Below, one piece after another: positions 1 through 37,099 of a stretch of DNA of 37,099 nt. Origin of the DNA: Myxococcales bacterium. Its GTDB lineage: Bacteria; Myxococcota_A; Polyangia; JAAYKL01. Position numbers and translations under genes: made by a program. Each line of letters begins with the position of its first letter. Position 1 is the stretch's first letter. Under the pieces are notes generated by a model. The model searched no databases. It had not been told where the DNA came from and was given only the letters and a program-made list of their open reading frames with translations. The stretch lies in the NCBI GenBank assembly GCA_012522445.1, contig JAAYKL010000063.1:1-37099 (forward strand), given 5' to 3'.

Positions 1-1
1 C

Positions 2-154
2 ACTGATCATGCTGCGAGTCTTGAGCCCGACGGTCTACGAAGGCTTGCCCGAGATTTACGGAATGTGGCGTTGGCACTGCGGGAAAAAGGCGAAGAGATT
101 TTGCCTATCGAAAAAGTGCAACGACAAAAACTGAAACGAAAAGTTTCCTCCTGA
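2..154 (+). CDS. neuB: 3' end of NeuB-like N-acetylneuraminate (nonulosonate) synthase, partial
   Basis: Only the last 50 codons are in the window and the 5' part lies to the left. The visible peptide starts TDHAASLEPDGLRRLARDLR and continues NVALALREKG. It matches the conserved NeuB segment of the form DHxASLEPxxL...IRNVexALG, which sits at the end of the TIM barrel. NeuB condenses N-acetylmannosamine or a related sugar with phosphoenolpyruvate to make sialic acid or another nonulosonate. The following neuA supports this call. Usual NeuB proteins continue for about 60-80 residues into a C-terminal SAF (antifreeze-like) domain. Here the frame stops (TGA, 152-154) right where that domain should begin, after KRKVSS. 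It is either a natural SAF-less version or a truncated gene. The call rests on a short segment. Confidence 0.6.
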   Translation, partial: TDHAASLEPDGLRRLARDLRNVALALREKGEEILPIEKVQRQKLKRKVSS

Positions 155-203
155 CCCATAAACGTAGCCGCTCAATATCGATTTCGTTTTGTCACGTAAA
201 CTG

Positions 204-1388
204 ATGACCACTCTACCTTTGCAATCATCTTCAAAAAAAATTGTTGCATTTATGCCGCTTCGCGGCGGTTCAAAATCAATTCCATACAAAAATATTCGCC
301 CGATTGCTGGCAAACCACTCTTCTACTGGAGTTTGAAGAGTGCTTTTGATTCGGGCATTTTTGCCGCTGTTTTTGTTTCTACCGATGACGATATAATTGC
401 TCGAACTGTTCGCGAATACTTTCCACTGGCTCGTATCATTAAACGTCCTCCGGAACTGGCAACAGACACTGCCAGCACTGAATCCGCCATGATGCATTTC
501 TGTGGACTTGAAGCTTTCGATGTCATTTGCCTGATTCAGGCGACGTCACCTCTGACAACCGCAGAAGATTTTTCGTCTGCCTGGCAGTATTACTGTGCTG
601 AATCTTTCGAATCTATGGCCACTGGCGTGATGTGGAAGCGTTTTTTTTGGACCCCTGATGGCCGTCCCGTTAACTACGATCCACTCAATCGTCCCAGGCG
701 ACAGGATTTTGAAGGTTGGTTGATGGAAAACGGTGCTTTTTATTTTACGAATCGTGAAATACTCGAAAATACGCAATCCCGTCTCGCTGGTCGGATGGGC
801 GTTTACCAGATGGACGATAATACGGCGCTTGAGATAGACGAGCCACTGGACTGGATGGTGGTTGAAAAACTGTTGCTTGAGCGAACGGCTCCATCTCAAC
901 TCGACTCCCTGATGTTCCAGGACAAATTGCAAGACATCCGCGCACTGGTGGTGGACGTGGATAGCTCATCGAGCGATGGCAAAATGCATGATGGGAACTC
1001 TGAGAAAATGCGAAAAAATATCAGAGCAGAGAATTTCCAAGACATGCTGAAATTACTGGAAATCTTGGGGATTACCACCTGTGTTATCGGCGAAGTTGAT
1101 AGAGAAAAGGTACACCGCTTCAACGATTGTGATTTCGGGACAAAAGAAAGACTATCCCAACTCGAGGAGCATTGCCTTGCATGGGGCATCACTTTGCAAC
1201 AAGTTGCATATATTGGCGACGATAGGGAAGATATCGAATGTCTTCGGGCCAGTGGTTTCAGCGTATGTCCCTCTACTGCAGACAATATTGTGCGTTCTGA
1301 AGTTGATTACATCTCTAAATATCGTGAAACTGAAGGGGTCGTACGAGAAGTCTGCGATCTGATTTTTTCTGCGCTTCGCAAAACTTAA
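204..1388 (+). CDS. neuA: CMP-N-acetylneuraminate (acylneuraminate) cytidylyltransferase with C-terminal HAD domain
   Basis: The protein (394 aa from the ATG at 204; a TTG at 189 would add 5) activates a nonulosonic acid with CTP in the cytoplasm. Its N-terminal half carries the nucleotide-binding signature PLRGGSKSIPYKNIRPIAGKP, close to the canonical PARGGSKGIPRKNI. It also has QATSPLTTAEDF, typical of the LQPTSPLR motif, and an ENGAFYFTNREIL segment. Residues from about 245 form a HAD domain of the KdsC/NeuA type. Its parts are the DVD nucleophile motif (Asp251/Asp253) followed by SSSSDGK, a lysine in GTKERL, and YIGDDREDIECL. The canonical sequence after the nucleophile is DGVLTDG, so this loop is degenerate and phosphatase activity is uncertain. 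Bacterial and animal CMP-sialate synthetases with such a tail are known. It follows neuB by about 50 nt, consistent with one operon. No strong Shine-Dalgarno sequence decides the start. Confidence 0.85.
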   Translation: MTTLPLQSSSKKIVAFMPLRGGSKSIPYKNIRPIAGKPLFYWSLKSAFDSGIFAAVFVSTDDDIIARTVREYFPLARIIKRPPELATDTASTESAMMHFCGLEAFDVICLIQATSPLTTAEDFSSAWQYYCAESFESMATGVMWKRFFWTPDGRPVNYDPLNRPRRQDFEGWLMENGAFYFTNREILENTQSRLAGRMGVYQMDDNTALEIDEPLDWMVVEKLLLERTAPSQLDSLMFQDKLQDIRALVVDVDSSSSDGKMHDGNSEKMRKNIRAENFQDMLKLLEILGITTCVIGEVDREKVHRFNDCDFGTKERLSQLEEHCLAWGITLQQVAYIGDDREDIECLRASGFSVCPSTADNIVRSEVDYISKYRETEGVVREVCDLIFSALRKT

Positions 1389-1400
1389 ATATTACTGTGG

Positions 1401-1406
1401 GGAGGG
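1401..1406 (+). promoter_or_regulatory. Shine-Dalgarno site (GGAGGG) that sets the start of the methyltransferase/glycerophosphotransferase gene
   Basis: GGAGGG lies 8 nt before a GTG at 1415, an ideal spacing. The upstream GTG at 1397 has no comparable site and would place this site inside the coding region. The start is therefore taken as 1415. Confidence 0.6.
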
Positions 1407-1414
1407 ATAGGCAA

Positions 1415-3970
1415 GTGAAGCCTTTTCTTGAAAAATTAAACAGCAATAGTCGACAGTTTTTAGATCTAAATGAAAATTTTGTTTCCCAAAGAAATCGTAT
1501 ACGTGCAAAATCTCTAAAGAAATTCATTCAAAAAGTCGAAAATCAAGAATACATTACAGAGCCCCAACCTTGCATATGTGATGGCACCGATTCTATTTTA
1601 TTAGCGGAAATTGATCGTTATGGTTTGCCCTTAAAGACTGTTTTGTGCACCAATTGCGGGCTTCTTCGATCAGATCCTTATTACACAGAGAAAACACTGG
1701 AGTCTTTTTACCAAAAAGAGTATCGCTCTATCTACACGGGAAAGCATAAGCCAACGGAATTGTTTTTTGAGAACCAAGAAAAAATAGGAGAAAAAATTCT
1801 TCAGTATCTTGGCCCTGATTTGAACCCTTCCTCCACGATTTATGAAATAGGAGCAGGTTCTGGGGGGATTCTTTCAGCATTTCAAAAAAAAGGTCACCAT
1901 GTGAAAGGGTGCGATATTGGCATCAATTTTTTGGAATATGGCAAAAAAAATAATATCGATCTTTATGAAGGAGATTTTAGAACTTTATTAAAGTTTGAAA
2001 AAGCTGATCTGCTTATTCTAAACCATGTGCTTGAACATGTGAAGGATCCAGTTGGGCTCTTAACCGATATCAAAGAATTGTTAAAGCCAAATGGCAAAGT
2101 GTTTATCGGACTGCCGGGAGTATTGTTTTTTCCATTGCAATATAATTCGAAGTTTTTGTTTTATATTCAAAACGCTCATTGTTATAATTACTGCCTCCAA
2201 ACACTTCAATTCACAGCTGGCCAAGCTGGACTTTCTCTGGTGCGCGGCGACGAAAGAATCATGTCGATTTTTACTCCAGGCGTTACCAGCATAGCTCCAA
2301 TTCCAGATACAGCCTCAATGATTCTTGACGTCATCGCCCGATCTCAAAAAAACTTTGAAAAAACAATCAAATTAGGAAAATATCGAAAGCTTTTTTTAAG
2401 AAATCAAAAGCATCCAAAAATTGTTTGGAGAAATTCTGCTGTTGTTCATAGAAAAATTTTAGACAGAGCAAATAGAAAATCAAAATTAATCACTGAGTTG
2501 AAAATAGATTTAAATCAGAGTCTGACTGATTTAAATCTTAGTCGTAAAGAAAATGATTTTTTGAAAGTAAGTTTGGATGATTTTAAAACGAAATATGAAT
2601 TGGAAAGTGAACTTACTCATTCCCTGAAAGAAGAAAATGATCTCTTAAGCGCCTCGAATAGGTTGAAGACTAGAACGATTAAAAAACAGAAAAAGACAAT
2701 TTCTAAGATTCAAAACAGTCTAGGCTGGAAATATATTCTCTTTCAGCGAAGATTCTTGAAGAAAATTGGACTTTGGAAAGTTGTTTTGTCAATTCTTTCT
2801 CTCTTTGTGAGTATTCGTAAATGGATTCGCAAAGATAGAAGGAAATACTGGCATTTTTTCTTCAAACTATTGCCGATTAAAAAGAATGATGTTTTTTTTG
2901 AGAGCCACCGCGGACTATCATATTCGGACAATCCAAAGGCAATTTGTGAGGCTTTATTGCGGCGACAACAAGGGATTCGCTGCATCTGGTCGCTACAGGA
3001 CCCACGTCTTAAGGTTCCTGAAGATGTAATTGTTGTGAAAAGATTTTCCAGAAAGTATTATTATCATCTTGCTCGTTCACGAGTCCTTGTTCACAATGCC
3101 GAGTTTGCCCAAAAATTACCAATTCGAAAAAAACAAATTTATATTAATACTCAACACGGCACTCCATTAAAGTTGATGGGAACTGATATAATTCATAAAA
3201 GCAATATAGATATTGAAACATATAGCAAGAATACAAGATGGAGTTGGTTGATTTCCCCAAATAGATATACCACTGAAATTTTTAAAAGAGTTTATCTATA
3301 TGATGGCCCCGTTTTAGAAGTTGGTTATCCTAGGAATGATATATTTTATCAGCGCTCATCTTCTGAAGATGTGATGGCCATTCGCAATGAACTCGGGCTT
3401 CCCTTGGACCGAAAGATCATTCTGTACGCACCTACTTGGCGCGATATTGGGATTAAAAGAACAGATCGCACCTTTAAACTTCATCTCGAACTTGATGAGC
3501 TTTACGAATCGTTGGGAGATACGCATGTAATTATACTCCGTTTACACCACTTGATTCTTTCAATTTTAAAAATAGATCAACAATACCAGGGTTTTGTCTA
3601 TGAGTTTTCTGCTCCTGAATATGATATTCAAGAGTTGATGCTTGTTTCTGATATCCTGATCACTGACTACTCTAGCGTAATGTTTGATTTTTGTAACACC
3701 CAAAAGCCAATTATTTTTTACACTTATGATTTGGACGAGTATTCTTCCCAAATTAGGGGCACCTATTTTGATTTGCCAGCACATGCACCGGGCCCTCTTG
3801 TGCGCACAAGTGCAGAACTTCTCAATGCTATACGTAACATCGATTTAATTTTTCCTGAATACAGCGAAAAAAGACGCGCTTTCTACGACAAGTTTTGTTC
3901 ACTTGAAAATGGAAATGCTTCTGATACTATTGTCGAACAAATCATATTACCTGCTATAAAAACATTATGA
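1415..3970 (+). CDS. Fusion: zinc-binding SAM methyltransferase, coiled coil, CDP-glycerol glycerophosphotransferase (TagF/TagB-like)
   Basis: This is an 851-aa protein with three parts. Residues about 50-300 form a class I SAM-dependent methyltransferase. It is preceded by a Cys cluster (C53, C55, C78, C81; the CTNCGLL form is common in sugar methyltransferases) and has motif I EIGAGSGG at about 144-151 and LNHVLEHVKDP. Residues about 355-430 are Lys/Glu/Leu-rich and probably coiled coil. Residues about 475-850 match the CDP-glycerol:poly(glycerophosphate) glycerophosphotransferase family. The marks are FFESHRGLSYSDNPKAI, QHGTPLKLMGTD (His581), RLHH (709-712) and TDYSSVMFDF (Asp751). That family transfers glycerol- or ribitol-phosphate onto glycans, in teichoic acids and in Gram-negative capsules and O-antigens. 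Neighbouring neuA and a putative glycosyltransferase indicate surface polysaccharide assembly. The gene is markedly AT-rich with AT-ending codons, unlike the men genes. It overlaps the next gene by ATGA. The polymer is unknown. Confidence 0.8.
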   Translation: MKPFLEKLNSNSRQFLDLNENFVSQRNRIRAKSLKKFIQKVENQEYITEPQPCICDGTDSILLAEIDRYGLPLKTVLCTNCGLLRSDPYYTEKTLESFYQKEYRSIYTGKHKPTELFFENQEKIGEKILQYLGPDLNPSSTIYEIGAGSGGILSAFQKKGHHVKGCDIGINFLEYGKKNNIDLYEGDFRTLLKFEKADLLILNHVLEHVKDPVGLLTDIKELLKPNGKVFIGLPGVLFFPLQYNSKFLFYIQNAHCYNYCLQTLQFTAGQAGLSLVRGDERIMSIFTPGVTSIAPIPDTASMILDVIARSQKNFEKTIKLGKYRKLFLRNQKHPKIVWRNSAVVHRKILDRANRKSKLITELKIDLNQSLTDLNLSRKENDFLKVSLDDFKTKYELESELTHSLKEENDLLSASNRLKTRTIKKQKKTISKIQNSLGWKYILFQRRFLKKIGLWKVVLSILSLFVSIRKWIRKDRRKYWHFFFKLLPIKKNDVFFESHRGLSYSDNPKAICEALLRRQQGIRCIWSLQDPRLKVPEDVIVVKRFSRKYYYHLARSRVLVHNAEFAQKLPIRKKQIYINTQHGTPLKLMGTDIIHKSNIDIETYSKNTRWSWLISPNRYTTEIFKRVYLYDGPVLEVGYPRNDIFYQRSSSEDVMAIRNELGLPLDRKIILYAPTWRDIGIKRTDRTFKLHLELDELYESLGDTHVIILRLHHLILSILKIDQQYQGFVYEFSAPEYDIQELMLVSDILITDYSSVMFDFCNTQKPIIFYTYDLDEYSSQIRGTYFDLPAHAPGPLVRTSAELLNAIRNIDLIFPEYSEKRRAFYDKFCSLENGNASDTIVEQIILPAIKTL

Positions 3971-4863
3971 AAAAGAAAAAACAGAAAAAATCATTTTTGA
4001 AATTTATTTATTTAAGGCTATTTCACCGGAATCGAGAACATGTTGGCCTTAAAACTTTTTATAATCTATATTGGGTTCACCCAATTCTTCGTCTTACTTC
4101 TAAGGGAAAGTTTTTGAGGGATGAAAGCCCATCCTTTCCCGAATGGATTGAAAGATTAAAGTCTAAGGGGTATAAAAAAGTATTGATACTGGGAAATGCT
4201 CCATGTTTGAATGAGCTCACTCCTGAACTTTTTGAGCATCTTCGATCCAGTGGATATCTTACGATAGGCCTCAATCGAAGCATTTTTAACTTTCAAACAG
4301 ATATCTTGTTATGGTCAGATTTGCTCACCATTGACGATATTTTGAAGAAGAGAGCCATTAAAAGTAATGATACAACCATTCTTCATGTCAGACATGAGCG
4401 AAATCATAAGCATCCTGCTGCAAAAGATAAAACATTTCAAGCTTTGCATAAGTATTGGAGCAAAAACAGAAATTTCAAAAACTGGAAAAAAAAGAAACTT
4501 TTCATGTTTCGAAATGTAGCTGTTTCTGCAATGTATCTATCTTGGAAGTTAGGTATTCGTGAAGTTTTGATGGTGGGGTTTGGTTTCGACAATCGCGAGT
4601 ACTTTTATAAAAACGAAAGCTCGGGAACTGATACTTCGTATGAGCTTTTTTCTGATAAGATATTAGCGAGAAATTGTGGCGGTTATGATACGCATAAAAT
4701 TGTTCGGGAAGTTATCGAACATTTATGCCACGACGAAGGCTTTCGCATTCAATATAACGGAAATAGCAATTTTCTCTCTACCATCTCTTGTCTTAATCGT
4801 ATTGATCTTGCAGACTTCAATCAGCAATCAGATATGACTAGCACAGAAGCGGAACGTGTCTAA
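3967..4863 (+). CDS. Putative glycosyltransferase, Rossmann type, resembling GT42 sialyltransferases/DUF115
   Basis: The protein has 298 aa and its start overlaps the preceding stop by four bases, so translation is probably coupled. After a very basic N-terminus (MKKKKQKKS) it has a Rossmann beginning, KKVLILGNAPCLNEL (about residues 70-84). This is the GNGPSL-type loop shared by Campylobacter-type GT42 sialyltransferases and DUF115 glycosyltransferase-like proteins. Later it has a segment of the form SAMYLSWKLGIREVLMVGFG, which parallels the ALGYKEIYLSGIDF part of CstII. Near the end, a His (in DTHKIVREVIEHL) is followed by NSNFL, in the place of the CstII catalytic His and terminal PNSLL. 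With neuB and neuA alongside, a transferase using a CMP-nonulosonate is a natural guess. The resemblance is by eye and weak, so the donor and acceptor are not established. It is AT-rich like its neighbour. Confidence 0.5.
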   Translation: MKKKKQKKSFLKFIYLRLFHRNREHVGLKTFYNLYWVHPILRLTSKGKFLRDESPSFPEWIERLKSKGYKKVLILGNAPCLNELTPELFEHLRSSGYLTIGLNRSIFNFQTDILLWSDLLTIDDILKKRAIKSNDTTILHVRHERNHKHPAAKDKTFQALHKYWSKNRNFKNWKKKKLFMFRNVAVSAMYLSWKLGIREVLMVGFGFDNREYFYKNESSGTDTSYELFSDKILARNCGGYDTHKIVREVIEHLCHDEGFRIQYNGNSNFLSTISCLNRIDLADFNQQSDMTSTEAERV

Positions 4864-4948
4864 TTTATTTGAGCCACTTCAATAAAAAGTTAAAAGCGCT
4901 GTTCCATGCCCTGATTTGTATGTTTTCTCAAAATCAAGTGGCGTAAAT
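4864..4948 (+). other. Convergent intergenic junction between the AT-rich glycan locus and the GC-rich men operon
   Basis: These 85 bases separate two genes that converge. They contain a spaced inverted repeat, GCCACTT at 4873-4879 and AAGTGGC at 4936-4942. The loop is too long for a classical terminator. Base composition changes sharply across this stretch. I see no gene and no clear terminator. Confidence 0.4.
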
Positions 4949-5881
4949 TTAAATCGATACACCGGATGGCAGCGGTAGAGAAGCGACGATGCCTGCGCTG
5001 AGCAGTAGGGCGTAGAGGAGCATCAGCATCGCCGACTGGGCCAGGGTGCGGTTGAGGTTGCGTCGGTCGGTGCAGCGATAGAGCTGGCGGATGATGGAGA
5101 CGCCCAGGGGCAAGGCCAGCAGCGGCAGGAGCAGCGCGTAAGCGCGTTGGTAGAGGCCGAGCGCGCAGGGCAGGGCAAAGGTCGCGCCTTGGGCGAGGAC
5201 AAAGAGGCGCAGGGCCCACCGGCGTCCCAGGCGTACGGGCAGTGTCTTTTTGCCCTTGCGGCGATCGATGTCTTCGTCGCGCAGGTTGTTCACCGCCAGC
5301 ACGTTGGCGCTCAGCAGTCCGGGGCCGATGGAGAGCAGGGCGCCAGTGGCGGTGAGGGTTTCTCCGGTGAGCCACGCGGTGCCCAGCACAGCGCCCGGGC
5401 CAAAGAAGAGAAAGGCGAAGACCTCACCGAGGCCGATGTAGCCGAGCGGAAAGGGACCGGCGGTGTAGGCGAGGGCCGAGAGGATCGCCAGGGAGCCGAG
5501 CGCGAGGATGGGCCATCCGCCTTGGTAGACCAGCCAGGTGCCCAGCAGGGCGGCGAAGGCGAGCAAGAGGGCTGTGGCGCGCTTTAGGTCGGCGGAGCGC
5601 AGCAGTCCCATGGCCGCGGCGCGCGGGGGGCCTAACCGAGACTCGTCGTCGATGCCCCGGTCGTAGTCGAGGGCGTCGTTGATGAGGTTGGAGGCGATTT
5701 GCATGGCGGTGGCAGCCAACGCGGCGAGGAGGAAGGCCCACGGGCTGAATGGTTGGGGAGCCGCCCAGCCCAGCGCAGCGCCCACGAGAACCGGCGCCAG
5801 TCCCACGGGCAGCGTGCGGGGACGCGCGGCCAAGAGCCAGGCCTGCCGCGATCCCGGGCGGATATGGCGGATGTCGTTCAT
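4949..5881 (-). CDS. menA: 1,4-dihydroxy-2-naphthoate polyprenyltransferase (MenA)
   Basis: This 310-aa integral membrane UbiA-family prenyltransferase attaches the polyprenyl tail to 1,4-dihydroxy-2-naphthoate, giving demethylmenaquinone. The two Asp-rich Mg/diphosphate-binding motifs are present. The first is [18 protein letters not shown], near residues 65-82, followed by [12 protein letters not shown]. The second is [22 protein letters not shown], near 197-218. The protein is otherwise a series of hydrophobic helices. Length and motif order fit MenA (about 300 aa). The start codon overlaps the menB stop (TCAT at 5878-5881 on the plus strand), so the two are probably translationally coupled. 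It is the last gene of the minus-strand operon. Confidence 0.95.
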
Positions 5882-6705
5882 GGGTGGCGTTTGAATTTGG
5901 AGAAGTCCGGCGCGCGCTTTTCGACGAAGGCGTTGCGGCCTTCTTGGGCTTCTTGGGACATGTAAAACAGCAGCGTGGCGTTGCCGGCGAGTTCTTGCAA
6001 GCCGGTTTGTCCGTCACAGTCGGCGTTGAGGGCGGCCTTGAGGCAGCGCAGGGCCATGGGGCTGTTGGCGAGCATCTCTTGGCACCAGGCGATGGTCTCG
6101 CTCTCCAATTGCGCCAAGGGCACCACCGCGTTGACGAGGCCCATCTGCAGCGCGGCCTGGGCATCGTATTGCCGACACAGAAACCAGATCTCCCGGGCTT
6201 TCTTTTGCCCCACGATGCGCGCCATGTACGCGGCGCCAAAGCCCCCGTCAAAGCTCCCCACGCGCGGACCGGTTTGCCCGAAGACCGCGTTGTCGGCAGC
6301 GATGGTGAGGTCGCAGACCAGGTGCAGCACGTGTCCGCCGCCGATGGCGTATCCCGCCACCATGGCCACCACGGGCTTGGGCAGGGTGCGGATGGCGCGC
6401 TGCAACTCCAGCACATTGAGGCTCTCGACGCCGTGCTCGTCGGCATAACCGGCATCGCGGCGCACTTTTTGATCGCCGCCCGAGCAAAAGGCCTTGTCGC
6501 CCTCACCGGTGAGGATGACCACGCCCACGTCGGGGTCGCGTTTGATCCGAACAAAGGCGTCCAGCATTTCGGCGACGGTTTGCGGTCGAAAGGCGTTGCG
6601 CACCTGGGGGCGGTTGATGGTGATTTTGGCGATGCCCGCAAAAATTTCGTAGCGGATGTCTTCGTAGGTGTGGGCGCAGGTCCATACGGGGGGCGTCGTC
6701 GTCAT
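5878..6705 (-). CDS. menB: 1,4-dihydroxy-2-naphthoyl-CoA synthase (MenB)
   Basis: This 275-aa crotonase-fold enzyme closes the second ring of the naphthoate by cyclising o-succinylbenzoyl-CoA. It is extremely similar to the enterobacterial enzyme. It shares [64 protein letters not shown] and [20 protein letters not shown], and it ends DFSKFKRHP. The start at 6705 (MTTTPPVW) follows an AAGGAG site just inside the 8-nt gap after menD. The frame stays open far upstream, but that extension is the shadow of menD and is not part of menB. It lies between menD and menA in one transcript. Confidence 0.97.
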
Positions 6706-6713
6706 GGGGCTCC

Positions 6714-8474
6714 TTAGGGGGTCAGTGCCGCTGCCTGTGCGTACAAGGACGTGCGCCAGGGGCGGCTGTCGGGGTGGGTTACGATGGCTTCGATGATGGC
6801 GGCGCCGGGTTGTTCGAGGCGTTGTGCCAGGGCTTGGGCCAGCTCGGTTTCGCTTTGTGCGCAGAGGTAGGGCAGGGAAAACGCCCGGGCCAGGTGCGCC
6901 CAAGCAGGCCCTTGCGGGATGACAAAGGCGTCCCGTTGCCAAGTTTGGGGCACGGCGCTTTGGGCCAGGGGCAGTTGCTCGAAGATGCGCCCGCCGTGGT
7001 TTTGAATGAGCGCGATGATCAGGGGAGGGCCGCTTTGGGGCAGGGCCGCCAGACCGCCGACGTCGTGGAGGGCGCTGCGGTCGCCGATGAGGGCGATGGT
7101 GGGGCGTGCCAAGGCGCTGTGGGCACCGGCCGCGCTGGAGATGAGCCCGTCGATGCCGCTGGCCCCGCGTTGGTGCAGCACGCGGTGCGGCGCGTTTGTA
7201 AAGTGCGCAAAGAGGTCGAGATCGCGTAGGGCCAGGCTGTTGCCGATGCACAAGGCGATGTCGGGGCGCAGGGATTGGGACACCGCGCGGCAGATGTGTC
7301 CCTCGTGAAAGTGGGGGCTGCGCAGTGCGGCTTCGGTGCTGCGGCGCCAGAGTGCCACGGCCTTGTGCATGTGGTCGCGCCAGGAGGGAGTGGTGCGGCG
7401 GCGGGGGGCGCAGCGTTTGGCGAGTTGGTCCACGGCGTGCGCCAGGTCGCCCAGCAGCAGGGCGTGGGCGGTGTCGTGGGGATCGCGCAGTTGGTGCGGG
7501 CTGAGCACAATGCGGCAGATGTTTGGGTGGGCGGCGACGAAGCGCTGGTAAGCCCCGGAGGTGAGGGAACCGCCCAGCTCGAGGATGCACGTGGGGGCGA
7601 AGGCGTCGTTGGCCAGCGCGACGCGGCTGACAAAGTCGAGGCCCCCGGTGTAGATGTCGGCGTCGTCGTGGGGGGTGATCAGGCCAGAAGTCACCTCGGT
7701 GAACACGGGATAATCCAAGGTTGTCGCCAGGGAACGCAGGGTGTCGATGGACGGCGAGTCCGCTGCGAAGTCCCAGTTGGGGCCGCAGACGATCCATCCT
7801 TGGGGTTGGGCGTCTAAGGCGTGGGCCGCGTACTGGAGGTCGTCGGAGAGCGGCGTTTGGCGGGGCAGGGCGACGCGGGGTTGCCACGGGGCGTCTGCGA
7901 TGGCGTCTGCAGCCGCCGCCAGTGTGGGGGCATCGGGTTCGAGGGGCTGGGCAAAGGGCAGGTTGATGTGCACGGGGCCCGGCAGGGGATGGCGGCTCGT
8001 CACTGTGGCCCGCACTGCCAGCGCGCTGGCCTGGCGCAGGGCATGGGGGGTGTCGGCGATGTGGGGCGCGGCAAAGAAAGCGCGCGCGGTGTCGCCGAAG
8101 AGTTTGGTTTGATCGATGGTTTGCATGGTGCCCTTGTTTTGATCTTCGATGGGGCGGTCGGCGGTGAGCAGGAGCAAGGGAATGCCCGCCATGCTGGCTT
8201 CGATCGCTGCGGGGTGAAAGTGCGCGGCAGCAGAGCCTGAGGTGGCGATAACCGCTGCGGGTTCTCCGGTGGCGCGGGCCGCTCCTAGGGCGAAGAAGGC
8301 GGCGGTGCGCTCGTCGACGTGCATGTGCAGTGCGATTTGCGGATGGGAGAGGGCCGCCAGCACCAGGGGGGTGGAGCGAGAGCCCGGTGCCGCGACGAAG
8401 TGCCGAACCCCCGCGTGCACCAGCGCGTGGATGAAGGTCAGTGCCCATTGATAATTGATGTTCCCCTGGGTCAT
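6714..8474 (-). CDS. menD: SEPHCHC synthase, thiamine-diphosphate dependent (MenD)
   Basis: This 586-aa cytoplasmic enzyme joins isochorismate and 2-oxoglutarate (with loss of CO2) to give SEPHCHC, using thiamine diphosphate and Mg. It has the MenD signature [12 protein letters not shown], the catalytic glutamate Glu55 in [13 protein letters not shown], a [12 protein letters not shown] loop, TADRP, and a C-terminal cofactor half. That half contains the [13 protein letters not shown] and [11 protein letters not shown] segments. The start at 8474 ([10 protein letters not shown]) overlaps the menF stop by four bases (ATGA). The frame remains open upstream to 8735, but that stretch lies antiphase inside menF and has no MenD homology. 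It is slightly longer than the E. coli enzyme. Confidence 0.95.
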
Positions 8475-9928
8475 GTCGCTTCGATTGTCTGGCGCATCAC
8501 CGATTGCTTCAAGCGGATTTCGGCCACCTCGGCTTCGGGTTCGGAGCCCGCGATGATGCCGCCACCGGCGTAAAGCACAGCGGTTTTTCCGTGGAGGAGC
8601 GCCGAGCGGATGCCCACCCATGCCTCGCCGTCGCCTTGCGGGTTGCACCAACCGACGGGCCCCGCGTACCAACCGCGCTCGTGGGGCTCGTGGCTCTTGA
8701 GCCAGTCGGCGGCGGCTTGGGACGGAATGCCGCACACGGCAGAGGTCGGGTGCAGTGTGGCCACGGCGTCCAGGATGTGGACGGGGCGGTCCGCGAAGGT
8801 GGCGGTGATGGGCGCGTGGAGATGGTGGATGCTGGTCAGGGTGCGCACGCCGGTGTCTTCGGACTGCACGGCGCCCCCCAGTTGCGCCACGGTCTGCGCA
8901 ACGGTGCGCTTGACGTGAGCAAACTCGCGCCGGTTTTTTTCGCAGGCGCGCAGGGCGGCGATCTCCGCTGCGTCATGGCGGCCGTCGGGGGTGCGGGGCC
9001 ACGTTCCCGCCAGGACATCGGTGTAGAGCTGTGTGCCCTTCCCGGTGACGGTGGCCAGGCGCTCGGGCGTGGCGCCGACAAAGCACGCCGGACTCCGCTC
9101 CAGGGCGAAGATGTGGCTCTGGGGGTGGTGTGCCAACAGGTGGGCCACGATGCGGGAGAGGCGCGGTGGCGCGTGTAACGGCAGGGGCGTCGCTTGGGAG
9201 ATCACGACCTTTTCGAGCTGCGCGTTGTGAATTTGTGCCAGCGCGTCGGCGATGAGCTGGCGCAGGGCCGCGTCTTGTGCCGCGTCGTCTGTTGTTTGGG
9301 AGAGCCCGTCGTTTTGCGGCAGGGGGACAGCGGGAGAGGCGGCCTCGAACGGTGCGCGGTGCGCGGTGGTCCCGGCTTCAAGCCAGCGCGAGAGTTGCTG
9401 CGCTTCGCTAAGAAAGGCGTCGGGAGTGCGGCGCGATGTGGGCGAGAGCAGGGCGATCAGCGTGGCGGTATCGCGGTGTCGCAGGTACGACCAGCGGGGC
9501 AAGGTGAATTCGGCATTGGCAAAGGGGGCCCAGGCGTCGTCGCGGGAAGGGTGGGCGAAGAAAGCCGCTCCTCCCATGGCGCAAAGAGATGTTTGGGCGG
9601 CAGCGCTGGTGGCGTTTTGGCGCGCTACTTGGGGCCAGAAATCGCGGAGCTGTCGTTGCAGCAAGTCAAAGCGATTCGGCCCTTCGGCTGTAAAGCGCTT
9701 CGCTGCACCAAAGCCGATGACGAGGGCTGCGTGTCCCTGGTCGCCGCGTCCATTTCCCGATTGGAACAGGGTGCGCTCGCCATTGAGGGGCGCCTCGCAC
9801 ATCTGGGGCGCCGCTATGCAAGGAGCGGGCAAGGCCAGGGCGAGCCATTGGTTTGCGGGGTGTGTGGTGCTGGTGTCGAGCAGCGCCGTGAAGCGTTGGG
9901 CGAAAGGAGTGGGGTCACTTGGCGGCAT
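8471..9928 (-). CDS. menF: Isochorismate synthase (MenF)
   Basis: This 485-aa chorismate-binding enzyme converts chorismate to isochorismate, the first step of menaquinone synthesis. The C-terminal chorismate-binding domain shows [56 protein letters not shown], the [11 protein letters not shown] motif (usually HPTPAVGG), GWYAGPVGW and [15 protein letters not shown] with WxEI-type ELxxK residues. The N-terminal half is poorly conserved, as is usual. The start at 9928 ([13 protein letters not shown]) has a GAGG site upstream and overlaps the menG end by 14 nt. A longer frame to 10021 exists but would run deep into menG. A salicylate- or siderophore-linked isochorismate synthase is excluded by the men context. 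Confidence 0.93.
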
Positions 9929-10676
9929 GGATGGCCTCGGCGACGAACAAGTGGCACGTGCCCCACATAAATGCGCGTTGGGCATGCACGCGAAAGCCAG
10001 CCTGGTGTAGCTCTTGCGCAAAATCCGTCTCAGGGGGGAAGGCGTTCATCGATTGCGTCAGGTATTGGTAGGGCGCGCGCCGGGCCCATAGGCGTCCCAC
10101 CAGCGGGATGATGCGGCGGACATAGCGGCAGGCAAAAGAGGACAAAAAGTGTCCGTGGGGCATGCACAGCTCCAGGATGACGAGCTGCCCACCTTCTTTT
10201 AGTGTGCGGTGGATTTCGGACAATCCCCGGGCGCGATTGGGAAAGTTTCGCACGCCAAAGGACACGGTGACCGCGTCTAGGGTTTGGGCCGCAACGGGCA
10301 GCGCTTCGGCCGCTCCACGCAGGAGTTCGATGCGGGGGGCCGGGTGCTTGGCGGCGCGCACTTTGGTTTGGGCGATGCGCAACATGCCGTCCGAAGGGTC
10401 GATGCCCGCAATGTGGCAATGGGGGTGTCGGCGCGCGATTTCCAGGGCAAAAGATGCGGTGCCGGTGGCGATGTCGAGGAGGCGCGCTTCGGGGGGAAGG
10501 GTGAGGGCGTTTACCGCAGCCTTGCGCCAGCGTCTGTCAAAGCCCAGCGAAATGAGGCGGTTGAGGCGATCGTAGTGCTTGGCGATGGTGTCGAACATCG
10601 CGCCGCTGCCGCCCCGACTGCCCATCGGTCTGGCGATGGTGTTGAACATTGCTCCGCTGCCGCCTCGATTTGCCAT
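9915..10676 (-). CDS. menG: Demethylmenaquinone methyltransferase (MenG/UbiE family)
   Basis: This 253-aa class I methyltransferase adds the ring methyl group with SAM in the last step of menaquinone synthesis. The conserved UbiE start MFDTIAKHYDRLNRLISLGFDRRWR lies at about residues 27-51. It is followed by LLDIATGTASFALEIA (SAM motif I), GIDPSDGML, VSFGVRNFPN and LKEGGQLVILE. The N-terminus is odd: RGGSGAMF(N/D)TIA occurs twice in tandem, 17 residues apart, so about 26 residues precede the normal family start. Three in-frame ATGs (10676, the one before GSRGG, and the one before FDTIA) could serve. No Shine-Dalgarno clearly decides among them, and only a weak AGAG precedes 10676. It sits 30 nt after the Smr gene and overlaps menF. 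Confidence 0.92.
   Translation of the reverse strand: MANRGGSGAMFNTIARPMGSRGGSGAMFDTIAKHYDRLNRLISLGFDRRWRKAAVNALTLPPEARLLDIATGTASFALEIARRHPHCHIAGIDPSDGMLRIAQTKVRAAKHPAPRIELLRGAAEALPVAAQTLDAVTVSFGVRNFPNRARGLSEIHRTLKEGGQLVILELCMPHGHFLSSFACRYVRRIIPLVGRLWARRAPYQYLTQSMNAFPPETDFAQELHQAGFRVHAQRAFMWGTCHLFVAEAIHAAK
10581..10676 (-). repeat. Direct tandem duplication (51-bp period) at the 5' end of menG
   Basis: GGCGATGGTG at 10581 recurs as GGCGATGGT at 10632 and the following bases remain aligned over about 45 nt. The copies encode RGGSGAMFNTIAR and RGGSGAMFDTIAK. They differ mostly at third codon positions, so the duplication is either old or maintained. It puts a second copy of the methyltransferase start region upstream of the true domain. 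Confidence 0.75.
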
Positions 10677-10706
10677 AGGGTTTCTCTAGTGATGAAAAAG
10701 ATGGGG

Positions 10707-11066
10707 TCAATGGTTGTTGGGCGGCACGAGTGTTACCTGGGTGGCTCCCCAACCACCGGAGGCGCTGTCCGCCAACCGAAAGGCGGCGATGCCGTCTAGT
10801 TTTTGCAAAATGCTGTGCACCATGCGGCGCTGCACGCCCTTTCCTTTGCCGTGGATGATGCGCACCTCGAAGATGCCTTTTTCGCGACAGGCCTCGATGT
10901 AGTCGGGTACCAAGGAGCGGATGTCCTTGGGAGAGAAGGTGTGCAAGTCGAGGACGCCGTCGATGGGTATGGCAACGGTTTCGTCTTCCCAGGGGGTGTT
11001 GTCGTCGTCGTCGTTATCGTCATCGTTGTCGCCAGGGGGCAAAAAAGGGGAGGGCTCACCGCACAT
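10707..11066 (-). CDS. Smr-domain protein with acidic N-terminus
   Basis: This 119-aa protein is mostly an Smr (small MutS-related) domain. It has LDLHTFSPKDIRSLVPDYIE, then EVRIIHGKGKGVQRRMVHSIL with the HGKG motif, and an end FRLADSASGGWGATQVTLV that matches the usual Smr finish. Smr domains bind or nick branched DNA or RNA. Free-standing ones are common in Proteobacteria and mostly uncharacterised. Before the domain is a run of Asp and Asn residues (about 12-24) encoded by a GTC/GTT/ATC-type triplet tract. The start is 5 nt after the GH9 stop with no evident Shine-Dalgarno, so translation may be coupled. The role in a menaquinone operon is not obvious. Confidence 0.8.
   Translation of the reverse strand: MCGEPSPFLPPGDNDDDNDDDDNTPWEDETVAIPIDGVLDLHTFSPKDIRSLVPDYIEACREKGIFEVRIIHGKGKGVQRRMVHSILQKLDGIAAFRLADSASGGWGATQVTLVPPNNH
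10998..11033 (-). repeat. Triplet repeat tract encoding poly-Asp/Asn
   Basis: The tract is a run of GTC, GTT and ATC triplets on the plus strand. It encodes GDNDDDNDDDDN at the N-terminus of the Smr protein. Length variation in multiples of three would be tolerated. Confidence 0.7.
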
Positions 11067-11071
11067 GCGGA

Positions 11072-12799
11072 TCAGTGGTTTTCGAGGCTGACCGCGAGGA
11101 TGTACCAGCCGCTATGGGGGATCCACTGTTCGCTCCAGCGCCAGCGGTGGTTGCCCGTCCTCGCTTCGGGGGGCTCGCTGGGGTTGAAGTCGATGTCGTG
11201 GGGATCGAGGAAGCCCGCGGTGGCGCCGTTGCACACGCCGCCGGGAGCGCTGGGATAGCCCTCTTCGTAGAACGCGTTGTTGTGGCCGCGTCCGTGGAGC
11301 ATGCAGATGTCGAAGGGGTTCATGCCCAGCATCCAGTCGATGCAGAGGCCGGCGTATTCGTTGAGGCGATCGCGCATCTCGGGTTTGACGTGGCGAGCGG
11401 CGGCGCGGGCAGCCGAAGCCAGGGAACCGAGGCGGGCGTTTTCACCTTGCCACCAGTATCCGCTCTCATTGTGTTGCGCGAAGAAGAAGCTGGTGCGGCG
11501 GTTGCCGTCGGCATCGGTGATGTACTGGCGCGGATAATCGAAGGGGTTGGGGACCTCTTCGGTGATGCGCAGTTCAAAGGCGCAGAGGCGTTCGACAGCG
11601 GCGAGGATTTCGGCTTTGGCGTCGTCCTTGGCCACATCCATGAACCCGAGCAGGGAGAGGATGGGCAGGCCAGCGTCCGAGGCGTGGAAGAAGGTGCGTT
11701 TGCCAGCGTCGTCGGCGCGCAGCCAGTCGGTGCAGGTGTCGTCGCTGGAAATGCGGGCCATCAGGCTTTTGGCCCGGGCGGCGGCGGCGTCGTAAAAGCG
11801 CTGTTCCTTGGTGGTGATGAACAGCTCGGTGGCAGCCAACAGGGCGCAGTAGTCGTCGATGATGTTTTCTTTGCCGTCGTTGCAATAGGAGGGGCCGTGT
11901 TCTTCGACGTGATCGAAGCCCTTGATGGCCGTTTGCAAGTAGGTCTCGCGGGTGAAATCGCGGTCGCGAGGCGCGCGTGCGGCGATGGCCAGCGCGGCGA
12001 TGGACATGCCCGCGCCTTGGCGGTGGGAGCACTGCCAGTTTTCGTAGCGGTGTCCCGCCTGGGTTTTGTATTCGCAGATCATGCGCTTGCTGGTGTCGGC
12101 GGTCCACTGGTCGAAGACCGTCATGTAGAAGGCGCCGCAGGGGTCTTGCATGCGCACCAGAAAGTCAGCGCCGTACAGGGCTTCGTCGTAGAGCTTTTTG
12201 ATGAGCCGCTCGGTGCCAAAGTCTTCGTTGGCGGCGTGTTTCTTTTCGAGCTCGCGCGCGGTGTGAAACATGCTCCACACGCAGAGTTGCGTTTGCTGTG
12301 GGTTCATGAAGTTGGCGTAGGAGAGGTGCGAGAGGTACTTGCTGACGTCGCCGCTGGCATCGTACCAGCCGCCGTGTACATCGACGGTGCGGTTGTCTTT
12401 GTCGTTATAAATGGGGAGGTTTTTGTCGGTCGCGTCGAACTCGTCGGCGCAGCGCTGTGCGCGGAAATAGTAGAGGATGTCGGCGATGGTTTCGCGGATG
12501 AGGTGGGTGCGGATTTCAAAGGGGTGCGAGCGCTCGGGGCACGTGGCGGCATCGCTGGGCTTTGCCACGACGACATAGCGGCCGGGTGCAGTGAGGGATG
12601 AAAAATCCACGGTCCAAAAGTGCCAATTCTTCCAGCGGTCGACGGTGCCATTGGATTGCGGAGTGCCTTGAAAGACCTCTTTGCCGGTGTCGTGGCAGAC
12701 GATGGCAAAGGCTTGCGGGGTTTCGCCTTCGGTGCATTTCAAAATGGCGCGTTTGGGGGCGTGCGGAGCGTAACCAACGTGGTTGATCAGAATTTGCAT
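11072..12799 (-). CDS. Glycoside hydrolase family 9 protein with N-terminal Ig-like (CelD-N) domain, apparently cytoplasmic
   Basis: The protein has 575 aa. Residues 1-95 match the Ig-like CelD N-terminal domain (ILINHVGYAPHAPKRAIL at the start, GRYVVVA near 73-79). The rest is an (alpha/alpha)6 GH9 catalytic domain. The paired aspartates lie in GGWYDASGDVSKYL (Asp147, Asp151; canonical GGWHDAGDYGKY). The C-terminal part has LGMNPFDICMLHGRGHNN, a shifted version of the VNPxGxSYVTGxG...HHR block, and Glu557 in WSEQWIPHSGW as the likely general acid. Family members are endoglucanases, exo-glucosidases and glucosaminidases acting on beta-linked glucans. There is no signal peptide, so it probably acts on imported or internal oligosaccharides. 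A GGAG site at 12807-12810 supports the start. It is the first gene of the run leading into the men genes. Confidence 0.82.
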   Translation of the reverse strand: MQILINHVGYAPHAPKRAILKCTEGETPQAFAIVCHDTGKEVFQGTPQSNGTVDRWKNWHFWTVDFSSLTAPGRYVVVAKPSDAATCPERSHPFEIRTHLIRETIADILYYFRAQRCADEFDATDKNLPIYNDKDNRTVDVHGGWYDASGDVSKYLSHLSYANFMNPQQTQLCVWSMFHTARELEKKHAANEDFGTERLIKKLYDEALYGADFLVRMQDPCGAFYMTVFDQWTADTSKRMICEYKTQAGHRYENWQCSHRQGAGMSIAALAIAARAPRDRDFTRETYLQTAIKGFDHVEEHGPSYCNDGKENIIDDYCALLAATELFITTKEQRFYDAAAARAKSLMARISSDDTCTDWLRADDAGKRTFFHASDAGLPILSLLGFMDVAKDDAKAEILAAVERLCAFELRITEEVPNPFDYPRQYITDADGNRRTSFFFAQHNESGYWWQGENARLGSLASAARAAARHVKPEMRDRLNEYAGLCIDWMLGMNPFDICMLHGRGHNNAFYEEGYPSAPGGVCNGATAGFLDPHDIDFNPSEPPEARTGNHRWRWSEQWIPHSGWYILAVSLENH

Positions 12800-13078
12800 T
12801 TCGGAACTCCAGGATTTTGTTGTTTAATTATTTCTCGTCTATTTCATGGGCCGTGAATAGCCCGAACAATGCGCGCACAACTTAAACATAAAAAATCGCG
12901 ATTCGGCAAGTGAACTCTTTGGATTTGTCGGTGAAATGGCGCTTTATTTCGATTCGGATTGCGGGGAATACACCGGAAAAGCGCGTGGCAAAAAATCAGA
13001 TTCCGGGTTATGTGCTTGTCGTTTGCCGCGCTTCCACGTAGCGTCAAATGGTTCCGGGGCGGAAGGAATTATTCATAT
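12800..13078. other. Divergent intergenic region between the GH9/men operon and the redox fusion gene
   Basis: This 279-nt stretch must hold the promoters for both directions. It is AT-richer than its surroundings. It contains the 10-bp palindrome AATCGCGATT at 12894-12903 and a short GGGC...GCCC repeat at 12848-12863. On the minus strand, TTGTTC and TGAAAT at 17-nt spacing are a weak promoter candidate for GH9. I see no gene. The frame of the fusion gene is open back to 12959 but lacks homology there. Confidence 0.35.
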
Positions 13079-15826
13079 ATGTCATCACAAAAGTACGATG
13101 CATTGGTCATCGGTGGCGGACTGGGCGGACTGACGGCTGCTGCGGCGCTGTCCCATGCGGGCCTCCGGGTGCGCCTCTTCGAAAAGCACAGCATCCCCGG
13201 TGGTTATGCGACGAGCTTCTCGCGGGGGCGCTTCGATTTTGAGGTTTCCCTACACGCGCTGTCGGGCATTGGCGAGCCACAAAATCGCGGCCCCATATAC
13301 CACATTCTCGATGAGTTGGGCGTGGCCAAGCGCCTTGATTTTGTCTTCCTCAACGACGTGTTTCACAGCATCACCGGCGATGCGGAGTTCGTTATGCCGC
13401 GTGAGGAAAACGCCATCGTCGATGCGCTGTCATCGCGCTTCCCCCACGAGCGCCGAGGCTTGGTACGCGTATTTCGACTGTTGATGAATGTCGGCAACTC
13501 CATTGAGCACATGCGCGCGCGAAACAGCGGTATGTCCAGCGTGGAGGTCATCGCCCGCTACCCCGTGTTGGGATATGCGGCCGGCATGACCCTGGGACGC
13601 CTGCTCAACCGCGAAGTGCGCGACCCGGAGGCGAGGCTGGCCATCTCCCAACTCTGGGGATATTTCGGCTGCCCGCCCAGCACCATGTCCCTTTTGCTGT
13701 ACGGCGCGGCGATGCACAGCTATGTGCGTTATCGCCCGGTGATGCCCCGCGGAAAATCCCAAGCGATCTCCGATGCCCTGGTCGACGTCATTCGCGAAAA
13801 CGGCGGCGAGGTGTCGCTGTCCACTGCGGTGGTTCGCATCCGCTGCCAAGAGGGACGCGTCACCGGTGTCGAGACGGCCCAAGGCGAGGTTTGCGATGCG
13901 CCCATTGTCGTTTCCAACGCCGCCCCCATCACCACGCTCAAGCAACTGCTGCCACCGGATTGCGTGCCCGCAACGCTCATCGATCAACTCAGCCGCATCG
14001 CGCCCAGCGTTAGCTCGTTTAATGTGTATCTCGGGCTCAATACGCCATCGAAAAACGTGGGCATTCGCAGCCATGAGATTTATCTCAACCGCGATTTCGA
14101 CACCGAATCCCATTACGCGGCCGGCACGCGCATCGGACCGCTGACCAGTATCTCCGTTACGGCATACGACGTGCTCGACCCCGATGCTTCGCCGAGCGGA
14201 ACGGGGCTCGTCACGTTGACGGTGCCGGTGGAGGGGGCGCCGTGGGAGCGCTTGGATGCGGCCGATTACACCGAAACCCGCGACCGGGTGGCGCAGTCGT
14301 TGATCGCCGATCTCGACGCGCGCTTCCCGGGGTTTTCGTCGCACATCGAAATGCAGGTGCTGGCCACGCCCTTGACCAATGCGCGCTATACCGCCAATCC
14401 CTCGGGCGCCATGTACGGCTACGCACAAACAGCGGCCCAAAGCCCGGCCTTTCGTTTCTCGCAACAAGGCCACATCGAAGGGCTCTGGTATGCGGGGGCC
14501 TGGACGAGGCCTGGCGGCGGCTACCAATCGGTCATCAACTCAGGGCGCTTCACTGCAGACATGATTCTGCGCACGTGGCAGGGGACGCGCACGACAGCCT
14601 GGCTGCAGCGCACCGATCCCTATCGCCGCATTCCCTTAACTCCGATACCCGTCGGGGCACGCCTGCGGGCATTGGGCGGTTTCTTTAAAGACGGCAAGGT
14701 CATCCGCGATGCCATGCAGACCAATCGCCGCCCCGTGGATTTGTCGGCGCCGGTGCGCGTGTCGCCCGAACAAACCGATGCAGCGGTGGAGCGCGTCCAT
14801 GCGTCTTCTTTCCGCGCGGTGGTCAGCGAAGTAACCCGCGAAGCACCGGATGCGGTGACGCTGCACCTGACCCGCGAAGACGCGCCGTTCCCGCCCTTTG
14901 TGCCGGGGCAATACTTTTCGCTCTCTTTGCAGGTGGGAAACCAGCGACACCAACGACCGTACAGCGTTTCTTCGGCCGCTACCGATACGGGGCGACTTTC
15001 ATTTACCGTAAAGAAGAAAGCCGGTGGCTTTTTGTCGCACGCCATCGTCGACGACCTCAAGGTGGGAGACAGCGTTTTTCTCTCGGGCCCTTGGGGCGGT
15101 TTTCAGTACGCGCCGCTCTCGGATCCGCCGCACCTGGTGGCCATCGCGGCAGGCAGCGGCATCACACCCTTTGTCAGCATGTTGCGCTCCTTTGGCAGCG
15201 GCTACCCACGGCCCGAAAAAATGACCTTGCTCTATGGCTCGCGCGACGCGTCGCACATTTTGTTCCGCGATGTCTTGGCGCAGGCCCAGGCGTCCTACGA
15301 TTGGTTCCGCGTGCGGCACGTGCTCTCTCGCCCCGCCGATGCCACGGCCGAATTTCGCGGGCGCATCCGTCCCGAAATACTGCCGGCGTTGCTCAGCGAC
15401 ATCGACGAACAAAACGCCGTGTACCTCATCTGCGGTCCCGAGGCGATGATGTCGAGCCTCTCCGAATACCTGCCATCTGCGGGCATCTCGCGCACCCGCA
15501 TCCGCACCGAGATTTTCGGTCCGCAATCGCCCCACGCTTTGTCGCCGCATTGGCCGCAAGACGTGCCCCAGGATACGCGTTTTCGCATTCACAATGCGCG
15601 TGTGGGCCGCGATGCCCAAGTCGCAGCGATCGAAACGATTTTGGGCTCTCTGGAGCGCGTCGACATGGCGCCGGCCTCGCGCTGTCGCGCCAGCAATTGC
15701 AACTCCTGTCGGATGCACCTCGTGCAGGGCAAAGTGTTCGACGCCACCCGCCACGAGGTCGTTGCAGGCCCCGCTCACATCCGCACTTGCATGTGCTTTC
15801 CCCTCTCCGACATCAAGCTCATTTGA
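13079..15826 (+). CDS. Three-domain redox fusion: CrtI/retinol-saturase-like flavoprotein, ferredoxin reductase, 2Fe-2S ferredoxin
   Basis: The protein has 915 aa. Residues 1 to about 535 match the phytoene-desaturase/all-trans-retinol-saturase family. The dinucleotide motif is VIGGGLGGLTAAAALSHAG, followed by EKHSIPGGYATSF and, near the end, GLWYAGAWTRPGGGYQSVINS. Residues about 577-820 form a ferredoxin-NADP reductase module. It has RPYSVSS (flavin), a following GGFLS, AAGSGITPFVSML (NAD(P)H) and YLICGPEAMM. Residues about 830-915 form a plant-type [2Fe-2S] ferredoxin with Cys869, Cys874, Cys877 and Cys904 or Cys906 (CX4CX2C...C). Together this is a complete path from NAD(P)H through flavin and the cluster to a polyene-type flavoenzyme, which suggests reduction (saturation) of an isoprenoid. 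The substrate is unknown. The start at 13079 follows GGAAGGA at 13061-13067. The longer frame from 12959 is not used. Confidence 0.85.
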   Translation: MSSQKYDALVIGGGLGGLTAAAALSHAGLRVRLFEKHSIPGGYATSFSRGRFDFEVSLHALSGIGEPQNRGPIYHILDELGVAKRLDFVFLNDVFHSITGDAEFVMPREENAIVDALSSRFPHERRGLVRVFRLLMNVGNSIEHMRARNSGMSSVEVIARYPVLGYAAGMTLGRLLNREVRDPEARLAISQLWGYFGCPPSTMSLLLYGAAMHSYVRYRPVMPRGKSQAISDALVDVIRENGGEVSLSTAVVRIRCQEGRVTGVETAQGEVCDAPIVVSNAAPITTLKQLLPPDCVPATLIDQLSRIAPSVSSFNVYLGLNTPSKNVGIRSHEIYLNRDFDTESHYAAGTRIGPLTSISVTAYDVLDPDASPSGTGLVTLTVPVEGAPWERLDAADYTETRDRVAQSLIADLDARFPGFSSHIEMQVLATPLTNARYTANPSGAMYGYAQTAAQSPAFRFSQQGHIEGLWYAGAWTRPGGGYQSVINSGRFTADMILRTWQGTRTTAWLQRTDPYRRIPLTPIPVGARLRALGGFFKDGKVIRDAMQTNRRPVDLSAPVRVSPEQTDAAVERVHASSFRAVVSEVTREAPDAVTLHLTREDAPFPPFVPGQYFSLSLQVGNQRHQRPYSVSSAATDTGRLSFTVKKKAGGFLSHAIVDDLKVGDSVFLSGPWGGFQYAPLSDPPHLVAIAAGSGITPFVSMLRSFGSGYPRPEKMTLLYGSRDASHILFRDVLAQAQASYDWFRVRHVLSRPADATAEFRGRIRPEILPALLSDIDEQNAVYLICGPEAMMSSLSEYLPSAGISRTRIRTEIFGPQSPHALSPHWPQDVPQDTRFRIHNARVGRDAQVAAIETILGSLERVDMAPASRCRASNCNSCRMHLVQGKVFDATRHEVVAGPAHIRTCMCFPLSDIKLI

Positions 15827-15908
15827 ACCCGCGCGTCGCCCGTTGGTCATGGTCTTCCGGTTCATTTCTGGTGCAGTCAGGCACGCCGTTTTGCCGTAAA
15901 CTGCGGCC

Positions 15909-16508
15909 ATGATGCCCGAGAAAACAATGCTGCTGGATGTCCTCTTTGCCGCGGTCGGCTACTTCATCGGCGCGATCAATTTTTCGCTGATCGCCGCGCG
16001 CCTGGCCCGCAAGCCCGATCCGCGCCACTGCGGTAGCGGCAACGCCGGGGCCACCAATTTGCTGCGCACCGCGGGATGGCGTGTAGCGCTACCGGTGCTG
16101 CTGCTCGACGTGTTGCGCGGTTTCGCCTTTGTGTGGGCGGCGTCGCTTCTGCCGCTTTCGCCTTACGGGCTGTTGGGGGCGCTGGCCGTGTTGCTGGGAA
16201 ACCTCTTTCCGATCTATCACGGGTTTCGCGGCGGCAAGGGAGTGGCCACATCGGCGGGCATCGCGCTGGGGCTTTCGCCGTTGGCTTTTGGCGCCGCGTT
16301 GCTCTTGGCACTACTGGTGTTGGCGCTGTCTCGCCGGGTGTCGCTCTTGTCGCTGTCCCTGCTTTTCTTCTTCGCTGCGATACTGGGGGTGCGCGATGGT
16401 TGCGGTCTGCCACTCGGTCTGGCGACTGCGATGTGCGCAGTGGTCTTCGTCACGCACCGCGCCAATTTGAAACGCCTCTTTTCCGGCGACGAGCCGCGGT
16501 TGTTTTGA
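15909..16508 (+). CDS. plsY: Acyl-phosphate:glycerol-3-phosphate acyltransferase (PlsY)
   Basis: This 199-aa multi-spanning inner-membrane enzyme acylates glycerol-3-phosphate at position 1, using acyl-phosphate made by PlsX, at the start of phospholipid synthesis. The three family motifs are clear. They are GSGNAGATNLLR (canonical SGNPGATN), HGFRGGKGVAT, and THRANLKRLFSGDEPRLF near the C-terminus (canonical RHRxNIxRLxxGxE). Five hydrophobic segments are visible. It follows the redox fusion by 82 nt in the same direction and may or may not share a transcript. A second ATG three bases downstream, after the first Met, is also possible. Confidence 0.95.
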   Translation: MMPEKTMLLDVLFAAVGYFIGAINFSLIAARLARKPDPRHCGSGNAGATNLLRTAGWRVALPVLLLDVLRGFAFVWAASLLPLSPYGLLGALAVLLGNLFPIYHGFRGGKGVATSAGIALGLSPLAFGAALLLALLVLALSRRVSLLSLSLLFFFAAILGVRDGCGLPLGLATAMCAVVFVTHRANLKRLFSGDEPRLF

Positions 16509-16594
16509 ATTGCGTTGATAAAAGCGGGGGAGGTTAAGGGCGCCTTGGCGGTGGGGAAGGGAGGGTTGTTGTTGTCTCGGGATTGGCCGTTTTC

Positions 16595-17461
16595 TCAGTC
16601 AAAAACGCCCCAATCAAACTCGTCCCAGTTAATACCGTCCTCCCACGTATCATAGTTCCAATCGTCATCGCCGTTGTCATCGCCGTTGTCATCGCCCCAG
16701 ATGTCGCCCCAGATGTCGTCCCAGATGTCGTCCCAACCGTCGTCCCAACCGTCGTCCCAACCGTCGTTCCAGTCGTCGTTCCAGTCGTCGTTCCAGTCGT
16801 CGCCGTTATTGTCGCCCCAGTCGTCGTCCCAATCATCGAGGATAAGGTCGGCAAACATCTCGGGACACTTGTTGGCAAAGGCATCGCATGTGGCCGGGAT
16901 TTCAAAGGGCTCAGGTTCGGCGTTCATCATGGTGGAATTTCCCATCATTTCTACCAACCACGCCGATGTTATTTGGCTGCACTTGGGCACTTCGGCGGCC
17001 TGCTGTTTGACGTATTTGACTTCGAGGTTCAGTATGGCTTTGTAGCAGCGGGTTACCTCATCCACCGTGGCCGAACATCCCTGGAGGAAATCCCAGTCCA
17101 TCAGCTCGCATGAATCCGTGTAATCGTCGCTCGTGTCTTGTTTGTTTGTTTGCTGGCATGCATCTTGTGTGCTGCTGCAAATGGCGGCCAGCTCGCTATC
17201 GGGGGTGTTGGGGTTGGCGAAAAAGGCATATGCGGCGCGCCCGACGCCCTCCAAGCGGCACTGCTCGGAGAGTACCGACTGGCTGGCTTGGAATTCGGAT
17301 TTGGCGACGTATTCGCACACGGACACGGCTTCATCGGGGGTGACCTCTTCGACGGGCTTGTTTTTGGCGGGTGGCCCACTATCGCCGTCGTTGCTGCATG
17401 ATGTGATGCCAACGGCAAAGAGAAGCGACAGCGCCAGTAGCAGTGATGTCCTTTTTTTCAT
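16595..17461 (-). CDS. Putative outer-membrane lipoprotein with Asp/Trp-rich repeat tail
   Basis: The protein has 288 aa. MKKRTSLLLALSLLFAVG is a lipoprotein signal peptide ending in the lipobox ITSC (Cys22), and the Ser at +2 suits outer-membrane sorting. The middle (about 45-200) has about ten further cysteines spaced in a way that suggests several disulfides, plus many Gln/Thr/Ser, and no family I recognise. The last 80 or so residues are almost entirely Asp, Trp, Gly and Asn in four-residue steps (DDWN, DGWD, DIWD, DIWG, DDNG). They end WDEFDWGVFD. Such a strongly acidic aromatic repeat could bind cations or other polymers, but this is a guess. A perfect AGGAGG at 17467-17472 and a candidate promoter upstream support it as a real, independently transcribed gene. 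It converges with plsY. Confidence 0.78.
   Translation of the reverse strand: MKKRTSLLLALSLLFAVGITSCSNDGDSGPPAKNKPVEEVTPDEAVSVCEYVAKSEFQASQSVLSEQCRLEGVGRAAYAFFANPNTPDSELAAICSSTQDACQQTNKQDTSDDYTDSCELMDWDFLQGCSATVDEVTRCYKAILNLEVKYVKQQAAEVPKCSQITSAWLVEMMGNSTMMNAEPEPFEIPATCDAFANKCPEMFADLILDDWDDDWGDNNGDDWNDDWNDDWNDGWDDGWDDGWDDIWDDIWGDIWGDDNGDDNGDDDWNYDTWEDGINWDEFDWGVFD
16657..16836 (-). repeat. 12-bp minisatellite encoding the Asp/Trp repeat
   Basis: About fifteen consecutive 12-bp units lie in frame. The core runs 16693-16800 and consists of three sets of near-identical units: CGCCCCAGATGT or CGTCCCAGATGT (three), CGTCCCAACCGT (three) and CGTTCCAGTCGT (three). Flanking units are more diverged (CGCCGTTGTCAT twice). 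Grouping in threes points to stepwise local expansion. There are no spacers, so this is not a CRISPR array. Confidence 0.9.
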
Positions 17462-17466
17462 TTCTT

Positions 17467-17472
17467 CCTCCT
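17467..17472 (-). promoter_or_regulatory. Strong Shine-Dalgarno site (AGGAGG) of the Asp/Trp lipoprotein gene
   Basis: On the minus strand AGGAGG precedes the ATG by 5 nt. It is the best ribosome-binding site noted in the window and implies substantial translation. Confidence 0.7.
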
Positions 17473-17555
17473 GTAAGGTGGGTGGTCCGAGCGTTCGTTG
17501 AAAATGCGCACATTTGCAACGGAAGGCGCAAGGACACGTTTGAGATAATGAAAGA

Positions 17556-17584
17556 ATTATACGGCGTTTTGGTTTTTAGGGGAA
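17556..17584 (-). promoter_or_regulatory. Candidate sigma-70-type promoter for the lipoprotein gene
   Basis: On the minus strand TATAAT (17556-17561) is a perfect -10 box. A poor -35 candidate TTCCCC (17579-17584) lies 17 nt upstream. It would start transcription roughly 90 nt before the lipoprotein start codon. The surrounding 17540-17600 is AT-rich. Confidence 0.45.
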
Positions 17585-17604
17585 TTTTTTAATATGGGTG
17601 CTTT

Positions 17605-20600
17605 TTAGGCCCAGCGCACCAGGCCGGTCTCTTGCCGCGAAACCAAGGAGGGATGGGTGGGGGCAACGCGCAAGGTGTAGCGGAAGCTGCCGCTGCTCGC
17701 GAGCTTGTGGGAAAGCTGGTAGGTGAAGTATGCCGGATTGTCGGACTCCACCTGTTTGAGGGGGATGGTGAGCGGCTCTGCGGTGAAGTTGTCGTTTTCT
17801 TCGGGGCCGATGAGCAGCTCTGCCACCAACTCAGGGGCTTTCATTTTGCCGGGATTGACGAGCATCTCGATTTCGAGGGGCTGGTTCGCCTGCAAAATAT
17901 TGTTGTCGATGCCCTTGATGCGGACGCTTTCGATTTGCACCGTGGAGAAACGCGCTTCGATACGCAGCTTCCAATCGGTGAGTGCCGAAATACCCGCAAA
18001 GTCGTCCTTGGAGAGTTCGTGGTTGCGCTTGGCCGTGGGCAAGTAGAGGCGGCGGAAGTATTCGTCCACCATGCGCATGGTGGAGAATTCGGGTGCGCAG
18101 GTTTTGAATGCGTTTTTCATTTTTTGCACCCAGTTGTGCGGCGTGCCTTGCTTGTCGCGATCGAAGAAGAGCGGGAGGATGTCGTTGTTGAACAGGCGGT
18201 AGATCGCGTTGGCGTCCATTTCGTCCTGGTGCGCGCGGTTGATGGGCTTGGCTGCAGACTGAATGGCAAAGCCCACGTCGTCTCCGCCTTGTTCGCGATA
18301 GGCTTCATCCCACCAGCCGTCGAGAATGGAGCAGTTCAATCCGCCGTTGGGCACGACCTTCATGCCGCTGGTGCCGCTGGCCTCGTGGGGGCGAACCGGG
18401 TTGTTGAGCCACAGATCGACGCCCTGGGTCATCAGGCGTCCCAGCCACATGTTGTAGTTTTCGAGGTAGAAAATTTTGCCCTTGAACTCGTCGGTGCGCG
18501 ATTCCTGAATGATGCGGCGGATCAAATCTTTGCCCAGGGAGTCGGCGGGATGCGCCTTGCCCGCAAAGAAGATTTGCATCGGTTTGTCGGGATTGTTGAG
18601 CAGCTCAATCAGGACGTCGCGGTTGTTGAAGAGGAGGTTGGCGCGCTTGTAAGTGGCAAAGCGGCGCGCAAAACCCACCGTGAGGGCTTCGGGGTTAATG
18701 AGGTCGAGGGATGTGTTGATGAACGAGGGGTTTTCGCCCCGCCGCAGGTAATCGTCGTAGAGTTTTTCTTTGGCGATCTGCAAGAAGCGGTTCTTTTGTT
18801 TTTGGTGCTCGTACCAGAGTTGTTCGGAGGGCACTTTGTCGATGCCGAGCCAAGTGTGCGGGTCGTCTTGGTTTTGGTCCCAGTTGACATCGAGGTATTG
18901 GTCGAGGAGGCGTTTGATGTCTTGGCCAATCCACGATGTGACGTGAATGCCGTTGGTGACCGAGGTGATGGGCACCTCTTCGACGGCCAGGCCTTTCCAG
19001 ACGTCGCGCCACATGTCTTGGCACACCTTGCCGTGGAGCTTGGAGACGCCGTTGGCGATGCTCGAGAGCTTCAGGCCCAGCACCGTCATGGAAAAGGGGC
19101 TGTTGTCGTCACCGCTGCGCGACAGGCCCATCTCCATGAGTTGCTCGAAGGTGATCGAGAGGCGGTTGGGCAGCGCGCCGAAGTAGTGTTTCATCAATTT
19201 AACGTCGAAGGTTTCGTTGCCTGCGGGCACCGGGGTGTGGGTGGTGAACACAGACGAGGCCTTGACGGCTTCGCGGGACTTTTGAAAGTTCAGGCCGCGC
19301 TTCATCAGGCGCTCGATGCGCTCGAATTGCATGAAGCCGCAGTGTCCCTCGTTGAGGTGGTACACCGCGGGTTGCAATTGGAGGTAATCTTCGAGCAGGC
19401 GCACACCGCCCATGCCCAACACGATCTCTTGCTCGATGCGCATTTGTTTTCCGCCGCCGTAGAGTTGGGCAGAGATGTATTGGTCGGCGGGCATGTTCTC
19501 TTCGAGGAAGGTGTCGAGGAGGTAGAGCTTGATGCGCCCGACGTTGACTTGCCATACCTTGGCGGTCACCGTGCGGCCGGGCATCTCGACATCGATTTTC
19601 ACGTCCATGTTGTTGGCGTCGCGCAGCGGAGAGATGGGGATGCGCGAGGGATCGACCTCGGGGTAATGCTCGATTTGGTTGCCACCGATGTCGATGCGTT
19701 GCTCGAAGTAGCCCTGCTTGTACAGGAAACCCACGGCCACCAACGGGATGTTGAGGTCCGAGGCCGACTTGAGGTGGTCGCCGGACAAGACACCCAAGCC
19801 ACCCGAGTAAATGGGCAGGCATTCGTGGATGCAGAACTCCATCGAGAAATACGCCACGGGGGTTTTGGGCGAGAGCTCTTTGGCGTCTTTGTAAACCCGC
19901 CCCTCTTCGGCCATGTATTTTTTGAACGCGCCAATGACCTTTTCGTACTCTTTCATGAAGAGTGGATCTTTGGTTTTGGCGTTCAACTGCTCGTAGTTCA
20001 CTTGCTCCAAAAACAAGACGGGGTTGTCTTCGATGGAGTCCCACAGGGCGGGGTCAATCTCGCGAAAGAGATTGAGGCCGTCGGGGTGCCACGCCCACCA
20101 CATGTTGCGCGCCAGAATCGCGAGATCGGAGAGCTTTTTGGGCAGCGTGGGTGCGACGATGATGCGGCTGTAGTGCGGTCCGGGGCCCTGAGCGCCGCCC
20201 TGAAAGGAAACGAAGAGCTCGTTGGAGAAGGCCGAGGTGTCCAGGGAGTTGAGGCGTCGATCGACCTGTTGCAGGGCGCGGTCGTAGGCCTTGCGATAGC
20301 TTTGGTAAAAGCCCGCCCAGGTGGCCATGGTGGCGATGCGGCGCGCATGTACGCGCAGGTTCGCGAGCTGTTTCTCGTCGACTTCGTAGTAGAAATGCAA
20401 TTGGGAGAGCAGGGCTTCAATGCCCTCGTCATAGGTGCGTCCCACGCGCGGGATCACGGCGATGGAGCGGCCCGTATCGACCTTCAGATCGTCGGCCCAG
20501 CGCCCAAAACCTGCCAGATCGGTGGTGACCGTGGGGACGCCCAGGGAGATGCACTCGAGGGGGGTGTATCCAAAGGGCTCGTAGTAAGAGGGGAAAACGC

Positions 20601-21867
20601 CGAGGTCAAAGCCCGAAAGCACGGATTCGTAGGGCATGTTGAAGATGCCGTCGTTCACGCCAACATAGACCGGCGTAAAGATGATTTGCACTTTGTTTTC
20701 GGGGGAGTTGGTGAGCCCCAAGCGCTGACAAGCCTGCAAAATCGGGTCGTTGATTTCGTCGGTGAGCTTGTGGGTGGTGATGCCGTTGTTGCCCTTTGTG
20801 GCGCCCTTGCCTTCGAAGATGCTCTTCACATCGTCGCGGAGACCGTTGTGTTGCGTGGCCACCATGAACCAAACCAACACCGGCGCCGGTGAATCGAGGG
20901 TGCGCAGGTGGATGTCGAGGCGGGCCAGGCTGTCGAGGAAGAGGTCGAAGCCCTTGTTGTGAAATTCGTATCGCCCAGACATGGTCCAGAGCCGGGTGTT
21001 TTGCGGCAGGGAGGTGCCCAAGAAACTGCTCCCCATGTTGAGGATGCGGTTGCGCACGGTGGCGGCTTGGGCGCGAACGCTCTCGTAGGTGCCGAAGCTG
21101 TCGGCGTTGACGCCGTTGTAGAGCACGTAGTGCGGGCGTTTGTTCAGCACGCGCAGGGCTTCGTCGGCGGTCACTTCGCTCACCGTGGTGAAGACGTCGG
21201 CCTCGTGGGCGCAGATGCTCTCCAGGGAGTGCTTGGCATAAACGCCGTAATTGCGGGCTTCGCTTTCGACATCAATGTCGATGATGTCGTCGTAGATATC
21301 GATGCCCGCTGCGGCCATGGCGCGGCCGAGTACCGTGGCGTGGGTGGTGAACACCGTGCCGATTTCCGGGCTCGTCTTTTTGACGTGCAGCAAACCAGCG
21401 CTGGACATCCACTCGTGGAATTGCGCGATGACGCTGGTCTCCTCGGAGTCGAGGGTGTCGTTGATGATTTCGATGACTTCGCCCGCCGCAGTGCCAAAGA
21501 GCACAGGCTCAATATACGACCAGGTGCTGCCCATGGAGTCGACGCCAAAGAGGTGCCACAAATCGTAGAGGATTTTGTTGGAGTCGTATCGATCGCGGAA
21601 GTTGACCAGGATCACTTTGGGGCGGCCTTCGGTTTCCCAACGCCCGTAACGGCATGAGATGTTGCGCTCTTCGAGGGCCTTGCGGATGGGGGCGAAGTCC
21701 GGTTCGTCGGTTTCGACAAAGCCGGTGTTGTTGTCGAGAGCGGGTCCAATCAGGCAATAGCGGTCGCCGTATTTTTTGACGGATTCGCGCGCCTTGGAAC
21801 GAAGGACCGTGTGGATGCCCCCCACCAGATTGCAGACTTCCCAACTGACTTCGAATAGTTGCTTCAT
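17605..21867 (-). CDS. Glycogen synthase (GT3)-alpha-glucan phosphorylase (GT35) fusion
   Basis: The protein has 1420 aa. Residues 1 to about 560 resemble the eukaryotic GYS-type glycogen synthase. Shared marks are FEVSWEVCNLVGGIHTVL, HEWMSSAGLL, TTHATVLGR, TVSEVTADEA and the EX7E element in YYEPFGYTPLECISLG (about 425-440). Residues about 575-1300 are an alpha-glucan phosphorylase of the bacterial type that begins LAILARNMWWAWHPDGLNLF. They include YFSMEFCIHECLPIYSGGLGVLSGDH, NEGHCGF, TTHTPVPAGNE, NGIHVTSW, RRFATYKRANL and the PLP-binding Lys1170 in SGTSGMK. The last 110 residues are a beta-rich tail. One polypeptide thus carries a glucan-building and a glucan-degrading activity. An AAGGAG site precedes the ATG at 21867. 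It is the last gene of an operon with GH57 and GT4/5 genes (39-nt gap). Confidence 0.9.
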   Translation of the reverse strand: MKQLFEVSWEVCNLVGGIHTVLRSKARESVKKYGDRYCLIGPALDNNTGFVETDEPDFAPIRKALEERNISCRYGRWETEGRPKVILVNFRDRYDSNKILYDLWHLFGVDSMGSTWSYIEPVLFGTAAGEVIEIINDTLDSEETSVIAQFHEWMSSAGLLHVKKTSPEIGTVFTTHATVLGRAMAAAGIDIYDDIIDIDVESEARNYGVYAKHSLESICAHEADVFTTVSEVTADEALRVLNKRPHYVLYNGVNADSFGTYESVRAQAATVRNRILNMGSSFLGTSLPQNTRLWTMSGRYEFHNKGFDLFLDSLARLDIHLRTLDSPAPVLVWFMVATQHNGLRDDVKSIFEGKGATKGNNGITTHKLTDEINDPILQACQRLGLTNSPENKVQIIFTPVYVGVNDGIFNMPYESVLSGFDLGVFPSYYEPFGYTPLECISLGVPTVTTDLAGFGRWADDLKVDTGRSIAVIPRVGRTYDEGIEALLSQLHFYYEVDEKQLANLRVHARRIATMATWAGFYQSYRKAYDRALQQVDRRLNSLDTSAFSNELFVSFQGGAQGPGPHYSRIIVAPTLPKKLSDLAILARNMWWAWHPDGLNLFREIDPALWDSIEDNPVLFLEQVNYEQLNAKTKDPLFMKEYEKVIGAFKKYMAEEGRVYKDAKELSPKTPVAYFSMEFCIHECLPIYSGGLGVLSGDHLKSASDLNIPLVAVGFLYKQGYFEQRIDIGGNQIEHYPEVDPSRIPISPLRDANNMDVKIDVEMPGRTVTAKVWQVNVGRIKLYLLDTFLEENMPADQYISAQLYGGGKQMRIEQEIVLGMGGVRLLEDYLQLQPAVYHLNEGHCGFMQFERIERLMKRGLNFQKSREAVKASSVFTTHTPVPAGNETFDVKLMKHYFGALPNRLSITFEQLMEMGLSRSGDDNSPFSMTVLGLKLSSIANGVSKLHGKVCQDMWRDVWKGLAVEEVPITSVTNGIHVTSWIGQDIKRLLDQYLDVNWDQNQDDPHTWLGIDKVPSEQLWYEHQKQKNRFLQIAKEKLYDDYLRRGENPSFINTSLDLINPEALTVGFARRFATYKRANLLFNNRDVLIELLNNPDKPMQIFFAGKAHPADSLGKDLIRRIIQESRTDEFKGKIFYLENYNMWLGRLMTQGVDLWLNNPVRPHEASGTSGMKVVPNGGLNCSILDGWWDEAYREQGGDDVGFAIQSAAKPINRAHQDEMDANAIYRLFNNDILPLFFDRDKQGTPHNWVQKMKNAFKTCAPEFSTMRMVDEYFRRLYLPTAKRNHELSKDDFAGISALTDWKLRIEARFSTVQIESVRIKGIDNNILQANQPLEIEMLVNPGKMKAPELVAELLIGPEENDNFTAEPLTIPLKQVESDNPAYFTYQLSHKLASSGSFRYTLRVAPTHPSLVSRQETGLVRWA

Positions 21868-21906
21868 TTGCGATTGCTCCTTGGTAAAAATGAACGGTAT
21901 TTCGGG

Positions 21907-23109
21907 TTATTTTTTTTGTGTATGCGATTGCGGCAAGAGCTGTGATTCAAAATCGGCCAGCACGTTTTGGTAGTTGATGTACGCGTCGTAAGGGCTGCTG
22001 TAGGGATTGAAGTATTTGTGCACGTCGCCATCGGAAAACCACTTGGTGCACATGTAGTAGAAATGATCGGATGTTTGCAGTGAGCGCCAGGTGTGGATGA
22101 GCTCTTCGTTTCCCGTCGCCATGACATCGCTTTGCATTTGGTAGACGGCTTCTAGGGCGTCGTTTTGCAAGTGGTTGCCCTTCCAGGCCGTGAGGTCGCG
22201 CTCCTGGTCGGCCCAGGAGACAAAGTCGGGGACGTCGAGTCGTGCGGTGGGGCTGGTGGCGGCCGCCACTTCGGCCGGTGTGGAAAAGCGAAAGTCCGGG
22301 TGGCGCAGCACTTGCTCGGGGAGTTGCGCCATGAAGTCGAAGATGCCCGACTCGCGCCACTGGTGCTCGCCGAAGGTTTCGTAGTCCATGAACAGGTTGA
22401 TGGTTTCACCGGCACCGCTGACAGCGTGCAACCACGAGGCGTATTTCTCGGGCGAGAGGGGATAGGACTCCCAGTTTCGGTTGGAGAAGCGGAAGGCCAA
22501 GTCGTCGGAGAGCTTGTAGTTTTTGAGCAGCAGCTTTAACTCGGTGCAGGGCTGCGGCTGGTAGCAGTAATTGGGGCTGCGCCAGTCCATGATGCGATCG
22601 GCGCCTTCGGCCAAAATGACCTGGTATCCCATTTTTTCGACTTCGAGGGCCAGGTCGTTGTTGTAGATGAGCTCGGTGTTGCGAAAGGTGGTGGGCGTGA
22701 TGCCGAATTCGCGGCGCATCAGGGCGCGGTGCGCGGCCACTTGTTCGCGGAATTCTTCGCGGGAAAACAAGAAGGCCAGGCTGTGGTTGTAGGTTTCATC
22801 CAAGAGTTCAACGCAGCCGGTGTCGACCAGGGCCTTGAACGAATCAAGGGTGATGGGGCTGAATTTTTTGAGCTGTTCGACAACGGTGCCGGTGAGGGAA
22901 AACGCGATGCGAAACGCCCCTTGGTGGCGTTCGATGAGGTCGCGCATCAGTTGGTTGGCAGGCAAGTAGCAGCGCTCGGCCACCCGCTGCAAGATGGAGC
23001 GGTTTTTGTTGTCATCCTCGTAAAAGTGATCGCGGCCAATGTGAAAGAACGAGTATTTTTTCAGCCGATTGGGCTGGTGGACTTGAAAGTAAAAACAGAC
23101 GTGAACCAT
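21907..23109 (-). CDS. Glycoside hydrolase family 57 (alpha-amylase/glucan-modifying) protein
   Basis: This 400-aa GH57 protein starts MVHVCFYFQVHQPNRL, where HQP (His11) is motif 1 of the family. The likely catalytic Glu146 lies in FRNTELIYNND and the likely acid/base Asp242 in FMDYETFGEHQW (canonical YDxEtFG..). The segment ELLDETYNHSLAFLF at about 101-115 fits motif 2. Such GH57 proteins include alpha-amylases and 4-alpha-glucanotransferases. Branching enzymes of this family are usually longer and differ in motif 4. Lying between two glycogen enzymes, it probably trims or rearranges glycogen in the cytoplasm. There is no signal peptide. Gaps to its neighbours are 42 and 39 nt, so one operon is likely. 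Confidence 0.88.
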   Translation of the reverse strand: MVHVCFYFQVHQPNRLKKYSFFHIGRDHFYEDDNKNRSILQRVAERCYLPANQLMRDLIERHQGAFRIAFSLTGTVVEQLKKFSPITLDSFKALVDTGCVELLDETYNHSLAFLFSREEFREQVAAHRALMRREFGITPTTFRNTELIYNNDLALEVEKMGYQVILAEGADRIMDWRSPNYCYQPQPCTELKLLLKNYKLSDDLAFRFSNRNWESYPLSPEKYASWLHAVSGAGETINLFMDYETFGEHQWRESGIFDFMAQLPEQVLRHPDFRFSTPAEVAAATSPTARLDVPDFVSWADQERDLTAWKGNHLQNDALEAVYQMQSDVMATGNEELIHTWRSLQTSDHFYYMCTKWFSDGDVHKYFNPYSSPYDAYINYQNVLADFESQLLPQSHTQKK

Positions 23110-23151
23110 GGGTTACCTCGTGGTGTGACGTGATTTGTTCATCGGGGCGGT

Positions 23152-24471
23152 TCAGCGATTTTTCAATGCAGCGTACACGTCGGTCACCTGAATGGCTGCG
23201 GTGCTCCATTGCAGTGCTTTGAGTTCTTCGGCACCGTGCTCGATCATTTCGCGGCGCAGTGGCTCATGCGACAAGACAGCCAGGATTTTGCTCGCCAGCT
23301 CGTCGACATCCCAGAAGTCGACTTTGAGCGCGCTGTGGAGCACCTCGGCCACGCCAGAGGTCTTCGAGATGATAACGGGAACGTCGTAGTGCATGGCTTC
23401 TAGCGGCGAGATGCCAAAAGGCTCGGAGACGCTGGGCATGACGTAGACGTCGCTTTCGCGAAAGATTTTTTCGACCTCGGAACCGCGTAAAAAACCGGTG
23501 AAGTGGAATTTGCGCCCCAGCTTGAGTTCGGCGATGCGTTCGATCATGCGCGGGGCCATGTCGCCGGAGCCCGCCATGACAAAGCGCACGTCGTCTCGTG
23601 CGGCCAAGACGCGCGCTGCGGCTTCCACAAAATAGTCGGGCCCTTTTTGGAATGTGATGCGCCCCAAAAACAGGACGACCTTTTCGCGGGTTTGGCGTTG
23701 GTAGTCGGTGGCGTGGGGAGCGAACTCGCGGGTTACGGCGTTGTGCACGACGGCGATTTTGTCGGGGGAGATGCCGTAGTGGCGCACGAGGGTCTCTTTT
23801 GTGTAATGGCTCACGGCGATGACTTGGTCGGCTTGCTCCATGCCGTGGCGTTCAATGTCGTAGATGGCTTGGTTGACCTGTACGCCGCTGCGATCGAACT
23901 CGGTGGCGTGAACGTGCACCACCAGGGGGGCGCCGCTGATGTTGCGGGCTTCAATGCCGGCCAACATGGTCAGCCAGTCGTGTGCATGGATGATGTCGTG
24001 GGGCACGCGCGAAGCGATGCTGCCCGCCACCGAGGCGTAGCGCATAATTTCGGTCATGAGGTTGGGGCCGTAGTCGCCGCTCATGTCGAGCATGAAGCCG
24101 TTTTCGTCCTCTTGTTGCGCGCGTATTTCATCGCGGCGGGCTTCCAGGCGCTGCAATTCGAGCAGGTATTGCTCTTTTGTGAGGTAGGGCGATAGCGGCG
24201 AAGAGATGGTTTCGGTATCGATGGTGCCGCTGAGTGCCTCGATTTGTCGCGAGATGAAGTGCGCCTGCTCGTCGGAAGCGGGGTTGAGTGGGAACTGGTT
24301 GACACCGACCAAGTCGAGATGGGGCGTGTTGTCGGGAGATTCGAGTCGGGGCACGACGAACGTGATTTGGTGTCCCTTGTCGGCCAGGGCGCGGGTGAGC
24401 CCAAAGCAAGCCACGCCCAGACCACCGCTGATGTGTGGTGGAAATTCCCAACCGTACATAAGTATTTTCAT
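23152..24471 (-). CDS. Glycogen/starch synthase-like glycosyltransferase (GT4/GT5 type)
   Basis: This 439-aa GT-B fold enzyme starts MKILMYGWEFPPHISGGLGV. The SGGLGV loop binds the nucleotide-sugar donor. It continues with HAHDWLTMLAG, VHNAVTREF, LFLGRITFQKGPDYFVEAA and the EX7E motif in SEPFGISPLEAMHYDVPVI (near 343-355). An insertion at about 100-150 is charged and partly helical (LLELQRLEARRDEIRAQQEDEN). It probably elongates alpha-1,4-glucan, given the GH57 and synthase/phosphorylase genes downstream, although other GT4 roles are possible. The start at 24471 is preceded by GGAG at suitable spacing. The same frame is open to 24540, but that part has no homology. It is the first gene of the glycogen operon. 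Confidence 0.82.
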   Translation of the reverse strand: MKILMYGWEFPPHISGGLGVACFGLTRALADKGHQITFVVPRLESPDNTPHLDLVGVNQFPLNPASDEQAHFISRQIEALSGTIDTETISSPLSPYLTKEQYLLELQRLEARRDEIRAQQEDENGFMLDMSGDYGPNLMTEIMRYASVAGSIASRVPHDIIHAHDWLTMLAGIEARNISGAPLVVHVHATEFDRSGVQVNQAIYDIERHGMEQADQVIAVSHYTKETLVRHYGISPDKIAVVHNAVTREFAPHATDYQRQTREKVVLFLGRITFQKGPDYFVEAAARVLAARDDVRFVMAGSGDMAPRMIERIAELKLGRKFHFTGFLRGSEVEKIFRESDVYVMPSVSEPFGISPLEAMHYDVPVIISKTSGVAEVLHSALKVDFWDVDELASKILAVLSHEPLRREMIEHGAEELKALQWSTAAIQVTDVYAALKNR

Positions 24472-24664
24472 GCTGCGTTGCTCCATCGCTGCTGTGGTGC
24501 GAAAACTCAGGGAAACGGTTTTCTCGAGTCCGGTTATCAAAAACGGCGTTTCCGGTGCAGTTCTTTGTAGTCATATATACGCGCAAGTCAATCTCATTGA
24601 TAGGTGAACATCCGAATCGTATTTTCGTTTTTTGCGCGGCGCTGCTACGGGCTTTTCTGTGTTG

Positions 24665-25555
24665 CTATGCGCGTGGATGGTGTTTTTGGTGAGCAGTATG
24701 AATGTGACGTGTGTTCACGTGGGTGTAAATCTGCGTTGTGACGATGTCCGCGTGACCGAGCATGGCTTGGACAGAGCGCAGATCGGCGCCGCGTTCCAGC
24801 AAATGTGTGGCAAATGTGTGTCGCAGTTTGTGGGGGCTGAGCTTTTTGTCGATGCCAGCGCGTTGGGCATACTTGATACAAATGCGCCAGAAAGCCTGTC
24901 GGGTCATCGCTGTTTTGCGGTGGGTCAAAAAGAGATAGCGCGTTTGGGGCGTGGCGCGCTGGGGGCGCACGTCTTCGAGGTATCGCTGCAAGAGCTGCGT
25001 CATCCACGTGCCCATGGGGATCATGCGGCGCTTGTCTCCCTTGCCCGTCACCGCGACAAAGCCCGCTTCGAGGTCGATGTCCCGGAGGGTGAGCGTGACG
25101 AGTTCGGAGACGCGCAATCCCGTGGCGTACATGAGGTGCAGCATGACCGCGTCGCGAAATTCGCGTGGGTGCGAGTGTTCGGGCGCTGCCAGCAGGCGTT
25201 CGGTTTCTTCTAGGGTTAAGCAGACGGGGAGGGCGCGGGTCAGGCGTGGCGATACCAGTTCTTCTAAGGGATGCACGTCGATGAGGCGTTCGGATTTTAG
25301 GTGGTTGAACAGGCCGCGCAGGGCGCTGAGCATACGCGCTTGTGAACGCGCACTGATGGCATTTTGGCGCAGGTGGGTGAGGTATTGGCGCGCCTGGGAT
25401 TCGGTGAGTTGTGAAAGGGGGAGTTCGCGCTCTTCGAGAAAAGCGGTGAAGGATTTAAAGTCGCGCGCATAGGCCTCGATGGTGGCGGGAGAGAGGCCGC
25501 GTTCTACTTTTAGGTGCCGCAAATAATTGTCTATCCAAGTGTCCGCCCGTTGCAT
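24665..25555 (-). CDS. xerD: Site-specific tyrosine recombinase (XerD)
   Basis: This 296-aa recombinase resolves chromosome dimers at dif together with XerC and FtsK. An N-terminal SAM-like core-binding domain (1-105) precedes the catalytic domain. All active-site residues are present: Arg148 (ATGLRVSEL), Lys172 (TGKGDKRR), His242 and Arg245 (SPHKLRHTFATHLL), His268 (LGHADIVTTQIYTHV) and the nucleophile Tyr277. Length and C-terminal HQKHHPRA match XerD rather than XerC. It is monocistronic or leads into the glycogen operon on the same strand, with about 190 nt between them. No dif site was recognised in the window. A phage or integrative-element integrase is unlikely at this length and match. 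Confidence 0.9.
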   Translation of the reverse strand: MQRADTWIDNYLRHLKVERGLSPATIEAYARDFKSFTAFLEERELPLSQLTESQARQYLTHLRQNAISARSQARMLSALRGLFNHLKSERLIDVHPLEELVSPRLTRALPVCLTLEETERLLAAPEHSHPREFRDAVMLHLMYATGLRVSELVTLTLRDIDLEAGFVAVTGKGDKRRMIPMGTWMTQLLQRYLEDVRPQRATPQTRYLFLTHRKTAMTRQAFWRICIKYAQRAGIDKKLSPHKLRHTFATHLLERGADLRSVQAMLGHADIVTTQIYTHVNTRHIHTAHQKHHPRA

Positions 25556-25620
25556 GAAAATGTTTTAGGCATGGATTCAGTGCAAAGGCCAATAATCCGC
25601 ATTGGGACGCCTGCCGCCGT

Positions 25621-25649
25621 TTGATTCAAAGCCTGTTTCGGAGTATATT
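25621..25649 (+). promoter_or_regulatory. Sigma-70-type promoter for the zinc-ribbon/CarD-like gene
   Basis: TTGATT (25621-25626) and TATATT (25644-25649) are separated by exactly 17 nt. Transcription would start near 25656, giving a leader of about 30 nt before the TTG start codon at 25686. Confidence 0.6.
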
Positions 25650-25660
25650 GTTTGACTCGA

Positions 25661-25675
25661 CTTTCGAAACGAAAG
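25661..25675 (+). promoter_or_regulatory. Leader hairpin overlapping the Shine-Dalgarno site
   Basis: CTTTCG-AAA-CGAAAG forms a perfect 6-bp inverted repeat. Its right arm overlaps the AAAGGA ribosome-binding site (25672-25677), so folding would partly hide it. It lies just after the predicted transcription start. It may also act as an operator. This is a short repeat and no more than suggestive. Confidence 0.4.
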
Positions 25676-25685
25676 GATATCCCAA

Positions 25686-26126
25686 TTGACATACGTACCT
25701 GGAAACGCCGCTGAGGGGTATTGCGCCACCTGCGACGAAGATACTCTGCACACCGTTTTAGAAATTGAGGGATTGCAAATTCGCCGCGCCCGTTGCAGCA
25801 AATGCAGCACCGAAGGTCCCTTTCGCGTGTCCCGCGCCAAAGCCAGGGCGGGTTTGATGGCCTATGTGGGCAAGCGCGCCACCATTCCGCCGCCCCCGCG
25901 GCGCCAACGCAAAAAAGCCGAAGACCCCGCACAAATTTATCGCCGCATGATGGAGGGAAAGAAAATCTCGGAGGCGCGCACTTATAAAATCTCCATGGCG
26001 CTCTCCGAAGGGGATATTCTGCGACACCCGCGCTTTGGCGTGGGCATTGTTTCGGCACTCACCGGTCCGCAAAAAGCGGTGGTGGTCTTCGAAGACGGAC
26101 CGAAAAACCTCGTCTTTGGTAGGTAG
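25686..26126 (+). CDS. Small zinc-ribbon protein with CarD/UvrD-C-like C-terminal domain
   Basis: The protein has 146 aa. The start is a TTG at 25686, 8 nt after AAAGGA, and no ATG is available upstream. Residues about 12-46 hold two CxxC pairs (YCATCDEDT and RCSKCSTEG) typical of a zinc ribbon. A basic, proline-rich linker (PPPPRRQRKK) follows. The C-terminal part, DILRHPRFGVGIVSALTGPQ and KAVVVFEDGPKNLVFGR, resembles the Tudor-like fold of CarD N-termini or UvrD/PcrA tails that contact RNA polymerase. A transcription-associated role is therefore possible but unproven, and I do not recognise a named family. The stop overlaps the next start codon by one base. Confidence 0.65.
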   Translation: MTYVPGNAAEGYCATCDEDTLHTVLEIEGLQIRRARCSKCSTEGPFRVSRAKARAGLMAYVGKRATIPPPPRRQRKKAEDPAQIYRRMMEGKKISEARTYKISMALSEGDILRHPRFGVGIVSALTGPQKAVVVFEDGPKNLVFGR

Positions 26127-28957
26127 TGAACGCCACAAAACACCTGGGCATGTTGGTCGGGTTGTCGGCGCTCTTGCTGCTGTCAGCCAATGCGCGCACG
26201 GAGACGCCGCCGCACGCCGAATGCGATGGTCCGCCCGATGCGCTGCGCATTGTGCCGGGGCCCGAAGGGGCGATCACCGGGTGGCTCTCTTTGGGGCTCG
26301 TATCCTTCGCCCGGGGACTTGATGCGGCCGCCCAAGAAAAATGGGATCCGCTCTCGCTCTCTGATGAAAATCCGCCCGCAATGGGTGCGCGTGCCTTGGG
26401 ACAAATCTGGCAACCGGTCATCGCCAAAACAAACCGCAACACCGTCTCCGGCGGCCAGCGCGGCGTCCAGTATTTCAGCGCCGAAATTTGTGTACCAGAG
26501 GCCCAAAGCGCCTGGCTCTCGGTGGGTAGCGACGCCCCCTTCGAAATTTATGTGAACCGACGCTCCTTGCACCGCGAGCCCACGCCCGCCACCCCGCGAG
26601 ATGATGCGCGGCTTGTGTCGCTTCCCTTGCAGGCCGGCACCAATCACCTGCTGGTGCGCGTGGTCAAAACCAAGGCGAAGAATCCCTGGTTTCAGGCGCG
26701 TTTGTTAAACGAACAATTCGCGCGCCACATCGATGTTTCTTGGGTGCTGCGCGGCGCACAACCGGCGTTGGATGCGCTGTTGACGCAGGCGGGGCGTCTC
26801 GTTATCGAAAATGCGATCTTTCTCGAAAGCGGCGAGGCCACCCAATACGCCTGGTTGGATTTTCCTGGCGGGCGTCCGCGGTGCAGCGATATCAGTGCAC
26901 GCCTGGAGGCCACCCCCGCGTTTTCCGACGCGTCCGCTGCGGTGCACTTGCCGCTCTCGTCGCTCGCGCGCACGCGTTTTCTGGCGGGTGTCTTTCCCCT
27001 GGAGGCGCGCGCACTGCAGAGACTGCGCCTCGATCTGTTGCGGCGCGTGTCCTTTTCGGCCACGAGCGCTGCGCACTTGGCAACACTGCAAGAACTCATG
27101 GCGGCCGCTTCGTTGGCCGTGCAGGCGGAACGCGCGGGCAATGTGCCGACCTCCAGTGTCGAGAGCGTGCTCGGGAGCGCCCATCAGTTGTTGGAAATGA
27201 TGCTGCAGGGGACGGCGAAGGCGTCGTTTTTGCGCGCCGAAGTGCGACAATTGCACCGCTTTGCACAGCAGTTGGCCCAGGGCGAAGACCCGTATGCCAA
27301 CCGGCGCGGAGAGCTGCAGCGGCGCAGCTACCGGTCGCGGCTCGATGGCGCCTTTCATCCCTATGCCCTGTATGTGCCGCCGGGGTATCGCGAAAATGCA
27401 TCGCAGCCATTTCCCCTGGTGGTGATGTTGCACGGCCTCAACAGCACGCCCATTAAGTCCATTACCAGCCTCTTTGGCCTGCCCCTGGAGGAGGGCGAAT
27501 CCAAGGCGGCGCGGGCGCAGTACACGGGACCGCTCAAACCGGTGAACGCATTTGTGGTGGCCCCCGAGGCCTTTGGCAACTCGGGTTACTACACCTTTGG
27601 CGAAGAGGACGTGATGGACGTGCTGCGCATCGTTCGCGAGCGCTATCCCATCGACGAGAACCGCATCTACATCACCGGAGCGTCCATGGGGGGGACCGGT
27701 GCCGTGAAGCTCCCCCTGCATTATCCCGATGTCTTTGCGGCGTCGGTGCCGCTTTGTGGCTACCACGATGTGGCGGCATACGGGTCGGTGGCCGGGCGCT
27801 CCCGGCATTCTTTTGAGTCCTTTCTCATCGGCGAGATCTCCAACGTAAGCTGGGTGCCCAACGGACGCCATCTCCCCCTTTATGCGGTGCACGGCACCCG
27901 CGACGTGCCGCGGCGATCGCAGTCGCTGGTCGATCGCTTTTTGCACTACGGATACGACGCTTCCCTCCAGTTGCTGGACGCGGGGCACAATGTCTGGGAC
28001 GAAGCCTATGCCGACCACGCGATCTTCGCGCACTTTCTCGGCCTGCGCCGCAACCCGCTGCCACGGCGTCTGTCGTTTGTCACGTGGAACCTGCGCTACC
28101 ACCAAAACCACTGGCTGCAATTGCACGAGATGCAGCGCTACGGCGCCATGGCCCGCCTAGATGCCCACTGGCCAAAGAACGGTGCCATTTCGGTTACCAC
28201 ACAAAACGCACAGCGCTTCTCCATACGCAAAGAGGCTGCCCTGATGGACGCCGTGCCCACGCATGTGCACATCGACAAACAGCGCGTGGCGTTGTCCGAG
28301 GCTGGCGCCGGCGATGCGTGGCATTTTGCCTACCGCCAGGGCACCTGGCAGCACGTCGATGACACCGCGTCGACCCAACGAAACGCCGACTGCGGGTTGC
28401 GCAAACGCCCGGGGCTGGCGGGACCGCTGAACGACGCCTACCACGAGCCCCTCCTGCTGGTGTACGGCACGGGCAATCCCGATGAAGTGGCGATGTCCCG
28501 GCATGTGTTGTCATACGTCAACAACCCGCGCGGCACCGGTGGCGTCACCATTCGGTATCCCGTGCTGGCCGATGTGGAGGTGCGCGACGAGGACATCCGC
28601 AACCATTCGCTGGTGCTCGTGGGCACGCCCTCGGGCAACCGCGTTCTCGCGCGCATACAGGCGCAACTGCCCATCCGGGTAACGGGGAGTGGCATTGCCC
28701 ACAACGGGCGCCAGTACAGCGGCGACACCATGGCAGCGGCATTCGTGTATCCCAATCCCGAAAACCCCAATCGCTATGTGGTGGTGCACACCGCGTCCAC
28801 GCCCCAGGGGCTGTATTACGCCGCCCATCTGCCCTATCTGTTGCCGGATTACCTCATTTACGACGGCGCGCGCTGGAACGCGCAAAATGGCCTCATCCTG
28901 GGCGCCGATCGCGAGGTGGCCGCCGCTGGCTTCTTCGACGGTTGCTGGCAGCCCTAA
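26126..28957 (+). CDS. Secreted alpha/beta-hydrolase (esterase/peptidase-like), large multidomain
   Basis: The protein has 943 aa from a GTG at 26126, which overlaps the previous stop by one base. An ATG at 26150 is an alternative. The N-terminus NATKHLGMLVGLSALLLLSANA is a signal peptide, so it acts outside the inner membrane. Residues about 100-200 look like a beta-sandwich ligand-binding region (FEIYVNRRSL, LQAGTNHLLVRVV). The central domain is a PHB-depolymerase/feruloyl-esterase-like hydrolase. It has VVMLHGLNSTP, the nucleophile Ser520 in TGASMGGTGA, an Asp in AVHGTRDVP and a His in DAGHNVWDE. A last segment (about 740-943) has GTGNPDE and LVLVGTPSGNRVLARI, reminiscent of domains attached to such hydrolases. 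The substrate is unknown. Spacing suggests an operon with the zinc-ribbon gene. Confidence 0.75.
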   Translation: MNATKHLGMLVGLSALLLLSANARTETPPHAECDGPPDALRIVPGPEGAITGWLSLGLVSFARGLDAAAQEKWDPLSLSDENPPAMGARALGQIWQPVIAKTNRNTVSGGQRGVQYFSAEICVPEAQSAWLSVGSDAPFEIYVNRRSLHREPTPATPRDDARLVSLPLQAGTNHLLVRVVKTKAKNPWFQARLLNEQFARHIDVSWVLRGAQPALDALLTQAGRLVIENAIFLESGEATQYAWLDFPGGRPRCSDISARLEATPAFSDASAAVHLPLSSLARTRFLAGVFPLEARALQRLRLDLLRRVSFSATSAAHLATLQELMAAASLAVQAERAGNVPTSSVESVLGSAHQLLEMMLQGTAKASFLRAEVRQLHRFAQQLAQGEDPYANRRGELQRRSYRSRLDGAFHPYALYVPPGYRENASQPFPLVVMLHGLNSTPIKSITSLFGLPLEEGESKAARAQYTGPLKPVNAFVVAPEAFGNSGYYTFGEEDVMDVLRIVRERYPIDENRIYITGASMGGTGAVKLPLHYPDVFAASVPLCGYHDVAAYGSVAGRSRHSFESFLIGEISNVSWVPNGRHLPLYAVHGTRDVPRRSQSLVDRFLHYGYDASLQLLDAGHNVWDEAYADHAIFAHFLGLRRNPLPRRLSFVTWNLRYHQNHWLQLHEMQRYGAMARLDAHWPKNGAISVTTQNAQRFSIRKEAALMDAVPTHVHIDKQRVALSEAGAGDAWHFAYRQGTWQHVDDTASTQRNADCGLRKRPGLAGPLNDAYHEPLLLVYGTGNPDEVAMSRHVLSYVNNPRGTGGVTIRYPVLADVEVRDEDIRNHSLVLVGTPSGNRVLARIQAQLPIRVTGSGIAHNGRQYSGDTMAAAFVYPNPENPNRYVVVHTASTPQGLYYAAHLPYLLPDYLIYDGARWNAQNGLILGADREVAAAGFFDGCWQP

Positions 28958-28971
28958 TCATCCGCTGTAAA

Positions 28972-28985
28972 AAAACGCGCGTTTT
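28972..28985. terminator. Possible bidirectional terminator between convergent genes
   Basis: AAAACGCGCGTTTT is a perfect palindrome, with seven A residues on one side and T residues on the other. On the minus strand it reads GC core plus T7. It lies just after the esterase stop and downstream of the RND gene end. The stem is short, so confidence is low. Another repeat with AGGTCG and CGACCT arms follows at about 29066-29090 without a T run. Confidence 0.3.
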
Positions 28986-29109
28986 GGGGGCTTCGATTTG
29001 CCCGTTGGCGCCGCTGCGCTACGCTTAAGGTATCGGGATGTGTGGGAGTGCTGGTGTGCCGTGGGCGAGGTCGTGGGGGGCGACCTGGCTTGCGGGGTGT
29101 GCGTTGCGT

Positions 29110-31539
29110 TTAACGGCGTTTCTTGCGCGTAAAAGTGGCGCAGAGTGCGGGGAAGAAGAAGGCCGCGGCGACGAACATGCTCGCGATGCCCATCACCGCC
29201 AGTGAGCCCATGGTCCGCAGTCCCAGTGTGTGGGAGACCAGGGCGCTGCCAAAGCCCACCGTGGTGGTGCTAGAGGCCAGAAATGCCGCCACGCCCGTGG
29301 TGCGCACCGCATTCCAAATGTTGTCGGGGAACTCCTGCTCGTAGCGGTGAAACATGTGCACGGCGTTGTCGATGCCGATGCCCAAGAGGCTGGGCACCAC
29401 GATGAGGTTGAACATGTTGATCTCCATGCCCAACAGGTGCATGAGGCCCACGGTGACCCCCATGCTCATGGTGAGGGGCACCAGCAGCAGCAGGACCTTG
29501 CGCGGTCTGCGGAAGTCGAGCACCAGGAAGAGCGTGACCACGACAAAGGCCAACACCATCAGGGGCGGACCGTCGGCTTTGACGAGCTTGTGCACCCAGG
29601 CCAGGATGAGGGTTTCGTCGCCCATCATGTGGGGAATGCCCTGCTGCGTCATTTGTTCGGACAGGCCGTTCAACTCCTTTTCCCAGGCGACGGCCAGGTA
29701 GTCCGCGTCGTTTTGTTGCTGGGGCCACGCGTACACGATGTAGCCGGGGTCGGTTTCGTCCACCGTGACAAAGCGCCGCCGGAAGACCTCGGGGATCTCG
29801 TCGAATTGCCAGGGATCGGCGTTGACCATCTTGCGGGCTTGCCGCAGCTTTTCGCCCTCGTCGGTGTCCTTTTCAGCGGCCCGGTCGAACTTGGGACTCC
29901 ACAAAAGATCTTTTAGCTCTTCGATGCGCGGCCGGATTTCGTCGGTGTCCCGGGGGATGAGCACCGATGGGGAGAGCACTTTGCGGATGTTGGTGGGGTT
30001 GTCGCTGTCGGCGGTTTGCGCGTCGATGTGCGCCGTGAGGATGTCCTTGATTTTTTCGGCGTCCGCAATGTTTTCGGCGATGAAGACCGCCGGGTTGAAG
30101 CCCGTGCCGATGTTTTCGGCCACCCAGTCGTTGTAGACCACCGCGGGGATTTCACCGCGCAAGGCGCGAAAGTTGTTGCGGAATTTTATGTTGCCCGCGT
30201 TGAAGATGCCAAAGCAGGCCAGGGCCGAAAAGGCGATGAGCACAAAGCGTCGAAAGAAGGGGCGTTCGAGCCATTTGAGGTCGGTGGTCTGCAGCGAGAT
30301 GAGGGGCTTGGGCAAGGTGCGGTTGCGGAAGACGAGGTAGAGAATGGCCGGGACGATGGTGAAGGTGCTGATGTAGGTGAGTATGACGCCTAAGGCGGCC
30401 AGCATCCCGAACTCGGAGAAACCGCGGAAGTCGGCGATGACAAAAGTGATGAACACGCCGGCGGTGGTGAGGGAGGCGGTTAGGGCGGAGTTGAAGGTGC
30501 CGCGGATGGCGCGGTAGAGGGCTTCGGTGCTCGTGCCCGGTTTCTGCATCTCCTGTTGGAAGCGCAAGAACATGTGGATGCTGAAGTCGATGCCCAGGCC
30601 GATGAGCACGGACACCATGAAGCCAGTGATGATGTTGATGTGGCCGATGGTGAGGCGTGCGATGGCGAAGGTCCACAGGATGCCTGAGCCCAGGCCGGTG
30701 AGAATAATGAAAGGCGAGAGGAGGCGACCGGTGAAGATGGCCACGATGGCGATGCCGAAAATAAAGGTGAGGATGCTGGCCAGGGTGAGGTCGCGGGTCA
30801 TGTACTGGTGCTGTTCGCGCAGCATTTCCATTTGTCCGGCGTAGCGGATGGCGAGCCCCAGGGACGCGGGGTCGCGCTGCTGGATGATGTCGTCGATGCG
30901 GCGGTGTAGGGCTTCGACGGCGCCGACATCGGAGAGCTTGATGGTGGGGATGAGCATGAGGAACGTGGTGGTGCCATCCTTGCTGTGGGCGATGGTGTCG
31001 AAGGGTAGGGCGCCTTTTTGTTCTTCTACGATGTCGTTGACGGCCTGCCAGGCGGCGGTGAGCTCCTCTTTTTCGGCCTCGGGGTCGAGGTGCAGGGCCA
31101 TGGGATTCGCTTGGGCTTGCGCGATCTGGATGGCGTTGCGCACGGCGGGGATGAGGCGGTCCAGTGTGTCGGGCGCCATGAGCCAGAGGCCGCGATCGGT
31201 GAAGAAGTCTATGGGGAACTCCAGGTCTACGGCGCGGATCTCCGGGATTTTTTGGAGCTCGGGCACCAACTGGCGCGCAAAGTCGATGCGGGCTTGTTCG
31301 TCGTCGCCCTGGATGGCAACGATGAGCTCCCGCACGCCGCCGGTGCGTTCGCGCACGGTGTCGGCGTTGAGAATTTCGGGAGACCCCTCGGGGAGCAGGG
31401 CTTCGTAAGAGGAGTCGAAGCGCAATCCGCTGGCCAGCCACGCCGCGACGGCGGTGATCAGGGCGGCGGTGATGAGCAAGGCCCACGGGTGGTGGGTCTG
31501 CAGATTGAGCAAGCGCGTTTTAAAGTTTTCGAGTTTCAT
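29110..31539 (-). CDS. MMPL/RND-superfamily transporter (lipid-type exporter)
   Basis: This 809-aa inner-membrane protein is built as two repeats, each with one helix, a large periplasmic loop and five helices (about 12 in all). The first helix is near 15-37. The family-type helix-4 motifs are GLGIDFSIHMFLRFQQE in the first half and GIGIDNAVHMFHRYEQE in the second. They carry the charged residues associated with proton relay. The protein resembles MMPL and hopanoid/lipid exporters (HpnN-like) more than AcrB-type drug pumps, and it lacks an adjacent membrane-fusion protein or outer-membrane channel. It is divergent from the HAD and polyketide synthase genes, which suggests export of a lipid product (inference). 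The start at 31539 (MKLENFKTRLL) is a plain ATG. Confidence 0.85.
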   Translation of the reverse strand: MKLENFKTRLLNLQTHHPWALLITAALITAVAAWLASGLRFDSSYEALLPEGSPEILNADTVRERTGGVRELIVAIQGDDEQARIDFARQLVPELQKIPEIRAVDLEFPIDFFTDRGLWLMAPDTLDRLIPAVRNAIQIAQAQANPMALHLDPEAEKEELTAAWQAVNDIVEEQKGALPFDTIAHSKDGTTTFLMLIPTIKLSDVGAVEALHRRIDDIIQQRDPASLGLAIRYAGQMEMLREQHQYMTRDLTLASILTFIFGIAIVAIFTGRLLSPFIILTGLGSGILWTFAIARLTIGHINIITGFMVSVLIGLGIDFSIHMFLRFQQEMQKPGTSTEALYRAIRGTFNSALTASLTTAGVFITFVIADFRGFSEFGMLAALGVILTYISTFTIVPAILYLVFRNRTLPKPLISLQTTDLKWLERPFFRRFVLIAFSALACFGIFNAGNIKFRNNFRALRGEIPAVVYNDWVAENIGTGFNPAVFIAENIADAEKIKDILTAHIDAQTADSDNPTNIRKVLSPSVLIPRDTDEIRPRIEELKDLLWSPKFDRAAEKDTDEGEKLRQARKMVNADPWQFDEIPEVFRRRFVTVDETDPGYIVYAWPQQQNDADYLAVAWEKELNGLSEQMTQQGIPHMMGDETLILAWVHKLVKADGPPLMVLAFVVVTLFLVLDFRRPRKVLLLLVPLTMSMGVTVGLMHLLGMEINMFNLIVVPSLLGIGIDNAVHMFHRYEQEFPDNIWNAVRTTGVAAFLASSTTTVGFGSALVSHTLGLRTMGSLAVMGIASMFVAAAFFFPALCATFTRKKRR

Positions 31540-31794
31540 GGCGGATACCTACAAAGTACAAGGAAACAAGCATGCGATTCCCTTACACGAAAAAGGACAT
31601 CCGAAAAGAGGTCTTTTGTCTCCGCAAAGTGCGCGGCGGGCATTGGGCGTGCTGGGACCTAACGCGGTGTACTTTTTGCCTTGCTTCGGCTAGTGTGGCG
31701 CGGCGAGATACACGGGATACAATTCTTCATTGGAAAGTGCCCACACATTAACATATGCAAACCATCGATTGATTTCGCACCACGGGTCACCATC
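31540..31794. other. Divergent intergenic region between the exporter and the HAD/PKS genes
   Basis: These 255 nt hold no gene that I can support. TACAAT at 31718-31723 is a plausible -10 box for the HAD/PKS direction, but no good -35 box stands at 16-18 nt. The HAD reading frame is open back to 31681 without homology. Confidence 0.35.
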
Positions 31795-32475
31795 ATGAAT
31801 CACGCTGCTGCCTCTGGCGCCATCCGAGGCGTTATTTTCGATCTCGACGGCACCTTGTACACCTTGCCTGCGTTAAAGCTGCGCATCGCTTTTCGCTTGT
31901 GGCGATCGCTGGGCTTTTTGCGGCGCTTGTCCACGGCGCGCAACGCGGTGCGCTCCCAAAACTTTGACAGCCCGGCGGCGCTGCTCGGCGCCTTTTACGA
32001 CCAGCTCGCGCTGGCAACGGGCCACACGGCGGCGGAGGCCGAACAGTGGTTTCAGCGGGAGTTCTCCGGCGCCTTTGTGCAAACCCTCAAGGCCCACGCG
32101 CGCCTGCGACAGGGCGTTCCGCAGATGTTGCACGCGCTGCGCCAAAATGGGGTGCGCACGGCCGTATTGTCGGATTATGCCTGGGTGAAAGAGCGCTTGG
32201 GTGCGATTGGCATTGATTTTTGTCTGTTTGATACTATTGCTTCGACTGAAGATTTTGGCGCATTAAAACCATCACCGGTTGCTTTTCGCCAATTGGCAAC
32301 GAACTGGCATCTCCCCGCTGAACAAGTGCTCGTCGTAGGAGATCGCCTCGACATGGACAGGGCAGCGGCCGACACTGCGGGGATGCCCTTCTGGGATATC
32401 ACGGCGCCGAAAGGCAATGCCCGCATGTGGCAACAGGTACTCGACCTCACAGCGGTCGCTACAGATACGGAGTAA
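31795..32475 (+). CDS. HAD-superfamily hydrolase (phosphatase)
   Basis: This 226-aa cytoplasmic protein has the four HAD motifs: VIFDLDGTLY (nucleophile Asp), AVLSDYAWVKERL (motif II Ser), KPSPVAF (motif III Lys) and VVGDRLDMDRAAADTAGM (motif IV). The cap is helical (subfamily IA). Family members hydrolyse small phosphate esters such as phosphoglycolate or sugar phosphates. The ATG at 31795 is chosen because the homology starts 11 residues later, and the longer frame has none. It ends 9 nt before the polyketide synthase start, so the two are probably cotranscribed. A role in supplying or editing the synthase pathway is only a guess. Confidence 0.82.
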   Translation: MNHAAASGAIRGVIFDLDGTLYTLPALKLRIAFRLWRSLGFLRRLSTARNAVRSQNFDSPAALLGAFYDQLALATGHTAAEAEQWFQREFSGAFVQTLKAHARLRQGVPQMLHALRQNGVRTAVLSDYAWVKERLGAIGIDFCLFDTIASTEDFGALKPSPVAFRQLATNWHLPAEQVLVVGDRLDMDRAAADTAGMPFWDITAPKGNARMWQQVLDLTAVATDTE

Positions 32476-32484
32476 CAAAACAAG

Positions 32485-35400
32485 ATGAGTCGCTACGATA
32501 TTGCTGTCATTGGTATGGGAGGGGTTTTTCCCGGTGCGTTGAACGTCGAAAAATACTGGGAAAACATCGCAAAGGGAAGTGTCTTCATCAAAGACATGCC
32601 CGAAACCCTGTGGCACCTGAAAAATTTTTACAGCCCCGAGAAGGGCGATCCCACAAAGTCTTACACCATGGCGGGTTCCTTCATTGAAGGGTTCCAGTTC
32701 GATCCGCTGAAATACAAAATGCCCCCGGCCAACATGCGCGGCATCGATCCCACGCAACTCATGACCATCACCGCCGTCGAAGAAGCCCTAAAAGACGCGG
32801 GCATCCCCTTTCGCGATCCCAGCCTCACCGAGGGCATCACCGTAATCGGCGCGAGCGGCGTCGACGGGTTTGCCCACTCGGCCGCGTTTTTAAAACGCCA
32901 TACATTCTTGAAATACATGAAGCCAGTGCTGGATGCCCACAACGTCGACAGCGACACCTGGCAGCGCCTCTACGACGAAATGACAGCGGAGTTAGACGAG
33001 CGCGGGCACATTTGGAATGCTTCTATCGCCGCGGTGGGGGCCATTCCCTCTTCGGTGTCCAATCGCATCGCGCAGGTGTTTGGCATCCGCGGCATGAACA
33101 TGACCGTGGACGGGGCCTGCGCTTCTTCGTTTGTCGCCATCGACACGGCGTGTCAGGCCCTGATGTCCGGAGATGCGCGCATCGCCGTTGCCGGGGGAGC
33201 CGATTTGGGCGTCAACCCGCCGATTTATATCGGGTTTTGCCGCGTGGACGGCCTCAGCGCTTCGGGCCGCTCGTGCCCCTTCGACGCCACTGCCGATGGT
33301 CTGGTTATCGGCGAGGGCGTGGGCATGGTGGTGCTCAAACGCCTCGAAGACGCGCTCGAAGACGGCGACAACATCCGCGCGGTCATCCGCGGCATCGGCT
33401 CTTCCAGCGACGGGGCGGGGCAGGCCATCTACAATCCCTCCATCGAAGGGCGCGCCCTGGCCTTGCGCAATGCGTTGCAAAACGCCCAAACCGCTTCTGA
33501 TGAGGTGCAGTTCATTGAGGCCCACGCCACCTCCACCATTGTCGGGGACGCCAACGAATACGATGCAATTTCAATGGTTTATGGCGAAAGAACAGCGCCG
33601 AACCCCGTCCGTTTGGGCAGTGTAAAATACCAAATCGGCCATCTCAAGGCGGCAGCGGGCGTGGCGGGCCTCATCAAAACCGTGTTGGCCATGGAGCACG
33701 AGCAATATCCGCACATGCCCCTGTACCGCAGCCTGACCCCCGGTGCCACGATGGTCACGGACGCCTTAACGGTGCCGCAAACCATGGAACCTTGGGTCCC
33801 CAACGCCGATGGAAAGCGCGTGGCCGCGGTGACCGCCAGCGGCTTTGGCGGCGTGAACTACCACTTGATTGTCGAGCAGGGGGATGCCTACGAAAAACCG
33901 CAACCGCGCCCGCAAAAAGACCGTCGCATGGCCATCGTGGGGGTTTCCATGCGCGTGGCCGGCGCCGACAACAAGGAAAAATTCTGGGACAACATCACCC
34001 GGGGCGTCGACACGTTCACCGCGGTGACCGACCCGGCCAAGTTCGGTTGGGAGATGTGCTTCGACACCGGGCCCGAGTCCGAGATGATCAACACCTACGT
34101 GGTGTCCGAGGTGCCCGACTACGACCCCAATCTCCTCAAGCACAAAATCTTCCCCACGGCGGCTTCACAAATCGCGCCCACGCAACTGCTCGGCCTCGAC
34201 ACGGCGGATCGCCTCCTCGAGGAATACGGCTTCGAATACCGCACGCCCAAAAACATCGGCGTCAGCCTGGGCGCCCTACACGACGATTATTTCCCGACGA
34301 TTTTTTATCCCATGTTGGTCGACGAATACATCGATGCGGTTCGCTGCACCGACGTCTCCAAGTCCATCTCCGAAGCCGCGCTGCAGGAGGGGTTTGACGC
34401 GGCGCGTCGCGGCCTCACCGACAACTACCCGCCGGTCACCGAGCACACGCTGCCCGGTTGGATGATGAACGTCACCGCGGGTCGCATCGCCAACAAACTG
34501 AACTTGCAGGGGCCCAACTTCACGGTGGACACCGCCTGCTCCTCGGGGCTCGCGGCCATGTTGCCCGCCTCGTACCAGTTGATGTACGGCAACGTCGATT
34601 TAATGATCACCGGTGGCCTAAACCGCCAGTTTTCCGACACATTTACGTCGGGCGTGTGTGCCCTGGGCGCGGTGGGCAAAACCGAAGCGCGTCCCTTCGA
34701 TGCGACGGGCAAGGGCTACCTCATCGGCGAGGGCGCGGTGTTTTACCTCTTCAAGCGCTATGCCGACGCGGTCCGGGACGGCGATGACATTTTCGGTGTC
34801 GTCCATGCGGTGGGCGCTTCTTCCGAGGCGGACAGCCGCTCCATGGTGGCCCCGACCCGCGTGGCCATGGAGCGCGCCATTGCCAATGCGCTGCGCCAAA
34901 CCGACATTCAGCCCGAGCAAATCGGCGTCGCCGACACGCATGGTTCGGCCAACGAGCTCTCCGACATTCTTGAGGCAGAGTCCCTGGCCAGCATGTTGCG
35001 TCCGGCGGGCAGCCAGGCGACACCGGTGCAAATCACAGCCATCAAGTCCCACATCGGCCACTTGTACGGTGGCAGCGGCGCGGCATCCGCACTCAGCACT
35101 TTGCTCTCGCTGCGCCACCGCGTGGTGCCCGGCATTCGCAAGCTCGAAACGGTGCGCCCCAAAATCCAGAAAATCGCCGCCCAGGTGGAGCCCCGAAAAG
35201 GCACGCAGGCCTTGCCCGACGATTGCGCGGCAGGGGGTGTCAACTCGTTGGGCCTCGGGGGCGCCAACTACTTTGCCATTGTGACCGGAGGAAATATGGA
35301 GCAGGGCATCTCTCGCACGACGCCCAAGGAGACAACGGGTTCCGCCTTTGCGGGCCGCACCATCACCCGCGCCGAAGACGCGGAGACGTCCGATGTGTTC

Positions 35401-37099
35401 ATCTGCTTGGCCGAAGCCGAAACCGATCTCGGCGACGCGCTGGGGCGTGCCGTGGCACAAGATCCCATTCCCAATGTCATCTCCGAAGGCGAGGACGTGC
35501 GCCTGCGCATGGCCGTAACCTTTGACAGCCAAGCGACCCTCAAAAACAAGCTCAACAGCGCCATCCGCATGTTGGCTTCGGGGCACGACGTGCGCCCCCT
35601 GGAGTCCCAGGGGATTTTTGTGTCGCGCCTTTCGGAGGGGACGAGTCCCCTGGCGTTTTGCCTGCCGGGACAAGGCGTTCACTACATCGGCATGGGGCGG
35701 TTCCTCTACGACAGCGAGCCGATCTTTCGCGAGGTCGTGGACACCGTGCACCAACTGGCCATGGAGCACTTTCAATTCGACTTGCTCGGCCACATCTATG
35801 GCGATCCCAACGATGCGGATATCGCCGCCAACCTGGGCACCTTGGTGGGGGCGCAAACCTCGCTGTTCGCCATTGAGGTGGCGCTGGCCAAGTACCTGAT
35901 GTCCCGCGGCATCGTTCCCGACGTCATGGTGGGGCACAGCTTTGGCGAAATCTCGGCGCTGACCATCGCCGGGGCCTGGACCCTGGAGGCGGGGTATCGC
36001 GCGGTCATTGGCCGCATTCGCGCCGCAGAGACCATCGCGCAATCCGGCGGTCCCGCGTTGGCCATGGCCAGCGTCGTCTGCTCGGAGGAACAGCGCAGCG
36101 CCCTGCTCAAGGTGGGGGGCGAAAACGTGCTGCTCACCAACGTCAATGCCCCGGGCCGCTATGTCTTTGGCGGCATCAAAGAGAATGTACAGCGCGTCGT
36201 GGACATCGCGGACTCCTTTGGCGTGGACGCGCGCTTGCTGCCCATTGGCGGCGCCTTTCACTCGCGCTTTATGGAGCCAGCGCGGCAACCCTTCTACGAA
36301 TGGCTCAAAGAGATTCCCTGCGCCACGCCGCAAATCCCCATTCTGTCCACCATCACGGGTGCCTACATCCGCACCGACGATTTCACCCCCGAATACCTGG
36401 CGGATCACCTCTCCAAACAACTGGTCACTCCCCTGGATTTGCCGAGAGAAATCAATCGGTTACACTCCGAAGGGTTCCGCCATTTTCTCGAGGTGGGTCC
36501 CGGGTGGGCCATGACCAAAATGATCGCGGCGATTTTGGATGATCGCCCCTACCGCGTCGTGCCCACGCTGCACCCCAAGGTGGGTGACGTCGAAACCTTC
36601 CGGCGGGCGCGGGCCTTCCTCATGGCCACGGGACACATCCGTTCAGCGGCAGCGCGCCAAGAGTTGCCGGGCATGTTTTCCCCGGACTTCCTCGAGTACA
36701 TGGAATCGCGTGAACCCGCGGTGTTGGCGCTGCTCAAAGAAGTGTACGAGCGCTATCACGGCTCCCTGAAAGGCGCGGGGGCTGGCATGCCCACACCGAC
36801 GCGCGTACCGGCGCCGCCTTTGGCAGTGACAAGCGCTCCGGTGGCCATCGCTTCGGCCGCGACCAGCGCCCCGGTTTCGGCCGCGGCTTCGGTCTCTGCG
36901 CCTGTGTCTGCAGATTTGGGCGCCTGGGTATCGCGTTTAAAAGAGAAGCTCGTTGTCACCACGGGTTATCCCGCGGAGATGCTCGAAGAGGACTTGGACC
37001 TGGAAGCCGACCTGGGGGTTGACTCTGTGCAGCGCGCGGAGATCTGGGTGTCCCTGGTGACGGAGCACGGCCTCGACCCGGAGACGCGTCCCGAGGGCC
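32485..37099 (+). CDS. Type I polyketide/PUFA-type synthase, partial: KS-KS-AT-ACP, continues beyond window
   Basis: The first 1538 residues of a giant synthase are visible. KS1 (about 1-470) has its nucleophile Cys212 in DGACASSFVAID, His347 in EAHATSTIVGD and His386 in YQIGHLKAAAG. KS2 (about 480-935) has Cys685 in DTACSSGLAAM, His819 in DTHGSANELSD and His859 in KSHIGHLYGG, so both look catalytic. The AT (about 1055-1370) has PGQGVHYIGMG, Ser1152 in GHSFGEIS and His1259 in GAFHS, a malonyl-type pattern. A Pro/Ala/Val-rich linker (about 1435-1475) leads to an acyl carrier protein with Ser1514 in LGVDSVQRAEI. The KS1 start (IDPTQLMTITAVEEALKDAG) resembles PUFA and heterocyst-glycolipid synthases (PfaA/HglE), so an iterative fatty-acid-like product is likely. 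Two KS domains in a row before an AT is unusual. The start ATG at 32485 follows the HAD gene by 9 nt. Confidence 0.88.
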   Translation, partial: MSRYDIAVIGMGGVFPGALNVEKYWENIAKGSVFIKDMPETLWHLKNFYSPEKGDPTKSYTMAGSFIEGFQFDPLKYKMPPANMRGIDPTQLMTITAVEEALKDAGIPFRDPSLTEGITVIGASGVDGFAHSAAFLKRHTFLKYMKPVLDAHNVDSDTWQRLYDEMTAELDERGHIWNASIAAVGAIPSSVSNRIAQVFGIRGMNMTVDGACASSFVAIDTACQALMSGDARIAVAGGADLGVNPPIYIGFCRVDGLSASGRSCPFDATADGLVIGEGVGMVVLKRLEDALEDGDNIRAVIRGIGSSSDGAGQAIYNPSIEGRALALRNALQNAQTASDEVQFIEAHATSTIVGDANEYDAISMVYGERTAPNPVRLGSVKYQIGHLKAAAGVAGLIKTVLAMEHEQYPHMPLYRSLTPGATMVTDALTVPQTMEPWVPNADGKRVAAVTASGFGGVNYHLIVEQGDAYEKPQPRPQKDRRMAIVGVSMRVAGADNKEKFWDNITRGVDTFTAVTDPAKFGWEMCFDTGPESEMINTYVVSEVPDYDPNLLKHKIFPTAASQIAPTQLLGLDTADRLLEEYGFEYRTPKNIGVSLGALHDDYFPTIFYPMLVDEYIDAVRCTDVSKSISEAALQEGFDAARRGLTDNYPPVTEHTLPGWMMNVTAGRIANKLNLQGPNFTVDTACSSGLAAMLPASYQLMYGNVDLMITGGLNRQFSDTFTSGVCALGAVGKTEARPFDATGKGYLIGEGAVFYLFKRYADAVRDGDDIFGVVHAVGASSEADSRSMVAPTRVAMERAIANALRQTDIQPEQIGVADTHGSANELSDILEAESLASMLRPAGSQATPVQITAIKSHIGHLYGGSGAASALSTLLSLRHRVVPGIRKLETVRPKIQKIAAQVEPRKGTQALPDDCAAGGVNSLGLGGANYFAIVTGGNMEQGISRTTPKETTGSAFAGRTITRAEDAETSDVFICLAEAETDLGDALGRAVAQDPIPNVISEGEDVRLRMAVTFDSQATLKNKLNSAIRMLASGHDVRPLESQGIFVSRLSEGTSPLAFCLPGQGVHYIGMGRFLYDSEPIFREVVDTVHQLAMEHFQFDLLGHIYGDPNDADIAANLGTLVGAQTSLFAIEVALAKYLMSRGIVPDVMVGHSFGEISALTIAGAWTLEAGYRAVIGRIRAAETIAQSGGPALAMASVVCSEEQRSALLKVGGENVLLTNVNAPGRYVFGGIKENVQRVVDIADSFGVDARLLPIGGAFHSRFMEPARQPFYEWLKEIPCATPQIPILSTITGAYIRTDDFTPEYLADHLSKQLVTPLDLPREINRLHSEGFRHFLEVGPGWAMTKMIAAILDDRPYRVVPTLHPKVGDVETFRRARAFLMATGHIRSAAARQELPGMFSPDFLEYMESREPAVLALLKEVYERYHGSLKGAGAGMPTPTRVPAPPLAVTSAPVAIASAATSAPVSAAASVSAPVSADLGAWVSRLKEKLVVTTGYPAEMLEEDLDLEADLGVDSVQRAEIWVSLVTEHGLDPETRPEG

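Follow-up and report, generated by a model that had tools for sequence, protein, structure and literature searches.

A single-chain CrtI-fold flavoprotein with its own reductase and [2Fe-2S] module, a candidate self-sufficient lipid-polyene reductase

Here we describe a gene in which a CrtI-fold flavoprotein domain is followed, in one continuous frame, by a linker, a flavin/NAD(P)H reductase and a C-terminal [2Fe-2S] domain, an order assigned with Pfam and NCBIfam models. It lies in a 37,099-nucleotide stretch of DNA from a Myxococcales bacterium (hereafter the window). Its cofactor motifs are intact, the arrangement recurs in fused form and as neighbouring gene pairs, and the two halves co-vary. 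In our assessment there is an even chance that the CrtI/CrtISO-fold domain and its phthalate-dioxygenase-reductase-type module form a self-sufficient lipid-polyene reductase, a chain that would likely reduce double bonds of a fatty or isoprenoid molecule without a helper protein. The well-studied CrtI-type desaturase gives its electrons to O2 or quinones, and the source from which reductive members of the superfamily obtain theirs is a basic question, which becomes testable with a natural single-chain form, split homologues of it and a paralogue coupled to rubredoxin. Such an enzyme could serve as a self-contained catalyst of C=C reduction, as self-sufficient P450s do for oxidation. Among the titles and abstract openings listed by a literature search, none gave an account of such a fusion or of its electron donor, and what was available of the lipid biohydrogenation literature yielded nothing useful.

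Architecture of the fused gene

Features of the gene, in window coordinates, are as follows.

13079..15826, + strand: whole fused gene; ATG start, 915 codons plus stop, single open frame
13091..14572, + strand: CrtI/CrtISO-fold FAD domain, residues 5-498
13112..13129, + strand: GxGxGG dinucleotide-binding motif, residues 12-17; G12, G14, G16 and G17 invariant in 28 of 28 fused rows
13253..13255, + strand: H59, invariant in 50 of 50 rows; aligns with T55 of the Pantoea CRTI flavin pocket
14573..14812, + strand: linker, residues 499-578; helical in the model, weakly conserved
14828..15109, + strand: reductase flavin domain (FAD_binding_6), residues 584-677; Pfam E 4e-13; RxYS at 626-629
15143..15457, + strand: NAD(P)-binding domain (NAD_binding_1), residues 689-793; Pfam E 4e-19; GxGxxP at 692-697
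15605..15802, + strand: plant-type [2Fe-2S] domain (Fer2), residues 843-908; Pfam E 1.6e-3
15683..15709, + strand: C869, C874 and C877, the C-x4-C-x2-C cluster motif (fused-row alignment)
15788..15790, + strand: C904, the fourth cluster cysteine (fused-row alignment)

The reading frame is open from position 12959, and the Amino_oxidase model covers residues 15-497 of the product (Pfam, E 7e-25). As the initial annotation had described, the CrtI-like flavoprotein is continuous with the reductase and the CX4CX2C domain, with all domains present and in order, and frame, Pfam and structural model agree that a catalytic domain and a complete reductase lie within one chain. The predicted structure has a pLDDT of 90.4 and a pTM of 0.91; in it the reductase and Fer2 (residues 575-915) match the fold of phthalate dioxygenase reductase (2pia), and the self-sufficient P450s 6kbh and 6laa are among the matches. 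The Fer2 score in the window protein is 18.8 bits, below the Pfam cut-off of 21 bits.

Invariance across the 28 fused rows, five of which (P0046-P0050) have lost Fer2 and one of which (P0004) ends at a contig edge, extends from the glycine motif to E35, R626, G692, G694 and P697. All four cluster cysteines are intact in each of the 22 rows retaining Fer2, a number in which P0001 and P0002, one protein at 99% identity, are counted separately. The loss of cofactor-binding residues on which the initial annotation had staked its reading was thus not seen. Its second weak point was a frame or assembly error merging two genes, an explanation encouraged by relatives in which the halves are separate adjacent genes. 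It is contradicted by the single clean frame, by P0002, a separate 915-aa record of the window protein at 99% identity, and by at least 26 other fusions at 31-40% identity; together with the intact cysteines, these leave an artefact next to no probability.

Recurrence and co-inheritance of the two halves

The architecture search that had been suggested returned 27 fusions of 847-923 aa besides the window protein, P0002 among them, within the best 120 of 365 proteins found by a profile search; the identity range given above holds for the remaining 26 among the matches listed. P0019 (a desaturase-reductase) and P0020 were left out as unrelated fusions. The fusion has already been met by automatic naming, since the source calls both P0041 and P0050 phytoene dehydrogenase-like protein/ferredoxin-NADP reductase.

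In a class scan of 317 genomes, both halves occur together in at least 11, fused in six (G000, the window's genome, and G002, G004, G008, G011 and G013) and as adjacent separate genes in five (G030, G034, G064, G069 and G227). A phylum sample of 377 genomes, some of them shared with the class scan, added a fusion in G394, adjacent pairs in G319, G475 and G518, and halves located on two contigs in G407, bringing adjacent pairs to at least eight genomes over both scans. Pair counts are lower bounds because two candidates were scored per genome, and database-protein and genome counts are not independent because some entries are the same genes (P0004/G008, P0032/G002, P0048/G013 and P0049/G004). 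The split frames of G064 are in register, separated by one TAG and a 3-bp gap, and those of G227 overlap by 4 bp; the split genes in loci L113 and L114 were placed by tblastn. No fusion was seen in a named-genome scan, since none of the 80 loci kept of 94 gave a match before residue 497, and none of 1513 matching records in a plasmid scan covers >80% of the query. A large gene lies downstream of Fer2-less fusions and is conserved in three genomes (L108 4875-7934, L110 4663-7386 and L109 10174-12711); two members scanned gave no Pfam match.

A tree of the CrtI domain was built from 68 rows, 34 of them stand-alone (a subset of the stand-alone rows), with SH-aLRT support. The fused-with-Fer2 label, which the contig-truncated P0004 also carried, needs at least five changes on this tree, and starred branches force four of them; fusion or fission therefore occurred more than once. 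Fused rows lacking Fer2 (P0046-P0050) form a single clade, and the branch leading to the window row is long (1.09). In the reductase tree, also with SH-aLRT support, fused and split forms separate from 21 PaaE-like reductases. Distances within the two halves correlate with r 0.85 over 32 pairs, a value reached in 0 of 2000 permutations (best permutation 0.33), and the correlation is 0.69 when restricted to pairs >40% apart. Because the two halves co-vary, the pairing of CrtI-like domain and reductase appears, on this evidence, to have been co-inherited and to predate fusion.

The catalytic domain

Residues 5-502 share their fold and N-terminal GxGxxG FAD motif with CrtI-type phytoene and carotenoid desaturases (4dgk, 4rep), but the window protein differs from these in its sub-cut-off score, in the lack of conservation at R148 and D149, in the invariant H59 and in having its own reductase and Fer2. 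The CrtI model (TIGR02734) gives it 155.1 bits against a cut-off of 238.1. The CrtISO model (TIGR02730) matches over its full length (residues 6-494), yet at 145.6 bits against 586.9, and the PaaE model (TIGR02160) spans residues 581-911 but scores 147 bits against 420.8. By these cut-offs, the protein is placed outside the curated CrtI, CrtISO and PaaE families. The HMM scores show no preference for a reductase, and no sequence feature separating saturase from isomerase was found. Among the matches listed, source names of close unfused relatives invoke prolycopene isomerase more often than retinol reductase, and P0092 and P0138 are linked to the retinol saturase type by source name only.

R148, D149 and R152 of Pantoea CRTI are candidate catalytic residues, as yet unproven (PMC3382138, partial text). 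In a low-identity alignment they fall on V155, E156 and A159, and the window protein carries none of the three. The columns for R148 and D149 are unconserved, with E at 156 in 8 of 50 rows, and the R152 column holds A or T; in 38 of 50 rows the next position (160) is R or K. Retinol saturase is related to CrtI-like flavoproteins. Its reaction is a saturation (PMC6920856, partial text). For CRTI, FAD alone served as cofactor among FAD, FMN, NAD+ and NADP+, and desaturation electrons go to O2 or quinones; the non-redox reaction of CRTISO depends on reduced FAD, and prolycopene is also isomerised by CRTI when its FAD is reduced (PMC3382138, in the portion available). CrtISO and retinol saturase likewise use or imply reduced-flavin chemistry.

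The reductase module and electron supply

The second half shows the phthalate-dioxygenase-reductase-type order of flavin domain, NAD(P) domain and C-terminal plant-type Fer2 with four cysteines. To our knowledge, no reductase domain has been described for CrtISO or retinol saturase. Phthalate dioxygenase reductase (2pia) and PaaE-type reductases have the same domain order; the window module differs in being tethered to a CrtI-like domain, and its kind forms the separate group in the reductase tree. Self-sufficient CYP116B P450s (6kbh, 6laa) likewise join a catalytic domain to a reductase/Fer2 tail in one chain, but their catalytic half is an unrelated haem domain, whereas that of the window protein is a flavoprotein.

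A plasmid of Ligilactobacillus acidipiscis (NZ_CP113927) carries a related pair, in which 2 bp separate a CrtI-like gene from the FNR-like gene behind it; their identities to the window protein are 27% and 25%. The pair groups with the fused and split family in both trees, on long branches, but consists of separate genes without Fer2, and the usual NAD motif was not seen on reading the sequence. It sits (L085 6920-9288) within a run of flavin-related genes. Because Fer2 is missing both from this reductase and from the five fused rows P0046-P0050, the [2Fe-2S] cluster is not always needed.

Other electron-supply modules adjoin CrtI-like enzymes. In the window's own genome, a 671-aa CrtI-like paralogue (contig G000:C61, L188 3577-5592) lies directly behind a gene for a Pyr_redox_2-rubredoxin reductase, with overlapping frames (both genes, L188 2252-5592), and this arrangement was found in 7 of 7 loci, namely its own and those of six relatives that we chose. 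In G030, a gene just upstream of the split pair, on the same strand, encodes a Rieske, Pyr_redox_2 and Reductase_C protein (L113 10986-12830). This variety of modules beside CrtI-like enzymes is the strongest indirect argument for reductive use. Against such use count the dispensability of the cluster in the Fer2-less clade and the isomerase names that sources give more often to unfused relatives. A chain fed by NAD(P)H and working reductively, as the initial annotation had proposed, is upheld as the best inference, with the rubredoxin-coupled paralogue and the unconserved CRTI residues in its favour.

Substrate clues

Phytoene/squalene synthase (PF00494) was not found in the window's genome, which is 88% complete, and is absent from six of the seven fused carriers (G000, G002, G004, G008, G011 and G394), being present in G013. 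A C40 carotenoid substrate, one of those initially suggested, is therefore unlikely for the fused form. The argument is confined to that form, because seven of eight adjacent-pair carriers (all but G518) have PF00494, and for split forms carotenoid or squalene-type substrates are accordingly possible. Among three other genomes, G022 has the synthase and G407 and G532 do not. Its absence is not tied to the fused gene, since three of eight non-carriers from the family of the window's genome have it.

In five further fused carriers, all from the family of the window's genome, a gene of ~200 aa lies directly upstream of the fusion. At E 4.5e-57 or better, it is matched in 5 of the family's 6 fused carriers and in none of 8 non-carriers, three of which gave weak matches (1e-8 to 1e-11); the gene is absent from the window's genome and from the fused carrier G394. 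One member has a Pfam link to polyketide cyclase/lipid transport at 23.5 bits against a cut-off of 27.4, and another lacks a Pfam match. Its product is probably a lipid-binding protein, START-like and secreted on our reading of the sequence.

The split pair of G034 has a DUF2505 gene upstream, and that of G319 has an MMPL gene downstream in convergent orientation. A third CrtI-like protein of the window's genome (L189 3-5124, G000:C70; 837 aa) is fused to thioesterase-like (4HBT) domains and lies 2 bp behind a polyketide-synthase KR-DH gene, and a relative in Pseudalkalibacillus sits in a fatty-acid/polyketide-type cluster. Together with the upstream partner gene, these neighbours and relatives suggest that the substrate is a lipid and may be an acyl polyene.

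Proposed mechanism and alternatives

The fused enzyme would be fed by reductant. A C=C saturase is its most likely identity and a reduced-flavin isomerase a possible one; the saturase takes first place because the chain has a stoichiometric source of electrons built into it. In such a cycle, NAD(P)H would reduce the reductase flavin, and the [2Fe-2S] cluster would relay electrons one by one to the FAD in the CrtI-like domain. Once reduced, this FAD would donate a hydride to a C=C bond in a hydrophobic polyene, acyl or isoprenoid and probably other than a C40 carotenoid, with the invariant H59 as a possible proton donor. In the five other carriers, the probable lipid-binding protein encoded just upstream may present the lipid. 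We further propose, tentatively and at somewhat less than an even chance, a new family of self-sufficient lipid-polyene saturases. In it, a CrtI-fold desaturase would have become an NAD(P)H-driven reductase by being permanently paired, and repeatedly fused, with a phthalate-dioxygenase-reductase-type module, a START-like carrier would supply the lipid, and the substrates would be acyl or isoprenoid polyenes in bacteria making no carotenoids.

An unlikely reading is a CrtISO-like cis-trans isomerase in which the fused reductase just keeps FAD reduced in air, with no net redox change. CRTISO, and CRTI acting on prolycopene, do work with reduced FAD (PMC3382138, partial text), the CrtISO score (145.6 bits) is close to the general CrtI score (155.1 bits), and several close relatives among the matches listed bear the source name prolycopene isomerase. 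The protein nevertheless falls far under the CrtISO cut-off, six of seven fused carriers lack the phytoene synthase for a prolycopene substrate, and a hard-wired reductase would better fit a stoichiometric need for electrons.

We consider it improbable that the chain is a self-sufficient, CrtO-like flavin oxygenase using reductase electrons and O2 to oxygenate a lipid. CrtO ketolase belongs to the same superfamily, and the same reductase tail works with phthalate dioxygenase and CYP116B P450s (fold matches; PMC7260179, partial text), but the window protein scores 61.5 bits with the CrtO model, whose cut-off is 1000, and the match is broken into two pieces, the best covering residues 4-46. Running the chain backwards, as a desaturase whose Fer2 and reductase would hand lipid electrons on to NAD(P)+, is very improbable. 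Desaturases (4rep, 4dgk) are the best-known enzymes with the CrtI fold; against this, known reductases of such type run outward from NAD(P)H, and the candidate desaturation residues of CRTI are unconserved here. Desaturation of a C-C bond cannot readily reduce NAD+ on thermodynamic grounds. Where acceptors of a CRTI-type desaturase are given, they are O2 or quinones (PMC3382138, partial text). The saturase reading stays the preferred one.

Genomic context of the window gene

The genes flanking the fusion in the window are the following.

4949-10676, - strand: menA, menB, MenD-like TPP enzyme, isochorismate synthase and ubiE/menG
10707-11066, - strand: Smr-domain gene
11072..12799, - strand: GH9 glycosidase, divergent from the fusion
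15909..16508, + strand: plsY, 82 bp downstream of the fused gene, same strand

The gene had been located correctly between the men operon and plsY, and the Smr-domain and GH9 genes also intervene on the men side. The use of this setting as a hint to the substrate did not hold, since the men, GH9 and plsY genes had no match to genes in the ten relatives' loci compared (E 1e-10). Some of these loci are short (L089, 3,170 bases; L115, 5,076), so absence at those two carries little weight.

Further genes of the window may be recorded here. A 1420-aa protein (17605-21867, - strand) is, as read by eye, a putative glycogen synthase fused to a glucan phosphorylase. The product of 16595-17461 (- strand), which has no Pfam match, combines a signal-like start with a long Asp/Trp/Gly-rich repeat tail. 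At 1397-3970 (+ strand), a methyltransferase domain is fused to a teichoic-acid-type glycerophosphotransferase.
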